DNA of 64,000 bases, taken from positions 1,019,501-1,083,500 of the forward strand of contig NZ_CP087715.1 in the NCBI RefSeq assembly GCF_020991125.1, read 5' to 3'. This DNA is from Microbulbifer celer. Its GTDB lineage: Bacteria; Pseudomonadota; Gammaproteobacteria; Pseudomonadales; Cellvibrionaceae. Positions 1 through 64,000 of the stretch are shown one piece after another. Below the pieces are notes generated by a model. That model was given only the letters and a program-made list of their open reading frames with translations, ran no database searches and was not told the DNA's origin. Position 1 is the stretch's first letter, and every line of letters begins with the position of its first letter. The position numbers and the translations under genes are program-made.

Positions 1-1
1 G

Positions 2-175
2 ATCAGGGGTCACTACGCCTACTTTGGGATCAGAGGCAACAGCGAATCGCTGGGACGCTTCTTGTATCTGGTACGGCGGCTCTGGATAAAGTGGCTGCGG
101 CGACGATCACAGAGGTATCGGTTGAGTTGGGGGGCGCTGAAAGACTGTTACAGCGTTACCCACTTCTGGTGGTAA
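2..175 (+). CDS. Group II intron reverse transcriptase/maturase, C-terminal end (partial)
   Basis: The frame is open from the window edge to TAA at 173-175 and encodes the last 57 residues of a group II intron-encoded protein. It begins IRGHYAYFGI, followed by a Leu/Arg-rich stretch with RRLWIKWLRRRSQR and a final SWGALKDCYSVTHFWW. This is the typical end of the maturase (X) and DNA-binding region, where RGHY.YFG and W..WL.RRS are common. The reverse transcriptase core lies outside the window, so activity cannot be judged. Intron domain V follows about 40 bases after the stop, as expected when the maturase is encoded in domain IV. Confidence 0.85.
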   Translation: MRGHYAYFGIRGNSESLGRFLYLVRRLWIKWLRRRSQRYRLSWGALKDCYSVTHFWW

Positions 176-214
176 GACTATCAGTCGTGAGACCCGCGAA
201 GGTGATGAATTGAG

Positions 215-286
215 GAGCCGGATACGTTAATCACGCACGTCCGGATCTGTGGGGGGCGGTGATGATGACATCACCGTCTGCCTGAC
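215..286 (+). ncRNA. Group II intron 3' end (domain V and a domain VI-like hairpin)
   Basis: Bases 215-247 fold as a domain V hairpin: GAGCCGGA pairs with TCCGGATC, and the catalytic AGC triad is at 216-218. A second hairpin, 251-282, sits where domain VI belongs (CGGTGATG against CATCACCG around an ATGA loop). I do not see an obvious bulged branch-point adenosine in its 3' strand. The intron probably ends near 286, at a ..TGAC-like end; the exact junction is inferred. The structure class is not resolved from this fragment. Confidence 0.75.
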
Positions 287-366
287 CACCTTTTGTATTA
301 CTCGCTGCCGCTCAAACATTTACACAAAATGCGGTCCGCGCTGGCTGCGCCTTATGAGATGGATAC

Positions 367-978
367 ATGGATAATTATTTAATATATGTCGGCGTAGCAA
401 TAGCTACTATTCTATTGCCTGGGCCCGCAGTTATGTTGACTATTAATAATTCTATTCAGAGAGGATTATTTAAATCAATTTCTGGGATACTTGGTATAGC
501 ATTAGCAATATTGCTTGTGGCGGTTATTTCTGCTACAAGTTTAGGCATTATTTTGGCAAGTTCTGTAATGGCTTTCACCATTGTGAAAATAATGGGTGCT
601 GTATATTTAATATACCTGGGCATAAAAACGTGGTGTGCAAAAGAGACAAGCGGAGCATGCTCTAGTTTTCAGGAGATCTCATTTTTAAGATGCTTTGTTG
701 AAGGTTTTCTAGTTTCCATTCTAAATCCAAAAGCTGCTGTTTTCTTTATGTCTATATTTCCCCAATTTATTGACCTGTCTCAAGAGTATAGGCCACAGTT
801 TGTTTTATTGGCGATGACTTTTAGCGCGCTAGTAATAGTTGTTCACACAACCTACGCAATTTTTTCCTCTTTTGCTAAATCTAAGATTTCGTCATCAAAA
901 GTTAGTGTCTTTTTAAATAAAGTTAGTGCGGGAGTTTTCGTTGGTTCTGGTATTGGTTTAGCCGCTTCAAGTAAGTAA
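367..978 (+). CDS. LysE/RhtB family amino-acid exporter
   Basis: This 203-residue inner-membrane protein has about six hydrophobic segments. It carries the LysE-family signature near the N-terminus (LPGPAVMLTINNSIQRG) and the later LNPKAAVFFMS motif, both typical of RhtB-type translocators that export amino acids or homoserine lactone-like compounds by proton exchange. Length matches the family (about 205). The substrate cannot be told from sequence. The gene is clearly A+T-rich compared with the genes beyond 2.4 kb and follows the group II intron directly, so it is probably acquired. It lies in the same direction as the next two genes, but the gaps of about 60-110 bases do not prove an operon. 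Confidence 0.85.
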   Translation: MDNYLIYVGVAIATILLPGPAVMLTINNSIQRGLFKSISGILGIALAILLVAVISATSLGIILASSVMAFTIVKIMGAVYLIYLGIKTWCAKETSGACSSFQEISFLRCFVEGFLVSILNPKAAVFFMSIFPQFIDLSQEYRPQFVLLAMTFSALVIVVHTTYAIFSSFAKSKISSSKVSVFLNKVSAGVFVGSGIGLAASSK

Positions 979-1087
979 GCTATTCATGAAAAGGCCAAGT
1001 GCAGCGACAACTTTTCCGTTACCGCTTCACCTTTCATTACTAAGCTGCGTATTTCGGCAGCGTTAGTTGCAACCAGGAATCTAGAGT

Positions 1088-1456
1088 GTGATTGAAATTA
1101 TACGGAGTAAAGATTGCGGAAATTCTCCCAAAAATCAGTTTGTAGAGAAGGTGGTCGTTGCTTTAGAATCTGGTGATTTTGAGTTTCTTGATGGAGTTCT
1201 ATCTGAAGGGGCTGTCTGGGAACTCGCGAATAGTAGTGTAACGGAAGGAGATGGTCTCCGAGCTCATATTCAAAGTTGTGGAGAGGGCGTTGCTCTAGTA
1301 AAAGTTGACCATGTAATTTCACATGGAAAATCAGGTTCAGCAAATGGTTATATCCAAGATAGGAAAGGTAAGGTGCTTCACTTTTGCCACTTCATAGAAT
1401 TTACAAGTGCAAAATGTGTGAAAATCAATAGGGTTTGTAGCTACGGAAAGTGCTAG
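1088..1456 (+). CDS. SnoaL/NTF2-like small protein
   Basis: The gene encodes a 122-residue protein starting at GTG (1088). The pattern FVEKVVVALESGDFEFLDGVLSEGAVWEL, followed by strands ending in HFCHFIEF, resembles NTF2-like (SnoaL/DUF4440) cone folds, in which one helix pair and a curved sheet form a small ligand pocket. No catalytic residue can be assigned. It is A+T-rich like its neighbours and lies between the LysE-like exporter and the S51 peptidase-like gene. The call is by fold pattern only; it could also be left as hypothetical. Confidence 0.55.
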   Translation: MIEIIRSKDCGNSPKNQFVEKVVVALESGDFEFLDGVLSEGAVWELANSSVTEGDGLRAHIQSCGEGVALVKVDHVISHGKSGSANGYIQDRKGKVLHFCHFIEFTSAKCVKINRVCSYGKC

Positions 1457-1517
1457 GCTACGAAGCACTTGGTATCAAGTTTGAAATGCGACGCCATTAG
1501 AGTAGCAGGAGAATCTG

Positions 1518-2141
1518 ATGAGAGAAATATTTCTATCTTCATCTTTCGCTGATGTAACAGATCTGTTTGTAAAATTCAGTGGAGGAAATCATGACGGTCA
1601 AAGAGTTACATTTATCCCAACAGCAAGCCTCACAGAAGAGGTAACGTTTTACGTGAGGGCAGGAAGGGAAGCCCTGGAAAAACTAGGTTTAATAGTTGAT
1701 GAACTAGAAATTTCAACGGCAACTAGTGAAGAAATAGAAAGCAGACTCGAAAATAATGACTACATCTACATTACCGGCGGAAATACATTCTTTTTACTTC
1801 AAGAGCTTAAGAGGACAGGTTCAGATAAGCTTATAACTGATCATATAAAATCTGGGAAGAAGTATATCGGGGAATCTGCCGGTTCTATTATCCTTTCACG
1901 GAATATAGAGTATGTGAAAGGCATGGACGATTTCTCAGCCGCGCCGAAGATTGGTTCTTTTTCTTCATTAGGTCTGGTTGAATTTTACCCAGTTCCTCAT
2001 TATACAAACTTCCCATTTAAAGAGTCAGTTGAGCGTATAATATCCAGTTATGAAGACGAGTTAGATCTTCTCCCTATTAGTAATACGCAAGCAATTATCG
2101 TGAATGATAATGAGTATGAAGTGTGGACCAGAGAAAATTAA
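1518..2141 (+). CDS. Peptidase S51 (peptidase E-like) / class I glutamine amidotransferase-like protein
   Basis: This 207-residue protein has the S51 layout: an N-terminal strand MREIFLSSSF, the ITGGNTFFLLQELK segment typical of peptidase E and cyanophycinase relatives, and the nucleophile-elbow region IGESAGSIILS (G-x-S-A-G), where the Ser would be catalytic. A late HYTNFPF stretch lies where a His is expected. Relatives cleave Asp-X dipeptides. AGGAG lies just before the ATG. The gene is A+T-rich and appears to belong to the same acquired block as the two upstream genes. Exact substrate unknown. Confidence 0.8.
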   Translation: MREIFLSSSFADVTDLFVKFSGGNHDGQRVTFIPTASLTEEVTFYVRAGREALEKLGLIVDELEISTATSEEIESRLENNDYIYITGGNTFFLLQELKRTGSDKLITDHIKSGKKYIGESAGSIILSRNIEYVKGMDDFSAAPKIGSFSSLGLVEFYPVPHYTNFPFKESVERIISSYEDELDLLPISNTQAIIVNDNEYEVWTREN

Positions 2142-2432
2142 AAATTGTAGTCTGTCGCATAAATTACTCGCTGCGCTCACAATTCTCCACAGCCACAAAC
2201 GTTAAGAGTCAAGATGAATCATTCTGAGTATTGAGACTGTCGTTAAAGAGGTGATGACTTAAATGCGATAACCACGTTGACAGATACCGCGGAATCGTGA
2301 CTGTGATTTCAGCAGGTTGCCGTATGCTGACACATATGGCTGCGCTCGTTTGAGGTGTCGCTGCACTCCATTATCTCGCATAAGCGCACCGTAAATACTT
2401 GGTGCGCTAAAGCATTAGTCAATCTGGTGGCT
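2142..2432. other. A+T-rich gap with short hairpins between accessory block and carnitine genes
   Basis: No gene is supported here. The short palindrome CTCGCTGCGCTC near 2168 resembles a stretch at 301-313 (CTCGCTGCCGCTC) just after the intron. An 8-bp hairpin, AGCGCACC at 2383-2390 with GGTGCGCT at 2401-2408, lies 25 bases beyond the carnitine dehydrogenase stop. It lacks a T run on either strand, so terminator function is uncertain. Confidence 0.4.
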
Positions 2433-3404
2433 TTATGTAATTCCGTGGCGCTCGCGGTGCTCTGAGAGCACTTTACCGGCACCCATTTCAAACTCGCTCA
2501 ATGCTTCCATAATGCGCACCAGACAGTTATCCCGCAAGGCTTCCAGTTCACGGATAGACTTGTCACCCGCTTGCTCTTGTGTGCCTTCTACCATGCGATC
2601 GATCAGCTGATCGTTAAGTTCCGGCGCTTCCAGTTTGGTCCATGGGAGCTTCAGGGCCGGGCCGAACTGTTCCAGCATGTGGCGCATGCCGGTTTCGCCG
2701 CCTGCCAGGTGATAGGTGAGGTTGGTGCCAATAAAGGCCCAGCGAAGGCCGGGGCCGTAAGTGATGGCCTGGTCGAGTTCACCGGTGGTGGCCACACCGT
2801 CGTTGACCAGGTGCAGGATTTCTCGCCAGATGGCTTCCAGCAGACGGTCGGACAGGTGGCCGTCAATCTCATTACGTACATGCAGTGGGTGCATGCCAAT
2901 GGCCTTGAAGAATTCCTGTGCGTGTTCGATGGTTTCCGCTGATGTTTTTTCACCGCCGACGACTTCTACCAACGGCAGCAGGTACACGGGGTTGAACGGG
3001 TGGCTTACCACGAAACGTTCCGGTGCGACCATTTTCTGCTGCAGCACGGAAGGCTTGAAGCCGGAAGTGGAAGAGCCGATCAATGCATCTTCGGGGGCCG
3101 CCTGGCTGATCTCTGCCAGCAGATCGATCTTCATTTCTTCGCGTTCGGGCGCATTCTCCTGAATGAAGTAGGCACCTCCACAGGCTTCTGCCAGTGTTGT
3201 TGCAAAACACAGGCGCTCTTTGCTGGCGCCTTTTACCAGGCCGATTTTCTCCAGCGCAGGCCAAGCGGTGTCGACACTCTCACGGAGTTTACGTTCGGCT
3301 TCTGTACCGGGATCCCAGGCGACGACGTCGTGGCCCTGAGCCAGCAGGCGGGAGACCCACCCGGCACCGATGACGCCGGTGCCGATTACTGTTGCGTGTG
3401 ACAT
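2433..3404 (-). CDS. lcdH: L-carnitine 3-dehydrogenase
   Basis: The 323-residue protein belongs to the 3-hydroxyacyl-CoA dehydrogenase superfamily in the form used for carnitine oxidation. It would convert L-carnitine to 3-dehydrocarnitine with NAD+ in the cytoplasm. The Rossmann motif GTGVIGAGW is at residues 8-16, with D31 of AWDPG positioned for the NAD ribose. SHPFNPVYLLPLVEVV and the NEIDGHLSDRLLEAIWREILHLV segment match the family's catalytic and helical region. A strong TAAGGAG precedes the ATG. It follows the BKACE gene by 9 bases, so the two form an operon. The specific carnitine assignment rests on this pairing, the downstream-type thioesterase and the CdhR-like regulator. cdhA is the equivalent name in Pseudomonas. 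Confidence 0.88.
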   Translation of the reverse strand: MSHATVIGTGVIGAGWVSRLLAQGHDVVAWDPGTEAERKLRESVDTAWPALEKIGLVKGASKERLCFATTLAEACGGAYFIQENAPEREEMKIDLLAEISQAAPEDALIGSSTSGFKPSVLQQKMVAPERFVVSHPFNPVYLLPLVEVVGGEKTSAETIEHAQEFFKAIGMHPLHVRNEIDGHLSDRLLEAIWREILHLVNDGVATTGELDQAITYGPGLRWAFIGTNLTYHLAGGETGMRHMLEQFGPALKLPWTKLEAPELNDQLIDRMVEGTQEQAGDKSIRELEALRDNCLVRIMEALSEFEMGAGKVLSEHRERHGIT

Positions 3405-3413
3405 GTAGTCTCC

Positions 3414-4310
3414 TTAGCCCTGTACTTTCAGGTTCAAACGCTCGCGGGTTTCAGCGGGGGTGGCTACGGTGCCGCCCAGCAGTTCTACGATATTGCGGGC
3501 TTTCTCCACCAGCTGTGCGTTGGTAGCCAGTTCGCCGCGCTTGAGATACAGGTTGTCTTCCAGGCCGACACGCATGTTGCCGCCGAGCAGCATGACCTGG
3601 GTTGCCATTGGAAACTGGTGACGGCCGATGCCGAATCCCGCCCACTGGGCGCCTTCTGGCAGGTTGTCCACCATGGATTTCAGGGTGCCGATTTCCGGCG
3701 GCGCGCCCCAAGGGATGCCCATACACAGTTGGAACAGCGGCGGTTCGTCCAGCAGGCCCTCTGCCATCATCTGGTTGGCAAACCACAGGTTGCCGGTGTC
3801 GAAGATTTCCAGTTCCGGTTTTACGCCCAGTTCCTGTACGCGCTTGGCGCCAAGGCGCAGCATCTCCGGGGAGGAGATGTACACCAGGTTGTTATCGCCG
3901 AAGTTGAGGGAGCCACAGTCCAGGGTGCAGATTTCGGGACGCAGTTCTTCGATGTGTGCCAGTCGCTCCATACCGCCGACCACGTCGGTGCCATCTGCGA
4001 AATCCATCGGGTTTTCATCCGGGCCCAGCAGCAGGTCGCCGCCCATGCCGGCGGTGAGGTTGATCACCACATCGGTGTCCGCCTCGCGGATGCGCTCAAC
4101 GACTTCGCGATACAGCGCAACGGAGCGGCTCGGTGCGCCGGTTTCCAGATCGCGCACGTGGATGTGTGCGATGGCTGCACCGGCTTTGGCGGCGGCGATG
4201 GCGTCATCGGCAATCTGCTTCGGAGTTACGGGTACGTGGGGGCTTTTTTCAGTAGTGGCCCCGGCGCCGGTGAGGGCGCAGGTGATGATCACCTTATTGT
4301 TCATCTGCAT
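3414..4310 (-). CDS. Beta-keto acid cleavage enzyme (BKACE, DUF849), probably 3-dehydrocarnitine-cleaving
   Basis: The 298-residue BKACE enzyme condenses a beta-keto acid with acetyl-CoA to yield acetoacetate and a new CoA thioester. With 3-dehydrocarnitine the products are acetoacetate and betainyl-CoA. The zinc-binding AHIHVRD motif lies near residue 50, [11 protein letters not shown] in the C-terminal half, and [13 protein letters not shown] near the end, all hallmarks of the family. AGGAG stands nine bases before the ATG at 4310. Overlap in function with lcdH, 9 bases downstream, supports the carnitine substrate. BKACE members accept many substrates, so activity is inferred from context. 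Confidence 0.87.
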
Positions 4311-4544
4311 TCGTGTTTGCTCCTGATAGGAAGAGGGGAGACTTCAGCGGTTATGCTAGTGATTGAACAAGAATTGGCTCGTACAAATCCGCTGGTTACT
4401 TTTGAAAAACCGACAGGCGGGGGAAAAAGTTGATAGACGCAGCGGTCAATGATGGAGTGGGGAAGAGACATGCAAGTTTGGGGGGACGGCAGTTGTCAGG
4501 TAGGAGGAGCCGAGGAATCCGCACCAATCAGTAATGAAGAAGGA

Positions 4545-5561
4545 TTAGCCGGGAGAATAGCCGCGGTCTTTACTGGGGCTGACACCGAAGTCCTGACGAT
4601 AAGCGGAGCTGAAATAGGCCGCGGATTGAAAACCGCAGGAGATGGCAATATCCAGTACCGTCATTTCGGTCTGTCGGAGAAGCTGACGCGCCTTATCGAG
4701 ACGCAATCGCCTGTAATAGCGTTTGGGCGGAGTGCCAACTTCGTTTTTGAACAGCCGCTCCAGCTCGCGTACAGAAGTCTCGCACTGGCTTGCGATCTGT
4801 TTAATGGACAGCGGCGTGGCCAGGTTTTGTTCCATTATCTGCACGGCCTGAATCAGGCGTCGGTTGGTGGTGGAGAGCCGGCCGCGCAGGCTCATGCGCT
4901 GCGCATCATCCGCACTCTGCACATGGGTATAGGTAAATTGCTCGGCCACAGCGGTTGCCAGTTTGCTCCCGTGGGCGGCGCGAATGATGTTCAGCATCAT
5001 ATCGAGACTGCTTAATCCGCCTGCCGCCGATACCTGGTTTTCTTCAATCAGGAACCTTTCTGGTACTACTTGAACAGATGGGTAACTTTCCTGAAACCCG
5101 CTACTGGCCTCCCAGTGCACGATTGCCTTTTGCCCTTGGAGCAGCCCCGCCTTGGCGAGAATATGGGCTCCGGTGTCGACACAGCCGAGGCTTACACCAT
5201 TGGCGGAAAGGCGCCTCAGCTCGGAGTACAGGGTATCGCTACAGCCTTGCAGCGGATTGAAACCGGATACCACAACGACCGTCTGGTATTCGCTGGGACA
5301 CTCCGCCATCGGGTATTGCACCTCGAAGGGGATGCCATTGGACGCTTCTACCGGTGCGCCGTCTTCAGACATAAAGGTGAACTGGAACAGCTTCCGGTCC
5401 GCCAGCCGATTGGCAACACGCAGGGGCTCCGAGCAACAGGCGAGGGCAAAGAAAGAAAACTGCGGGATCAGTACAAAGCCGATATGGACCACATCGCTCG
5501 GGCCGAATTTGGGAGGCTGAAAAGTATCCAGGCTGTCGAAAGTGGGTGAATCAGTGGTCAT
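4545..5561 (-). CDS. GATase1/AraC-type transcriptional activator, CdhR-like
   Basis: The protein has 338 residues. Residues about 25-195 form a DJ-1/PfpI (GATase1-like) ligand-binding domain (HIGFVLIPQFSFFALACCSEPLRVANRL, then SLGCVDTGAHILAKAGLL). Residues about 230-330 are an AraC HTH pair (ASQCETSVRELERLFKNEVG and DIAISCGFQSAAYFSSAYRQDFG). This architecture is shared with GbdR and CdhR, which activate glycine betaine and carnitine genes in Pseudomonas. It sits between the BKACE-lcdH operon, in the same direction, and the divergent receptor gene, so it probably controls both promoters. Ligand (carnitine or betaine) is inferred. Confidence 0.88.
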   Translation of the reverse strand: MTTDSPTFDSLDTFQPPKFGPSDVVHIGFVLIPQFSFFALACCSEPLRVANRLADRKLFQFTFMSEDGAPVEASNGIPFEVQYPMAECPSEYQTVVVVSGFNPLQGCSDTLYSELRRLSANGVSLGCVDTGAHILAKAGLLQGQKAIVHWEASSGFQESYPSVQVVPERFLIEENQVSAAGGLSSLDMMLNIIRAAHGSKLATAVAEQFTYTHVQSADDAQRMSLRGRLSTTNRRLIQAVQIMEQNLATPLSIKQIASQCETSVRELERLFKNEVGTPPKRYYRRLRLDKARQLLRQTEMTVLDIAISCGFQSAAYFSSAYRQDFGVSPSKDRGYSPG

Positions 5562-5690
5562 GTCGCAATTGTTTAAGAAGTAGTCGCATTTTAAAAAGTA
5601 TATGTCAGGTTAGACAGTAGGATAAGCCCCACTCAACACGCAGGCGGATATTTTTGAAGCCTTTTTAATCAATAACTAATTGGAAGTTGA

Positions 5691-7904
5691 ATGGAACCCG
5701 ATAGTCATACTGTTAATTCTCCACTGAACCTGAACCCGCTGGCCAAATTCATTTCCGCATCTCTTGCGGTGGTCATTGGTCAAACCGCTGTCGCTCAAGA
5801 AGCTGATCCTGAGCAGGCTACCAGCGCTGGCAACCTGAGTCTGGAAGAGGTGACTGTCACCGCCCAGAGAAAATCCCAGAACCTGCAGAGCGTTCCCATC
5901 GCCGTTTCTGCCTTCGGTGAAGAGGCCATGGAACGGGGCAATATGCTCGACGTAGAAGATGTCTCCGCAATGACTCCGGGATTTTCTTTGTCTTCCTACA
6001 ACCCGGTTACGCCGCAGCCGTACATTCGCGGTGTGGGCACCAACTCCAGTTCCGTGGGTGATGATGCATCTGTCGGTGTCTTCATTGATGAAGTCTACGC
6101 TGGCCGCGCCGGTGGCTATCGAGCAGATATGTTCGATGTGCAACGGGTAGAAGTACTGCGTGGCCCGCAGGGCTCCCTGTACGGCCGTAACGTTGCCGGT
6201 GGTGCAATCAACGTGATTACCAACAACCCCACCGACACCTTTGAAGCGAAGGCGAAGGTTACCGGAGGTAATTACAACCTGAAAGAGTTCCGCGGCATGC
6301 TGAGCGGGCCGATTGCGGACAGCGTCAATGGCCGTGTTGCTGTTTCCCGTCGTACCCGGGACGGCTGGATTGAGAACGTGAATACCGGCAACGACGATCT
6401 GGGCAATCAGGACAACCTGTCCGTGCGTGGCAAGCTCGCGGTGGTACTCGGTGACCGCACTGATCTGATGCTGAGTGCGGATTACGCCACCGACGATCTG
6501 ATCGGTTCCGGTGCGCGCAGTATCGTCGGCTACGAAGACGTCTTCGGCACCGCACATCCCACAGAGAATGATGCGGATAAAGTCGACAGCTTTGTCGACG
6601 GTTATGCCGAGCGCGACATGTACGGTGTTTCCGCCAAGTTGACCCACTCGCTGGATACCGTAGATCTGGTGTCCATTACCGCTTACCGTACCCAGGACTA
6701 CGCATTCAACGACGACATGATGGGCCGTTACCTGGCCGCGGCCGGTGCGGCGATGACCAACGATGCAGCGGAAGAGTCCAGCCAGTTCAGCCAGGAGCTG
6801 CGCGTCCAGTCTACCGGTACCGAGGCACTGGAGTGGACCGCTGGTCTGTATCTGTTCCAGGAAGACGTAGACCGTGTAGAGAGCTTTGACTCTTCCCGTG
6901 TCTATGACCTGGCCGGTTTCCCGGGGCTGATGTCTCGCCCGGTGTGGGATGCGAGCAACGAAACCACCAGCTATGCGGTATTCGGTGAAGCGACTTATCA
7001 TTTCTCACCAGCGTGGAGCGCGAGCTTTGGTGGCCGTTACACCTACGACCAGAAAGACTTCACCAGTGTTGCTAGCGGTGCGCCGGATGAGTTTGGTTTC
7101 CTCGCAGAAGACTACTCTGTAACCGCAGACAAGAATTGGAAGAAGTTCACCCCGAAAGCCACGCTGACTTATACCACTGAGAATGCGGATATCGTTTACG
7201 CGACCATCTCTGAAGGTTACAAGGCCGGTGGCTTCAACGGTATTGCCGCGACCGAGCAGGGTGCGACTGTTGCCTTTGATCCGGAAAATGCCACCAACTA
7301 CGAGATAGGTTTTAAAACCAGTATGCTCGGTCAGCGCGTACGTTTGAACGGCGCTGTGTTCTATCTCGACTACACCGATCTGCAAAGTTTTACCGTGGAC
7401 CTGGAAACCGGTCAGGTTGAGACCGCAACAGGTGATGCCGAAATCAAGGGTGTAGAGCTGGAAGCGTCAGCACTAGTGACCGACGCCCTGATGTTGGCCG
7501 TGAACTACGGCTACACCGATTCCGAATACGTGAGCTTTGAATCGGACCCAACTATTGTGGGCAATAACCTGGCGCGCACACCAGAGCACTCCGCTTCTGC
7601 CAGCATCAACTACGAGTGGATGCTGGGCAATGGTTCTGCCATCAACTTCAATACCAATGCCATGTATCAGGGCGAGGTGTTTTACAGTGTGGGTAATACC
7701 GAGGCCGCATCCGACGACGCACGCACGCTGGTCAATGCCAATGCGACCTGGGACAACTTCGACGGTCTGAAGGTGTCCCTGTGGGGGAAAAACCTGACCG
7801 ACGAAGCATACGTTGTACACGCCTTTGAACAGACGGGTATGGGCTTCGCCATTATGGGTGAACCTACTACCTGGGGTATCAGCGTAACCAAAGATTTCTT
7901 CTGA
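5691..7904 (+). CDS. TonB-dependent outer-membrane receptor
   Basis: The 737-residue receptor has an N-terminal signal peptide ending near AVAQEA, a TonB-box-like LEEVTVTAQ around residue 51, and a plug domain (SVPIAVSAFGEEAME, then YIRGVGTNSSSVGDDASVGVF, RVEVLRGPQGSLYGRN). A long beta-barrel follows, with FTPKATLTYTTENADIVYATISEGYKAGGFNG and a terminal aromatic KDFF. The style matches the receptors of Sphingomonas and marine Gammaproteobacteria for larger organic molecules rather than siderophores. It is divergent from the CdhR-like regulator and 98 bases ahead of a BCCT carrier gene. By context it may bring carnitine or long-chain acylcarnitine across the outer membrane; this substrate is an inference. 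Confidence 0.92.
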   Translation: MEPDSHTVNSPLNLNPLAKFISASLAVVIGQTAVAQEADPEQATSAGNLSLEEVTVTAQRKSQNLQSVPIAVSAFGEEAMERGNMLDVEDVSAMTPGFSLSSYNPVTPQPYIRGVGTNSSSVGDDASVGVFIDEVYAGRAGGYRADMFDVQRVEVLRGPQGSLYGRNVAGGAINVITNNPTDTFEAKAKVTGGNYNLKEFRGMLSGPIADSVNGRVAVSRRTRDGWIENVNTGNDDLGNQDNLSVRGKLAVVLGDRTDLMLSADYATDDLIGSGARSIVGYEDVFGTAHPTENDADKVDSFVDGYAERDMYGVSAKLTHSLDTVDLVSITAYRTQDYAFNDDMMGRYLAAAGAAMTNDAAEESSQFSQELRVQSTGTEALEWTAGLYLFQEDVDRVESFDSSRVYDLAGFPGLMSRPVWDASNETTSYAVFGEATYHFSPAWSASFGGRYTYDQKDFTSVASGAPDEFGFLAEDYSVTADKNWKKFTPKATLTYTTENADIVYATISEGYKAGGFNGIAATEQGATVAFDPENATNYEIGFKTSMLGQRVRLNGAVFYLDYTDLQSFTVDLETGQVETATGDAEIKGVELEASALVTDALMLAVNYGYTDSEYVSFESDPTIVGNNLARTPEHSASASINYEWMLGNGSAINFNTNAMYQGEVFYSVGNTEAASDDARTLVNANATWDNFDGLKVSLWGKNLTDEAYVVHAFEQTGMGFAIMGEPTTWGISVTKDFF

Positions 7905-8002
7905 TCTCTGACGTTATGTAACGCCACTCGGAGGCGCCGGAGCTCGATTACGCAACCTGGATCCGGCACCTCTGTTTTTTGTCCTGAACAGGAAAAATAC
8001 GA

Positions 8003-9595
8003 GTGAAAGTATCCCAATTACAGGGGCAGCCCAGGCTGGACCTGCCTGTCTTTATTCCCGCCTTCGGCATTGCCATCATGGCCGCCTGTCTCCTGGTATT
8101 TAAACCGGATCAAGCTCAGACCTGGGCTGCTCATATGATGTCGCAGGTGACCAGCCAATTTGGTTGGCTGTTTGTATGCTTTGGTTTCGGCACGTTTGTT
8201 TTTGCACTGTGGCTGGCCTTCGGTCGCTTTGGCCAGGTGAAGATGGCACGCACCGATGAGCCACCGGAGTACTCCGAACTCAGCTGGGCGGCCATGATGT
8301 TTTCCGCCGGTATCGGTATCGGCCTGGTGAGCTGGTCTTTTGTCGAGCCAATTTATTACCTGTCGACACCGCCGCTGCATATTGATCCGCACTCGCCACA
8401 GGCTGCCGAGTGGGGCCATATGTACACGCTGTTCCACTGGAGCTTTGTGCCCTGGGCATTGTACGCGGTACCGTCCGTTGCCGTGGCGTATATGCTGCAT
8501 GTGCGCCGTCGTCCGTACCTGCGGATTTCAGAGGTCTGCCGCCCGCTGTTGGGGAATCGTGTAGATGGCTGGATCGGCAAGTTGATCGATACCCTGATTA
8601 TTCTCGGTTTGGTCGGGGGCGCGGGTACCTCATTGGGCCTGGGTGTACCGCTGGTTTCCGGACTGACTACCTCGCTGTTGGGTATCGAGAAAAACCTTTA
8701 TACCGAGCTGGGTGTGATTGCATTCTGGACCCTGATCTTTGGTGCCAGTGCCTATAAAGGTCTCAAGGCCGGTATCCGCATCCTCAGTGATATCAATATT
8801 TTTCTCGCTATTGCACTGGTACTCCTGGTGCTGTTTGTGGGCCCGACGGTATTTATCCTCTCCATGTCTGCCAACAGTATCGGTTTGATGCTGGACAGCT
8901 TCCCGCGTATCAGCTTCTGGCTGGACCCGATTGAGCGCGGTGGCTTTCCCGACGCCTGGACCCTGTTCTACTGGGCCTGGTGGATTGCCTACGCGCCGCT
9001 GATGGGGTTGTTTTTCGGGCGTATTTCCCGCGGGCGCACCATTCGCCAGATGGTACTGGGCATTCTGACGTGGGGTAGCCTCGGTTGTATTTCCTTCCTC
9101 AGTGTCTGTGGTTCTTATGCTTTGCACCTGGAGCTCTCCGGTGCATTGGAGGTAACCCAGCTGCTGAACGAGCAAGGTATTCCGGCCACTGTGGTGGCGA
9201 TCGTCAAAACTCTGCCATTCAGTAAAGTAGTGCTCGCCGCCTTCACTCTGCTCAGTTTTGTGTTTCTGGCAACTACGCTGGACTCTTCCGCCTATGTTCT
9301 GGCGAGTATCAGCACTAAAAATCTGTACGGAGAGCAGGAGCCGGGCAAACGCAATCGATTGGCCTGGGCGTTTGCGCTGGCACTGATCGCGGTGGGGCTG
9401 TTGTTCGCCAGTGGTCTGGATACGGTCAAGTCTCTGACCATTATCCTCGCACTCCCACTTACGATTGTGCTGTTCGTTATCTTCCGGGCGTTGACGCGGG
9501 TATTGAACGAAGACTTTGGCAAAGAAGTGCAGAAGGATGCCCTGATCGTGGCGTCGGCAAAGATTGATGCGAATAATTCAGATAAGGAAAACTAA
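8003..9595 (+). CDS. BCCT family transporter (betaine/carnitine/choline type)
   Basis: This 530-residue, 12-TM secondary transporter carries the BCCT signature region DAWTLFYWAWWIAYAPLMGLFFGRISRGRTIRQ, where aromatic residues cage a trimethylammonium group. The FSAGIGIGLVSWSFVEPIYY segment carries the glycine-rich unwound helix. The start is GTG at 8003 with AGGAAA upstream. It lies between the receptor and the periplasmic esterase genes in what looks like one transcript. Given the neighbours, carnitine is the likely substrate, taken up across the inner membrane; glycine betaine or choline are alternatives. Na+ or H+ coupling is not resolved. Confidence 0.93.
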   Translation: MKVSQLQGQPRLDLPVFIPAFGIAIMAACLLVFKPDQAQTWAAHMMSQVTSQFGWLFVCFGFGTFVFALWLAFGRFGQVKMARTDEPPEYSELSWAAMMFSAGIGIGLVSWSFVEPIYYLSTPPLHIDPHSPQAAEWGHMYTLFHWSFVPWALYAVPSVAVAYMLHVRRRPYLRISEVCRPLLGNRVDGWIGKLIDTLIILGLVGGAGTSLGLGVPLVSGLTTSLLGIEKNLYTELGVIAFWTLIFGASAYKGLKAGIRILSDINIFLAIALVLLVLFVGPTVFILSMSANSIGLMLDSFPRISFWLDPIERGGFPDAWTLFYWAWWIAYAPLMGLFFGRISRGRTIRQMVLGILTWGSLGCISFLSVCGSYALHLELSGALEVTQLLNEQGIPATVVAIVKTLPFSKVVLAAFTLLSFVFLATTLDSSAYVLASISTKNLYGEQEPGKRNRLAWAFALALIAVGLLFASGLDTVKSLTIILALPLTIVLFVIFRALTRVLNEDFGKEVQKDALIVASAKIDANNSDKEN

Positions 9596-9596
9596 G

Positions 9597-10511
9597 ATGT
9601 ATAAACCCAAGTTCATTTTGAGTGCTTTGGTGTCGGTATCGTTTTCGGCATTGTTGATGACCCCGCTCGCACAGGCGAACGATGAGAGCCGGCAGGAGCT
9701 CGAGGACGTGGTGGAAGAGGGGGGCATGGAGTCCTTTGTGGCTAACGCCATCGCCCACGCCAAAGCGACGGTGAAAGAAACCACATTGGATGTCATAAGC
9801 GAAGATCTGCGCCCATACGATCAGCGCTTTTTCCCTAAAGGTGGGGGCAAGGTGCCGACGGTGCTGTTCTTCCATGGTTGTAGCGGCCCAACTGAAAGCC
9901 ACGAGAAAGACTGGGCGAAGAAATTCAATGACGCCGGCATCGGTATGATCGCGGTCGACAGTTACGAGGGCCGTGGTATCGAATGGGAGCAGGCGTGTAA
10001 CTTCCAGGCGATGACACCCTGGCAGCGCTCCGCGGATATTCTGGCCACCATCGAAGACGTTGAGAATGACCCGCGTGTGGACGCAGACCAGCTGTACCTG
10101 GCCGGCTTCTCTCACGGTGCAGTGACCATCTGGGCGGCATTGGCTCAGGCTTCTGCCAAGAGCGCACCTTTTAGCCTTGTCGAATGGCCACAGGTTGACT
10201 TTGAGCAGCGTGTACAGGGTGCCTTCATGTTCTATGGCACCTGCATGCAGCCGTGGACGGTCGATGTAGACAGCGTCATGTTCCTCGGCACCGAAGACCG
10301 CTACATCGAAGAAGAAGTCTGTCAGGCATATGCGCCCAAGCATCCAGAGAATGCCGGCGAGCTGACTTTGAAGATCTATCCGGGGGCCACCCACACTTTC
10401 GACCACGCCAACCCGAATCAGGCAAATATTGAAGCGGGCTCGGTGTTTGATGCCGAGGCCACAGAAGACGCCTGGCAGACCATGCTGAAAATGATCAAGG
10501 GCAATCAGTAA
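9597..10511 (+). CDS. Periplasmic dienelactone-hydrolase-family esterase
   Basis: This 304-residue protein starts at 9597, where AAGGAAAACTAAG precedes the ATG; an upstream in-frame ATG at 9564 lacks this site. A signal peptide ends near LAQA. The fold is DLH-like alpha/beta hydrolase: VLFFHGCSGPTESH, nucleophile elbow AGFSHGAVTIW (Ser rather than the Cys of true dienelactone hydrolases), FLGTEDRYIEEEV with the acid, and ATHTFDHANP with the catalytic His. It starts one base after the BCCT stop and its stop overlaps the thioesterase start (TAATG). Inferred role: hydrolysing acylcarnitine to carnitine in the periplasm, as HocS does in Pseudomonas carnitine operons, though not by the same family. 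Confidence 0.8.
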   Translation: MYKPKFILSALVSVSFSALLMTPLAQANDESRQELEDVVEEGGMESFVANAIAHAKATVKETTLDVISEDLRPYDQRFFPKGGGKVPTVLFFHGCSGPTESHEKDWAKKFNDAGIGMIAVDSYEGRGIEWEQACNFQAMTPWQRSADILATIEDVENDPRVDADQLYLAGFSHGAVTIWAALAQASAKSAPFSLVEWPQVDFEQRVQGAFMFYGTCMQPWTVDVDSVMFLGTEDRYIEEEVCQAYAPKHPENAGELTLKIYPGATHTFDHANPNQANIEAGSVFDAEATEDAWQTMLKMIKGNQ

Positions 10512-10933
10512 TGGCGGGCGTACGTACTTTTTCCGGTGTGGCGCACACCTGGCTATGCGATGAAATGGGGCACATGAATACCCGCAACTATGTGGGGATG
10601 TTTGACGATGCCATGCAGCACTTTATGTTGACCCTTGGCCACCAGGCGATGGTGGATGGGGAGCGTTGCCTGGGTTGGGCGGATGTCCGCCACGAGATCG
10701 ACTACAAGGCAGAGGTGCCGGAAGGTGCGCTAGTGCATGTGGAGTGCGAAGCGTTGCGCGTGGGGAACAGCTCCATCACATACCGCCAGATACTGGTGCT
10801 GACCGAGACTGGTGAAGTGGCAGCGGTCAACAAGGCGACTTCAGTGCTGTTCGACCTCAAGCGGCGCGGTACTGCGTTCATTCCCGATGTGATGCGAGAG
10901 AAGGTGAAGCCGTATATGGCTGAAGATGTCTGA
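10511..10933 (+). CDS. 4-hydroxybenzoyl-CoA-type thioesterase, probably betainyl-CoA thioesterase
   Basis: A 140-residue hotdog-fold thioesterase. The catalytic region WLCDEMGHMNTRNYVGMFDDA matches the D-x-x-G-H-x-N pattern of 4HBT enzymes. In carnitine degradation the BKACE product betainyl-CoA is hydrolysed by such a thioesterase (CdhB in Pseudomonas) to glycine betaine. In some bacteria it is fused to carnitine dehydrogenase; here it is separate and ends the rightward transporter operon. The start codon overlaps the esterase stop, so translation is coupled. A strong terminator follows at 10957. Function is inferred from family and context. Confidence 0.82.
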   Translation: MAGVRTFSGVAHTWLCDEMGHMNTRNYVGMFDDAMQHFMLTLGHQAMVDGERCLGWADVRHEIDYKAEVPEGALVHVECEALRVGNSSITYRQILVLTETGEVAAVNKATSVLFDLKRRGTAFIPDVMREKVKPYMAEDV

Positions 10934-10956
10934 CGACGGCTATTGATCGCGCTCAT

Positions 10957-10983
10957 GAAACCCCGCATTGCGGGGTTTTTTTA
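10957..10983 (+). terminator. Rho-independent terminator after the thioesterase gene
   Basis: CCCCGC (10961-10966) pairs with GCGGGG (10970-10975) around ATT, extended by flanking AAA/TTT and followed by seven T residues. It closes the receptor-BCCT-esterase-thioesterase transcript. Confidence 0.9.
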
Positions 10984-11226
10984 TGGGGCAGTCGGTCGTT
11001 TGCGGGCGGGTAGGGCTGTGCAGCAGGCCGCCGTCGAGTGGCAGGAAAAGTGCATGTCTTACCAGTCTCGGTGGTGATGGCCGAAGTTGAAATGCTATTG
11101 CATGGATTGGCCATACCAATAATGGAATTTGTGGAAAGTAATCTGTACTCTCTGTGCCACGTATCAGTATGTGACGCCGTCGAATATTGCGGTTTAGTGG
11201 TTGGTAGAGTCAATTTGAGAGCAGAT

Positions 11227-12288
11227 ATGGCAGGACGTAACAGCGGTTTGCGGGGGGCGAGTATTGCCGCCGTGATACTGAGTATGGGGTTTCTTTCCGC
11301 ATGTCAGCAGGAGCCCGGGGCGGGTTCCCGCGAGCGGGAAACCCCAGCGCAGCCCGTGGTCACGGAAGCAGTGGCCTGGCAGCCGCGACAGGTCAAGGTA
11401 GAGGCGGTGGGAACATCCCGTGCATACAAGAGCGTTACCCTGTATCCGGAAGTGCGTGGCGAAGTCGTTGAAGTCTCGCTAAAAGCCGGCGACCGCGTTA
11501 AAGCGGGACAGGCGATCGTTAAACTCGATGACCGCGATCAGAAACTGGCAGTAGAGCTGGCCCAGGTCAACCTGGAGGATGCCAAACGACTCTTCAGCCG
11601 CTACAAACGAACGCGCAGCTCGGGCTCGGTCACCGAGAGCGCGTTGGACGATGCGCGCAGTGCGGTAGAGCGCGCTCGCCTCAGCCTGGCACGGGCGCAG
11701 GTGGCGCTGGATTACCGCCGTGTCAAAGCCCCGTTTGATGGACACATCGGGATCACCAATATCGATCCCGGTGCCCGTATCGATCCCTCCACCGCCATCA
11801 CCACCATTGACGATCGCAGTACGCTGCTGGTGACCTTTCAGGTGCCGGAGTTGTTTCTGGGCCAGATCAAAGAGGGGCAGTCGATTTCGGTGGCCACCTG
11901 GGCCAATGGCAACCCGGACCATCAGGGGCAAGTGATCGATATCGATAGCCGCGTCAGCCCCGACACCCGAACCTTTGCGGTGCGCGCACAGGTAGACAAC
12001 AGCGCTGATCTGCTGCGGCCCGGTATGAGTTTCCGGGTGACGCTCAGTATGGAAGCGGGCCGATACCCGGTGATACCGGAAGTGGCCTTGCAGTGGGGGA
12101 ATGACGGCGCGTTTGTATGGGCGGTGCAGGAAAATGGAACCGTCAGCCGGGTACCGGCCACCGTGGTGCAGCGACTGCAGGGTGCGATTCTGGTGGAGTC
12201 GGACCTGCCGGAAGGTCAATCCGTGGTTACAGAGGGTACCCAGCGAATGCGCGAGGGATTGCCAGTGACCAATCTGGCGGGGCTGTAA
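11227..12288 (+). CDS. RND efflux periplasmic adaptor lipoprotein (membrane fusion protein)
   Basis: The chosen ATG at 11227 gives a 353-residue protein with a lipoprotein signal, lipobox LSAC with Cys26; a longer frame from 11038 would bury it. After the anchor come the HlyD/AcrA layers: a beta-barrel/lipoyl half (VSLKAGDRVKAGQAIVKLDDRDQKL), a short alpha-hairpin (about residues 110-150), the second lipoyl half VKAPFDGHIGITNIDPGARI, and the beta-barrel VPELFLGQIKEGQSI. It would link the RND pump to an outer-membrane channel not encoded here. It stops 3 bases before the pump gene. Confidence 0.93.
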   Translation: MAGRNSGLRGASIAAVILSMGFLSACQQEPGAGSRERETPAQPVVTEAVAWQPRQVKVEAVGTSRAYKSVTLYPEVRGEVVEVSLKAGDRVKAGQAIVKLDDRDQKLAVELAQVNLEDAKRLFSRYKRTRSSGSVTESALDDARSAVERARLSLARAQVALDYRRVKAPFDGHIGITNIDPGARIDPSTAITTIDDRSTLLVTFQVPELFLGQIKEGQSISVATWANGNPDHQGQVIDIDSRVSPDTRTFAVRAQVDNSADLLRPGMSFRVTLSMEAGRYPVIPEVALQWGNDGAFVWAVQENGTVSRVPATVVQRLQGAILVESDLPEGQSVVTEGTQRMREGLPVTNLAGL

Positions 12289-12291
12289 GTC

Positions 12292-15200
12292 ATGACGGAT
12301 CACACCAAGGACGCAGCCCCGGCTGACTTTAATCGCGATGATCTCGCCTCGCTGGCGATCCGGCGTCCGGTGTTGGTGCTGGTACTCAACCTGTTGATCG
12401 CTATTGCCGGCATCGCCGCATTCAGCGCGGTGGAAGTGCGGGAACTGCCTGATGTGGACGTACCCATTGTTTCCGTTCGCGGCGAAATGCCCGGGGCCTC
12501 ACCGGAAACCATGGACTCGGAAGTGACCAGTATCGTGGAGGGCGCCGTGGCCCGGGTTTCCGGCGTCAAGCACATCGAGTCGTCCAGTGAAGAAAACAAC
12601 TTCCGTATCCATATTGAATTCAATTCCAATATCGATCTGGATACTGCAGCGGCGGACGTGCGCGAGGCAGTGAGCCAGGCGGAGCGGGAATTGCCGGACG
12701 ACGGCGAGCAATTGACCGTGGTGAAAGCCGCGGATCAACCTGAGCCGGTGATGCATCTGGCGGTGACCAGCGACCGCCTGCGTGATGAAGCGCTCACCTA
12801 CATTATTGAAAAAGACATTATTCCCGAGTTGATCTCAATTCCCGGTGTGGCCGATGTGCCGATCAACGGCCAGCGCCAGCGCGTTTTGCGGGTTGTGCTG
12901 GATCCACTGCGCCTGACCAGTTTCGGTCTGTCTGTCAGTGATGTGGCGGGTGTACTGGAGCAGGCACCGCTGGATGTGCCTTCCGGCAGCTTCACATCAG
13001 AAGATCAACAACTGCTGGTGCGTACGGATGCCTCCACCGTTACCGAAGCGCAGATTCGGGACATCATTGTGGACGGTGAGGTGCGCATTGGCGACGTCGC
13101 GCATGTGTCGTTCGGGCCGGAAGATGTCCAGTCTCTGGTATATCTCAATGATCGCCCGGTCATTGGTCTCGGCGTGGTGCGTCAGGCCCAGAGTAACACC
13201 ATCGAGATCAGTGAGGGCGTGCGCCGGGCTGTGGACTCGCTGAATGAGCGCTTTGATAATCTTTCGATCACTGTTACCGAAGACCGCGCGGTGTTCATTA
13301 AAGGTTCGGTGAAGGAAGTGGTTACCAGCCTGATGTATACCGTGCTGATTGTGATCGCAGCGATCTGGCTGTTCTTCGGCAATCTGCGCACCACCCTGGT
13401 TCCCAGTACCGCGATTCCCATCGCACTGGTCGGCACGCTCGCGGGCATCTGGCTGATGGGGTTCTCCATCAATATTCTGACGCTGTTGGCCATTGTGCTC
13501 GCCACCGGTCTGGTAGTGGATGATGCGATTGTGGTACTGGAGAATATCCAGCGCCTGCGCAGCCAGGGTATGGGCGCCCGCGCGGCCGCAGTGCTGGGGA
13601 CACGACAGGTGGTCTTTGCGGTTCTCGCCACCACCGCGGTATTGATCAGTGTGTTTATTCCCATCGCGCTGTTACCGAGTACCGCGGGGCGTATGTTCCG
13701 CGAGTTTGGCCTGGTGCTGGCGACGGCGGTGGCACTGTCTTCTGTGGTGGCTCTGACCCTGGTGCCGATGCTGACTGCGCGGGTGTCTCGGAATGACTTC
13801 CAGAGTGAGTCGAATGCCGAACCCCATCCGTTTTACGTGCGCCTGGTTCGTATCGGAGAAAAGATTGCCAGCGGCTATTACCGTAGCCTCGCGGCGTGTC
13901 TGCGTCACGGCTGGTTGAGCTTTGCAGTGGCCATGATGCTTGCGGTGGGCGCTGGTGGTCTTTATCTCTCCCTGGGCAAGGAATTGTTGCCCTCGGAAGA
14001 TCGCGGTGTGATTTACGTGTTCGCCACTGGCCCCGATGGGGTGGGGCAGAACTATATCGGGCGTCAGGCGGAGCATATCGAGGATGTGTTGCGGCCGCTG
14101 GTGGCGCGCGGCGATGCGACGGATATCATTTCCCAAGTAGGCCGCTACGATCCCAATCGGGCGCACTTTTCGTTGCCGCTGGCACCCTGGGAGCAGCGTA
14201 CTGTGTCTCAGCAATCCCTGATTGACGAAATCCTCGGCCCGCTGGAGCAGATTCCCGGCGCCCGCATTCGCGTCAGTAGCCCGAACAGTCTTTCCCTGCG
14301 TGGTGGCGGCGGTGGTATCGAGGTTGCTCTGGTGGGCAATGATTACCCGCATATTTACGATGCCGCGCGCAAAATGGCGCGCGCCATGGAGGATCGGCTG
14401 CCTCACCTTGGGCAGCCGGATATCAGCTATCGCCCCAGCCAGCCGCAGTTATCGATCGAGATCGATCGCCGCCGCGCCGCCGACCTCGGCGTGCCGCTGG
14501 ACAGTATCGCCACTACCTTGCGCACCGTTGTCGATGGCCTGGATGTGGTGGACCTGAACGTGGGGGATCAGGCGGTGCCGATCATGCTGGAAACTGCCAA
14601 TACCACGGTTTCCTCGCCGGAAGATCTGGTCAACCTGTATGTAAAAAGTGACAGCGGTGCGCTGTTACCGCTGTCGAGTATGGTCACCCTACGGGAAGAG
14701 AGCGTTGCCGCCGAACTCGACCGTCACGGGCAGCGCCGCGCGATTGAGATTGATGCGGGGCTGGAACCTGGTTATCCCTTGGCCAGTGCAGTCGAGGATA
14801 TCCGTCAGCTGGGCAAGGAAGTGCTGCCGGAAGATGTGGGGATCGTCTTTCTGGGCGAGGCGGATTCTCTGGAGGAAAGCTCGCGGGAAGTGGCCATGAC
14901 CTACGCCATCGCCGCATTGGTGGTTTTCCTTGTGCTGTGTGCGCAGTTCGAGGGCATCAGCAGCGCGGTGATCGTGATGACCACGGTGCCCTTTGGTCTG
15001 GCTGCGGCGGTTTACGCACTGTTTTTCACTGGCACTACGGTGAATATCTTTTCCCAGATCGGCCTGGTGATGCTGATCGGCCTGATGGCCAAGAACGGGA
15101 TCCTGCTGGTGGAGTTTGCGGACCAGTTGCGGGACCGTGGATACAGCGTATACGACGCTGTCACCGAAGCCGCACGGGTGCGTCTGCGTCCCATCGCCAT

Positions 15201-15441
15201 GACCATGCTGTCCACCGTGCTCGGCGGCCTGCCATTGATCCTGAGCTCCGGCCCCGGCGCCGAAGCGCGCTCCGCCATCGGCTGGGTGATGTTCGGTGGC
15301 CTTGGGCTGGCGGCGCTGTTTACCCTCTACCTGACACCGGTTGTGTATCTGGGGCTGGGACGTTTTCACAAACCGCGCTCGGTGGAAAGCAGCCGGCTTG
15401 AGGAAGAGTTGCAGCAGGCTGCGAAGGGGGCAGACGGATAA
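12292..15441 (+). CDS. RND family efflux permease (AcrB/MdtC-like)
   Basis: This 1049-residue inner-membrane proton-driven pump has the usual 12 TM helices in two halves with two large periplasmic loops. The TM4 proton relay is seen in ATGLVVDDAIVVLENIQRLRSQG (two adjacent Asp). The second half has GLVMLIGLMAKNGILLVEFADQLRDRG. Length equals typical HAE1/HME-type pumps; the absence of a Met-rich cleft and of heavy-metal motifs favours small organic substrates. It is encoded directly downstream of its adaptor. No regulator or outer-membrane factor adjoins, so it may use a shared TolC. Confidence 0.95.
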   Translation: MTDHTKDAAPADFNRDDLASLAIRRPVLVLVLNLLIAIAGIAAFSAVEVRELPDVDVPIVSVRGEMPGASPETMDSEVTSIVEGAVARVSGVKHIESSSEENNFRIHIEFNSNIDLDTAAADVREAVSQAERELPDDGEQLTVVKAADQPEPVMHLAVTSDRLRDEALTYIIEKDIIPELISIPGVADVPINGQRQRVLRVVLDPLRLTSFGLSVSDVAGVLEQAPLDVPSGSFTSEDQQLLVRTDASTVTEAQIRDIIVDGEVRIGDVAHVSFGPEDVQSLVYLNDRPVIGLGVVRQAQSNTIEISEGVRRAVDSLNERFDNLSITVTEDRAVFIKGSVKEVVTSLMYTVLIVIAAIWLFFGNLRTTLVPSTAIPIALVGTLAGIWLMGFSINILTLLAIVLATGLVVDDAIVVLENIQRLRSQGMGARAAAVLGTRQVVFAVLATTAVLISVFIPIALLPSTAGRMFREFGLVLATAVALSSVVALTLVPMLTARVSRNDFQSESNAEPHPFYVRLVRIGEKIASGYYRSLAACLRHGWLSFAVAMMLAVGAGGLYLSLGKELLPSEDRGVIYVFATGPDGVGQNYIGRQAEHIEDVLRPLVARGDATDIISQVGRYDPNRAHFSLPLAPWEQRTVSQQSLIDEILGPLEQIPGARIRVSSPNSLSLRGGGGGIEVALVGNDYPHIYDAARKMARAMEDRLPHLGQPDISYRPSQPQLSIEIDRRRAADLGVPLDSIATTLRTVVDGLDVVDLNVGDQAVPIMLETANTTVSSPEDLVNLYVKSDSGALLPLSSMVTLREESVAAELDRHGQRRAIEIDAGLEPGYPLASAVEDIRQLGKEVLPEDVGIVFLGEADSLEESSREVAMTYAIAALVVFLVLCAQFEGISSAVIVMTTVPFGLAAAVYALFFTGTTVNIFSQIGLVMLIGLMAKNGILLVEFADQLRDRGYSVYDAVTEAARVRLRPIAMTMLSTVLGGLPLILSSGPGAEARSAIGWVMFGGLGLAALFTLYLTPVVYLGLGRFHKPRSVESSRLEEELQQAAKGADG

Positions 15442-15493
15442 GAAAACGCTAAGAAGCACTAATGGGTACAGAGAAAAGTCTCGAGCTTTTGTC

Positions 15494-15979
15494 TCAGTTT
15501 GTCTTCGTCGGTTGAGTACCCGGTGAAATATTGAAAGACTCAAAAGCCGCACCCAATCGGGTTGCGGCTTTTCTTTTTCCGATCCTGTGCAATATCGCCA
15601 TCACACATTCCGCCGTGCACAAGCCGCCTTCCGGCTGGTTGCGGCGCAGGCGGTAGCTGGATGCTGTTTCTGTTGAGATGGCGAACTTCGGAGCGGCTTT
15701 CAGGTACGGGCTGTGGTTGTAGATCTTGCGGGCTTCCTGCCAGGTGGCATCTATCAGGATGACCCGATTGAAGTCCTCCAGTTGTGCATCGTGATCACTG
15801 TCGATGGGGTAGACCAGTGCCGCCTCGCCGCGCTCTACGGCTTCCACCAGTGCCGGGTCCGGGTTGCGGCGTTCCCAGACCACGCGCTCAACCAGCGCCC
15901 CACAGCACGCCAGGGCCAGAGCGCCGGTATTGGTCTTGCGGTCCAGCTCCCGTTGGTGGGTGAGCAGGGTGATCTTCAT
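15494..15979 (-). CDS. DTW-domain tRNA-uridine aminocarboxypropyltransferase
   Basis: This 161-residue protein has the DTW signature in VILIDATWQEARKIYNHSPYL and a SYRLRRNQPEGGLCTAECVMAIL segment, as in the TapT/TuaA family that transfers the 3-amino-3-carboxypropyl group of SAM to uridine (acp3U) in tRNA. It is at the short end of the family and lacks the N-terminal zinc-finger cysteines of E. coli TapT, although ALACCGALVERVVWERRNPD is retained. It is convergent with the RND operon, whose terminator hairpin lies inside its 3' coding sequence. Confidence 0.85.
   Translation of the reverse strand: MKITLLTHQRELDRKTNTGALALACCGALVERVVWERRNPDPALVEAVERGEAALVYPIDSDHDAQLEDFNRVILIDATWQEARKIYNHSPYLKAAPKFAISTETASSYRLRRNQPEGGLCTAECVMAILHRIGKRKAATRLGAAFESFNISPGTQPTKTN
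15542..15578 (+). terminator. Terminator of the RND operon lying within the DTW gene
   Basis: AAAAGCCGC (15542-15550) pairs with GCGGCTTTT (15564-15572), with an inner ACCC/GGGT step, then CTTTTT. On the + strand this is a good intrinsic terminator for the efflux operon 100 bases upstream. It overlaps the last 30 codons of the convergent DTW gene. Confidence 0.7.
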
Positions 15980-16003
15980 AAAGGGTAAAAGTGAAGCGGG
16001 GGC

Positions 16004-16393
16004 TCAGAACCGGGACAGCTCTTCGCGCAGATCCTGCTCCAGGTCTGCCGGCTCCGTGATCCAAACGCTGTTATCCGCACCCGGGAAAACGCCCACTTCA
16101 ATGGCATCCTTTTCCAGCCCGGGGAGCCAGCGGTTCAGGAACTGGGGGAGGGGAATGCTCTTGGCTTTCAGGTCACTCTCGCTGGCGGCATAGGCCTCGG
16201 CGAAGGCTTCGCTCGGCCACAGGGGCAGGTACTCGAAGCCGCCCTGGTCTTCCGAGTGCAGCTTCAGGAAGTGTTCGTCACTGTTGATCAGGATCCAGAT
16301 CTCCCGCTCTTCACCGACGGCATCCAGGAAATATTCATAGCGGGCTTCGCAATCCAGGCCGAGGATTTCACTGACTTCATTTTGGCTCATCAT
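16004..16393 (-). CDS. DUF2750-like protein
   Basis: Taking the ATG at 16393 (two tandem ATGs, GAGCGGA just upstream) gives 129 residues. Its order of motifs, EARYEYFLDAVGEEREIWIL then LHSEDQGGFEYLPLWPSEAFAEAYA and a C-terminal EVGVFPGADNSVWITEPADLEQDL, matches the small DUF2750 family of unknown function. The frame stays open a further 40 codons upstream, but that part does not resemble the family. It stands alone, in the same direction as the DTW gene. No catalytic residues can be assigned. Confidence 0.75.
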   Translation of the reverse strand: MMSQNEVSEILGLDCEARYEYFLDAVGEEREIWILINSDEHFLKLHSEDQGGFEYLPLWPSEAFAEAYAASESDLKAKSIPLPQFLNRWLPGLEKDAIEVGVFPGADNSVWITEPADLEQDLREELSRF

Positions 16394-16561
16394 TCCGCTC
16401 GCTATATCTGAGTATTTACTGCCATAGCTTACGCGAAGATCTGTCCCAGAGCCCGGAAATTTAGCCTTCAGCCTGTTACTGCGATATCGGTCTGTCGCTG
16501 AATGCCCGGTCACACCCTGGATGCTTTCCTGTTTGAAGCATACTCCGGCGCGCTGCTCCGG

Positions 16562-17428
16562 TCAGGTCCAGTTTGCTCCGAGTGCGTTCTGCTCGCCAAA
16601 CAGGAAGGTTGAGATTTCCTGCGTAACCCTCGCTCGATCACCAGCCTCAAACCGGACTTCTCTGAGCTTTCGCAGGTAGGTCTGAAAGTCTGGGCGAATA
16701 GTTGCGCGTGAGTCCGGGCCGAACGATAGCTGATTCCAGCTGAACTCTGGCTTGTAGCCGAAAAATTTCAGGCCCAGCAGCTCTCTGGTAAATACACGCG
16801 GGGTGCGTCCGGTAAAGAACATGGTTTGCTGGCTATTCAGGAACTGTTTCCAGGCATTGATCATTGTCTTTGATCCGCCAAACTTGTCAGCGATGGCAGA
16901 TGTTCGGGTTTCTTTGCCTGCATGCATTCTATCCCAGGCCCACTGTTCGGATACGGTGAATGCTACGGCAAACTGCTGGCGGGCTGTAATTGCTCCCAGG
17001 ATCAGAGAATCATTGAGAATGGGAGACCAGCGTGTTTCGCTCAGGATGCTGCCGCCCCGTACCCTGGCCGGTTCGCGGTCCGGATTGTCCGCGGCGGTTG
17101 CAGGTATGGCGGAACGGGCATGGCGTTTTTGGACCTCTCTTCTCACATACTTTTTTGTGATGTCGTCCTGAATGCCATTGATCCCGGTCACGCCGAAACT
17201 CTTGATATAGGCTTCATTTTTGCGGATGCCGGTGCCACCCAGCAGGGTCAGCTGCAGCCGATTGTGTGCAGTGGCTTCATACAGGTTATAAGCAAAGTGG
17301 ATGTACTCTGCCATCTCATCGGGGTCATTCCAGTTATTTTGTCTCCAGTTGCCGACCCATAAATTGTCGCTGCGATACTGATTACTGAGATTGACGAGCT
17401 GTCTGGTGAATTCTTGTGCGGATAGCAT
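16562..17428 (-). CDS. Hypothetical protein, 288 residues
   Basis: I do not recognise this protein. It is soluble-looking, with no signal peptide or membrane span, an acidic/aromatic N-terminus (YRSDNLWVGNWRQNNWNDPDEMAEY) and a glycine-rich LTLLGGTGIRKN stretch. A basic ITKKYVRREVQKRHAR segment lies near residue 100, and a long C-terminal part is rich in Trp, Phe and Arg. It is preceded by a GGAG site and lies 141 bases downstream of the regulator-hydrolase gene on the same strand, so the two may be functionally linked. Codon use resembles the core genome. Confidence 0.7.
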   Translation of the reverse strand: MLSAQEFTRQLVNLSNQYRSDNLWVGNWRQNNWNDPDEMAEYIHFAYNLYEATAHNRLQLTLLGGTGIRKNEAYIKSFGVTGINGIQDDITKKYVRREVQKRHARSAIPATAADNPDREPARVRGGSILSETRWSPILNDSLILGAITARQQFAVAFTVSEQWAWDRMHAGKETRTSAIADKFGGSKTMINAWKQFLNSQQTMFFTGRTPRVFTRELLGLKFFGYKPEFSWNQLSFGPDSRATIRPDFQTYLRKLREVRFEAGDRARVTQEISTFLFGEQNALGANWT

Positions 17429-17569
17429 AATGACCTCCGGCTCCTTGAGCTCTGCTGTACATTGACGAATTGGCCGTAGCGTACAGGGGACGCGTGGTAA
17501 TAAGCGTGGTAAAGCGGGGCTTTGTCAGGGCTGAGCGGAAGGTTCTTTCACGGCGATGGTTTTGATGCA

Positions 17570-19195
17570 CTAATTGCGTGCAATAAATTCGCGTACGGCG
17601 TTTACAAAGGCCTTAGACGCTGGCTCGCGGCCCAGTAGCAGATGGCCGGAGCTTTCCAGTCCCAAAAATTCCGCGCTGGGGATGGCGGCCGCCAGTTCCC
17701 GACCGACCGCTACCGGAATACGCTGATCGTCGAGGGAGTGAATTACCAAAGTAGGCACCTGGATCTGGGCCAACTTGTCCCGCACGTCAATTTCACTGAA
17801 AACCGACAGAAACTTAACCGCGTTCTCGGGAGAGGTGGTGAGGCGCTGGAACTCATTGAACCAGGCGAACTCTTCACTGTTCGCCGTCGGCATAAATGTG
17901 GACGAGAAAATCTGCCGGTAGGCCGGGTTGTCCTGGCCCCAGCCGGACGCGGTCAGGGTCATTACCGCTTCCCTTTCTCTGGTTTCCGTCGCGCTGGCGC
18001 CGATACGCCAGCCGGCGGCGTAGCCACCAAACAGAATCAGGTGTTTGACCCGCTCCGGGTAGCGCACGGCATAGTCGATGGATACGGCGGCGCCCTGAGA
18101 TATGCCCAGGAGTGAAAATTTTTCCACACCACGGACATCCACCACGGATTCGAGGTCGGTGACGAAGGCGTTAAATGAAATGTCATCGACATGCCAGTCC
18201 GACAGGCCGTTGCCGCGCTCATCGTAGCGAACGAAGTGGTGGTCCGAAGCAAGGTCGCGGAACAGGGGGCTCCAGATGGGGGCGTCCCAGTCGTGCTCCA
18301 GATGTGTCAACCAGTTGGCGGCTTTGACTATGGTGGGAGCCTCGGAAGTACCTGTGTCTGATCCCGGGCCGACAGCGGCGTAGGCAATACGGACACCGTC
18401 TTTGGCCGTACAGAACTGGATTTTCTGTTGCGCCAGTAGCTCGCGATCGGAGAGGAAGTTCGCCCTCGTGCTTTCGTTTTTACAATGGTCTTTGCCACCG
18501 AGATCGGCGCGAGCATCAGCGTTCCAGGGAATACTGGCTTTCTGAAACCGTTCGCTGAGCTCGCGGCGGGTTGCCGATAACTCTATGGACAACGCCATGC
18601 GGTCCAGTTGCGTGACCAGCATGGTGGCGGATTCGGGGGAGAGTGGCGCCAATTCACACCAACGGCGTGCCCACAGTAGTTGGTCATCCACCGGAATGTC
18701 GCGATGGCCAGCCAGGCGGCCGCAGGTCGTGGCGAGCTGGCGCTCCCGGTCACGTCGTTCGGCGTTCAGCCACAGTTGGAAGCGATCCTGGTCCGGTAGC
18801 TCCAGACCTTCGAGAAAAGTGTACTGCAGTTGTTCTGCGATGGCGGTGAGGCGGGCGGAAGGCAGATCCTGATTTTTCAGCTCGCTGGTAATCTGGTGAA
18901 TGTCGATGGTCATGTTCCGGATATCGAGCAACACACGCTCGCGGTCCGCCTGTAAGCGCTCTTCGTCTGGCGTATTGACCAGCGGGCGAATCTTGCTGAG
19001 GGACCAGCGCAGAGCGCCCCGTGGATCGTCCGGTATTTCCCAGAAAACTTCACACAGATTTTCGCGGCGGTGTGGACGGTTGCTGATAGCCAGATAGGCC
19101 AGCAACGCGCGCGTGCGCTTGGAGGCAGGTAACCTGATTTCTTCGTCGTTATGTTTGAGCGTCAAACCGCCCAGGGTATCGATAGAGATCGCCAC
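17570..19195 (-). CDS. SARP/BTAD-like DNA-binding regulator fused to an alpha/beta hydrolase
   Basis: The protein has 541 residues. Residues about 1-95 form an OmpR-like winged helix (IDTLGGLTLKHNDEEIRLPASKRTRALLAYLAIS, RRENLCEVFWEIPDDPRGALRWSLSKIRPL). A helical BTAD-like repeat region (to about 230) follows. From about 260 there is a complete alpha/beta hydrolase: FVRYDERGNGLSDW, nucleophile elbow LLGISQGAAVS, acid in VIHSLDDQRIP and His in LESSGHLLLG. The intact triad suggests the C-terminal half binds or even hydrolyses an ester or lactone-like effector. It may regulate itself or the hypothetical gene downstream. The start at 19195 faces the divergent phosphatase gene across 209 bases. Confidence 0.82.
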   Translation of the reverse strand: MAISIDTLGGLTLKHNDEEIRLPASKRTRALLAYLAISNRPHRRENLCEVFWEIPDDPRGALRWSLSKIRPLVNTPDEERLQADRERVLLDIRNMTIDIHQITSELKNQDLPSARLTAIAEQLQYTFLEGLELPDQDRFQLWLNAERRDRERQLATTCGRLAGHRDIPVDDQLLWARRWCELAPLSPESATMLVTQLDRMALSIELSATRRELSERFQKASIPWNADARADLGGKDHCKNESTRANFLSDRELLAQQKIQFCTAKDGVRIAYAAVGPGSDTGTSEAPTIVKAANWLTHLEHDWDAPIWSPLFRDLASDHHFVRYDERGNGLSDWHVDDISFNAFVTDLESVVDVRGVEKFSLLGISQGAAVSIDYAVRYPERVKHLILFGGYAAGWRIGASATETREREAVMTLTASGWGQDNPAYRQIFSSTFMPTANSEEFAWFNEFQRLTTSPENAVKFLSVFSEIDVRDKLAQIQVPTLVIHSLDDQRIPVAVGRELAAAIPSAEFLGLESSGHLLLGREPASKAFVNAVREFIARN

Positions 19196-19404
19196 CTGAA
19201 AATTCCCTTTGGCTCTACTTATGCCTTACTTGGCTGCGGAGAGCTGAATCTACGCGATAATACCTGCCAATACGTCAGTATTCATCTATTACTGCAGTTT
19301 AAGTTGTAAAGCTGAGAACGTCTCGAACCCAGTTTCCCTCTCGATGCGAATTACCTATTGCTGCTAGTGTTCACAAGGTACGAAAGTGCAAGAAGAGCAA
19401 ATCT

Positions 19405-20250
19405 ATGTCTGTTTACTGGCAAGTCGGCCGAAACACCACGGGGCGGGATTTTGTTGTCGGGGATTTACACGGTCACCATCAGCAACTGCTCAGTAATCTC
19501 AATGACCTGGCGTTTGATGGTGCAAAGGATCGGCTGTTCTGTGTCGGGGATATCATCGATCGCGGGCCGGACAGCGTCGAGCTTCTGGAGATGATCGATC
19601 AGCAGGTGTATTTCAGCATCCTGGGCAATCACGAGGCAATGATGATTGCCGGGTTTGAAGATGCCACTGCGGTGCCGCTGCATTACAGCAATGGCGGTGA
19701 ATGGTTTTATGATCTGCCGTACCCGCTACAGCAGCGACTGGTGGAAAAAGTCCGCCAGTGGCCGTGGGCGATGGAGATTGCGACAGAGAGCGGTGCCATC
19801 GGCCTGGTGCATGCAGATGTACCCGATAGCAGCTGGATGGAAGTGAAGCGGCTGCTGCAATGCATCGGCGTACTCTGGACAGTGGGGGGCTCCCTGTCAG
19901 ATGAGGCAATGCGCACGGCGGCAAAGCCGCTGCTCTGGAACCGGGGTCTGATCACCCGTTTGTACCGCGAGCTGGTTGGCCCGGGGGAGGGAAAGAGAGC
20001 CGTTCCGGAAGATAAGCAGGCGTTTCTGGAAGGGTTGGGCCGTTTCGGGGCTCTGCCGGAAGGACATATTGAAGCTGGCGCGGACGGGAGGTTTTCCGCC
20101 TTTTCAATCGCTGGGATCAATAGCGTGTTTATGGGGCATTCCTACGTGCCGGTCCCCACGACCGTAGGGAATTGCCATTTTGTCGATACTTATCGAGGTG
20201 AGCCCGATGAGCAGTTGGGGGTGGTGTGTATCAATCCATCCGCGGCTTAA
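19405..20250 (+). CDS. PP1-like metallophosphoesterase (serine/threonine or diadenosine phosphatase type)
   Basis: This 281-residue cytoplasmic phosphatase has the dimetal-site series of the PPP family: GDLHGHH (residues about 19-25), GDIIDRGPDS, GNHEAM, then HAD in IGLVHADVPDS and a final MGHSYVP. The sequence is closest in style to PrpA/lambda phosphatase proteins. Substrate is unresolved between phosphoproteins and Ap4A. It is transcribed divergently from the SARP-hydrolase gene and stands alone otherwise. Confidence 0.88.
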   Translation: MSVYWQVGRNTTGRDFVVGDLHGHHQQLLSNLNDLAFDGAKDRLFCVGDIIDRGPDSVELLEMIDQQVYFSILGNHEAMMIAGFEDATAVPLHYSNGGEWFYDLPYPLQQRLVEKVRQWPWAMEIATESGAIGLVHADVPDSSWMEVKRLLQCIGVLWTVGGSLSDEAMRTAAKPLLWNRGLITRLYRELVGPGEGKRAVPEDKQAFLEGLGRFGALPEGHIEAGADGRFSAFSIAGINSVFMGHSYVPVPTTVGNCHFVDTYRGEPDEQLGVVCINPSAA

Positions 20251-20293
20251 CAGCGTTTTCGTTGAGCTCCCACAGTTGACGTGTGCGATTTCG

Positions 20294-20623
20294 TCAAAGT
20301 GCGGTCAGTACGCCACCCAATAACAGCGTAATCCCAATGGTGATCAGCCCCTGCACCAGTGCAATAAGAACCGCCTTAAAGAAGCCGGTACCGAGTACCA
20401 GCATGTAAGCGAGCGCCGCCAGGGGGATGGTGATCAGTAGGCCCCACTCTTCGGTAACCCCGGGAATCAGGCCGCCAACAAAATGCTGGATGATGACCGC
20501 GAGGAGCAGTGCAAACAGGCAGGCAAATACACCGGTATTGCGCGCCCCCAGCATGGCCGCCGCCATTTTCAGTGGCAGTACCAATACCACCAGCACCACG
20601 ATCAACAGGATGAGAAATTCCAT
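20294..20623 (-). CDS. Small integral membrane protein, 109 residues
   Basis: Almost wholly hydrophobic, with four predicted helices (FLILLIVVLVVLVLPLKMAAA, VFACLFALLLAVIIQHFV, LLITIPLAALAYMLVLG, FFKAVLIALVQGLITIGITLLL). A start preceded by AGGAGA is visible on the minus strand. No family is recognised. It is convergent with the phosphatase gene and divergent from the BCCT gene. Confidence 0.7.
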   Translation of the reverse strand: MEFLILLIVVLVVLVLPLKMAAAMLGARNTGVFACLFALLLAVIIQHFVGGLIPGVTEEWGLLITIPLAALAYMLVLGTGFFKAVLIALVQGLITIGITLLLGGVLTAL

Positions 20624-20857
20624 CTAGGTCTCCTTTCTGGACAAGTTTCCGCTGCTACAAACATTAATACCACAGTATGGCCAGTTGTGGGATCAGTGCC
20701 GTTTCTCTCGCGAATGCCTGCTAACTATCGGTCACTGCTAAACTGAGCCAACTGCCGGCGTAAATCTTGTCGTCTGCAGCCTGTTTTACTTGGGGGTTCG
20801 GCTGCGTTCCCGGTTGCGCGCGCCTCATCTCACTGACAACGTCCGGAAACCTGCATT

Positions 20858-22387
20858 ATGCGTTCACTGCTCGAGTCGCTGATTGGAAAAGTAGATGTAC
20901 CGGTCTTGATCATCAGCGGTGGCCTGATCAGCCTGTTTGTTGGGCTCTCGCTCTGGGATCTGGAACTGGTCGCTGCCTGGGTGAAAAACGCCTTTCACTG
21001 GTCCACAACCCTGTTTGGAGCTTACTGGCAGTTGCTGATGCTGGCGACGTTCTTTATCGCGCTGTATGTCGCGATAAGCCGCAGTGGTGAAGTCCGGCTC
21101 GGGAATCTCGATGTCCCGGAGATGTCCACGTTCAAGTGGGTGGCAATCATCATGTGTACGCTGTTGGCCGGGGGTGGGGTTTTCTGGGCTGCGGCGGAGC
21201 CCATTGCCCACTTTCTGTCGCCGCCCCCCTTGTTCGGAGAGCAGGAAGACGCCGTGGTGCAGGCCAGTAATGCGCTGGCGCAGAGTTTCATGCACTGGGG
21301 CTTTCTGGCGTGGGCGATCCTGGGGTGTCTGACTGCCATTGTTCTGATGGTGCTGCACTATGACAGGGGACTGCCCTTAAAGCCGCGCACGCTGCTCTAT
21401 CCACTCTTTGGTGAGCGTATTCTCCACGGTGTTGGCGGGGCACTGGTTGATGCCTGTTGCGTGATTGCCGTAGTGGCCGGAACCGTGGGGCCTATCGGTT
21501 TTCTGGGGTTGCAGGTGAGTTTTGGTCTGCATGAGCTATTTGGCGTCTCGGACGGATTCACTACCCAGTTTCTGGTCATCATTGGACTGGTCACAATCTA
21601 TACCATCAGCGCGGTGACTGGTGTCAATCGCGGTATCCAGGTTCTGAGCCGCTTCAATGTGGTGCTGGCGGTAGTTTTGATGGCGTTCATTTTGCTTGTC
21701 GGTCCCACTGCATTTATCGCTGACGGGTTTGTCGAGGGGCTGGGGACCTATATTGGGAACTTCTTCCCCATGGCCACTTTCCGCGCAGATACCCAATGGC
21801 TGGATTGGTGGACGGTGTTCTTCTGGGGCTGGTTCATCGGCTACGGCCCCATCATGGCATTGTTTGTAGCGCGCATCTCACGCGGTCGCACGGTGCGGGA
21901 ACTGATCTTTGTGATTGCACTGGTTGCGCCACTGGTGACCTGCTTCTGGTTCACCATTGTCGGCGGTACCGGCATTTTTCTGGAGATCCAGAATCCCGGT
22001 ATTATTTCCAAGCCGTTTGAGGGACTGAATCTGCCGGCGGCGCTGTTGGCCACCACGCAGGCATTGCCCTGGGGCACGCTGCTTTCCATTTTATTCCTGG
22101 TGTTGACCACCATCTTTGTGGCCACCACCGGAGACTCAATGACGTACAGTATCTCCGTAGTGATGACTGGCGAGGAACATCCGCCGGCGGCCACGCGTAT
22201 CTTCTGGGGCATCATGATGGGCAGCTGCGCGGCGATCCTGATAAGCATTGGCGAAGGAGGCGTCGGTGCACTGCAGAAGTTTATTGTGGTTACCGCCGTA
22301 CCGGTGTCACTGATTATTCTTCCCAGTCTGTGGAACGGGCCTCGTCTGGCAAGGGAACTGGCGAACCGTCAATGTCCTACCCGCTAA
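20858..22387 (+). CDS. BCCT family transporter, second copy in the window
   Basis: This 509-residue, 12-TM carrier has the BCCT signature WLDWWTVFFWGWFIGYGPIMALFVARISRGRTVRE and the conserved EPIAHFLSPPP after TM3. It differs markedly from the carrier at 8003 (LLAGGGVFWAAAEP in place of the GIGIG stretch), so it belongs to another BCCT subgroup and may carry a different substrate or lack Na+ coupling. It ends 29 bases before the CPA1 antiporter gene in the same direction and may be co-transcribed with it. It is not adjacent to betaine or carnitine catabolic genes. Confidence 0.92.
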   Translation: MRSLLESLIGKVDVPVLIISGGLISLFVGLSLWDLELVAAWVKNAFHWSTTLFGAYWQLLMLATFFIALYVAISRSGEVRLGNLDVPEMSTFKWVAIIMCTLLAGGGVFWAAAEPIAHFLSPPPLFGEQEDAVVQASNALAQSFMHWGFLAWAILGCLTAIVLMVLHYDRGLPLKPRTLLYPLFGERILHGVGGALVDACCVIAVVAGTVGPIGFLGLQVSFGLHELFGVSDGFTTQFLVIIGLVTIYTISAVTGVNRGIQVLSRFNVVLAVVLMAFILLVGPTAFIADGFVEGLGTYIGNFFPMATFRADTQWLDWWTVFFWGWFIGYGPIMALFVARISRGRTVRELIFVIALVAPLVTCFWFTIVGGTGIFLEIQNPGIISKPFEGLNLPAALLATTQALPWGTLLSILFLVLTTIFVATTGDSMTYSISVVMTGEEHPPAATRIFWGIMMGSCAAILISIGEGGVGALQKFIVVTAVPVSLIILPSLWNGPRLARELANRQCPTR

Positions 22388-22416
22388 TGAAGATTGCAAT
22401 CGACTGATCAGGACTT

Positions 22417-24240
22417 ATGGAGCAAATCGCCTCGAACCCAATGGCGCTGTTGGTGATGGTGGGCATCGTCTCGATCGCGTGCCAGTACCTGGCTTTCAGG
22501 CTCAAGCTGCCGGCCATCCTTCCGTTACTGGTGGCCGGATTGGTGCTCGGGCCGATGACGGGGGTCCTCGACCCCGATGTGCTGTTCGGCGACCTGCTCT
22601 TTCCGCTCGTATCACTGGCAGTGGCGATTATCCTGTTTGAGGGTGCGCTCACCCTGAAGCTGTCCGATATTGCCGGCCACGGCGTGATGGTGCGCAACCT
22701 GTGTACCCTCGGGGCGCTGGTGACCTGGCTGATCGCCACACCGGCCGCCTACTATCTGCTCGGAATGCCTTTGCAGCTAGCGGCATTGTTTGGTGCCATT
22801 GTTACGGTGACCGGACCGACAGTGATCGTACCCATGTTGCGCTCCGTGCGCCCCAATACGCGTATCTCCAATATCCTGCGCTGGGAAGGCATCGTCATAG
22901 ATCCGATAGGCGCGCTGCTGGCAGTACTGGTTTACGAGTACATCGTTGCCTCGCAAAGTGCCTTCGAGCATGCCCTGATCATTTTGTTGAAGGTGGTAGC
23001 GATCGGGTTTGGGCTGGGTTCACTGATGGGCTACTTCCTCGGCACCCTGCTGCGGAAAAACTGGGTACCGCACTACCTGCGCAACACCGCGGTACTGACC
23101 CTGATGCTCGGGGCCTATGCCTCATCCGATCTGTTGTCCCATGAATCCGGTCTGCTCACGGTCACGGTGATGGGGATCTGGATGGCCAATATGAAGAACC
23201 TGGATGTCGATGACATCCTCGAGTTCAAGGAAACCCTCAGTGTTCTGCTGATTTCTGCATTGTTCATCCTGCTCGCGGCGCGGCTGGAATTTCATACCCT
23301 GGCACAGCTGGGGTGGGGTGCTTTGCTGGTATTGGCTGTGATCATGTATGTGGCTCGACCGCTATCGGTCTTCCTGTCTTCTTTCGGAGCGGGGCTGAGC
23401 TGGCGTGAACTGGCGATGCTCAGTTGGATTGCGCCCCGGGGGATCGTTGCTGCGGCGGTTTCCGCGCTCTTCGCGATTAAATTAGATGCTCTTGGGTTGA
23501 CGAAATCCGAACTGCTGGTTCCAATGGTATTTCTGGTGATTATTGCCACCGTGGTGATTCAGAGCCTGACTTCCAAAAGCATCGCCAAGCTGCTGGGAGT
23601 TCGCGCTCCCTATCCCAATGGATACCTTCTGTTCGGCGGTAGCAAGTTTGCGCGACTGTTGGCCAAAGACCTGATGCAAAAGGATGTGCCGGTCAGAATC
23701 GCAGATACCAACTGGGATGCCATTCGCGAGGCCCGTATGGAAAATATCCCTATCTATTACGGCAACCCGGTCTCCGAACATGCCAGCCTGACCATGGATA
23801 TCTCCACCATCGGCAAGGTGCTGGTACTGTCTCCCTACAAGCAGCTCAACCCGCTGGTGACCTATCACTTCGAGCATGTGTTGGGCAAGGGCTCGGTGCT
23901 GGGGCTGAGCCACGGTGCACCGGAAGAGCGGGCCAGCCACCGGGTATCGGAAGACTACGCAAAAAAACTGGAACTCTTCTCAGAAAATGCTACCTACAGC
24001 CGCCTTGCCAGCCAGGTAGCGAGGGGCGCAACAATCAGGACTACAGGCCTTACGGAAAGCTTTACCATCGAGGATTACAGGAAAACCTACGGCAACCGCG
24101 CCACGGGACTTTATGCGGTGGACCCGCAGGGAAAGATCCATATCAATACGGTATCCCATGAGTTTGCGCCCAAAGCAGAGTGGCAAATTGTAAGCCTGGT
24201 GATGCCGGAAGAGGAGAACCAGAAGGAGGGGGCCGGATAG
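22417..24240 (+). CDS. CPA1-family cation:proton antiporter with C-terminal nucleotide-binding-like domain
   Basis: This 607-residue protein has an N-terminal NhaP/CPA1 core (KLPAILPLLVAGLVLGPMTG, a long series of TM helices, GAIVTVTGPTVIVPMLRSVRPN in the place of the antiporter active site, and SWIAPRGIVAAAVSALFAIKLD). From about residue 400 there is a TrkA-N-like Rossmann domain (GYLLFGGSKFARLLAKDLMQKDVPVRIADTN). Such a domain usually gates the channel by nucleotide binding. It lies right after a BCCT gene, so the pair may serve salt or osmotic balance. Ion specificity (Na+ or K+) is not resolved. Confidence 0.9.
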   Translation: MEQIASNPMALLVMVGIVSIACQYLAFRLKLPAILPLLVAGLVLGPMTGVLDPDVLFGDLLFPLVSLAVAIILFEGALTLKLSDIAGHGVMVRNLCTLGALVTWLIATPAAYYLLGMPLQLAALFGAIVTVTGPTVIVPMLRSVRPNTRISNILRWEGIVIDPIGALLAVLVYEYIVASQSAFEHALIILLKVVAIGFGLGSLMGYFLGTLLRKNWVPHYLRNTAVLTLMLGAYASSDLLSHESGLLTVTVMGIWMANMKNLDVDDILEFKETLSVLLISALFILLAARLEFHTLAQLGWGALLVLAVIMYVARPLSVFLSSFGAGLSWRELAMLSWIAPRGIVAAAVSALFAIKLDALGLTKSELLVPMVFLVIIATVVIQSLTSKSIAKLLGVRAPYPNGYLLFGGSKFARLLAKDLMQKDVPVRIADTNWDAIREARMENIPIYYGNPVSEHASLTMDISTIGKVLVLSPYKQLNPLVTYHFEHVLGKGSVLGLSHGAPEERASHRVSEDYAKKLELFSENATYSRLASQVARGATIRTTGLTESFTIEDYRKTYGNRATGLYAVDPQGKIHINTVSHEFAPKAEWQIVSLVMPEEENQKEGAG

Positions 24241-24257
24241 CCTGGCAGCCAAGACAA

Positions 24258-25316
24258 TCAATACGGCGATTTTTCCGCTTCACGAAACCGGCTGGAAACA
24301 TTGCCGGAAAGGAATATGCTGGTGGGCTTCAATACCATTACCGGAGAGCCCCGTGTCAGTTTGAAGCTGTAAAGATCTGCCCAGATGACACTGGGGCTGG
24401 TGGTGAGTTCGAAAAAATAGCGCCTGTCTTTCAGATTGATCGCTGTGCGATATTCGGTGTTGTAAATACCAAAGTCTTTGTAGGGGGCCCCAAACGGTAC
24501 CGAAACATTGCGCGCAATCGCGAGAATACTTGCAATGGCTTCCCGTTCTGTAGCCGGCTTGGGGAGCATGGACGAGAAGTAAACAGCGCGTTGAAAGCGA
24601 TCGGTGGCCTTTACATTGCCGGGCAGGGGCGTATCGCTGCTCGGGTTGGAAAAGTCCTGTTTCTCCAGTAGCGCCAACTGCTCGTCGTAGGTGGGGTCAT
24701 TGGTCACCACGCGATACTGCCTGCCGTGGTGTACCACGGGCTTTCCGTCAATGTATTCCACGATAGCCGAATCCCCGCTGTCGTCTTCCAGTGCGAGGTG
24801 CAGGGTGGCCTTATGGCCGTGCGCTTCGGTCATTACGATCTGGACGGTTTTCAACAGCTCGAGCGCCTCTTCCACCGTGGCAGCGTTATCCAGCAGAAAC
24901 TGTAGCCAGAGCCCCGCCTGCACCCCGGGAAGGCTGGTATCCCGGGGCCCGAAATCCGTCGCATCCAAATAAAGGAGGTGGCCGCCCAGGCCCTTCTCGT
25001 TAAAGCCATCCGCGGTGCCGATCCCGTAGATAGTGGTCACCATGCTCGCGTACTTGGATTTCTATTTCGCCGGGTTCTCTTTCACGGTCAGCTCTGTGCC
25101 AGTGAAGCCGCCATTGCGTTCCATGCCTCGAGGGAAGACAGTCAGGACAGGCTGGGTGGATTCCGGCCAGTCCATCGTGCGGCCTACCACCACCGCCAGA
25201 CCATTGTCATTCCACAGAATGCGGGTACACGCGGTTGCTGGCTGCAGCGTAGCGGCGGCTACCACCACAAAAGCCAGCAGGCTGCAACATAGGGAGGAGA
25301 ATCGGACATTCAGCAT
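24258..25316 (-). pseudogene. Choloylglycine hydrolase/penicillin V acylase-family Ntn hydrolase, interrupted by an in-frame TAG
   Basis: From ATG 25316 (GAGGTG seven bases upstream) the frame encodes a signal peptide ending ATA|C, so Cys30 would be the N-terminal nucleophile (ACTRILWND, then VVVGRTMDWPES). Codon 85 (25064-25062) is TAG, and the same frame then continues without any shift: KSKYASMVTTIYGIGTADGFNEKGL and on to 24258. Relatives have a Trp just before SKY, so TGG to TAG is the simplest change. Intact, the protein would be a periplasmic linear amide C-N hydrolase of about 352 residues, of the group that includes bile-salt, penicillin V and N-acyl homoserine lactone acylases. Either a recent pseudogene or a sequencing error. 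Confidence 0.85.
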
Positions 25317-25461
25317 TAAATAGCACCTCATGGGAGGAGTGTAGTAAATGCTGACAAGGTTATGTCGGGGTTGGGCGGCAGTCACCGACTTGCGGTGGTA
25401 GACCTCGGAGCTGAGGTCCACGATTTCTTCTGATAGTGAGTAAAAGTAAGTCTTCGTCAGA

Positions 25462-25947
25462 TTAGAGCAGACATTGCCAGTAGCCAACATCCACCCATTT
25501 CCCGAACTTCCGGCCTACTTCCTGGAAGTGGGCGACCTTCTTCATGCCGAATTTTTCGTGCAGCGCCACACTTGCCGCATTCGGTAAGGCTATGCCGCAG
25601 ATCACAGCGTGAAACTCTCGTGATGTGAGTTGCGAGAGCAGTTCCCGATAGAGCTCAGTCCCCAACCCTTTAGCCGTGGCAGTGTGGTTCAGATAAACCG
25701 TGGCCTCTACGGAGTGCCTGTACGCCCAGCGTCCTTTCCATTGGGTGGCGTAACTGTAACCGAGCACCTCACCATTCTCCTCGGCAACCAACCAGGGAAA
25801 ATTGTTTTTATGGCATGCCTCTACGCGGCTTGCCATCTCGTCCGCCGAGACTGGGTCCACCTCAAACGTAATCCAGGTATGTTCAATATAGTGGTTGTAA
25901 ATGGCAGCGATCTTTTGCGCATCTGCAACTTTTGCTGTTCGAATCAT
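25462..25947 (-). CDS. GNAT N-acetyltransferase, phosphinothricin/methionine sulfoximine type
   Basis: Starting at ATG 25947 (AAGGATG site upstream) the protein has 161 residues, as usual for this family. Motifs: MIRTAKVADAQKIAAIYNHYI, TWITFEVDP, the acetyl-CoA-binding TAKGLGTELYRELL (in place of RGxGxG), and the C-terminal NAASVALHEKFGMKKVAHFQEVGRKFGKWVDVGYWQ. Relatives such as MnaT/YncA and Pat acetylate methionine derivatives and phosphinothricin. It lies in the same direction as the interrupted Ntn-hydrolase gene, 145 bases upstream of its start. Confidence 0.87.
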   Translation of the reverse strand: MIRTAKVADAQKIAAIYNHYIEHTWITFEVDPVSADEMASRVEACHKNNFPWLVAEENGEVLGYSYATQWKGRWAYRHSVEATVYLNHTATAKGLGTELYRELLSQLTSREFHAVICGIALPNAASVALHEKFGMKKVAHFQEVGRKFGKWVDVGYWQCLL

Positions 25948-26103
25948 TATTGCATCCTTGATATGTTGAGCTTGAATCATCTCTAGTTTGCTCAAGCACC
26001 TTTTGCCGGAAAAGTCTTATCCAGCGCCACAGGCGCAATACGTCCAGCAGGGCGCCCGCGACGTAGGTCAAAGCGCAAGCTTTCAATACACTGTGGGCGG
26101 AGC

Positions 26104-26200
26104 CTAAAAGGTGTTGTGGAAGGTATCCTTTCCGTAATATTGGCAGGGATTTTTTAAATCTCGCACCTTTTTGAACCCCATATGTTTGTACAAGGTCTTA
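26104..26200 (-). pseudogene. Possible GNAT acetyltransferase C-terminal fragment
   Basis: On the minus strand, just after the YcxB-like gene, the frame reads ARKTLYKHMGFKKVRDLKNP and ends at 26104. This resembles the last 30 residues of GNAT enzymes (A..LY..MGF..VR.I.NPY). No N-terminal part is visible. It is probably a remnant of a gene otherwise lost. Confidence 0.35.
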
Positions 26201-26683
26201 CGAGCATTCACCCTTGGCTCTGGTGATAATCTCATTGACCAGAGCCGCAGTAAATAACGATTTAGACAAGTAGTGACGGCCACCGGATTTAGCCACAACA
26301 ATTAACCCTAACTCGGTTTCGATGACACGCTCGATGTCTGACCATAATAGCGCTGTTTTCACGTGGGTATTCTGTGTGGTTATTCCAGCTTCATCGACAG
26401 TTAATGTCACTTCACTGCCGCCACTTTTACCCCACATCTGTCGCGCCAGCCACCAGGCCCGTCGAAATCGAATATGAAGCAGTTCCAGAAGAGCTAAAGC
26501 GATCAGCATGTAACCCAGAACTTTGGAATGCTCGGTGAAAATCAGTGTTCCAACACCGGCAGCGAGCAGTAGTACAGGGAATAGATAATTGGGTTTGGCG
26601 TTTTTTCCATGAGGTAGCGACTGATCAAAACATTCGGCAAGGTAATCTCGGGATAAGGTGAATTGTGTCTTGAAAGATTGCAT
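26198..26683 (-). CDS. YcxB-like membrane protein
   Basis: This 161-residue protein has an N-terminal soluble strand (FKTQFTLSRDYLAECF), two adjacent TM helices (about 33-68, YLFPVLLLAAGVGTLIF and LGYMLIALALLELLH) and a C-terminal bPH-like part (SEVTLTVDEAGITTQNTHVKTALLWSDIERVIETELGLIVV). This order is that of YcxB-domain proteins, whose function is unknown. It stands between the GNAT fragment and the deaminase gene, and is moderately A+T-rich. Confidence 0.7.
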   Translation of the reverse strand: MQSFKTQFTLSRDYLAECFDQSLPHGKNAKPNYLFPVLLLAAGVGTLIFTEHSKVLGYMLIALALLELLHIRFRRAWWLARQMWGKSGGSEVTLTVDEAGITTQNTHVKTALLWSDIERVIETELGLIVVAKSGGRHYLSKSLFTAALVNEIITRAKGECS

Positions 26684-26764
26684 GAAACCGCTTTTCGTAT
26701 CTGTTTAATTAAATGTATAGCGGCACTGTAGCGGAACTGTAGTGCCACGCCCAATGAGGCCTGT

Positions 26765-27349
26765 TTATTGATCGTCGCGCTTTTTCAATGCGCTTACGCC
26801 CTGCCAATCCTCCAGGTCCTGGTCGGGTTTTTCAGAACGAAAGCGGGCGTAAAGCTTGATTCCGAGGCTGTCCTCCAAGACTTTTACCTGGACGCCTCTG
26901 CTTTCCAGGAGACTCTCATTGCCGGAGGCATTTGTCACGTCTCCGATGACTACCTGGCTGAAGCCCCTCATGTAAATTAATGTCGCACATATGTCACATG
27001 GACTCAGGCTGGTAAACAGCGTTGTTTTGCTGAAGTCAATGCGGCCAGCGTCTCGAATAGCGGAAGTCTCACCGTGGTTGTAGGGATGGCTTTCCTGGAC
27101 AAGGGTATTGTGCCCCTTTCCCAGGATTTCTCTTGTCGAGTTGTCAACGATAACCGCGCCAATCGGGCAGCCTCCTTCGTTGTAGCTCTTCTCCGCGAGT
27201 AATACAGCGACGCGCATTAGATCGGTATCTGATAGCCCCAGAGTAAACTCCTGGTCCATCAGAACATCCAGGCTTCGCGTCGGCATATGCGCTATTGCTC
27301 TCAATGCTTCATCGTTTTTATCTGTCTGCTTGTTGAAAAGAGTCTTCAT
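26765..27349 (-). CDS. Cytidine/deoxycytidylate-family nucleoside or cytosine deaminase
   Basis: This 194-residue protein contains the zinc deaminase motifs HGETSAIRDAG (H-x-E) and LSPCDICATLIYMRG (P-C-x-x-C). GGCPIGAVIVDNSTREILGKGHNT precedes them. The residue order and the glycine-rich substrate strand resemble the guanine/cytosine deaminase branch (yeast Fcy1, GuaD) more than tRNA adenosine deaminase. An N-terminal extension of about 35 residues is unusual. It is monocistronic as far as can be seen. Substrate uncertain. Confidence 0.85.
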   Translation of the reverse strand: MKTLFNKQTDKNDEALRAIAHMPTRSLDVLMDQEFTLGLSDTDLMRVAVLLAEKSYNEGGCPIGAVIVDNSTREILGKGHNTLVQESHPYNHGETSAIRDAGRIDFSKTTLFTSLSPCDICATLIYMRGFSQVVIGDVTNASGNESLLESRGVQVKVLEDSLGIKLYARFRSEKPDQDLEDWQGVSALKKRDDQ

Positions 27350-27447
27350 GTCATTTGTCCTTGAACCCGATCTGTGCCGGGTGTCTATTCACCGGCCTGT
27401 AGTAGTCAACTCTTTTTACAGCATAAACCGCGTATTGCAGAATACCG

Positions 27448-28314
27448 TTATGCCTGCAATAACATACTATATTGGGTCACCGGAATCAGGCGAGACGGAT
27501 TCAGGTCTCGTACCTCATTGCCGACATGCATGACACTGCAGAAATAGTGCTGTTTTGTCAGAAATTCATCGTAGGTGGCTGCCACCCCGTCGATTTCCTG
27601 CATGCGAGCCAGATAGCCTGAAAGCGCGGGATAGTCGGCGATATACCGGTAGCAGCACTTGAACAGCGGGTGATAGACGCTGTCAAAACGCAATAGCGTC
27701 GGCAGCAGAAAGAGGTCGCTCTCACTCGGTGTGTTGCCGAGCAGATACGGCTGCTCCGCCAGGCGCAGCTCGAGGCGGTCGAGCGACTGAAACAATACGG
27801 CCAGCTTCCGTTCGTACTCTCCTTGGCTAGTGGCAAAACCGACTTCGTACACCGCTCGATTGACATGGCGGTGCAGCCATAGGTTCATGGCGTCGATCTG
27901 GTCCACCAGCTGGGTGGGAGCCAGTTCCCGCTCAATCGCGTGAGCGCCGTCCATTCCCGTCGCAATAAATCGCGTGATTTGCGCCGAATCCGATGACAGC
28001 AGCTTCTTCGTTGACAGGTCTACCAGCAGCGGCACCGAGGGTGTCGCGTCCACACCCGGCTGCAGTCGCCGGTACACGTTCCGCAGGGAATTTTCCCCGA
28101 GCAGGGGTTCATCGGCGGGCGCTATCTCCCAGCCCGCCGGGCCCTTGATGTTGTTCATCCAGGTATAACTCACATGGTCGCGCAAGCCGGTCAGTGCCAG
28201 CGCTGTGAGTATCCGGTGACAGAAGGGGCAACCCCAGGCGAGGTACAGGTGAAGCCGGGATTCCATCGTTGGCCGCGGGATCTTTGTCTCCACAGAGTTT
28301 TTAGCGGTCATCAT
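27448..28314 (-). CDS. Glutathionyl-hydroquinone reductase-like (Xi/Omega class) glutathione S-transferase
   Basis: This 288-residue protein has a catalytic Cys in LYLAWGCPFCHRILTALAL, which is CPWAHR in typical Xi-class enzymes (YqjG/ECM4). It continues with YTWMNNIKGPAGW and an all-helical C-terminal domain with PSESDLFLLPTLLRFDSVYHPLFKC. Members remove glutathione from glutathionyl-hydroquinones. The extra Cys in CPFC is odd for the class and gives a CxxC-like pair. GGAG lies eight bases before the first of two adjacent ATGs. Confidence 0.82.
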   Translation of the reverse strand: MMTAKNSVETKIPRPTMESRLHLYLAWGCPFCHRILTALALTGLRDHVSYTWMNNIKGPAGWEIAPADEPLLGENSLRNVYRRLQPGVDATPSVPLLVDLSTKKLLSSDSAQITRFIATGMDGAHAIERELAPTQLVDQIDAMNLWLHRHVNRAVYEVGFATSQGEYERKLAVLFQSLDRLELRLAEQPYLLGNTPSESDLFLLPTLLRFDSVYHPLFKCCYRYIADYPALSGYLARMQEIDGVAATYDEFLTKQHYFCSVMHVGNEVRDLNPSRLIPVTQYSMLLQA

Positions 28315-28403
28315 TGAGTTGCTCCAATTTGACGTGATTAGTAAGGCTTGCGCGGGCGCTTAAGGCCTTGTTGTTACCGGCCGGCACCCGCGCCTCCTGC
28401 CGG

Positions 28404-29390
28404 TTACCGGATCGGAATCGCGACCGGGCGGATCGGCGCTGCATCGGCGCCGCGCAGCTTCAGTGAGCCACCGATAAAAGCGAATTCGTAGACTTTGTCT
28501 TTGGATAGGTCTTCCAGGTAGGCGAGCTCTATGATCGGCGCACCCTGCTGTGCGAGCAGGTAGGTGTGAACCGGCACATAGTCGGTCTCCAGCTCGGAAG
28601 GGAATGACTCAAAGCTCAGGTTGTCTGCGCCCACCACCATGGCGCCGCTCTCCTCGACCAGGAAGCGGGCTGCTGCCAGTCCAATACCCGGGGGATTGTC
28701 CATATAAGCGGCGGCATCCGCGTAACGTTTCATGCGGCCGGTGCGGATCAGTACCACATCCCCCTCGCGCAGGGATACGTCCTGCCATTCCAGCGCCGCA
28801 ACCAGATCCTTCCGCGTAATCCGGTAGCCATCGGGGAGCATGTCGAGGCCCTTTGCCGCGGCCACGTCAATCAGGACGCCGCGCGCCACCAGCGGGGGAA
28901 TTTTTTCCGCCCCGGCGACTTTCCAGCCCCGGTCGCCCAGGTGTTCCTCGGCGCTGAAGCCGTTCCAGATTTCTCCGTTCAATCCGAAATGCACCAGAGC
29001 ATCTATATGTGTGCCCATATGGGTGTACATGGAGACGGCGGCCCCGGTATAGCTGACATGCTCGTTCATGGTGGTGCCGACGTGCAGCGGGTCGTCCACT
29101 ACCGTGCCATCGGGCGTGTGCGTCATCCAGATGCGGTAGTGCGGATCGCCCGCCGCCTGCCAGCTCGGCATCCCGATAAAGTACTCCACCGACAGATCGT
29201 AAACGCTGCCGCCAGAGACCCGGGACAACACATCGCTGCGGGACTCTTCGGTAATAAGGTTGAGGCGGCCGATTTCATCCTCCGCGCCCCAAGGGCTCTG
29301 GCCGACGCTGCGCGGGGCGGCATCGGCGGTGGAGGCAACGGCAAGCTGCAGCGCAGCGGTGATGACTAAGTGTGAGAAAGCGGATTTCAT
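28404..29390 (-). CDS. Secreted cyclase-family (KynB-like) hydrolase
   Basis: ATG 29390, preceded by AGAGGA, gives 328 residues with a signal peptide (ITAALQLAVASTADAA). The mature part is a cyclase/kynurenine-formamidase fold: YDLSVEYFIGMPSW, metal-binding HMGTHIDALVHFG (H-x-x-T-H-x-D), GVLIDVAAAKG, VLIRTGRMKRYAD, and VVGADNLSFESFPSELETDYVPVHTYLLAQQGAPIIELAYLEDL. Such enzymes hydrolyse cyclic amides, lactones or formamides using Zn or Mn. Export distinguishes it from cytosolic KynB. Divergent from the adjacent LysR gene, which probably controls it. Substrate unknown. Confidence 0.87.
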   Translation of the reverse strand: MKSAFSHLVITAALQLAVASTADAAPRSVGQSPWGAEDEIGRLNLITEESRSDVLSRVSGGSVYDLSVEYFIGMPSWQAAGDPHYRIWMTHTPDGTVVDDPLHVGTTMNEHVSYTGAAVSMYTHMGTHIDALVHFGLNGEIWNGFSAEEHLGDRGWKVAGAEKIPPLVARGVLIDVAAAKGLDMLPDGYRITRKDLVAALEWQDVSLREGDVVLIRTGRMKRYADAAAYMDNPPGIGLAAARFLVEESGAMVVGADNLSFESFPSELETDYVPVHTYLLAQQGAPIIELAYLEDLSKDKVYEFAFIGGSLKLRGADAAPIRPVAIPIR

Positions 29391-29613
29391 CGTGTTTTTC
29401 CTCTGATGGTTGTTTTGGCCACAGCACACCTTCGAGGTGGCTGAAAACTGTGCAGCGTCGCGGGGCCGCTTCAATGCTCCGGTGACGGGCTCCCCGGGAA
29501 CGTGTTGCCGCGGGGAGTAGCGCCGTGGAAGACACGATACTGGTTTCTTAATCGTTGATAATCCCGACAATCGGAATTACATTGTTCACGAATTTTTATC
29601 AATCGAAGTAAAT

Positions 29614-30516
29614 ATGGATTCTCTTACGGATGTCGCCGTCTTTGCGCAGGTGGTGGACAGTGGCAGTTTCACCGCGGCGGCAGAGCGACTGTCGCTGTCC
29701 AAATCGGTGGTCAGCAAATACGTCACGCGGCTGGAAAAGCGTCTCGGCGCCCGGCTGCTGAACCGCACCACACGGCGCCTCAGCCTGACTGAGGCCGGGA
29801 GAGTCTTTTACGAGCGGAGCCTGCACGGGCTGCGGGAGATCGAGGAGGCGGAAGCGGAGGTCACACGTCTGCAGGGGGAGCCGCGCGGGGTGTTGCGGAT
29901 CAATACGCCGATGTCATTTGGTGTTCTACATATAGCGCCGATCATTCCGGAATTTACCCGCCGCTACCCGGAACTGTCGGTGGACATGAACCTGGACGAT
30001 CGCAAGGTCGACGTGATCCAGGAGGGCTTTGATGTCTCGGTAAGAATTTCCGAGCTGCCCGACTCGTCCCTGGTGGCGCGGCGCCTGGGCCCGTGTCGCC
30101 ACGCGATCGTCGCTTCCCCCGAGTACCTTGCGCGCCGGGGTACACCGAAAACGCCGCAGCAGCTCCAGGATCACAACATCATCACTTACCGCTACCAGGA
30201 ATCCGGACAGGAATGGCACTTTCGCGCAGCGGGTGACAAGCCGGTTTCCGTGCCTGTGTCCGGATCTATCCAGATGAATAACAGCCTCGCGCTGCGCGAA
30301 GCCCTGCTGAACGGCGCGGGCATAATGCGCGCCCCGACATTTGTGGTGGGGCAGGACATCAAGGCGGGCAGGCTACGCCCGCTCCTGACAAACTTCGAAA
30401 CCCTGGAAGTCTCGATTTACCTGGTGTTCGCCCAACGGCAGTATCTTTCACCCAAGGTTCGGGCATTTGTGGATTTTATGGCCGAGTGTTTTGCGGAGGG
30501 GCCGCATTGGGACTGA
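29614..30516 (+). CDS. LysR-type transcriptional regulator
   Basis: A 300-residue protein with an N-terminal winged HTH (FAQVVDSGSFTAAAERLSLSKSVVSKYVTRLEKRLGARLLNRTTRRLSLTEAG split over residues 8-60) and a periplasmic-binding-like effector domain (GVLRINTPMSFGVLHIAPIIPEF, RRLGPCRHAIVASPEYLARRG). The sequence is typical of the DhcR/AaeR-like branch that senses aromatic acids. It is transcribed away from the secreted cyclase gene, with a 223-base shared promoter region, so it is likely its regulator. Confidence 0.9.
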   Translation: MDSLTDVAVFAQVVDSGSFTAAAERLSLSKSVVSKYVTRLEKRLGARLLNRTTRRLSLTEAGRVFYERSLHGLREIEEAEAEVTRLQGEPRGVLRINTPMSFGVLHIAPIIPEFTRRYPELSVDMNLDDRKVDVIQEGFDVSVRISELPDSSLVARRLGPCRHAIVASPEYLARRGTPKTPQQLQDHNIITYRYQESGQEWHFRAAGDKPVSVPVSGSIQMNNSLALREALLNGAGIMRAPTFVVGQDIKAGRLRPLLTNFETLEVSIYLVFAQRQYLSPKVRAFVDFMAECFAEGPHWD

Positions 30517-31281
30517 GCTGCGAATAGCCGCTATTCGCGAATACCTCGGTGGAAGCGAAAAAGGCAATTTTCTGCTTGATTTCATCCATCTTAAATTCAT
30601 GGGGATTGATTAGGGGGAGGCGCAAGAACTTCTTTCTGCCCCCAATCATCACCCTGTTGTTACTTCAATATTGCGGCACCAAACTTTTATCGAATACCAC
30701 GCCCGCCAGGTTGCCTTTTGTCGCCTGTAAACCCTGATTCCGATATGCCTCAAGCTGAGCTTGGATATCCGTCAGTGTGCTGATTCGGGCTCGTTGCTGC
30801 TCGAGACATTTAAGGGCTTTCTCACACTCCACTTTGCGTTGTTTTTTCGTCAAAGTTTGATCGTTTTCCTTGGCGTAATACTCCGTATCCATGGTCTCGT
30901 AATTCTGGATTATGGCTTTTATCAATCTCACTTCATGGAGAAAATTTGTAATCCGAATACCGTTGTGTACTCGAGTTTCATAAATAATCCCTTATTTCAT
31001 CGGGTCAATATATGGAGACTTATCGTAGAGGTTTTTCTCCGGGCAGATTTTTCACGTTACTCATTTGGTGAAATAGGGCGTCAAAATTTTACTCTGACCC
31101 CAATTGTTCCAGTTGTTATTGTTAAGAGTCCACTCCATTAGAGATCGTAATGATGACGCTTATATAAACGAAAAATGTAACTCGATTAAATTCGTGACAG
31201 GAATTTATTGTGTCATATTTCAAAACCAAAACCTGTGCTAATAATGGCGGGCATCGAACACAACAGTAACCGGGATTTTTC
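30517..31281. other. Mostly non-coding A+T-rich stretch after the LysR gene
   Basis: Only one weakly supported small frame (30665-30931, minus) lies here. Two similar sites in the same orientation, TTCTTTCTGCCCCCAATCA at 30629-30647 and TTTTACTCTGACCCCAATT at 31087-31105, enclose it. The second resembles a sequence often met beside REP-associated transposase genes; no transposase is visible. The bases from about 31130 to 31281 hold nothing I can name apart from A+T-rich promoter-like DNA before the secreted-protein gene. Confidence 0.4.
30665..30931 (-). CDS. Small hypothetical protein, up to 88 residues
   Basis: A charged, probably helical protein (NDQTLTKKQRKVECEKALKCLEQQRARI, here given as two overlapping parts: NDQTLTKKQRKVECEKAL and CLEQQRARISTLTDIQ) ending NLAGVVFDKSLVPQY. 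The start could be the Met at 30931 or a second Met 13 codons on. No family is recognised. The regular heptad-like spacing suggests a coiled coil. It may be a real small gene or chance. Confidence 0.35.
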   Translation of the reverse strand: MRLIKAIIQNYETMDTEYYAKENDQTLTKKQRKVECEKALKCLEQQRARISTLTDIQAQLEAYRNQGLQATKGNLAGVVFDKSLVPQY

Positions 31282-31839
31282 ATGAAAATTTTTAATACTA
31301 TTCGGAATGCATGTCTATTCGCTCTCGTCGCATGGTCCGTGGCCGCCGGTGCGCTCCTCGGGCTCTCCCTCGTCGCGGTGCCGGCCCAGGCGCAGTCCGT
31401 GGATACGATTACCTGCACCGGTAGTTCGAACACGACTTACGATCCACCCATCACCAACCAGCCGGCAACCGTCACCTTCTCAGACGATTCGGTCTATGCA
31501 CCATGCGAATCGACGGTGCCCGGCATCACCGCCGGAAGCGGGAGTTTCTCGAGCCCGGTGGCGGGCAGGTCTTGCCTGTCCCTGCTCGAGATGTACCCGG
31601 TGACCGTCTTCATCGATTGGAACAATGGCCAATCCAGCACTCTCCAGCTCAATGCAGTCACGAATATCGGAGCCGGTGTGTACACCGTGACGCAAACCGG
31701 AACGGTCACGGACGGGCTCTTCCTGGGACGCAGCGCCGTGCGTCAGTTGGTTGCCCCGTCGATCGATATCCTGGCGTGCACCCTGGGATTAGGCAGCGTG
31801 TCTTCGATCGGCTTCACCGGGGTTCTGGCGATCCTGTGA
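31282..31839 (+). CDS. Secreted hypothetical protein with four cysteines
   Basis: This 185-residue protein starts with a long signal peptide (basic KIFNTIRNA, hydrophobic core, ending PAQAQS). The mature part is Ser/Thr/Val-rich, beta-like and has four Cys (ITCTG, YAPCES, GRSCLS, LACTLG), suggesting two disulfides. It is followed directly by the broken LysE gene and the IS66 remnant and is richer in G+C than the DNA just upstream. Similar short secreted proteins occur in actinobacteria. Function unknown; it may be part of acquired DNA. Confidence 0.65.
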   Translation: MKIFNTIRNACLFALVAWSVAAGALLGLSLVAVPAQAQSVDTITCTGSSNTTYDPPITNQPATVTFSDDSVYAPCESTVPGITAGSGSFSSPVAGRSCLSLLEMYPVTVFIDWNNGQSSTLQLNAVTNIGAGVYTVTQTGTVTDGLFLGRSAVRQLVAPSIDILACTLGLGSVSSIGFTGVLAIL

Positions 31840-31920
31840 GGGTTGGGGTCGCGCCACCGCCAAAAAAACACTCTCGACAAACGTTCCCCGGCACGGATGC
31901 TGGCCGCAAGGGAGACCCTC

Positions 31921-32040
31921 ATGCCGTTTGAAATCTGGGCCGCCTTTGCCGCGGCGTCCGCGATTCTCTTGATCGTTCCCGGGCCGACGTTTCTGCTCGT
32001 CGTGTCCTATGCACTCGGCCAGGGCTGGCACTTACGCGGA
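31921..32040 (+). pseudogene. LysE-family exporter, 5' fragment
   Basis: From ATG 31921 the frame reads PFEIWAAFAAASAILLIVPG then PTFLLVVSYALGQGW, the first helix and signature of LysE/RhtB exporters. Resemblance stops abruptly near 32028, after which the frame is Arg-rich and unrelated. About 35 of the usual 205 residues remain. The break lies 140 bases before the left end of the IS66 remnant, so a rearrangement here removed the rest. Confidence 0.75.
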
Positions 32041-32175
32041 TTGCGGAAGGCCCGCATCCGGCTATTTGCTATTGTGTCTGCGGCGGCGCCCGCCGGGGCA
32101 GAAAGCCAATTGTCGCGAACGGCGTGCAATCGCCGGCGCGAGGGAGGAAGAAGTGTATCTCGGGCTCGATTAATC

Positions 32176-32716
32176 GTAAGCGTCCGATTAACTCATCTAT
32201 GCAGCTGGATTCTTCCCCGTAATTTAGGTGTCCACCTATACAGCAGCTCTATGACATAGAGTGGGACGCCAAAGGGCTCACCGTAGACGTGAGAAAACAA
32301 CTCCGCCAGCAGCGGTCAAAGCCGCTACTGAACAGTCTCTACCAATGGTTGATGACGCACCGCCAAAAGGTACCCAACGGATCGGCAACCGCCAAGGCCA
32401 TCGACTACAGCGTGAAGCGCTGACACGCTACTGTGATGATGGCACCGTGCCCATCGACAACAACCATGTCGAAAACCAGATCCGGCCGTGGGCACTGGGG
32501 TGTAGCAACTGGCTGTTTGCCGGTAGTTTACGCAGTAGTCAACGTGCGGCCACGATCATGAGTCTGATCCAGTCAGCCAAGATGAATGGTCATGATCCGT
32601 ATGCGGATATGAAAGATGTGATGCAGCGATTACCGATGTATCACGCCAGTGCTATCGACGAGCTTCTACCTCATAGCTGGGTTCCCGCTGACAAGGTGTG
32701 ATGTCCGGACGCTTAC
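32176..32716 (+). mobile_element. IS66-family remnant with both terminal inverted repeats
   Basis: GTAAGCGTCCG (32176-32186) and its reverse complement CGGACGCTTAC (32706-32716) are the IS66-type ends, which start GTAAGCG. Between them is only the C-terminal part of the transposase: LYDIEWDAKGLTVDVRKQLR and SATAKAIDYSVKR in one frame (from about 32250). A frameshift near 32415 follows, then VPIDNNHVENQIRPWALGCS, NWLFAGS and IIMSLIQSAKMNG-like residues to the stop at 32701. The element is about 540 bp instead of about 2.5 kb. The flanking 8 bases (GATTAATC and AATATACA) differ, so there is no target duplication. Confidence 0.85.
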
Positions 32717-32743
32717 AATATACAAGAGGCTATATATGACCAT

Positions 32744-32768
32744 AAAAAAAGCGGGCTTTCGCCCGCTT
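32744..32768 (-). terminator. Rho-independent terminator of nrdB
   Basis: On the minus strand AGCGGGC pairs with GCCCGCT around GAAA and is followed by seven T residues (AAAAAAA at 32744-32750 on the + strand). It lies about 75 bases beyond the nrdB stop. Confidence 0.9.
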
Positions 32769-32841
32769 CAATACCTCTCTTCCTGTGAGCGACTTCTTTT
32801 TGTAGTAAATCCTTTTCTACAGTCGATGCATATTCAGTGTC

Positions 32842-34131
32842 TTACCACTGCAGTGCACCGCCAGTCTGGTATTCGATAACCCGCGTTTCGAAGAAGTTCT
32901 TCTCCTTGCGCAGGTCCATGATCTCGGACATCCAGGGGAAGGGGTTCTGGGCGCCGGGGAATTGTTCTTTCAGGCCAAGCTGGCTGAGACGGCGGTTGGC
33001 GATGAAGTGGAGGTATTCTTCCATCATCGCGGCATTCATGCCGAGTACGCCGCGGGGCATGGTGTCGCGGGCGTAGGCGACTTCCAGTTCCATGCCTTCC
33101 AGGATCATCTGGGTCACTTCCTGCTGGAACGGTTCGGTCCACAGGTGTGGGTTTTCCAGTTTGATCTGGTTGATGACGTCGATGCCGAAGTTGAGGTGCA
33201 TGGACTCGTCGCGCAGGATGTACTGGAACTGCTCGGCAACGCCGGTCATCTTGTTGCGGCGGCCCATGGACAGGATCTGGGTGAAGCCACAGTAGAAGAA
33301 GATGCCTTCGGTAACGGCGTAGAAGGCGATCAGGTTGCGCAGCAGTTCCTGGTCGGTCTCCGGGGTGCCGGTCTGGAAGGTGGGGTTGCCGATGGACTGG
33401 GTGTGCTTGAGGCTCCAGGCGGCTTTCTTGGCGACGCTGGGTACTTCGCGGTACATGTTGAAGACTTCGCCTTCGTCCATGCCCAGGGACTCTACACAGT
33501 ACTGGTAGGCGTGGGTGTGGATGGCTTCTTCAAAGGACTGACGCAGGATGTACTGGCGGCATTCCGGGTTGGTGATATGGCGGTAGATGGCCAGCACCAG
33601 GTTGTTGGCTACCAGGGAGTCTGCGGTGGAGAAGTAGCCCAGGGAGTATTCCACGATGCGACGCTCGTCCTCGGTCAGACCGTCGGGGTCTTTCCACATG
33701 GACACGTCTTTGTTCATGTTGACTTCCTGCGGCATCCAGTGGTTGGCGCAGCCGTCCAGGTATTTCTGCCAGGCCCAGTCGTATTTGAACGGTACCAGCT
33801 GGTTGAGGTCGGCGCGGCAGTTGATGATGCGCTTCTCGTCCACTTCGATACGGGCGGCGCCCATTTCCAGCTCTTCCAGGCCCGGGGCCGGGTCCAGGTT
33901 GTTGACGGCGCTGCGTGCGGCTTCCACGGCGGAAGACGCGGCTACTGCAGAGGCGGCCTCTTTCTGGGCCGCGGTCGGTGCCGGGGCACTGCTGGCGCTG
34001 CCTGTTTCGTAGGCTGCGCCGGGTTCGGTGACTGCCTGCTGCTCGGATTGCAGCGCACCCGGCACCGGTTGCGGTTCGCTCTTTTTCTTTTCGGGTTGTG
34101 ACGGTGTGTCGAAATCGTCCCAGCTCAGCAT
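32842..34131 (-). CDS. nrdB: Ribonucleoside-diphosphate reductase, beta subunit (class Ia)
   Basis: This 429-residue subunit houses the diiron-tyrosyl radical cofactor. After an N-terminal extension of about 85 residues rich in Ala, Ser and Pro comes the ferritin-like core: [18 protein letters not shown], radical Tyr in [30 protein letters not shown] with Glu and His iron ligands, and [15 protein letters not shown] with the second set. The C-terminal tail ends QTGGALQW. E. coli NrdB has 376 residues, so the N-terminal tail is extra, as in pseudomonads. The gene is 226 bases downstream of nrdA in the same direction. Confidence 0.97.
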
Positions 34132-34357
34132 GATTTCTCCCCTTATCTTTTGGTCGAGCTGCCTGTGGGGCAGGGAGCTCCGGAATATGTGATGGGCGAC
34201 CTGCGCCCGGCCCGGGCTTTTACTCTGGTACTGAGTTTTGTGCCCGTGCCGGGGCGGCGCTTATGGTCTTGGTTGCGCAGCCACTTTCACGCAATGGAAA
34301 TTGAACAAAAGTGCTGCGCGGTGCTCTCCCCCGAGAGTCTTTGATACGGTATGAACC

Positions 34358-37321
34358 TTACTGACAGGCTTCGCAGTCCGGGTCGTCCAGGGAGCAGGCG
34401 GCGGGCACTGCTGCCGGGGCCGGCTCCTGTGGGGCGGAGGCCTGCGGCGCGGGTGATACGCCGGCGGCGGGGGCACCGCCACCGGCGCTGACCGCGTTCA
34501 GGGTGCCGCCGGTCACGGTGGATTTTTCCGTGCTGGTGGCCGCCAGGGCGCGCAGGTAGTAAGTGGTCTTGAGACCGCGATACCAGGCCATGCGATAGGT
34601 CAGGTCCAGTTTCTTGCCGTTGGCGCCGGCGATGTAGAGGTTCAGGGACTGCGCCTGATCAATCCACTTCTGGCGGCGACTGGCGGCGTCTACGATCCAG
34701 CGCGGCTCCACTTCAAACGCGGTGGCGTACTTGGCTTTGAGGTCCGCCGGTACACGTTCGATTTTCTGTACCGAACCCTCGTAGTACTTGAGGTCGTTGA
34801 CCATCACCTTGTCCCACAGGCCGCGGGCTTTCAGGTCGTGTACCAGGTAGGGGTTCACCACGGTGAACTCGCCGGACAGGTTCGATTTCACGTACAGGTT
34901 CTGGTACGTGGGCTCGATGGACTGGGATACGCCGGTGATGTTGGCGATGGTCGCCGTCGGGGCGATGGCCATGACGTTGGAGTTACGCATGCCCTGGCTC
35001 GCTACCTTCTTGCGCACTACGTCCCACTCCAGGGTGGTGCTGGTGTCCTGCTCGATAAATTTCTCGCCGCGGTTCTTGGCCAGTACTTCGATGGAGTCGA
35101 TCGGCAGGATGCCCTGGCTCCACAGGGAACCTTCGTAGCTGCCGTAGCTGCCGCGCTCTGCCGCCAGGTCACTGGAGGTGGAGATGGCGTAGTAGCTGAT
35201 CGCTTCCATGGTGGTGTCGGCGAACTGCACCGCTTCATCGCTGGAGTAGGAGATGCCGGCTTTGTACAGCGCGTCCTGGAAGCCCATCAGGCCCAGGCCC
35301 ACGGGGCGGTGGCGCATGTTGGACTGACGCGCGGTTTCCACGGAGTAGTAGTTGATGTCGATCACGTTATCGAGCATGCGCACAGCGGTTTTCACGGTGC
35401 TTTCCAGCTTGCCCATGTCGAGCTTGCCGTCTTCGCCGATGTGCTGGGACAGGTTTACGGAGCCCAGGTTACAGACCGCGATTTCGTCGTTCGCCTTGGT
35501 GTTCAGGGTGATCTCGGTGCACAGGTTGGAGCTGTGTACCACACCGGCGTGCTGTTGCGGGCTGCGCAGGTTACAGGCGTCCTTGAAGGTGATCCAGGGG
35601 TGGCCGGTTTCAAACAGCATGCCCAGCATCTTGCGCCACAGGTCTACCGCACGCACTTTCTTGTGCAGCTTCAGCTTGCCTTCGGCGGCGAGTTTTTCGT
35701 AGTGGGTGAAGCGCTCTTCAAAGGCATCGCCGAACAGGTCGTGCAGGTCCGGGCAGTCCGCCGGGGAGAAGAGGGTCCACTCTTTATCTTCGAATACACG
35801 CTTCATGAACAGGTCCGGCACCCAGTTGGCGGTGTTCATGTCGTGGGTACGGCGACGGTCGTCACCGGTGTTCTTGCGCAGCTCGAGGAATTCCTCGATG
35901 TCCAGGTGCCAGGTTTCCAGGTAGGCACACACGGCGCCTTTGCGCTTGCCACCCTGGTTCACGGCTACCGCGGTGTCGTTGGCCACTTTCAGGAAGGGCA
36001 CAACGCCCTGGGATTTGCCGTTGGTGCCCTTGATGTAGGAGCCGAGCGAGCGCACCGGGGTCCAGTCGTTGCCGAGGCCGCCGGCCCATTTGGACAGCAT
36101 GGCGTTGTCCTGGATAGCACCGTAGATGCCGTGCAGGTCGTCCGGCACGGTGGTCAGGTAACAGGAGGACAGCTGCGGGCGCAGGGTGCCGGCGTTGAAC
36201 AGGGTCGGGGTGGAGCTCATGTAGTCGAAGGAGCTCAGCAGCTCGTAGAACTCGATCGCGCGCTCGTTGGGCTTGTCTTCGTTGATGGCGAGGCCCATGG
36301 CCACACGCATAAAGAAGAGCTGTGGCAATTCAAAGCGCACCTCGTCGGAGTGCAGGAAGTAACGGTCGTACAGGGTCTGCAGGCCGAGGTAGGTGAATTG
36401 GTGATCGCACTCGGGCTTGATCGCATCGCCCAGCATTTCCAAATCGAAGCTTTTCAGGGCCGGATCCAGCAGTTCCAGCTCGATGCCTTTCTCTACGTAA
36501 GCGGCCAGGGCCGGCTTGTAGAGGGTTTCCATCTCTTTCTGGGTCGCGGACTCGGCCACACCCAGGAAGCGCAGGGCTTCGGCACGCAGTTTGTCCAGCA
36601 GCAGGAAAGCCGTGGCGTAGGTGTAGTTGGGTTCCTGTTCCACCAGGGTGCGCGCAGTGATCACCAGGGCGGTGTTGATGTCGTTCTCAGAAACGCCATC
36701 GTACAGGTTCTTCAGGGCTTCACTCAGGATCAGCTCGCCTTTGACGTCGGTAAGGCCTTCACAGGCTTCGCTGACGATGGTGCGCAGGCGCTCCATGTCC
36801 AGCGGTACCAGTTTGCCTTCTTTGGTGCCGTCTTCGACTTTTACCCGGATATTGGGGTGGGCTTCGGCAACCTGCTCGGCAACCGGCTCCTGCTTTTCTT
36901 TCTCGGCACGCAGGCGAGCGTGCTCTTCGCGGTAGAGCACATAGTCGCGGGCGATTTTGTGTTCGCCTGCGCGCATCAGTTCCAGCTCGACCTGGTCCTG
37001 GATCTCTTCGATGTGGATGGTGCCACCGGAGGGCATACGGCGCTTGAAAGTGGCGCTGATATGGGACACCAGCTCCGCCACGCGCTCGTGGATGCGGCTG
37101 GAGGCCGCGGCGGTACCGCCCTCTACCGCGAGGAAGGCCTTGGTGACAGCCACGGAGATTTTGCTGTCGGCGTAGGGTACGACGGTACCGTTGCGCTTGA
37201 TGACTCGGATCTGACCGGGGGCTGTGGCAGCCAGGGTAGTGTTGCTGCTGGCCGGGTCTGTTACCGCTTCCTTGGTAGTGCCTTCTGGCACAGACTTCGA
37301 GCGCCCTGTCTCTGTGTGCAT
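34358..37321 (-). CDS. nrdA: Ribonucleoside-diphosphate reductase, alpha subunit with two ATP cones
   Basis: This 987-residue catalytic subunit reduces NDPs to dNDPs. Two ATP-cone domains precede the barrel, the first at about residues 36-135 (IRVIKRNGTVVPYADSKIS) and the second at about 155-245 (GKLVPLDMERLRTIVSEACEGL). This doubled arrangement is known in Pseudomonas and allows dATP control. In the barrel: SSCYLTTVPDD (redox Cys), HSSNLCTEITL near residue 600 (Asn, Cys, Glu of the active site), AVCNLGSVNL (second redox Cys). The C-terminal shuttle pair is CEACQ. The upstream gap of about 960 bases carries candidate NrdR and DnaA sites. Confidence 0.97.
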   Translation of the reverse strand: MHTETGRSKSVPEGTTKEAVTDPASSNTTLAATAPGQIRVIKRNGTVVPYADSKISVAVTKAFLAVEGGTAAASSRIHERVAELVSHISATFKRRMPSGGTIHIEEIQDQVELELMRAGEHKIARDYVLYREEHARLRAEKEKQEPVAEQVAEAHPNIRVKVEDGTKEGKLVPLDMERLRTIVSEACEGLTDVKGELILSEALKNLYDGVSENDINTALVITARTLVEQEPNYTYATAFLLLDKLRAEALRFLGVAESATQKEMETLYKPALAAYVEKGIELELLDPALKSFDLEMLGDAIKPECDHQFTYLGLQTLYDRYFLHSDEVRFELPQLFFMRVAMGLAINEDKPNERAIEFYELLSSFDYMSSTPTLFNAGTLRPQLSSCYLTTVPDDLHGIYGAIQDNAMLSKWAGGLGNDWTPVRSLGSYIKGTNGKSQGVVPFLKVANDTAVAVNQGGKRKGAVCAYLETWHLDIEEFLELRKNTGDDRRRTHDMNTANWVPDLFMKRVFEDKEWTLFSPADCPDLHDLFGDAFEERFTHYEKLAAEGKLKLHKKVRAVDLWRKMLGMLFETGHPWITFKDACNLRSPQQHAGVVHSSNLCTEITLNTKANDEIAVCNLGSVNLSQHIGEDGKLDMGKLESTVKTAVRMLDNVIDINYYSVETARQSNMRHRPVGLGLMGFQDALYKAGISYSSDEAVQFADTTMEAISYYAISTSSDLAAERGSYGSYEGSLWSQGILPIDSIEVLAKNRGEKFIEQDTSTTLEWDVVRKKVASQGMRNSNVMAIAPTATIANITGVSQSIEPTYQNLYVKSNLSGEFTVVNPYLVHDLKARGLWDKVMVNDLKYYEGSVQKIERVPADLKAKYATAFEVEPRWIVDAASRRQKWIDQAQSLNLYIAGANGKKLDLTYRMAWYRGLKTTYYLRALAATSTEKSTVTGGTLNAVSAGGGAPAAGVSPAPQASAPQEPAPAAVPAACSLDDPDCEACQ

Positions 37322-37864
37322 GAATTTCTCCGTAGTTTGTGTGTGTCGTCTGTGGACGAGTCTTGTAGTTCGCTTGTGGCGTTCTGATTTTGTGTGGTCA
37401 ACGGCCGCCGGGGCAGCCGCTAAAAATTCTTTGCTGTGGTCTTCTTTGCGGTAGCCGCATCTCGCGCCCTCGGTGCGCCGTTTACCTTACTGCGCCAGTA
37501 TCAACGCATCGCCCACAAGAGGGCGGCGAAGCCTGGGCTCCACACGGATAACTCTGGTGGGGTACTGGTACTGCTTGATACTGCGCTTTGAATCGGTGGC
37601 CTGAAACATGAGTGCATCCCTTGCGCTCGTTTGCTTGCTCACGGCTCTAGTGTCGAAAGGTGTCGAACTAAACCGTGTGGTGTCTTGCCGGTGCATTCCG
37701 TTGATCAGAATTGCCGATTGTGCCGTTGGGCAAAAGGTATCTGGTGACGCGACAGTGTCCGGAGGCGGGACCTGCAAATGACCTGGATAACCGGCCGCGC
37801 TACCGGGAAAGTGTGCACACTGCATTCTTGCGGTGCGTACACTTGGGGGCGGCCCGGGTTCGAA

Positions 37865-37880
37865 ACCCAATATATTGGGG
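37865..37880. promoter_or_regulatory. NrdR-box-like palindrome
   Basis: CCCAATATATTGGG at 37866-37879 is a perfect 14-base palindrome with the AATATATT core of NrdR boxes (consensus ACACWATATATWGTGT). NrdR represses ribonucleotide reductase genes and normally binds two boxes about 31 bases apart. A convincing partner is not seen, only a degenerate half at about 37840. Confidence 0.5.
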
Positions 37881-37951
37881 TGCAGCCTCGGACGACCAAC
37901 AAGATAATGCGGTTGGCGGCCTAATTCAAGGCGGATAACTTTGGGGTTACT

Positions 37952-37960
37952 TGTGGATAA
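37952..37960 (-). promoter_or_regulatory. DnaA box upstream of nrdA
   Basis: TGTGGATAA is the exact complement of the consensus TTATCCACA. Weaker relatives lie at 37932-37940 (GCGGATAAC) and 37963-37971 (TGTGGTTAG). DnaA boxes are known before nrdAB in E. coli, where DnaA-ATP couples dNTP supply to replication. Confidence 0.55.
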
Positions 37961-38199
37961 TTTGTGGTTAGTTCGCGAATTTCCACCGGATTACTGGCGC
38001 GAGTGCCCGTCATTACTGGGGGTGGTTGTTTGATGACCAGCTGGTGAGAGAGGACGGTATTTTTAAGAATATTTTTTAATAGTAACCAGGCCTCAAATTA
38101 AGCGGGGCAATAACGAAAGCGGGTTGGTTAAAGCCTGATCAAACCAGCACCTGGCGGTCGAAAGTGTCGGGCATCGGGATGACGGCAAACTGTCCGCCA

Positions 38200-38228
38200 C
38201 ACATGCCCACCTCAAGGGTGGGCATGTG
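38200..38228. repeat. Perfect 12-bp inverted repeat downstream of argF
   Basis: CACATGCCCACC (38200-38211) pairs exactly with GGTGGGCATGTG (38217-38228) around TCAAG. It lies about 60 bases beyond the argF stop. Neither strand has a T run after it, so it is not a classical terminator; it could protect the 3' end of the argDF transcript. Confidence 0.75.
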
Positions 38229-38286
38229 CGTCACCTGGCGTCAAATGCCGTGTGACACGGGGGCTGCGGCCGGGGCGGCTGGGAGA

Positions 38287-39201
38287 CTACTGGCTGTTTT
38301 CCTGCAGGAACTCCATCAGCGCCTTCTGGGCGTGCAGGCGGTTCTCCGCCTCATCCCAGACCACAGAGATACTGTCGTCTTCCAGCAGTTCGCCACTGAC
38401 CTCTTCGCCGCGGTGGGCGGGCAGGCAGTGCATGAAGATGGCATCGCTGTTGGCGTGGCTCATCAGCTCGTGGTCTACCAGGAAGCCGGAAAATGCGCGT
38501 TCGCGCTCTTTCTGCTCGGTTTCCTGGCCCATGGAGGCCCACACATCGGTGGCGACCCAGTCGGCATCGCGTACGGCATCGACCGGGTTGCGCAATATCT
38601 GTACACGGTCTTTGGCGGCGGCGACGATGGACTCGTCGGGATCGTAGCCCTCCGGGCAAGCAATACGCAGCTCGAAATCGTACTGACGGGCGGCGTTGAT
38701 GTAGGAGTGACACATGTTGTTGCCGTCACCCACCCAGGTCACCACCTTGCCTTCCGGGCTGCCGCGGTGCTCTACATAAGTTTGCAGATCCGCCAGCAGC
38801 TGGCAGGGGTGGTAACTGTCGGATAGGGCGTTGATCACCGGTACCTTGCTGTATTCCGCAAAGCGCTCCAGCACGTTGTGGCCGAAGGTGCGGATCATCA
38901 CCATGTCTACCATGCGCGAGATCACCCGCGCACTGTCTTCAATGGGTTCGCCGCGGCCGAGCTGGGTATCCCGCGGCGACAGGAACAGGGCACTGCCGCC
39001 CATCTGCGCCATACCGGCCTCGAAGGAGACGCGGGTGCGGGTGGAAGATTTTTCGAAAATCATGCCCAGCACTTTATTGCGGAACGGCTCGCTGGCGACG
39101 CCCTGGTTGCGCAGGGCCTTGAGTTCGATCGCGCGCTCCACGATGCCGTGCAGTTCGTCCCGGCTCAGGTCGAGGAGGGTGAGAAAATGTCTGACTGCCA
39201 T
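38287..39201 (-). CDS. argF: Ornithine carbamoyltransferase
   Basis: This 304-residue enzyme makes citrulline from ornithine and carbamoyl phosphate in arginine synthesis. The carbamoyl-phosphate loop [50 protein letters not shown], the ornithine SMG loop ([12 protein letters not shown]) and [11 protein letters not shown] are all present. The start follows the argD stop by 18 bases; the two form an operon. Length fits anabolic OTCases. Confidence 0.97.
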
Positions 39202-39219
39202 GGGGTTATCCTCCGTAAT

Positions 39220-40407
39220 TCAGGCGGCCTGTTGGGCGAAATCACGCACCAGTGTGGCCACGGTGGTGGCGATCTGGTTGCATTCAGCGTCGGTCAGGGT
39301 CAGCGGCGGCAGCAGGCGCACCACGTTGCCGGCGGTGACATTGATCAGCAGGCCCTGGGTGCGCGCCAGCTCTACCAGCTCCCCGCAGGGGCGATCCAGT
39401 TCAATGCCGATCAGCAGGCCGAGGCCGCGGACTTCCTTTACATGGGAACAGCCGGCGAGCGCATCGCGCAACTGATCCAGTAACCGGGTGCCGAGCTTTT
39501 CCGCCTTTTCCGTCAGCCACTCGTTTTCGATGGTCTCAAGTACGGCGATACCGGCGCGGCAGGCCAGGGGGTTGCCGCCAAAGGTAGAGCCGTGGGCACC
39601 GGCAGTAAACAACTGCGCGGCTTTGCCCCGGGCCAGACAGGCGCCGATGGGGACACCGTTGCCGAGACCTTTTGCGGTGGTGACTACGTCCGGTAGCAGG
39701 TTGTCGTGGTGCTGGTAGGCGAACAGTTTGCCACTGCGGCCATTGGCAGTCTGGATTTCATCCAGCATCAGGAACCAGTCCTGCTGGTCGCACAGGGCGC
39801 GCAGGCGCGGCAGGTAGTCGGTGTCGGGGATGCGGATGCCGCCCTCTCCCTGCACCGGCTCTACCAGGATCGCAACAATGTCGCTGTGCTCGGCGGCAAG
39901 CTGTTCGATTGCGGCCACATCGTTATACGGCACCCGCAGGAACCCCTCTGGCAGTGGCGCAAAGCCCTGCTGAACCTTGGGGTTGCCGGTGGCGGTCAGG
40001 GTGGCCAGGGTGCGACCGTGAAACGCGCCTTCGGTCACGATGATTTTGGGGCAGGCGAGGCCGCGCTCGTTGCCGAGCTTGCGCGCCAGTTTGATCGCCG
40101 CCTCATTGGCTTCTGCGCCGGAATTGGAAAAGAACACATTGTCCATGCCCGATAGGCCCACCAGCTTGTCCGCCAGCTGCTCCTGTGGAGGGATGTTGTA
40201 CAGATTGGACACGTGCAACAGGGTGTTGGCCTGTTCCTGCAGCGCCAGGGTGACCGCCGGGTGGCAGTGACCCAGGCCGCAGACGGCAATACCGGAAAGG
40301 GCGTCGAGATATCGTCGGCCGGCATCGTCCCACACGTAGTTACCTTCACCCCGGACCAGGGTCAGGGTTCTTTCACCGTAGTTTTTCATCAGCGCGGGAG
40401 TGGCCAC
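39220..40407 (-). CDS. argD: Acetylornithine aminotransferase
   Basis: This class III PLP aminotransferase transfers the 5-amino group of N-acetylornithine to 2-oxoglutarate. I chose GTG at 40407, eight bases after AGGAG, giving 395 residues and the expected N-terminus (ATPALMKNYGERTLTLVRG); the frame is open far upstream but that part is unrelated. PLP-site features: NSGAEANEAAIKLAR, EPVQGEGGIRIP, LDEIQTANGRSGKLFAY and the Lys in VTTAKGLGNG. Note DEIQT in place of DEVQ. It is directly upstream of argF. Confidence 0.95.
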   Translation of the reverse strand: MATPALMKNYGERTLTLVRGEGNYVWDDAGRRYLDALSGIAVCGLGHCHPAVTLALQEQANTLLHVSNLYNIPPQEQLADKLVGLSGMDNVFFSNSGAEANEAAIKLARKLGNERGLACPKIIVTEGAFHGRTLATLTATGNPKVQQGFAPLPEGFLRVPYNDVAAIEQLAAEHSDIVAILVEPVQGEGGIRIPDTDYLPRLRALCDQQDWFLMLDEIQTANGRSGKLFAYQHHDNLLPDVVTTAKGLGNGVPIGACLARGKAAQLFTAGAHGSTFGGNPLACRAGIAVLETIENEWLTEKAEKLGTRLLDQLRDALAGCSHVKEVRGLGLLIGIELDRPCGELVELARTQGLLINVTAGNVVRLLPPLTLTDAECNQIATTVATLVRDFAQQAA

Positions 40408-40654
40408 GATACTATCTCCTCTGTAAGTGGGCCAAAGAGCGGGGGAGGCGCAGAAAGCACGCCTGGCCGCAGAAAGCACGCCTGGAGAGGCGCTCTGCCG
40501 CAGTTTCCCCGGGAAACCGGCAATGGTATCACAGCGGTGTTTCCGTGCCAGCGGGCGTGCGTACCCGACTGAATCGGTTACAATGCGCGCTTTCTGGATT
40601 GACGCTTGGCACGGCCGGTGTCGGACATTTCCCAACCCGAGGTTAACTTCCACT

Positions 40655-40987
40655 ATGGATACTCTGGAGAACATCAAGCAGCAGATCGCTGATAACGACA
40701 TCCTGCTTTATATGAAAGGCAGCCCCAACGCGCCCCAGTGCGGTTTTTCCATGCGCGCTTCCCAGGCGATCATGGCCTGTGGCCAACGCTTTGCCTATGT
40801 GGACGTACTGTCCAATCCGGATATCCGCCAGGAGCTGCCGAAGTACGCCAACTGGCCGACGTTCCCGCAGCTGTGGGTCAAGCAGGAACTGGTAGGTGGC
40901 TGTGACATCATCATGGAAATGTATGAGAGCGGCGAGCTGAAAACTCTGATCGAAGAAGCGACCGGTAGCGCCGAGCAGGGCGAATAA
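40655..40987 (+). CDS. grxD: Monothiol glutaredoxin (Grx4 type)
   Basis: This 110-residue protein has the CGFS active site in GSPNAPQCGFSMRASQAI, the glutathione-binding WPTFPQLWVKQELVGGCDI and a TM-like GGCDIIMEMYESGEL end. Members bind a [2Fe-2S] cluster with glutathione and a BolA-family protein and serve iron homeostasis. The ATG at 40655 fits the family; a longer open frame upstream overlaps the argD promoter. A TACAAT stretch at 40579-40584 may be its -10 element. Confidence 0.95.
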   Translation: MDTLENIKQQIADNDILLYMKGSPNAPQCGFSMRASQAIMACGQRFAYVDVLSNPDIRQELPKYANWPTFPQLWVKQELVGGCDIIMEMYESGELKTLIEEATGSAEQGE

Positions 40988-41008
40988 CCGCGCTGATCAG
41001 TCAGGCAT

Positions 41009-41038
41009 AAAAAACCGCGGCATGTCCGCGGTTTTTTT
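41009..41038. terminator. Bidirectional terminator between grxD and bfr
   Basis: AACCGCGG (41013-41020) pairs with CCGCGGTT (41026-41033) around CATGT, flanked by A residues on the left and T residues on the right. It can end both convergent transcripts. Confidence 0.92.
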
Positions 41039-41062
41039 GTACCTGGTATTTGCCGGGAAGCA

Positions 41063-41545
41063 TTATTCCTCAGAGGCTTTTGCCATCTGGGTTTGCAGGT
41101 AATTCTGCAGGCCGACTTTGTCGATCAGGCTCAGTTGGGTTTCCAGCCAGTCCACGTGCTCTTCTTCAGAGTCCAGGATTTTTTCCAACAGCTCGCGGCT
41201 GCCATAGTCCCGTACGGACTCACAGTAGGCGATACCGTCGCGCAGGTCGGGGATGGCTTTCTGTTCCAGCTTCAGGTCGCACTTCAGCATTTCTTCGGTG
41301 TTTTCACCGATCAGCAGTTTGCCCAGGTGCTGCAGGTTGGGAATGCCCTCCAGAAACAGGATGCGCTCGATCAGCCAATCGGCGTGATTCATCTCATCGA
41401 TGGACTCGTGATACTCCTTGTCTGCCAGTTCTTTCAGGCCCCAGTCCTTGAACATGCGCGAGTGCAGAAAGTACTGATTGATCGCAATCAGCTCGTTGCC
41501 GAGTGCTTTGTTGAGATGCTCGATAACCTTGGGATCGCCTTTCAT
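41063..41545 (-). CDS. bfr: Bacterioferritin
   Basis: This 160-residue iron-storage subunit of the 24-mer has ferroxidase ligands visible in [17 protein letters not shown] (Glu18 area), [23 protein letters not shown] (Glu51 and His54, with the haem-ligand Met52) and [16 protein letters not shown] (Glu127 and His130). A GGAG site precedes the ATG. It is convergent with grxD; a Fur-box-like palindrome lies 258 bases upstream. bfd is about 2 kb upstream in the same direction. Confidence 0.97.
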
Positions 41546-41932
41546 TGCTGTCTCCTTTTAGCCCTGACGGGCGGTACCCTGTGAGGGAATTTATTGATCG
41601 ATTAACACGGTTATGGCGCTGGAATAATTCAGGTGGCCGGTAAAAGTCGATGCCCTGCAGATCAAAATTGTAGGGTCTATTTGCCGGGCCCAGCGCGCAA
41701 AGTTGTGTGGAGTTTGCGTCGCGCTGTCGCACAAGTCAAGCGGCGAACGTCGGGGATATTGCGGTAAAAAAGCAGGAAAATTAACGGGAAAAAGGCCGAA
41801 AAAATTATTGAGAATAATTGCTTTTTAGATTGTTTTGAGCGGTGCTGCCATTGCGTATGCCGTATTCATAACGAGAACCAGTATCTTTCACAATAAATAG
41901 TTGCACTCGGCTTCAGTGCGGCTTGGCAGACG
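41546..41932. other. Intergenic region upstream of bfr
   Basis: There is no coding frame of note. The part from 41755 to 41830 is A+T-rich and holds the Fur-like palindrome listed separately. The rest is the presumed bfr leader and the 3' side of the DUF2254 gene. Confidence 0.5.
41803..41819. promoter_or_regulatory. Fur-box-like palindrome upstream of bfr
   Basis: AATTATT-GAG-AATAATT is an exact 7+3+7 inverted repeat and fits overlapping Fur hexamers (GAATAAT-like). The distance to bfr is long, so it may act on a distal promoter. Assignment is tentative. Confidence 0.4.
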
Positions 41933-43252
41933 TTAATCCAGCTTGTTGCGAGCCCGGGTGATGTGGCGCTGGATTGTGGCGATATCGAAACGGTCTTCAA
42001 TACAGTTTTCGCAATCTTCCGACACGCGCTCGAGCAAATGTTTGAGTGCGCGCTGATCTTCCCGCCGATCACAGATTTCCGCCAGTTCTGTGAGCTGTTT
42101 TAACAAATGACGCGTTACTACACTGCTGTCACGGCCATATTCGCGAATCTCATCCAGTGCTGCGGAGAGCACATCGGCGAAGTCGAGCTCCGAGGTAACA
42201 AGGCGGAGTCTGCTGTCACGGTCGTGAAAGCAGTTGGGCAGTTGCGGGCGCTGCAGAATAATGCCGATGCCGTCGATCAAGCGATCCATGCAGGCGTAAG
42301 CGGTGAAAGGATCATTGACCCCGGGGGAGAGCGCACGCACGGCAATCTGTGCCAGTTGGCGAATGGAAAAGACGATGTCCTGTTCGGCAGTGGGTTGCGA
42401 GCCGACGGTGATGGCACTGGCAATGGCATCGGCAATGTCATCTGAATCCAGTGCCCGAGGTGGCTCGAAAATACGCGCCATACAGCTCCAGTGGTTGAGA
42501 AAAGTCCCCGGGTGACACAGAAGTACGATGCAGCAATCGTTATCCGTGGCCCACTGGGTCAGTTTCTCGCGATCAATACGCTGTACGTAGCCGCTGGATC
42601 GGGTCATGACACAGTGGCAGTTGTCGCCCAGGCTCAGGGCATTGATTTCCCGGCGGGACTTGAGTGGATCGCGGCTCTCTTCGGTAGGGTAAAGCGATTC
42701 CAGTGCATCGCGGAACTCGCGATTGATGTGGTAGGTGATGTTGTCTACCTGAATCGATTGCGCCACGTTGTGTATGAAATAGATCAGGTAGGCCATACAC
42801 AGCAGTGCCAGAGCCACCGCCGCGGTAACCGCCAGGCTGAGGTTGCGGCCGTTGTTCTCCCCATTATCAATGCCGCGCATCACCATCAGGGCGTAGACAA
42901 AGGTGGAGAGGAATATGCCAAGGGAAGCCTGGGTGCCGCGGTCGCGAATAAAGTTGCGCACCAGGTGGGGGCCGAACTGACTGGCGGCCAGGGTCAGGGC
43001 GACGGTGGTAATGGAGAAGACCGTGCCGGCGACAGTAATGGTGCTGCCGGCAATGGTGGAGAGCAGGGCGCGGGCGCTGTCCGGCTCGCGCAGAGACAGC
43101 CAGCCAAGCCCGGGAATGGATTCTATCGCCAGCCGTGCATCCAGGGACTGCAATCCCTGAGCCAGTACCAGCGCTGCCAGCATCATCACCGCGGGCACCA
43201 GCCAGAAGCTGCCGCGCAGACGTTCAATCAGGTGTAGCAATTGCTGTTTCAT
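41933..43252 (-). CDS. DUF2254 family membrane protein
   Basis: This 439-residue protein has four TM helices in the N-terminal third: FWLVPAVMMLAALVLAQGL, a segment around TITVAGTVFSITTVALTLAA, FLSTFVYALMVM, and a helix with AVALALLCMAYLIYFIH. A conserved soluble C-terminal region (DIVFSIRQLAQIAVRALSPGVNDPFTAYACMDRL) follows, characteristic of DUF2254 proteins of unknown function. The ALSPGVNDPFTA stretch is the family's most conserved part. It lies between bfr and bfd but no link to iron is established. Confidence 0.9.
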   Translation of the reverse strand: MKQQLLHLIERLRGSFWLVPAVMMLAALVLAQGLQSLDARLAIESIPGLGWLSLREPDSARALLSTIAGSTITVAGTVFSITTVALTLAASQFGPHLVRNFIRDRGTQASLGIFLSTFVYALMVMRGIDNGENNGRNLSLAVTAAVALALLCMAYLIYFIHNVAQSIQVDNITYHINREFRDALESLYPTEESRDPLKSRREINALSLGDNCHCVMTRSSGYVQRIDREKLTQWATDNDCCIVLLCHPGTFLNHWSCMARIFEPPRALDSDDIADAIASAITVGSQPTAEQDIVFSIRQLAQIAVRALSPGVNDPFTAYACMDRLIDGIGIILQRPQLPNCFHDRDSRLRLVTSELDFADVLSAALDEIREYGRDSSVVTRHLLKQLTELAEICDRREDQRALKHLLERVSEDCENCIEDRFDIATIQRHITRARNKLD

Positions 43253-43483
43253 GGTCTCCAGCCGTCTCGCGGGTGAATCCGGGCGGAGCTTTAAAGATAG
43301 GACATGTCGTGGAGATGTCAGGGAGCGAGATGGGAATTGTGGGTAGAGTCGGTGAGCCGGCCGGTTTTGGGCAAAGGGCTAAAAACGTGCCCTGAAAGCG
43401 GGAAGGCACAGGAAGCAGGTGCCGGGAATGAGGGGCGACACCCGCAGTGAAAAACTGAGTGGGGGAGCGCTTTTGCTCGAGAA

Positions 43484-43696
43484 TCAGCCCGCTGAGTAGA
43501 ACAGTGCGTTGTTGGCGTTGGAGACCATACCTGCGGTCATGGTCTCGTCGATGATTTCCTGGGTCAGTTCGGCACAGCGGCCGCACTGGGAAGAAACTCC
43601 AAGGTGGCGACGCAGCGACTTGACGGACGTGGAGCCGTCGTAAACCGCTTCTTTAATCTGGCTATCGGTAATGCCTTTACAGATACATACGTACAT
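43484..43696 (-). CDS. bfd: Bacterioferritin-associated ferredoxin
   Basis: This 70-residue [2Fe-2S] protein docks on bacterioferritin and reduces stored iron for release. The ligand pattern is C-x-C in YVCICKGITDSQIKEAV and C-x-x-C in VSSQCGRCAELTQEIID. Start Met at 43696 fits the family; three extra codons upstream are possible. The Fur-box-like element at 43754 lies in its promoter, consistent with induction under low iron. Confidence 0.95.
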   Translation of the reverse strand: MYVCICKGITDSQIKEAVYDGSTSVKSLRRHLGVSSQCGRCAELTQEIIDETMTAGMVSNANNALFYSAG

Positions 43697-43753
43697 CGCG
43701 AGCAACCTGGCGTTTAATCAATCTTCAACCAATCCTGTGGCAGGATATTAGTG

Positions 43754-43776
43754 TTAATGAGAATTAGTGTCAATTA
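43754..43776. promoter_or_regulatory. Fur-box-like site in the bfd promoter
   Basis: TTAATGAGAATTAGTGTCAATT resembles the AATGAGAATTATTATCATT form of Fur boxes in Gammaproteobacteria (here split for length: TTAATGAGAATTAG and TGTCAATT). It is about 60-80 bases upstream of the bfd start. bfd is a known Fur target in E. coli and Pseudomonas. Confidence 0.5.
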
Positions 43777-43980
43777 CATTCTTTGCCCGATCAGTATCAA
43801 TTTTAGTCAGCGGGTGAGCTGGGCGCAGGAATTCTCTGACCCGACGGTCTGAAATGTCTGCCGAATCCGGGTATATAGAGAAGGGGGGAGAAAAGGCGCC
43901 GAGAGTCAGAAGTGGATGGGGGTGGATTTTATCGGCGTTATATAAAAATTTAATGGGACTGGCATAGGCCCCTGTGTATC

Positions 43981-44034
43981 ATAGCGGCCCACTATCGATC
44001 TTTATCCAATTTATAGCGGTTGGTTATAAATTGG
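43981..44034 (+). promoter_or_regulatory. Peroxiredoxin promoter with two OxyR-like elements and a 10-bp inverted repeat
   Basis: ATAG-N7-CTAT (43981-43995) matches one half of the OxyR consensus exactly; a second ATAG-N7-TTAT lies at 44013-44027. The offset is 32 bases rather than 22, i.e. one helical turn more. CCAATTTATA (44006-44015) is also repeated inverted at 44025-44034. TTATCC (44002) and TATAAA (44025) are spaced 17 bases and could be a weak -35/-10 pair. Confidence 0.45.
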
Positions 44035-44073
44035 CCATTCTTGTAAATCCATTATCTCATTGAGGAGGTTCTC

Positions 44074-44676
44074 ATGGCTGTATTGGTAGGCAAGCCCGCT
44101 CCGGACTTTACTGCGGCGGCTGTTCTGGGCAACGGCGAAATCGTTGACACTTACAACCTGGCGGAAACCATCAAGGGCAAGAAAGCGGTAATCTTCTTCT
44201 ACCCGCTGGACTTCACCTTTGTATGCCCGTCTGAGCTGATCGCTTTCGACCACCGTCTGGAAGAGTTCAAAAAGCGCGGTGTTGAGGTAATCGGTGTTTC
44301 CATCGATTCCCAGTTCTCCCACAACGCATGGCGTAACACTCCGGTGAACGAAGGCGGCATCGGTCCGGTTAAGTACACCCTGGTTGCCGACACCAAGCAC
44401 GAAATCTGCCAGGCCTACGACGTTGAGTCCGAAGGTGGCGTTGCATTCCGTGGTTCCTTCCTGATTGACGAGGAAGGCGTGGTTCGTCACCAGGTCGTAA
44501 ACGATCTGCCGCTGGGCCGTAACGTAGACGAAATGCTGCGTATGGTTGACGCGCTGGCGTTCCACCAGGAGCACGGTGAAGTCTGCCCGGCCGGTTGGCA
44601 GGAAGGCGACAAAGGTATGAACGCTTCTCCGGAAGGCGTTGCTGCGTACCTGAGCGAGAACTCCGAGAAGCTGTAA
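44074..44676 (+). CDS. Typical 2-Cys peroxiredoxin (AhpC/Prx1 type)
   Basis: This 200-residue cytoplasmic peroxidase carries the peroxidatic Cys in FYPLDFTFVCPSELIAFD (about residue 51) and the resolving Cys in HGEVCPAGWQEG (about 170). GGIGPVKYTLVAD and the C-terminal YLSENSEKL fit eukaryote-like Prx1/2 forms, which are sensitive to over-oxidation; GGIGxV corresponds to the GGLG motif and the YLSEN/YF motif is partly kept. GAGGAGGT precedes the ATG. Highly biased codon use suggests strong expression. OxyR-like elements lie in its promoter; a terminator follows. Confidence 0.95.
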   Translation: MAVLVGKPAPDFTAAAVLGNGEIVDTYNLAETIKGKKAVIFFYPLDFTFVCPSELIAFDHRLEEFKKRGVEVIGVSIDSQFSHNAWRNTPVNEGGIGPVKYTLVADTKHEICQAYDVESEGGVAFRGSFLIDEEGVVRHQVVNDLPLGRNVDEMLRMVDALAFHQEHGEVCPAGWQEGDKGMNASPEGVAAYLSENSEKL

Positions 44677-44722
44677 GGCTTGCTTGGCAGTGGCGGGCGC
44701 CAGGCGCCCGTTACGCTCTGAA

Positions 44723-44745
44723 AACCGCCGAAAGGCGGTTTTTTT
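44723..44745 (+). terminator. Rho-independent terminator of the peroxiredoxin gene
   Basis: AACCGCC (44723-44729) pairs with GGCGGTT (44734-44740) around GAAA, followed by T residues. A second G+C-rich hairpin (GGGCGCCAGGCGCCC, near 44695) precedes it. Confidence 0.92.
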
Positions 44746-44919
44746 GTGCCTGCAGGGTGACCATTGGCTTCTCAATCCCAATGGAGAGTCGGGGAGCGGT
44801 AGGGCGTGTGCCGTGTCCGCCAGAAGTGCGTGTATGTGCCAGTTTTATTACAATCCCGCCTCGGCCCGAGACGAAATTTATCCGCCACAGAATTTTTGCC
44901 CGGGCTGCTAGTCTTAATT

Positions 44920-46203
44920 ATGTTCCAGCGGCAGTCAGCAGTACGGCAGATGGTGTTTTTCAGCAATTCTCAAGGCTCTTGCCCGCGCTTGCGACGGGCT
45001 ACAAATCATGCGTTGTCACTGCTGCTGACAGCGATCTGCACTGTGGTCATGCACGCGGCATTTGCCACAGAAGCGCCGAAAAGCGCACGGGATGGAGCCA
45101 AAGCGCTCAAATCTGTGGATGCTAGTGCTAAAGATTTTGACCGATATTTCCGCCAGCTCCTAAAGAAGAGTGATGTCCCCGGCGCTGCCTACGTGATCGT
45201 GGATCGCGAGCGGATTGTGGCCATGGGTACCTACGGGGTACGGCAGAAAGGCAAGAAAAAGCCGGTCACCAACCATACCGTGTTCCGCCTGGCTTCGGTC
45301 TCCAAGACATTTGCCGGCAGTATGGCCGCGGTGCTGGAGCACGAGCAGAAGTTCAGCTGGGATGACCGGGTAGTACGCTACGTGCCCGAACTCACGTTCA
45401 AGACCCCCTCGCTCTCCATGCAGCTACAGGTACAGCACCTGTTGAGCCATTCCTCGGGTCTGACCCCCAATGCTTACGACAATTACCTGGAAGACAACCG
45501 GCCGTTGTCCAAGATCCTGCCGATGTTTTCCAGCATCGATCCCCACTGTGCTCCGGGCAAGTGTTATGGCTACCAGAACGTGCTGTTCAGCCTGATCGAG
45601 GACGTGATCGAGAAGGCCACCGGTGTGCCCTACAGCCGCCAGCTGAAAGATCGTTTTTTCACCCCGCTGAAGATGGAAGATGCGTCGCTGGGGTGGGAGA
45701 GCTTTATGGCGAGCAGCAACCGCGCCGCGCCCCATGTGCAGACCGGCCGCGGCTGGCGCCCGGTGAAGGTGGAAAAGGAGTACTACCTGGCGGCACCCGC
45801 CGCCGGCGTGAACGCCAGCATCAATGATATGGCCCAGTGGCTCAAGGCGCAGATGGGCTATTACCCCACGGTGCTGCCGCCGGATGTGATTGCGGATATC
45901 ACCACCGAGCGGGTGGAAACCCAGCGCCATATGCGCCACCGTATCTGGCGCGACTATTTGGATCACGCAGGATACGGCCTGGGGTGGCGTATCTATACCA
46001 TCGGCGATGACCGCATTATCTTCCACGGGGGCTGGGTTGCGGGCTTCCGCGCCGCCATTGCCTACTCGGAGCAGCGCAAAGTGGGGATTGTGATTCTGAT
46101 GAACGCGGAGTCGCGCATCATTTCGGATCTCACGGCCAATTTTATCGTGGATGTGACCGGTCGTGGCGAGCTGGTTCAGGCGATCGCGGCTGCCAAAAAA
46201 TAA
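44920..46203 (+). CDS. Class C beta-lactamase-like serine hydrolase, exported
   Basis: Starting at ATG 44920 gives 427 residues with an N-terminal hydrophobic signal (ALSLLLTAICTVVMHAAFA). The penicillin-binding fold shows SxxK in RLASVSKTFAGSM, Y-x-N in CYGYQNVLFSLIEDV and the HGG equivalent of KTG in IIFHGGWVAGFRAAI. Such proteins are esterases, D-aminopeptidases or peptidoglycan-related enzymes more often than true beta-lactamases. The open frame extends 38 codons upstream, but the region before 44920 lacks a signal-like start. No operon partner. Confidence 0.9.
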   Translation: MFQRQSAVRQMVFFSNSQGSCPRLRRATNHALSLLLTAICTVVMHAAFATEAPKSARDGAKALKSVDASAKDFDRYFRQLLKKSDVPGAAYVIVDRERIVAMGTYGVRQKGKKKPVTNHTVFRLASVSKTFAGSMAAVLEHEQKFSWDDRVVRYVPELTFKTPSLSMQLQVQHLLSHSSGLTPNAYDNYLEDNRPLSKILPMFSSIDPHCAPGKCYGYQNVLFSLIEDVIEKATGVPYSRQLKDRFFTPLKMEDASLGWESFMASSNRAAPHVQTGRGWRPVKVEKEYYLAAPAAGVNASINDMAQWLKAQMGYYPTVLPPDVIADITTERVETQRHMRHRIWRDYLDHAGYGLGWRIYTIGDDRIIFHGGWVAGFRAAIAYSEQRKVGIVILMNAESRIISDLTANFIVDVTGRGELVQAIAAAKK

Positions 46204-46351
46204 CTTCTCGGTCGGTATCCTGCCCGGCCCGTTTCTCTGATCTGCCGCCTGTTTCGGAATTTCTCCTATCGTAGGCGCTTGAATTGGGCGCCCGTGGCCC
46301 AATATCTGATCCCCTGAAGTTGATCTGATTGATTTAGGGGAGAACCGATCC

Positions 46352-48268
<1,917 letters not shown>

Positions 48269-48292
48269 TGCGGCGTTAGTCTTCACACACAG

Positions 48293-48316
48293 AGGGGCCC
48301 TTGGGCCCCTTTTTTG
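48293..48316 (+). terminator. Rho-independent terminator of htpG
   Basis: GGGGCC (48294-48299) and GGCCCC (48304-48309) pair around CTTG and are followed by six or more T residues. Confidence 0.93.
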
Positions 48317-48511
48317 TTGGCAGGGCAGCGTATTATCGGACGGCTGCTTGAGTGGTTTGTCAGGGGGCTTTGGCGCCAAACAGTGTGCTGGCGTCTTGTC
48401 TGCCAGGTTGCTGCGCTATATTTTCGGTTCGTGAGTTGGTTGTGAATTCGTCGCGATCTCACGGAAAATGCCGCCGAATTGCGTAAACATGACACAGTTG
48501 TCACCGAGCCG

Positions 48512-48540
48512 TTGGGCTCAGTGCCAAGGCCCCGTATAAT
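48512..48540 (+). promoter_or_regulatory. Sigma-70-type promoter of gpsA
   Basis: TTGGGC (48512-48517) and TATAAT (48535-48540) are separated by 17 bases, 30 bases ahead of the gpsA ATG. The rest of the gap from 48317 to 48511 holds no gene I can support. Confidence 0.65.
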
Positions 48541-48569
48541 CTCCCGCAAATTCACCAAGTCAGAAGTTT

Positions 48570-49619
48570 ATGACCGAGCGAACATCTAACTCTCCAGTGG
48601 ACTCTTCCTACGCCATCGCGATTCTCGGTGGTGGCAGCTTCGGTACGGCGGTCGCCAACATCATTGCCGGCAATGGCCATGACACTCGCCAGTGGATGCG
48701 GGACCCGGAGCGCGCTGCGGCCTGTATGGCGACGCGGGAAAACCAGTACTACCTGCCGGGCGTCACCCTGGACCCGAACCTCAACATCACCAGTGATCTG
48801 GAAGCGGCGGTACGCGGTTGTCAGATTGTATTTGTGGCCATTCCCAGCAAGTCATTCCGTGAAGTGGTGCACCGTGCCGCGCCCATTCTGGCACCGGGGA
48901 CCAAGTTGATCTCGCTGACCAAGGGAATCGAGCATGACAACTTCCACCTGATGAGCGATATCCTGCGCGAGGAGACCGAAGGCATGCGTGTGGGGGTATT
49001 GAGCGGCCCCAATTTCGCCAAGGAAATTGTTGCCGGTCACTACACCGCCACCGTTATTGCCAGTGAAGATGCAGAGCTGTGCGAAACGATCCAGAAAGTG
49101 TTGCACTCGGAAACCTTCCGGGTTTATTCCAGTAACGACGTATTCGGAGTTGAGCTGGCGGGCGCACTGAAAAATATCTATGCCATTGTCACCGGCATGG
49201 CCGTTGCCCTGGGGCGCGGTCAGAACACCACCAGCCTGCTGATTACCCGCGCGCTGGCGGAAATGATGCGTTTTGCCGAGGCCATGGGCGCAGACCCGAT
49301 GACGTTTATCGGTCTCGCCGGTGTGGGGGACCTGATCCTGACCTGTTCCTCGGATCTGAGCCGCAACTATCGTGTGGGTTACCTGGTAGGCAAGGGTAGG
49401 CAGCTGGATGAAGCCGTCGCAGAAATCGGTCAGGTCGCCGAAGGCGTGAACACCGTTCGTCTGATTAAAGGCAAAGCCGATGAATTAGGCGTCTACATGC
49501 CCTTGGTTTCTGCGATTCACGCCATATTGTTTGAAGGTACCCCAATTCCCGAAGTTATCCGGGACCTGATGTCTGGCGAGCAGACTTTCGACGTTGCCTA
49601 TTCCGCCAAGCCACAATAG
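48570..49619 (+). CDS. gpsA: Glycerol-3-phosphate dehydrogenase [NAD(P)+]
   Basis: This 349-residue cytoplasmic enzyme reduces dihydroxyacetone phosphate to sn-glycerol 3-phosphate for phospholipid synthesis. Motifs: Rossmann [45 protein letters not shown], catalytic Lys in [18 protein letters not shown], and [19 protein letters not shown]. Length is about 15 residues more than E. coli GpsA, mostly at the N-terminus. The two DUF4389 genes follow in the same direction. Confidence 0.97.
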
Positions 49620-49706
49620 CGCGTTCTGTCAGGCCACAATAACGCCTGGGTTTGGCGAATAAGACGAATAACCGAAAGCGTAAATTCACAAAAAATGGTC
49701 TCCATC

Positions 49707-49982
49707 ATGGAAAACGCACAGCTCAAACACAATCTGACTTCCAGTGACCATTGGCTGCGTCTGTTGTTCATGGTGCTTTTTGTGATGCTTCTGTCGGTAG
49801 CGGGTGTGGTTATGTTGGCCGCTATCGTTCTGCAGTTTCTTTTCGCCATTACTTCCGGCAGCGCAAACGACAATTTGCGCCCGCTCGGTAGCCAGATTGC
49901 ATCCTATATTTATCAGATCCTGCAGTTTCTGATTTACAACACGGAAGAAAAGCCGTTTCCGTTTGCTGACTGGCCGGAATAG
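49707..49982 (+). CDS. DUF4389 membrane protein (first of a tandem pair)
   Basis: This 91-residue protein has one long double-length hydrophobic stretch (LRLLFMVLFVMLLSVAGVVM then LAAIVLQFLFAITSG). The DUF4389 signature follows: NDNLRPLGSQIASYIYQILQ and EEKPFPFADWPE. I chose ATG 49707 because the paralogue begins at the equivalent residue; 49695 is possible. It is 70 % or so similar over its length to the next gene, by eye. Function unknown; the family often sits near gpsA/sixA genes in this group. Confidence 0.85.
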   Translation: MENAQLKHNLTSSDHWLRLLFMVLFVMLLSVAGVVMLAAIVLQFLFAITSGSANDNLRPLGSQIASYIYQILQFLIYNTEEKPFPFADWPE

Positions 49983-50092
49983 GGGCAAAAGCGGGGCTGC
50001 CCGCTGGCCGAGTGCTGCTCGATTTCCCATTCGGGGTCTAAAGTGGATCGGACCCTGCCCATTTTTATTTCAATTGTCCTGGTGATTATTTT

Positions 50093-50743
50093 ATGAGCAA
50101 TGAAGAGTTGAAGGAAAATCTCACGTCGCCCAATCAATGGCTGCGCCTGGTGTATATGGTGCTGTTTGCCGTGCTGCTGGAAATCGCGGGATTTGTCATG
50201 TTGGCGGTGGTGATCGCCCAGTTCCTGTTTTCCATCTTTACCGGTGGGCCCAATGACAACCTGCGTCGCCTGGGGGATCAGATTGCGTCCTATATATACC
50301 AGACATTGCAGTTCATGATTTACAACTCGGAAGAAAAGCCATTCCCGTTTTCCGAGTGGCCCGAATCCGACGTGGAAGACCTGTCTGATTACGAAAGCGC
50401 TGAAGAGATCGATGGTGAGGTCATCAGCGATAAAAGCGAATCGGAAGCGACCGTGGAAGAGAGCGCCGCCGCGGAAGAGGTTGCCGCTGAGGCTGAAGCG
50501 CCCGCGGCCAGAAGTGAAAAGCCCGCGGCCAAGAGTGAAAAGCCTACGGCTGAATCATCCACCAGAAAAGACAGCGAGAAATCCGACGATGAGCCGGTAA
50601 TCAATCTCGGTGCAGACCCGGAAGATGAGGATAAGCCAAAGACTGCCCAAAAACCCAAGAAGTTGGCGGACGCTGAAACCGAGGATGCCGGTGCCGACAT
50701 TTCCGGTTCGTCTGATTCAGATAAGGGTTCCGACAAGTCGTAA
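50093..50743 (+). CDS. DUF4389 membrane protein with long acidic/Lys-Pro tail
   Basis: The first 90 residues repeat the DUF4389 plan of the preceding gene (WLRLVYMVLFAVLLEIAGFV, NDNLRRLGDQIASYIYQTLQ, EEKPFPFSEWPES). Residues 91-216 are a low-complexity tail rich in Glu, Ala, Ser and Lys, with repeated SEKPxA units near 150 and an acidic Ser/Asp end. The tail is surely disordered and cytoplasmic or periplasmic depending on topology. The pair looks like a tandem duplication followed by tail growth. Function unknown. Confidence 0.85.
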   Translation: MSNEELKENLTSPNQWLRLVYMVLFAVLLEIAGFVMLAVVIAQFLFSIFTGGPNDNLRRLGDQIASYIYQTLQFMIYNSEEKPFPFSEWPESDVEDLSDYESAEEIDGEVISDKSESEATVEESAAAEEVAAEAEAPAARSEKPAAKSEKPTAESSTRKDSEKSDDEPVINLGADPEDEDKPKTAQKPKKLADAETEDAGADISGSSDSDKGSDKS

Positions 50744-50779
50744 CCGCCCCGGTGGATACCTTTGATACAGGAGTAATCT

Positions 50780-51241
50780 GTGCTGTTATTTGTGCTGCGC
50801 CATGGTCACGCCGAACCATTCAGCAACAGCGACGAAACGCGCGCGTTGACGGATGAGGGGCGCGAAGAGGTGCGGGCAGTGTGCAAGGAGCGCGCTTCTG
50901 AGCTGGCGCAGGTGCGCACGATCTGGGCGAGCCCGTTTGTGCGCACCCGCCAAACTGCCAAGATTGTGGCGGAGACTTTTGGTCTCGAGGTTGAGATCAA
51001 TGAGAACCTCACCGGCGATACTCCGGTACAGCAGCTGATGGATGTGCTGGCGGAAGCGGACGAAGCGCTGTTTCCGCTATTGCTGGTAAGCCATCAGCCC
51101 CTGGTGGGTAGTTTGGTCAATGGGCTGTGTGGTACCGGTAATGAACACCCTCTGGGTACCGCCAGTCTCGCCTGCCTTAAAGCGGATGTCTGGGCCCGGG
51201 ACTGCGCTGAGCTCGAGTGGTTGCAGCACAAGCCATCCTGA
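50780..51241 (+). CDS. sixA: Phosphohistidine phosphatase SixA
   Basis: This 153-residue member of the histidine phosphatase family removes phosphate from His-phosphorylated proteins such as HPt domains. The RHG motif is in LLFVLRHGHAEP, IWASPFVRTRQTAKIV gives the Arg pair, and LLVSHQPLVGSLVNGLC carries the second His. Start is GTG at 50780, with ACAGGAG upstream. It follows the DUF4389 pair closely and may share their transcript. Confidence 0.9.
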   Translation: MLLFVLRHGHAEPFSNSDETRALTDEGREEVRAVCKERASELAQVRTIWASPFVRTRQTAKIVAETFGLEVEINENLTGDTPVQQLMDVLAEADEALFPLLLVSHQPLVGSLVNGLCGTGNEHPLGTASLACLKADVWARDCAELEWLQHKPS

Positions 51242-51339
51242 TCCTGTCCATTGGTCATACCTGCTGTCACCTGAGGCCATTGAGGCCGCACTCGCCGCCT
51301 GCCAACATGGGCGGCCGAGTTTCTTTGCTGTAATGATTC

Positions 51340-52206
51340 ATGCCCCATTCTCCCCGCGAAATTCAGCTCGATATCCACGGAAATACCATCGCCGCCCGCC
51401 AGTGGGGGGATCTGGATGGCGTGCCGGTGCTGGCTCTACACGGCTGGTTGGACAACTGCGCCAGCTTTGATCGCCTGGCACCACACCTCACCGGAATCAA
51501 TCTGGTAGCGGCGGATATGGCCGGACACGGCCAGAGTTACCACCGCCATCAGGATGCCAACTACACCCTCTGGAGCGAAATTGAGGACGTGTTGGGGATG
51601 GCGGATGCCCTGGGCTGGGAGACCTTTTCCATGCTGTCCCATTCCCGCGGTGCGGTGATTTCCATGGTCACCGCCGCCACCTTTCCCGAACGCGTGTTGC
51701 GGCTGGCGCTGATCGACGGCCTGGTGCCGCCACCGGCGGAAGACAGTGAAGCTCCAGAGACCTTGCGCAAAGCCATCGAGCAGCGCGCGCGCTATCGCAA
51801 CCGCAAGCCCAAGATCTTCAGCTCACTGGAAGTGGCCGTGGCGGCGCGCAAGAACGGGCTGTTCAAGCTGACGGATGACGCGGCCCAGCGTCTTGTGGCG
51901 CGGGGCGTGCGACCGGTGGAGGGCGGATATATATGGAGCAATGATCCTCAGCTGCTGACCAGCTCGCTGTCCAAGTTGAATGCCGCGCAGGTGCAGGCAT
52001 TTCTCGATCGCGCAGTGATGCCGATTCGGCTGGCGTTGGGGCGGGATGGTATTCAGGGGATGATCGAGCGTATTCGCCCGTTGGCAGAGCGGCATCCGAA
52101 TATTGAAGTGCGGGAGTTTGCCGGTAGCCATCATCTGCATATGGAAGATGGCGCCGGTGAGATCGCAGGCTGGTTTCAGGATTTCCTGACGGATGTGACC
52201 GCGTAA
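51340..52206 (+). CDS. Alpha/beta fold hydrolase
   Basis: This 288-residue hydrolase shows VLALHGWLDNCASFDRLAPH (oxyanion loop) and DMAGHGQSYHR. The nucleophile elbow is FSMLSHSRGAVISM, a GHSxG variant with SHSRG. The C-terminal His is in FAGSHHLHMEDG. It resembles serine hydrolase-like (SERHL/MEST) proteins. Substrate unknown. It lies 98 bases after sixA in the same direction, convergent with the isomerase gene. Confidence 0.87.
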   Translation: MPHSPREIQLDIHGNTIAARQWGDLDGVPVLALHGWLDNCASFDRLAPHLTGINLVAADMAGHGQSYHRHQDANYTLWSEIEDVLGMADALGWETFSMLSHSRGAVISMVTAATFPERVLRLALIDGLVPPPAEDSEAPETLRKAIEQRARYRNRKPKIFSSLEVAVAARKNGLFKLTDDAAQRLVARGVRPVEGGYIWSNDPQLLTSSLSKLNAAQVQAFLDRAVMPIRLALGRDGIQGMIERIRPLAERHPNIEVREFAGSHHLHMEDGAGEIAGWFQDFLTDVTA

Positions 52207-52245
52207 TGCTGCCCGTCTAAGACTGGCTGAGGCAGATGGAGGCCG

Positions 52246-52602
52246 TCAGAAAGGAATCCGCTTTGAGTAGCTGGCCTTCTCCATACCGCGCACCTCGACC
52301 GAAATATCCGCCACTTCCGGCGCGGCTTCACACAGGCAGTTAAAAATTGCTGCACTGAGCGTTTCTTTCTGCTCCGTGGTGCGACCTTCGAGAATGCGTA
52401 CTTCCGCGTGAATAAATTGATCTCCGGACCCCTGGGGATTTCTGCCCAGTACAAAATTCCGGTAGGGCACCGCACGGGTTTTTATCGCGTCGGCAGAGAA
52501 AAGGCCGGTTGCGCTCATGGCCTGGTGGGCATCGGTGACCAATGCCGGAATTGACAGGTTCTCTTCCAGTTTCTGGGCGTATTCAATGACCAGGTGCGGC
52601 AT
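52246..52602 (-). CDS. 5-carboxymethyl-2-hydroxymuconate delta-isomerase family protein
   Basis: This 118-residue tautomerase-superfamily protein has N-terminal Pro1 (after Met removal: MPHLVIEYAQKLEENLSI), the expected catalytic base, and the CHMI pattern AVPYRNFVLGRNPQGSGDQFIHAEVRILEGRT. True CHMI acts in homoprotocatechuate degradation, but no other genes of that pathway are near, so the physiological role is uncertain. It ends 29 bases upstream of nothing of the same pathway and follows folE in the same direction. Confidence 0.85.
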   Translation of the reverse strand: MPHLVIEYAQKLEENLSIPALVTDAHQAMSATGLFSADAIKTRAVPYRNFVLGRNPQGSGDQFIHAEVRILEGRTTEQKETLSAAIFNCLCEAAPEVADISVEVRGMEKASYSKRIPF

Positions 52603-52631
52603 GAGCGCGTTCCTCCATCTATGGATCGGGA

Positions 52632-53171
52632 TTAGCGGATCAGTGACAGAAACTCATTGCGGGTAGCCTGCTGGCTGCGGAAGGAGCCGAGCATGGCGGA
52701 AGTCTTCATCACCGAGTTCTGCTTTTCTACACCGCGCATCATCATGCACATATGCTTGGCTTCGATGATCACACCAACGCCGGCGGCACCGGTGACTTCT
52801 TCCAGGGTTTTCGCAATTTGTACGGTGAGCTGTTCCTGAATCTGCAAACGGCGGGCAAACATGTCTACAATGCGTGCCACCTTGGACAGGCCCAGTACTT
52901 TACCGTCGGGGATATAAGCGACGTGGGCCTTGCCGATAAACGGTAGCATGTGGTGTTCGCACAGCGAGTAGAGTTCGATGTCTTTCACCAGCACCATTTC
53001 GCTGCAGTCCGAGGGGAAGAGGGCGTCGTTGACGACTTCGTCCAGGGTCTGCTGGTAACCGCGAGTCAGGTACTGCATGGCCTTGGCGGCACGCTGCGGC
53101 GTGTCTTTCAGGCCCGGACGGTCGAGGTCTTCGCCAATGGCTTCGATAATTCGCGCGTAATGTTCGTTCAT
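52632..53171 (-). CDS. folE: GTP cyclohydrolase I
   Basis: This 179-residue enzyme opens GTP to dihydroneopterin triphosphate, the first step to folate and pterins. Zinc ligands lie in [23 protein letters not shown] (Cys, His) and in [18 protein letters not shown] (the Cys is replaced in the usual CMMMRG: here [10 protein letters not shown] supplies it). [21 protein letters not shown] is typical. ATG 53171 matches the family; GTG 53195 is possible. It is divergent from prmB. Confidence 0.96.
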
Positions 53172-53281
53172 TTCAATCAGCTTCCAACGTCTCACCCCGG
53201 GACCAATTCAGCGCTCTGGCACTAACATAGCGTTGTCAGCTCGCCAGGCACACAGACACTGGAGATGACGGGGCGTCGATA

Positions 53282-53337
53282 GCCGGTAACCCGGCGGCAC
53301 AGTGGAGTCTCGGAGACTCCGGAGGGTGCGCTACCCT
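53282..53337. repeat. Three consecutive hairpins between folE and prmB
   Basis: GCCGG/CCGGC (53282-53295, loop TAAC), GGAGTCT/AGACTCC (53304-53320, loop CGG) and AGGGT/ACCCT (53323-53337, loop GCGCT) follow almost without gaps. None has a T run. They lie 50 bases upstream of the prmB start, in the shared divergent region. Confidence 0.6.
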
Positions 53338-53387
53338 AAGCGTTTGCGGTGCGGGAGTAAAGCGCCAAAATTTGAGGAATAAGACCA

Positions 53388-54317
53388 ATGATAGAGAAAC
53401 GTGAGTCCAATTTACACGAGCTGTGTACCGTGCTGGACTATGTGCGCTGGGGCGCGAGCCGCTTTAATGAAGAAAACCTGTGGTTTGGTCACGGCACCGA
53501 CAATGCCTGGGACGAAGCCGTCCTTCTGGTCACCCACGCCCTGCACCTGCCGGTGGACAGCAAACCGGAGATCCTGAACGCTCGCCTCACCATGGACGAG
53601 CGCCGCCAGGTGATGAACGTACTGGACCAGCGCATCGACAAACGCCTGCCGGCGCCCTACATCACCCATGAGGCCTGGTTCTGCGATATTCCCTTTTATG
53701 TGGACGAGCGCGTGCTGGTGCCGCGCTCTCCCATCGGTGAGCTGATCCGCCACCGCTTCGAGCCCTGGCTGCAGGAGGATCCCCTAGCCGTCCTCGATCT
53801 ATGCTGCGGTAGCGGCTGTATTGGCATTGCCTGTGCCGACACTTTCCCCGGTGCGCGGGTGGATGTCAGCGATATCTCCGCCGACGCCATCGAAGTCGCC
53901 CAGATCAATATCAACCGTCACCACCTGAATGATGAGGTGCGTGCGGTGCAATCGGACCTGTTCGCGGGGTTGAAAGGCTGCAGCTACGATTTGATCGTGA
54001 GCAACCCGCCTTATGTGGATGCCCGGGACCTGGCCGAAATGCCCGCGGAGTACCGCGCAGAGCCCGGCCTGGCGCTGGGCTCCGGTGACGACGGTCTGGA
54101 CTTCACTCGTCGCTTGCTGCTGCAGGCCCCGGACTACCTGCAGTCGGAGGGCATTCTGGTGTGTGAGGTAGGGAATAGCTGGGAGGCACTGGAAGAAGCC
54201 TACCCGCGGGTGCCGTTTGTATGGCCGGAGCTGGAAGATGGCGGACACGGGGTGTTCGTGTTGACCCGGGAAGATTTGCTGGCGTGTCGTGAGATGTTCG
54301 AGGTGGGCGCCCGGTAG
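53388..54317 (+). CDS. prmB: Ribosomal protein L3 N5-glutamine methyltransferase
   Basis: This 309-residue SAM-dependent methyltransferase has the HemK-family catalytic motif DLIVSNPPYVDARDLAEMPAEYRAEP and the SAM-binding VLDLCCGSGCIGIACAD. The N-terminal domain (LCTVLDYVRWGASRFNEENLWFGHGTDNAWDEA, quoted as parts LDYVRWGASRF and GTDNAWDEA) distinguishes PrmB from PrmC. In many gammaproteobacteria it is directly upstream of aroC, as here. Confidence 0.96.
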   Translation: MIEKRESNLHELCTVLDYVRWGASRFNEENLWFGHGTDNAWDEAVLLVTHALHLPVDSKPEILNARLTMDERRQVMNVLDQRIDKRLPAPYITHEAWFCDIPFYVDERVLVPRSPIGELIRHRFEPWLQEDPLAVLDLCCGSGCIGIACADTFPGARVDVSDISADAIEVAQININRHHLNDEVRAVQSDLFAGLKGCSYDLIVSNPPYVDARDLAEMPAEYRAEPGLALGSGDDGLDFTRRLLLQAPDYLQSEGILVCEVGNSWEALEEAYPRVPFVWPELEDGGHGVFVLTREDLLACREMFEVGAR

Positions 54318-54446
54318 CGGGACCGCCACCAGGCCAGAACCAAATTGGAGAAAGTCGAATAGTAATTGCCCGAGCCGCCAGCCACGGAATCCTCTATAAT
54401 GCGCCCCCTTCAACGAATATTTGACTAGAGGTAGGGAAAACCGGAT

Positions 54447-55544
54447 ATGTCGGGCAACACTTTTGGCAAGCTGTTCTGCGTTACCACTTTTGGCGAGAGC
54501 CACGGCCCCGCATTAGGCTGCATCGTCGATGGTTGCCCTCCGGGCGTGGAGATCACCACGGAGGAAATTCAGCAGGAACTGGACCGCCGCAAGCCCGGTA
54601 CTTCCCGGTACACCACCCAGCGCCGGGAAGCCGACCAGGTCAAGATTCTCTCCGGCGTGTTTGAAGGTAAAACCACCGGAACCCCCATCGGCCTGCTGAT
54701 CGAAAATACCGACCAGCGCTCCAAAGACTACGCCAATATTGCCGAACAGATCCGCCCCGCCCACGCCGACTACACCTATTGGGCCAAATACGGCCTGCGG
54801 GACTACCGTGGCGGCGGCCGCTCCTCCGCCCGCGAAACCGCCATGCGCGTCGCCGCCGGCGCGATTGCCAAAAAATGGCTGAAACAAAAAGGTATCGAGG
54901 TACGCGGATACCTGTCGCAACTGGGGCCAATCAAGGTCGACAAGCTCGACTGGTCTCAGGTGGATCAGAACCCGTTCTTCTGCCCGGATGCGGACAAAGT
55001 GCCGGAGATGGAAGCATACATGCAGGCCCTGATCAAAGAGGGCAACTCCATCGGTGCACGCATTTCCGTTCATGCCAGCGGTGTACCTGCAGGGCTCGGC
55101 GAGCCCATTTTCGATCGCCTGGACGCAGACCTCGCTCACGCCCTGATGAGCATCAATGCGGTCAAAGGGGTAGAAATCGGAGCGGGCTTTGCCTCGGTGG
55201 AGCAGAAAGGCACCGAGCACCGGGACGAAATTACCCCGGAAGGTTTCCAGTCCAATAATGCCGGCGGTGTGCTCGGCGGTATTTCCAGTGGCCAGGAGCT
55301 GACCGCGCATATCGCGCTGAAGCCCACTTCCAGCCTGCGGATTCCCGGCAGGAGCCTGGATACCAGCGGCAACCCCATTGAGGTGGTGACCAAGGGGCGT
55401 CACGACCCCTGTGTGGGTATCCGCGCTACACCGATTGCCGAGGCAATGATGGCGCTGGTGCTGATCGACCATATGCTGCGTCAGCGGGCGCAGAATGGCG
55501 ATGTGGATTTCGGGCTTGAGATTCCTGCGGGCATCGACGGTTAA
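54447..55544 (+). CDS. aroC: Chorismate synthase
   Basis: This 365-residue FMNH2-dependent enzyme turns EPSP into chorismate. Signatures: [23 protein letters not shown]-like [35 protein letters not shown] and the C-terminal [21 protein letters not shown]. Length equals the family norm. A TATAAT at 54395-54400 lies 47 bases upstream and may be the -10 element, without a clear -35. A bidirectional terminator follows. Confidence 0.98.
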
Positions 55545-55565
55545 GCCTGCGGGTATTGTTCAGAC

Positions 55566-55605
55566 AAAAAAAAGGCGGAGCGCCAACAACGCTCCGCCTT
55601 TTTTG
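55566..55605. terminator. Bidirectional terminator between aroC and the outer-membrane barrel gene
   Basis: GGCGGAGCG (55574-55582) pairs with CGCTCCGCC (55590-55598) around a 7-base loop; runs of A on the left and T on the right make it work on both strands. Confidence 0.94.
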
Positions 55606-55626
55606 TGCCTGTGTGTAATCCGTTGA

Positions 55627-56304
55627 TTACAGGTGCAGGTTCAGGCCCAGGTAGGGGCCTTTGATTTCCAGGTTCGGCTCCAGCTCATCCAGCTCGGGCG
55701 CGTCGATGGACATGGTGCGGTAACCGGCTTCCAGCGCGAAATCCAGCGCGGGAACGAAGTCCCAGCGGACTTTGGCGGTCAGGTCGGTGATCTTGTCGCC
55801 GTCATATTCAATACCATTGCCCTGGGCAATGATGGACCAGCCGGTAAATGGCAGGTCGAAGCGAGCCAGGCCGTAAACCATGGGGACGGTGCCGGCGAAA
55901 TCTGCGGTGGTAGTTTCGCTGTCCATACCCAAAACCTCCAGAGAGCCATTGAAGCGTCGCGCGGTCAGGCCGAGGTCGAGGTTTACCCAGTTGTCCAGAA
56001 TTTCGTAATACAGGGTGGCGTCGGTGTGGCTCAGGTCCAGATCGCTATTGATCCCGTCAAAGTTGGATTCAATCTGGGTGTGAGAGATCAGGACGTTGGG
56101 CACCAGCGGGATCGGGTGTTCAAGCGCAGCCTGCAGGAAGGTGTTGTTGCCATCCTTCAGATAATCGCCATCGAGCAAATTGTTCAGGTCACCGCTGTAG
56201 TCCTGTTTCCATGCCCCCGCGGTAGCATCAAAGCCGAGGATGGTGTCAGCGCTGGCGCCAGCAGACGCCAGAACGGCACAGAGTGCCAGAGTCACTTTTT
56301 TCAT
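55627..56304 (-). CDS. TIGR04219-type outer-membrane beta-barrel protein
   Basis: This 225-residue protein has a clean signal peptide (KKVTLALCAVLASAGASA). The mature protein starts DTILGFDATAGAWKQDYSGDL, the family's hallmark, and continues in alternating strands to LEIKGPYLGLNLHL with a C-terminal hydrophobic end. Members are small barrels of unknown function, common in marine Gammaproteobacteria. It is convergent with aroC. Confidence 0.87.
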   Translation of the reverse strand: MKKVTLALCAVLASAGASADTILGFDATAGAWKQDYSGDLNNLLDGDYLKDGNNTFLQAALEHPIPLVPNVLISHTQIESNFDGINSDLDLSHTDATLYYEILDNWVNLDLGLTARRFNGSLEVLGMDSETTTADFAGTVPMVYGLARFDLPFTGWSIIAQGNGIEYDGDKITDLTAKVRWDFVPALDFALEAGYRTMSIDAPELDELEPNLEIKGPYLGLNLHL

Positions 56305-56418
56305 TGGAGTCGCTCCCTTTTGATTTTGCGGCGGAGTTTACAGGTTTTTTTTGAACTTTCTCTGAACAGTTGGCGATTTTGAGATTTTGCTATCGAAAGG
56401 AAGTCCGGGGAATCGGGC

Positions 56419-57297
56419 TCAGAGCCCCCGCGCTTCCTTGACCAGCAACTGCTGCAGGGCATTGGCGGCGTTACTGAGGGTGCGGTTGCGGTGATAGATG
56501 ATGCCGAGGTTGCGCACGACCCGCAGCTGCGGTACGGGCAGCTCTGCCAGGGAGTCGTCCACCAGGGTCTGCGGCAGTACGCTCCAGCCGAGGCCGACGC
56601 CGGCCATCATTTTGATGGTCTCTAAAAAGTTGGTGGCCAGTTTGGCGGTGAGTTTGAGGTTGTGGGCGTCGAACTCGCGTTTGATCAGCCGGCCGGTGTA
56701 GGTGTTGAGGTCGGGCAGGATCGCGGGGTATTTGGCCAGTGCGGGCAAATCCAGTTCGGGCATCTGTGCCAGGGGGTGGTCCGGGGCGGCGACGACGACG
56801 CAGGGGTCGGGCCAGATGATCTGGGCGTTGAGGCTGGGGTAGTCCTTGAGGGCGAGGGTGACGACGGCGAGTTCGTATTCGCCGGCCATGAGTGCTTCGT
56901 AGGCCTGTTCTGAGTCCAGGAAGTCGATGTCGAGGGAGACGTCGGGGTAGCGGTTGCTGAAGTCGCGCAGGACCGGGGGCAGGTGGTGCAGGCCGACGTG
57001 GTGGCTGGTGGCGATGCGCAGGCTGCCGCCGATGGTTTCGCCGATGCTTCTGAGTTCGTGTTCGGCGTCGCTCACTTAGTTGAGGATGTGGCGGGCGCGG
57101 GGGAGCAGGGCTTTGCCGGCGTTGGTGAGTTGCAGTTTGCGGCCGATGCGGTCGAACAGGGGGGTGCCCAGTTGCTGTTCGAGGGACGCGAGGCGTTTGC
57201 TGACCGCGGGCTGGGTCAGGTGCAGCTGTTCTGCCGCTTCAGACACGGAGCCCTGTTCTGAAATGGCGAGAAAAGCTTTTAACCACTGGATTTCCAT
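56419..57297 (-). pseudogene. LysR-type regulator interrupted by an in-frame TAA
   Basis: The frame from 57297 encodes a full LTTR HTH (QWLKAFLAISEQGSVSEAAE, LTQPAVSKRLASLEQQLG) up to LLPRARHILN, then TAA (57078-57076) at codon 74. The same frame continues as VSDAEHELRSIGETIGGSLR with a complete effector domain to 56419. Homologues have an acidic residue at this linker position, so GAA to TAA is the simplest event. Total length (292 sense codons) equals a normal LTTR. It lies divergently upstream of leuC, where LysR genes are common. Unless the stop is an error or is read through, only the DNA-binding domain is made. Confidence 0.87.
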
Positions 57298-57369
57298 ACT
57301 TTTTGCGTCTCGGTGGCGGCGCTGCCACTAGTGGGGTTCAGGGGGCTTCGGGTCTGGTTATGTGGCGGC

Positions 57370-57478
57370 GTCAGCTGCGGGGGCGGCTTTGCGAGACACG
57401 CCGTAAACCCATCCCTGGGGGCTCGGCTACGGCCGTCCTGGCCGCAGACGGTCTCGCAAAGCCGCCCCCGCAGCTGAC
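57370..57478 (+). repeat. Variable-arm hairpin element, copy 1 (upstream of leuC)
   Basis: A perfect 28-bp inverted repeat (arms 57370-57397 and 57451-57478) encloses a 53-base loop. The loop starts ACGCCGTAAACCCATCC then CTGGGGGCTC and contains a smaller imperfect hairpin (GGCC around GTCCT). The loop start is shared with copy 2 at 59763 but the arms mostly differ. CCACTAG (57329) and CCTTCGC (57479-57485) flank the element, as at copy 2. It sits in the gap before leuC; the remaining sequence from 57298 to 57598 has no gene. Confidence 0.85.
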
Positions 57479-57598
57479 TCCTTCGCATCGCAGTATTTGG
57501 TATTCCAAAACCGAATGCGCCATATAATAAATATAAATTGATGTTATTCAATCACATCCATAGACTCCAGCATGTTATCCATAGAGGAGATGGGGCTA

Positions 57599-59065
57599 AT
57601 GGGCCAGCAAGCGCACAATAAACAGACGCTTTACGACAAGCTCTGGGAAGACCACTTGGTCAAAAGCCGCGATGACGGCACTGCACTGATTTATATCGAT
57701 CGCCACCTGATTCACGAAGTGACCTCGCCCCAGGCCTTCGAGGGGCTACGCCTGGCCGGCCGCAAGCCGTGGCGGACGGATTCTGTGGTCGCCACTCCGG
57801 ACCACAATGTGCCGTCCGATGCCGCGGAGCGTTCCGGTGGCATTGCCGGGATCCAGGATGAGGTGTCCCGCATTCAGGTGCAGACACTGGATGAGAACTG
57901 TACCGAGTTCGGTATTGTCGAGTTCGGTATCAATGACCCGGGCCAAGGCATTGTGCATGTGATCGGTCCGGAGACCGGGGCGACGCTGCCGGGGATGACG
58001 GTGGTGTGTGGTGACTCACATACTTCCACCCACGGTGCGCTGGGTGCGCTGGCGCACGGGATCGGTACTTCTGAGGTGGAGCATGTGATGGCCACCCAGT
58101 GTCTGATCCAGAAGAAGATGAAGAACATGCTGGTGCGCGTGGACGGTGAGCTCGGTCCGGGCGTTACCGCAAAAGACGTGGTGCTGGCGATAATCGGCAA
58201 GATCGGTACTGCTGGCGGTACCGGTTACGCGATTGAGTTTGGCGGTTCTGCAATCCGCAGTCTGTCCATGGAAGGTCGTATGACGATCTGCAATATGGCC
58301 ATCGAAGCCGGCGCGCGCGCGGGCATGGTAGCGGTGGATCAGGTGACGTTGGACTATGTGAAAGGCAAGCCCTATGCACCCAAGGGGGCGCAGTGGGATA
58401 TGGCGGTGGAAAACTGGAGCCGTCTGCATTCCGACGACGGCGCGCATTTTGATGCAATCGTTGAGCTGAAGGCGGAAGAAATCGAGCCGCAGGTAAGCTG
58501 GGGCACTTCTCCGGAAATGGTTGCTGCGGTGAGCGCGGCGGTGCCCGATCCCGCAGCGGAAAGCGACGCTACCAAGAAGTCCGGTATCGAACGCGCACTG
58601 GAATATATGGGCTTGAAAGCGGGCCAGAAGATTACCGATATCAACCTGGATCGCGTTTTCATTGGTTCCTGCACCAACTCCCGGATCGAGGACCTGCGCG
58701 CTGCTGCCGCAGTGGCCAAAGGTCACAAGAAGGCCGACAGTGTGAAGCAGGTGCTTGTTGTGCCCGGTTCCCAGTCGGTAAAAGTGCAGGCGGAAAAAGA
58801 GGGGCTGGACAAGGTATTTGTGGCAGCGGGTTTTGAATGGCGCGAGCCGTCCTGCTCCATGTGTCTGGCGATGAATGCGGACAAGTTGGGTGCCGGTGAG
58901 CACTGTGCTTCCACGTCCAACCGCAACTTTGAAGGTCGCCAGGGCTACGGTGGTCGTACCCATCTGGTGAGCCCGAGCATGGCGGCGGCTGCGGCGATTG
59001 CGGGTCACTTTGTGGATGTGCGTGAAATGCAGAAGACTGCCGTGAGTGAAAAAGGAGACGCGTGA
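57599..59065 (+). CDS. leuC: 3-isopropylmalate dehydratase, large subunit
   Basis: This 488-residue aconitase-family subunit holds the [4Fe-4S] cluster. It isomerises 2- to 3-isopropylmalate in leucine synthesis with LeuD. Motifs: [43 protein letters not shown], cluster Cys in [15 protein letters not shown] and [11 protein letters not shown] (C-x-x-C), and [25 protein letters not shown] 57599 is nine bases after GAGGAG; an upstream Met at 57572 is less likely. Its stop overlaps the leuD start. Confidence 0.98.
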
Positions 59066-59712
59066 TGAAAGCTTTTACCCAACATAAAGGCATTGCCGCT
59101 CCAATGGATCGCGCCAATGTGGATACGGATCTGATTATTCCGAAGCAGTTCCTGAAATCCATCAAGCGCACCGGTTTTGGCCCGAACCTGTTCGATGAGC
59201 TGCGCTATCTCGATGAAGGCCAGCCGGGGCAGGATTGCAGCCAGCGCCCCGTAAACCCGGATTTTCCGCTGAACCACCCGCGTTATGCAGGCGCATCAGT
59301 ATTGTTGGCGCGCAAGAATTTCGGTTGTGGTTCCAGCCGTGAGCACGCGCCCTGGGCGTTGGATGATTACGGTTTCCGCGCGGTGATTGCGCCGAGTTTT
59401 GCGGACATCTTTTTCAATAACTGTTTCAAGAATGGTCTGTTGCCGATCGTTGTGGATGAGGACACCGTCGAGCAGTTGTTCCAGGAGATGTACGCCGAGA
59501 AAGGCTACGCGCTGACCATCGATCTGGAAAAGCAGCAGGTAATCAAGCCCAATGGCGAGACCATCGGGTTTGAAGTGGATGAATTTCGCAAGCACTGCCT
59601 GCTGAACGGCCTCGATGATATCGGCCTGACTCTGGAAGATGCGGATGCGATCCGCTCGTATGAAGCCAAGCGTCGTGAACAGGCGCCGTGGCTGTTTGAT
59701 GCAGTGAAATAG
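59065..59712 (+). CDS. leuD: 3-isopropylmalate dehydratase, small subunit
   Basis: This 215-residue swivel-domain subunit has [38 protein letters not shown] and [24 protein letters not shown] lies eight bases before the ATG at 59065, which overlaps the leuC stop by one base (TGATG), so the two are translationally coupled. Hairpin copy 2 lies 50 bases downstream, between leuD and leuB. Confidence 0.98.
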
Positions 59713-59762
59713 CACTATTTGGGTATGGGGTCCCACTAGCTAGCTTTAGTGGCGGCTCCGCC

Positions 59763-59856
59763 GGCGATGGGCATTTGCCAGACACGCCGTGAACCCATCC
59801 ATGGGGGCTCTTCTGCGAGGTCCCTCTCGCAGAAGGTCTGGCAAATGCCCATCGCC
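59763..59856 (+). repeat. Variable-arm hairpin element, copy 2 (between leuD and leuB)
   Basis: A perfect 21-bp inverted repeat (59763-59783 and 59836-59856) encloses a 52-base loop beginning ACGCCGTGAACCCATCC then ATGGGGGCTC. Inside it CTTCTGCGAG (59809-59818) and CTCGCAGAAG (59825-59834) form a second perfect hairpin around GTCCCT. Compared with copy 1 the arms differ, but pairing is kept (for example a G:C pair in copy 1 is C:G here next to the AGAC/GTCT end). Flanks CCACTAG and CCTTCGC recur. Confidence 0.85.
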
Positions 59857-59956
59857 GTCGAAGCCTTCGCTTCAAGAATTGTGCTTCGATTTTGGCAGCG
59901 CCGCCCCAAAACTTTATTGCTGGTTGCTACGAAGCCTCCAGAAAAGGAATGAGATA

Positions 59957-61030
59957 GTGAGCAAAAAAATCATGATCCTCCCGGGCGACGGTATTGGCCC
60001 GGAAATTGTCGAGCAGGCGGTAGCGGTACTGAAAGTTGCCGATGAGAAGTTTGGCCTGAACCTGGAATTTACCGAAGGCCTGATCGGCGGGGCGTCAATC
60101 GATGCCCACGGTGAACCGCTGACCGATGCCGAACTGAAAAACGCCGGCGAGTGCGACGCCGTACTGCTGGGCGCCGTGGGTGGTCCCAAGTGGGATACTC
60201 TCGACCGCGCCATCCGTCCGGAAAAGGGCCTGCTGAAAATCCGCAGCGGACTCGGCCTCTACGCCAATCTGCGTCCGGCCATTCTCTATCCGCAGCTGGC
60301 CGAAGCGTCTTCCCTGAAGCCGGAAGTGGTTTCGGGTCTCGACATTCTGATCGTGCGCGAATTGACCGGTGGTATCTACTTCGGAGAACCCCGCGGTATC
60401 AAAACATTGGAGAATGGTGAGAAACAGGGCTACAACACCTACGTCTACAAAGAGTCGGAAATCGAGCGTATCGCCCGTACCGCGTTCGAAGCGGCACAGA
60501 AGCGCGGCGGCAAGTTGTGCTCCGTCGATAAAGCCAATGTACTGGATGTGACCGTACTGTGGCGCGAAGTGCTGGACCGCCTGGCGCCGGAGTATCCGGA
60601 TGTGGAGCTGTCACATATGTACGTCGACAACGCGGCCATGCAGCTGGTGCGTGCACCCAAGCAGTTCGATGTGATGGTGACCGGCAATATGTTTGGCGAC
60701 ATTCTGTCCGATGCCGCCGCCATGCTGACCGGCTCCATTGGTATGTTGCCTTCGGCTTCCATGAACGAAAGCGGTTTTGGCCTTTACGAACCCTGTCACG
60801 GCAGCGCGCCGGATATCGCAGGGCAGGGCGTCGCCAATCCGCTGGCCACCATTTTGTCTGCCGCGATGATGCTGCGCTACTCCCTCGATATGGGCGAGGC
60901 CGCAGCAGCGATCGAAGCGGCAGTGAGCAAGGTACTGGATCAGGGACTGCGTACCGCGGATATTTATACCGAAGGCTCGAAGAAAGTCTCCACCGCGGAA
61001 ATGGGCGCAGCAGTGGTGGCCGCTTTCTGA
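59957..61030 (+). CDS. leuB: 3-isopropylmalate dehydrogenase
   Basis: This 357-residue NAD-dependent oxidative decarboxylase is the third leucine-pathway enzyme. I chose GTG 59957 (AAGGAATGAGATA upstream), giving the usual start [20 protein letters not shown]; the frame is open back to 59789 but that part crosses the hairpin element. Motifs: [37 protein letters not shown], and [25 protein letters not shown] with the catalytic Asp set. [21 protein letters not shown] binds NAD. Confidence 0.97.
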
Positions 61031-61105
61031 TAGGTCCGCAGTTGTCACTCGTTCCCCCGACACGGGTCGGGATCCAGAAACTCACAGATTTAACAGGGTA
61101 ATGAA

Positions 61106-62221
61106 ATGAACAAGGTAGGATTCGTAGGTTGGCGCGGTATGGTCGGCTCCGTTTTGATGGGCCGCATGCTGGAAGAAAGCGATTTCGCGCATATCGCCGA
61201 GCCGGTATTTTTCTCCACTTCCAACGCGGGTGGTAAAGCGCCTGAGATTGGCAAAGAAGTTGCGCCCCTGAAAGACGCCTACGACCTGGACGCACTGGCG
61301 GAGCTGGATGCGGTTGTCAGCTGTCAGGGCGGTGACTACACCAAAGAAGTTTTCGCGAAGCTGCGCGAAAAAGGTTGGAATGGCTACTGGATCGATGCGG
61401 CCTCCAGCCTGCGCATGGACGATGATGCCATCATCGTGCTGGACCCGGTGAACCGCGACGTGATCGATCGCGGCATCGAGTCCGGTGTGAAAAATTACAT
61501 CGGCGGTAACTGCACCGTGAGCCTGATGTTGATGGGCCTGGGCGGCCTGTTCAAGGAAGGCCTCGTTGAGTGGGTAACCGCACAGACTTACCAGGCGGCC
61601 AGTGGCTCCGGTGCCAAGCACATGCGCGAGCTGATCTCCCAGATGGGCAGCATCCGTGACGGTGTGGCGTCCGAACTGGCAGATCCGGCCAGCGCGATTC
61701 TGGAAATTGATCGCAAGGTAGCAGAAACCATGCGCAGCGGTGATTTCCCCACCGCGCAGTTCGGCGAGCCGCTGGCGGGCAGCCTGCTGCCGTGGATCGA
61801 TACCCAGCTGGAATCCGGCCAGAGCCGCGAAGAGTGGAAGGCGCAGGTGGAAGCCAACAAGATTCTGGCCACCGAAACTGATGTGCCGGTGGATGGTACG
61901 TGCGTACGTATCGGTGCGATGCGCTGTCACAGCCAGGCGTTCACTGTGAAGCTGAAAAAAGATCTGCCGATGGAGGAGATCGAAAAGCTGATCGGTTCCG
62001 CCAACGACTGGGTGAAGGTTGTGCCGAACGACCGCGAAGTAACCCTGAAAGAGCTGACCCCGACTGCCGTTACCGGCAAGCTGGATATCCCGGTGGGCCG
62101 TCTGCGCAAGCTGAGCATGGGTGGTGAATACTTGAATGCCTTCACCGTGGGCGACCAGCTGCTGTGGGGCGCCGCAGAACCTCTGCGTCGTGTACTGCTG
62201 ATCCTGCTGGGTAAGCTGTAA
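61106..62221 (+). CDS. asd: Aspartate-semialdehyde dehydrogenase
   Basis: This 371-residue enzyme makes aspartate semialdehyde for lysine, threonine, methionine and diaminopimelate. The N-terminus [19 protein letters not shown] binds NADP; the catalytic Cys is in [32 protein letters not shown] and [16 protein letters not shown] (His) complete the site. Length matches the E. coli-type (not the Gram-positive) branch. It is 75 bases after leuB. The usual neighbour fimV does not follow; a type I secretion gene does. Confidence 0.97.
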
Positions 62222-62244
62222 CGCCTGAAAGCCGGCTCCCCTGT

Positions 62245-62321
62245 AGGAGCGGTCCGTAGCCGGGGTCAGTATCTGGGACGGTTCCTGGATTCTGATCGCG
62301 GCCGGGCAGATACTCGCTCCT
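62245..62321. repeat. Interrupted long-arm hairpin downstream of asd (REP-like)
   Basis: AGGAGCG (62245-62251) and CGCTCCT (62315-62321) pair, and inside them AGTATCTG (62268-62275) pairs with CAGATACT (62307-62314); the right-hand parts are contiguous while the left are 16 bases apart. TGTAGGAGCG is the start of many intergenic REP-type repeats. Only one copy is in the window. The rest of the gap to 62603 holds no gene. Confidence 0.5.
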
Positions 62322-62440
62322 GTAAAACCTGCACTCAAGCCATCCCTGGCGATTACTGCTCCTGCTTTTAAACCCTGCAAAGAGTATTGCAACCCGGCGC
62401 TCGGATTTTGCTACCGGTTTTTTCTGCAGATTACTCTTTG

Positions 62441-62470
62441 ATTCCCATTTATTCCCTTTTATTCCCTTTT
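62441..62470 (+). repeat. Three tandem copies of a 10-bp repeat before the secretion gene
   Basis: ATTCCCATTT, ATTCCCTTTT and ATTCCCTTTT follow one another exactly, about 135 bases upstream of the transporter start in an A+T-rich tract. Confidence 0.85.
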
Positions 62471-62603
62471 CTTTTCGTTGATACTCTACCCGCCACTTTG
62501 GTCACAAACTTATCGTGAGCAAAATGGAAAGGATATTGAAGTTCGGTCACGGCTGTGTTGACCGTCCGATAGAAATAGTAGTTTTAGAAGGTAGTTCATA
62601 GGG

Positions 62604-64000
62604 ATGAGTACTACTAGTACCAAAGGGAGTTTGGACTCCGGTATTTCCGCGCTGGTAATACTGGCGCGCTTTCACCAGGTTGCCGCTGACCCCGATCAGC
62701 TCCGTCACCAGTTCGCTTCCAGCGAACAGCAGTTTCGCGAATCCGAGATCATTCGTGCTGCGCGGCATCTGCTCCTGAAAGCCCGGGGTTTTTCCGCAGA
62801 TTGGGACAAACTGTCCCGCCTTGCCCTGCCCGCCATTGCTGAACTCGATGATGGCTCCTTTGTTGTTCTTGCTCGGGTGGCGGAGGATAAAGTCCTTATT
62901 CAGGGGCCGTCCGGCAAAGGCCCGGAAACCCTTTCCAAAGATGCGTTCCTCTCTCGCTGGAGCGGTCGTTTAGTACTGATCGCAAAGCGCTCCATCCTGC
63001 CGGGAATAACCGGCAAGTTTGATATCAGCTGGTTTATCCCTGCAATCCTCAAGTACAAGCATCTATTGCGGGACGTTATTCTCGCTTCCTTTTTTATCCA
63101 GCTGTTTGCACTGATTACACCGCTGTTTTTTCAGGTAATGATCGACAAGGTGCTGGTGCACAAGGGCCTGACCACCCTTGATGTGCTGGCGTTCGGTCTT
63201 ATCGTGATCTCTGTTTTCGATGTGTTGCTGAACGGACTGCGCAACTACCTGTTTACCCACACCACCAATAGGGTGGATGTCACCCTGGGAGCCAAGCTCT
63301 ACCACCACCTGACTCGTTTGCCCGTTGCCTATTTCCTCACCCGCCAGGTGGGCAATACGGTGGCGCGTGTGCGGGAGCTGGATACGATTCGAAATTTTAT
63401 TACTAGCTCGGCGCTCACCCTGCTTATCGATCTGTTCTTTACCATCGTGTTCTTTGCGGTGATGTACTTTTACAGTCCTACGCTGACCTGGATTGTTTTG
63501 GGCTCCATCCCCTTCTATGTAGCTCTCTCGGTCTACATTACACCCATCCTGCGCCGCAGGTTGGACGAAAAGTTCAAGCGCGGAGCGGAAAACCAGGCCT
63601 TCCTTACCGAGTCCATTGCGGGTATCGAAACCGTAAAGGCCATGGCGGTGGAGCCTCAGATGCAACGCCGCTGGGAGGAGAACCTGGCGGGCTATGTGGC
63701 CGCGTCCTTCAAGGCCAATAATCTGGGCAATATCGCGGGCCAGGTGGCGCAACTGATCAATAAAGTGGTCACAGTGCTGATCTTATGGGTGGGTGCAACC
63801 CTGGTGATGCGCAATGACCTGAGCATCGGCCAGCTGATCGCCTTCAATATGATCGCCGGCCGGGTCAGCGGCCCCATTCTCAAACTGGTGCAGCTCTGGC
63901 AGGACTTCCAGCAGGCGGGAATCTCCATAGAGCGCCTGGGGGATATCCTCAACACGCCGACCGAGCCAGGCCATAACCCCAATCGCACCACCTTGCCGAA
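62604..64000 (+). CDS. Type I secretion system ABC transporter/permease (HlyB/RtxB-like), 5' part
   Basis: The frame runs 465 codons to the window edge. Residues about 15-140 are a C39-peptidase-like domain without the catalytic Cys (ISALVILARFHQVAADPDQL), the form that binds RTX substrates without cutting them. A six-TM exporter domain follows (VILASFFIQLFALITPLFFQ, VMIDKVLVHKGLTTLDVL, GSIPFYVALSVYITPILRRR, AENQAFLTESIAGIETVKAM). The nucleotide-binding domain is outside the window. With an HlyD-type adaptor and TolC it would export RTX proteins. The adaptor and substrate genes are expected further right. Confidence 0.94.
   Translation, partial: MSTTSTKGSLDSGISALVILARFHQVAADPDQLRHQFASSEQQFRESEIIRAARHLLLKARGFSADWDKLSRLALPAIAELDDGSFVVLARVAEDKVLIQGPSGKGPETLSKDAFLSRWSGRLVLIAKRSILPGITGKFDISWFIPAILKYKHLLRDVILASFFIQLFALITPLFFQVMIDKVLVHKGLTTLDVLAFGLIVISVFDVLLNGLRNYLFTHTTNRVDVTLGAKLYHHLTRLPVAYFLTRQVGNTVARVRELDTIRNFITSSALTLLIDLFFTIVFFAVMYFYSPTLTWIVLGSIPFYVALSVYITPILRRRLDEKFKRGAENQAFLTESIAGIETVKAMAVEPQMQRRWEENLAGYVAASFKANNLGNIAGQVAQLINKVVTVLILWVGATLVMRNDLSIGQLIAFNMIAGRVSGPILKLVQLWQDFQQAGISIERLGDILNTPTEPGHNPNRTTLP

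What the first reader, a model, noticed from the sequence alone, without database searches (positions are those of the whole stretch)
2433..10933. A carnitine-use locus that includes its own TonB receptor, BCCT carrier and periplasmic esterase
Carnitine dehydrogenase, BKACE, 4HBT thioesterase and a GATase1/AraC regulator are the known Pseudomonas cdh set (established knowledge). There the transport is by an ABC system. Here a TonB-dependent receptor, a BCCT carrier and an exported DLH-type esterase are built into two divergent operons around the regulator. This suggests active outer-membrane uptake of a bulky carnitine ester, which is inference. Receptors for carnitine derivatives are, to my knowledge, not described.
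Basis: partly seen in the sequence, partly recalled or inferred. Interest (0 to 1): 0.7.

Follow-up and report, generated by a model that had tools for sequence, protein, structure and literature searches.

The report
Carnitine-ester uptake and breakdown locus
A marine bacterium carries, next to its genes for breaking down carnitine, its own outer-membrane uptake receptor, an inner-membrane carrier and an exported ester-cutting enzyme, and this set recurs in relatives, which suggests that these bacteria actively collect carnitine esters.

Summary
In detail: carnitine dehydrogenase (CDH), BKACE, GATase1/AraC regulator, TonB receptor, BCCT carrier, exported DLH-type esterase and 4HBT thioesterase lie at 2433-10933 of a Microbulbifer chromosome. 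The order recurs in all 10 CDH-bearing genomes of the genus held, two Idiomarina and a Paraglaciecola. The receptor goes with carnitine: of the 80 best receptor relatives (a capped list), 13 are at least 39% identical; 12 of these share a contig with carnitine genes and the 13th has a 5-kb contig; of the other 67 none has CDH, BCCT or regulator on the held fragment. 19 carnitine-locus receptors form one clade. Each comes with an exported esterase: DLH type in 13, PAF-acetylhydrolase-type lipoprotein in 6; the tree implies an esterase swap under a retained receptor. Five hydrolases sampled from loci without the receptor are of a third family. Receptor and catabolic promoters share a CdhR-like element. 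None of three kinds of glycine-betaine demethylating enzyme was found in the genome, so glycine betaine may be the end product. Most likely: TonB-driven import of a carnitine ester, hydrolysis outside the inner membrane, BCCT import of carnitine. The ligand is untested. New variant of a known kind.

The parts
2433..3404 (-). L-carnitine 3-dehydrogenase (CdhA-like)
   Evidence: NF005471 454.4 bits over cut-off 414; Pfam 3HCDH_N and 3HCDH
3414..4310 (-). BKACE, dehydrocarnitine cleavage enzyme (CdhC-like)
   Evidence: PF05853 347.7 bits; beside CDH in 18 of the 19 receptor genomes, the 19th (L068) being a 5-kb contig
4353..4416 (-). promoter-like element of the catabolic operon: TGTCG half-site, second CG half-site 21 bp on, TAGCAT box 55 bases from the first
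   Evidence: 13 of 13 loci, same spacing; profile from the other 12 loci scores 22.9 bits here
4545..5561 (-). GATase1/AraC regulator, CdhR/GbdR-like
   Evidence: PF01965 and PF12833; best NCBIfam GbdR, 305 bits, below its cut-off
5562..5623 (+). promoter-like element of the receptor operon: GTCGC at 5562-5566 and 5583-5587, TAGGAT box at 5618-5623
   Evidence: TAG[GC]AT box 34 bases after the proximal half-site in 13 of 13 loci; distal half-site in 10 of 13; profile score 29.8 bits, best place outside the two elements 13.7
5691..7904 (+). TonB-dependent receptor of a carnitine-locus clade
   Evidence: PF07715 and PF00593; AF2 model pLDDT 83.7, TonB-receptor fold; clade SH-aLRT 98
8003..9595 (+). 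BCCT carrier, substrate-site aromatics as in CaiT but no Arg262 equivalent
   Evidence: PF02028 512 bits; nearest solved structure DddT; residue mapping
9597..10511 (+). exported DLH-type alpha/beta-hydrolase (esterase)
   Evidence: PF01738 59.8 bits; N-terminal signal peptide by eye; GFSHG nucleophile motif, D234 and H266/H270 invariant in 9 rows
10511..10933 (+). 4HBT thioesterase, probable betainyl-CoA thioesterase (CdhB-like)
   Evidence: PF13279 58.8 bits; weak match to the thioesterase half of NF005716

Best explanation
This is a self-contained locus for scavenging a carnitine ester. The receptor, energised by TonB, takes the ester (most likely an acylcarnitine) through the outer membrane; the exported DLH-type esterase cuts it outside the inner membrane; the BCCT carrier imports the freed L-carnitine; CDH oxidises it to 3-dehydrocarnitine, BKACE transfers the betaine unit to CoA with release of acetoacetate, and the 4HBT enzyme frees glycine betaine. 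The CdhR-like regulator switches on both divergent operons through the same two-half-site element. None of three kinds of glycine-betaine demethylating enzyme searched for was found in this genome, so glycine betaine is probably kept as an osmoprotectant while acetoacetate and the acyl part feed carbon metabolism. Shown by sequence comparison: the gene set, the conserved linkage of receptor with carnitine genes, the constant pairing of receptor with an exported esterase, the shared promoter element. Inferred: the ligand, the order of steps, induction by carnitine, the fate of glycine betaine.
For: Family models for every enzyme. Order conserved in 10 of 10 CDH-bearing genomes of the genus (window plus 9 loci) and in 3 loci of Idiomarina and Paraglaciecola. 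Family-wide, 12 of 143 genomes have a receptor match of 903 bits or more and all 12 carry CDH. 19 carnitine-locus receptors are one side of a branch, SH-aLRT 98, 0 of 500 label shuffles as clustered. Exported esterase in 19 of 19: DLH in 13, PAF-AH type in 6, signal peptide or lipobox seen by eye in all 19. 5 of 5 hydrolases that I picked (from 15 loci inspected) behind CDH in order-level loci without the receptor are PF07859 proteins, and the 4 whose start could be read show no signal peptide. Shared promoter element with the period of the footprinted P. aeruginosa CdhR site GGTCGC-N15-GGTCGC (PMC5806209, passages). No Rieske-type demethylase, stand-alone S-methyltransferase or MTTB enzyme found in the genome.
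Against: No binding, growth or expression data. L-carnitine and short acylcarnitines are small enough for porins (recalled), so a receptor is not strictly needed. BCCT is seen in 16 of 19 receptor loci; it is missing from the fragments of L029 (10.4 kb) and L071 (13.7 kb) and from the short L068. In Parahaliea (L067/L191) receptor plus BCCT and CDH plus esterase lie about 11 kb apart with a COX1-like and a VWA-domain gene between, and another TonB receptor lies near CDH. Three of the four CDH proteins tested from PAF-type loci (L066, L072, L191; the first two given shortened) score below NCBI's carnitine dehydrogenase cut-offs. One locus outside the clade (L158) has the PAF-type esterase, BCCT and CDH with only an unrelated TonB receptor about 9 kb away. 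The CDH-bearing genome G009 shows no receptor on its 7-kb contig (a 23-bit fragment at the end; genome 83% complete). Against a general osmolyte role: four other receptor genomes (Seongchinamella, Parahaliea, Paraglaciecola, Aestuariicella) do have Rieske-type matches. The DLH and PAF-type proteins have no close characterised relative that I found (the DLH was compared with solved structures; the PAF type only with Pfam), and the DLH model is modest (pLDDT 71.5). At least 20 genomes of the genus lack CDH, so the locus is accessory.
Confidence: 0.62

Rival explanations
1. The receptor imports free L-carnitine (or another small betaine) at scarce concentrations, and the esterase works on a separate source of carnitine esters.
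For: BCCT is present in 16 of 19 receptor loci; TonB receptors for a small non-metal ligand exist, e.g. PqqU with PQQ among the PDB matches. Clade-specific receptor residues include five Asp and four aromatics, which would suit a trimethylammonium group of either ligand.
Against: An exported esterase goes with the receptor in 19 of 19, and in two families, which free carnitine would not require.
Confidence: 0.2
2. The true substrate is another bulky trimethylammonium compound (for example a betaine lipid or choline ester) that yields carnitine or a related betaine after cleavage; the locus is not specific to acylcarnitine.
For: The type-2 esterases are nearest to the platelet-activating factor acetylhydrolase family (PF03403), whose known substrates are choline phospholipids (recalled); BCCT is nearest to a DMSP carrier (DddT, substrate recalled).
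Against: CDH and BKACE in 18 of 19 receptor genomes (the 19th a 5-kb contig) point to carnitine itself as the intracellular substrate.
Confidence: 0.13
3. The receptor is an ordinary siderophore receptor that happens to sit in the operon.
For: Best structural and sequence matches in the PDB are siderophore receptors, but these dominate the solved set.
Against: Linkage with carnitine genes confined to one clade and spanning Microbulbifer, Idiomarina, Paraglaciecola and Halieaceae; no iron gene among the seven; promoter element shared with the catabolic operon.
Confidence: 0.03

Closest known systems
caiX-cdhCAB-hocS operon with cdhR of Pseudomonas aeruginosa (PMC5806209, passages)
   Same: CDH, BKACE, thioesterase and a divergent GATase1/AraC regulator; an ester hydrolase is part of the set; GTCG half-sites with a 15-bp spacer.
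   Different: There a periplasmic binding protein and ABC carrier import the substrate and no TonB receptor is named in the operon; the hydrolases behind CDH in five order-level loci that I checked are Abhydrolase_3 proteins, not exported DLH or PAF-type enzymes. The HocS sequence itself was not at hand.
Acinetobacter carnitine cluster ESGCACB-0016 (PMC9162365, passages)
   Same: BCCT carnitine carrier plus a putative acylcarnitine hydrolase.
   Different: Carnitine monooxygenase CntAB route; LysR regulator; the word TonB does not occur in the paper.
SAR11 carnitine/choline island (PMC12421898, passages)
   Same: CDH and BKACE in a marine genomic island.
   Different: Glycine-betaine ABC carrier; the word TonB does not occur in the paper.
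CaiT, L-carnitine/gamma-butyrobetaine antiporter
   Same: BCCT family; aromatic substrate-site residues and Met331 conserved.
   Different: CaiT Arg262 is Asn265 here, and the nearest solved structure is DddT (456 vs 281 bits).

Membership tests
aerobic carnitine-to-glycine betaine pathway (cdh) | L-carnitine dehydrogenase | tested here: met
   NF005471 over cut-off
aerobic carnitine-to-glycine betaine pathway (cdh) | BKACE and thioesterase in the same locus | tested here: met
   PF05853, PF13279; substrate specificity not testable here
aerobic carnitine-to-glycine betaine pathway (cdh) | divergent GATase1/AraC regulator with GTCG half-sites 21 bp apart | tested here: met
   binding itself not testable. 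Distal half-site of the receptor promoter absent in 3 of 13 loci
P. aeruginosa-type cdh operon | caiX binding protein / ABC import in the operon | tested here: not met
   none among the 10 proteins scanned, the seven plus three neighbours
TonB-dependent receptors | plug and beta-barrel | tested here: met
   PF07715, PF00593 over cut-offs; model matches FyuA, PiuA, FhuA
TonB-dependent receptors | TonB box and TonB-driven transport | not testable with these tools
   EEVTVTA at 52-58 looks like a TonB box (recalled motif)
BCCT carriers | BCCT domain | tested here: met
   PF02028 and TIGR00842 over cut-off
CaiT-type Na-independent antiporter | Arg at position 262 (role recalled) | tested here: not met
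   Asn265 at that column in window and in 5 of 5 relatives aligned
HocS-type acylcarnitine hydrolase | same hydrolase family as the enzyme behind CDH in operons without the receptor | tested here: not met
   DLH (PF01738) here, Abhydrolase_3 (PF07859) in 5 of 5 tested; the HocS sequence itself was not at hand
acylcarnitine receptor (proposed) | binding of carnitine or its esters | not testable with these tools
   needs a binding assay

The most novel reading that the evidence does not exclude
A whole clade of TonB-dependent receptors is dedicated to carnitine esters and works as a unit with an esterase held outside the inner membrane (a lipoprotein by its lipobox in 9 of 19 loci, all six PAF-type and three DLH-type), so that marine bacteria turn acylcarnitines from algae or animals into the osmoprotectant glycine betaine plus carbon. 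The receptor was retained while the esterase and the dehydrogenase lineage were exchanged, which marks uptake as the constant core of the system.
Probability: 0.45. Interest if true: 0.75.

Novelty: new variant of a known kind. Interest (0 to 1): 0.62.

Why it matters
TonB receptors are numerous in marine bacteria and mostly without a known ligand (recalled). Here genomic context ties one clade to a defined small-molecule class, so a ligand can be tested directly. If true, it adds quaternary-amine esters to the list of TonB substrates, explains how carnitine esters may be used in the sea, and offers a salvage route to glycine betaine.

Tried and rejected
Chance neighbourhood of an iron receptor: rejected by the linkage confined to one clade. 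CaiT-like antiporter: the Arg262 equivalent is absent. Recent acquisition judged by composition: GC of the locus 0.561 against 0.566 for the window, no sign. PDB comparisons of the receptor and the DLH gave only general families. FAO_M (PF16350) search for dimethylglycine breakdown was uninformative: the two f20-family genomes with cdh loci, meant as positive controls, did not ring; of 12 genomes only Seongchinamella did. The PF00848 search did not ring in its E. coli control, so it was repeated with an E. coli YeaW query that gave 617 bits in a same-order genome, G261, and nothing in the window's genome. Receptor-like partial matches at the edges of L158, L168 and L171 were extended: other TonB receptors (best local identity 27-35% to the window's). 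L157 has a 33-bit receptor fragment 4 kb from CDH, not followed. L074, sister to the clade, was read for a clue to an ancestral substrate; nothing decisive. Literature searches for a carnitine or acylcarnitine TonB receptor listed no paper that, by title and start of abstract, describes one; the library is open-licence PMC only.

One search scored only the best 8 receptor candidates of each genome. Of the 39 order-level CDH fragments, 9 show no BKACE (L158, L170, L171, L173-L178), so some may not be carnitine loci, and several are short (L160 and L162 under 5 kb).
Full report
What is there. The window lies in a 4.35-Mb, one-contig genome. At 2433-10933 seven genes form two divergent groups around a regulator: CDH, BKACE and the regulator on the minus strand; receptor, BCCT carrier, DLH hydrolase and 4HBT thioesterase on the plus strand. 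CDH passes the curated cut-off for L-carnitine dehydrogenase. The 4HBT protein has one weak NCBIfam match, to the thioesterase half of the fused carnitine dehydrogenase model (26 bits). The DLH protein begins with a signal peptide as judged by eye and keeps a GFSHG nucleophile motif, Asp234 and His266/270 in 9 of 9 aligned rows.

Conservation. CDH is present in 14 of 144 genomes of the family, 10 of them in the window's genus; at least 20 listed genus members lack it. In all 9 other genus loci the seven genes have the same order and orientation. Of the window's own neighbours that I looked for, the RND pair adjoins the locus in only two of the nine and there at the other end, and the three left-hand genes were not found at these loci (one has a 31% LysE-like gene), so the seven genes behave as one accessory unit. 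Two Idiomarina genomes and Paraglaciecola arctica, of other families, have the same seven genes (CDH 70-72%, receptor 57% identical).

Is the receptor part of the carnitine system? 13 receptors are 39% or more identical to the window's; 11 have CDH on the fragment. For L067 CDH lies about 11 kb further along the same contig. L068 is a 5,166-base contig with the receptor and an esterase. Among the other 67 receptors (38% or less) none has CDH, BCCT, regulator, DLH or 4HBT on its fragment; one (L103) has a 33% BKACE. Some of these fragments are short. In the family-wide profile search 12 of 143 genomes score 903 bits or more, all 12 CDH-bearing; the next score, 834.6, is a second receptor of one of these, then 829.9 in a genome without CDH. 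A tree of 86 receptors puts the 19 distinct carnitine-locus receptors on one side of a branch with SH-aLRT 98; 0 of 500 label shuffles are as clustered (quick search, no bootstrap).

The esterase test. All six carry instead a roughly 500-residue hydrolase of the PAF-acetylhydrolase type (PF03403 over cut-off) with a lipobox by eye: next to the receptor in L029, L068, L071 and L072, behind CDH in L066 and L191. All 13 DLH proteins have an N-terminal signal by eye, three of them with a lipobox (both Idiomarina and Paraglaciecola). So 19 of 19 receptor loci have an exported esterase, 13 of one family and 6 of another. On the receptor tree the DLH loci are nested within the PAF-type loci, which reads as one exchange of the esterase while the receptor stayed. 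Among 39 order-level CDH fragments outside the genus, 30 with BKACE, only L172, the Seongchinamella locus again, has a full receptor near CDH, and the PAF-type esterase occurs in L172 and L158 only; L158 is the one case of that esterase without a receptor of this clade. In 5 loci without the receptor that I picked out of 15 inspected, the hydrolase behind CDH is an Abhydrolase_3 protein; in the 4 whose start could be read there is no signal peptide. Where the ester is cut thus appears to go with how it is taken up; I did not check these five for ABC carriers.

Carrier. The BCCT protein is nearest to DddT among solved structures (456 bits; CaiT 281, BetP 247). Aligned with E. coli CaiT it keeps Tyr114, Trp142, Trp147, Trp316, Trp323, Tyr327 and Met331, but Arg262 is Asn265 (residue roles recalled). 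This fits carnitine or betaine import but not a CaiT-type antiporter. A BCCT gene is seen in 16 of 19 receptor loci, not in L029, L071 and the short L068.

Receptor anatomy. 22 positions are conserved in at least 94% of the 19 carnitine receptors and in at most 25% of the 67 others: among them Asp124, 296, 341, 400 and 420, and Phe98, Tyr103, Phe339 and Phe567. By the strand order of the AF2 model, most of these barrel positions lie at strand ends next to the long, presumably outer, loops, and positions 98-140 lie in the plug. That would suit a cationic ligand; it is an inference without coordinates.

Control. In the 13 seven-gene loci both promoters hold half-sites 21 bases apart. The proximal CG is present in 26 of 26 sites and lies at a fixed 34 bases before a TAG[GC]AT box in 13 of 13 receptor promoters and, counted through the 21-base step, in 13 of 13 catabolic promoters; the distal GTCG is present in 10 of 13 and 13 of 13. 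A profile from the other 12 loci scores the two window sites 29.8 and 22.9 bits; the next best place in 64 kb scores 13.7. The footprinted CdhR site of P. aeruginosa is GGTCGC-N15-GGTCGC, the same period, and the CG is needed for binding of the related GbdR (PMC5806209, passages). Caveats: the sites were picked from alignments (the catabolic ones with a box allowed 45-65 bases away), the two Idiomarina are near-copies, and in Microbulbifer the distal half-site of the receptor promoter touches the regulator's start codon.

End product. The genome shows no Rieske-type demethylase with an E. coli YeaW query, while the same-order genome G261 gives 617 bits. It has a single S-methyltransferase domain, in a 1,244-residue frame as expected for MetH, and no MTTB protein. 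So none of three kinds of entry enzyme for glycine-betaine breakdown was found, and retention as osmolyte is the simplest reading for this genome. Others differ: of 9 Microbulbifer searched, including the window's genome, two (G099, G102) have matches, at 24-31% identity, which I did not identify; both Idiomarina have none; Seongchinamella, Parahaliea, Paraglaciecola and Aestuariicella have two or more each.

Verdict. What it is: a known catabolic pathway combined with a dedicated outer-membrane receptor, not described before as far as these searches show, and an exported esterase. Ligand and mechanism await the bench.

Noticed in passing
window 1-2432: The stretch left of the locus (a LysE-like exporter by eye, a SnoaL-like protein below cut-off, an S51 peptidase) has 41.7% GC against 56.6% for the window, possibly an acquired insert.
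   Followed up: no
window 11038-15441; L019, L021: An RND efflux pair (adaptor by Pfam, pump by eye) adjoins the carnitine locus here behind 4HBT, and in two other Microbulbifer genomes (G072, G102) it adjoins the other, CDH end.
   Followed up: partly
window 20858-22387 and 22417-24240: A second BCCT carrier followed by a gene that looks by eye like a cation/proton antiporter; the genome has five BCCT genes in all.
   Followed up: no
L071 7220-8425: A gamma-butyrobetaine-hydroxylase-like dioxygenase (GBBH N-domain plus TauD) lies between CDH and a regulator, so that locus may start from gamma-butyrobetaine.
   Followed up: partly
L158 (G375): PAF-type esterase, BCCT and a CDH-thioesterase fusion without a receptor of the clade; an unrelated TonB receptor lies about 9 kb away.
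   Followed up: partly
L066 18830-21157: A tannase-like DUF6351 protein beside the Seongchinamella carnitine locus.
   Followed up: no
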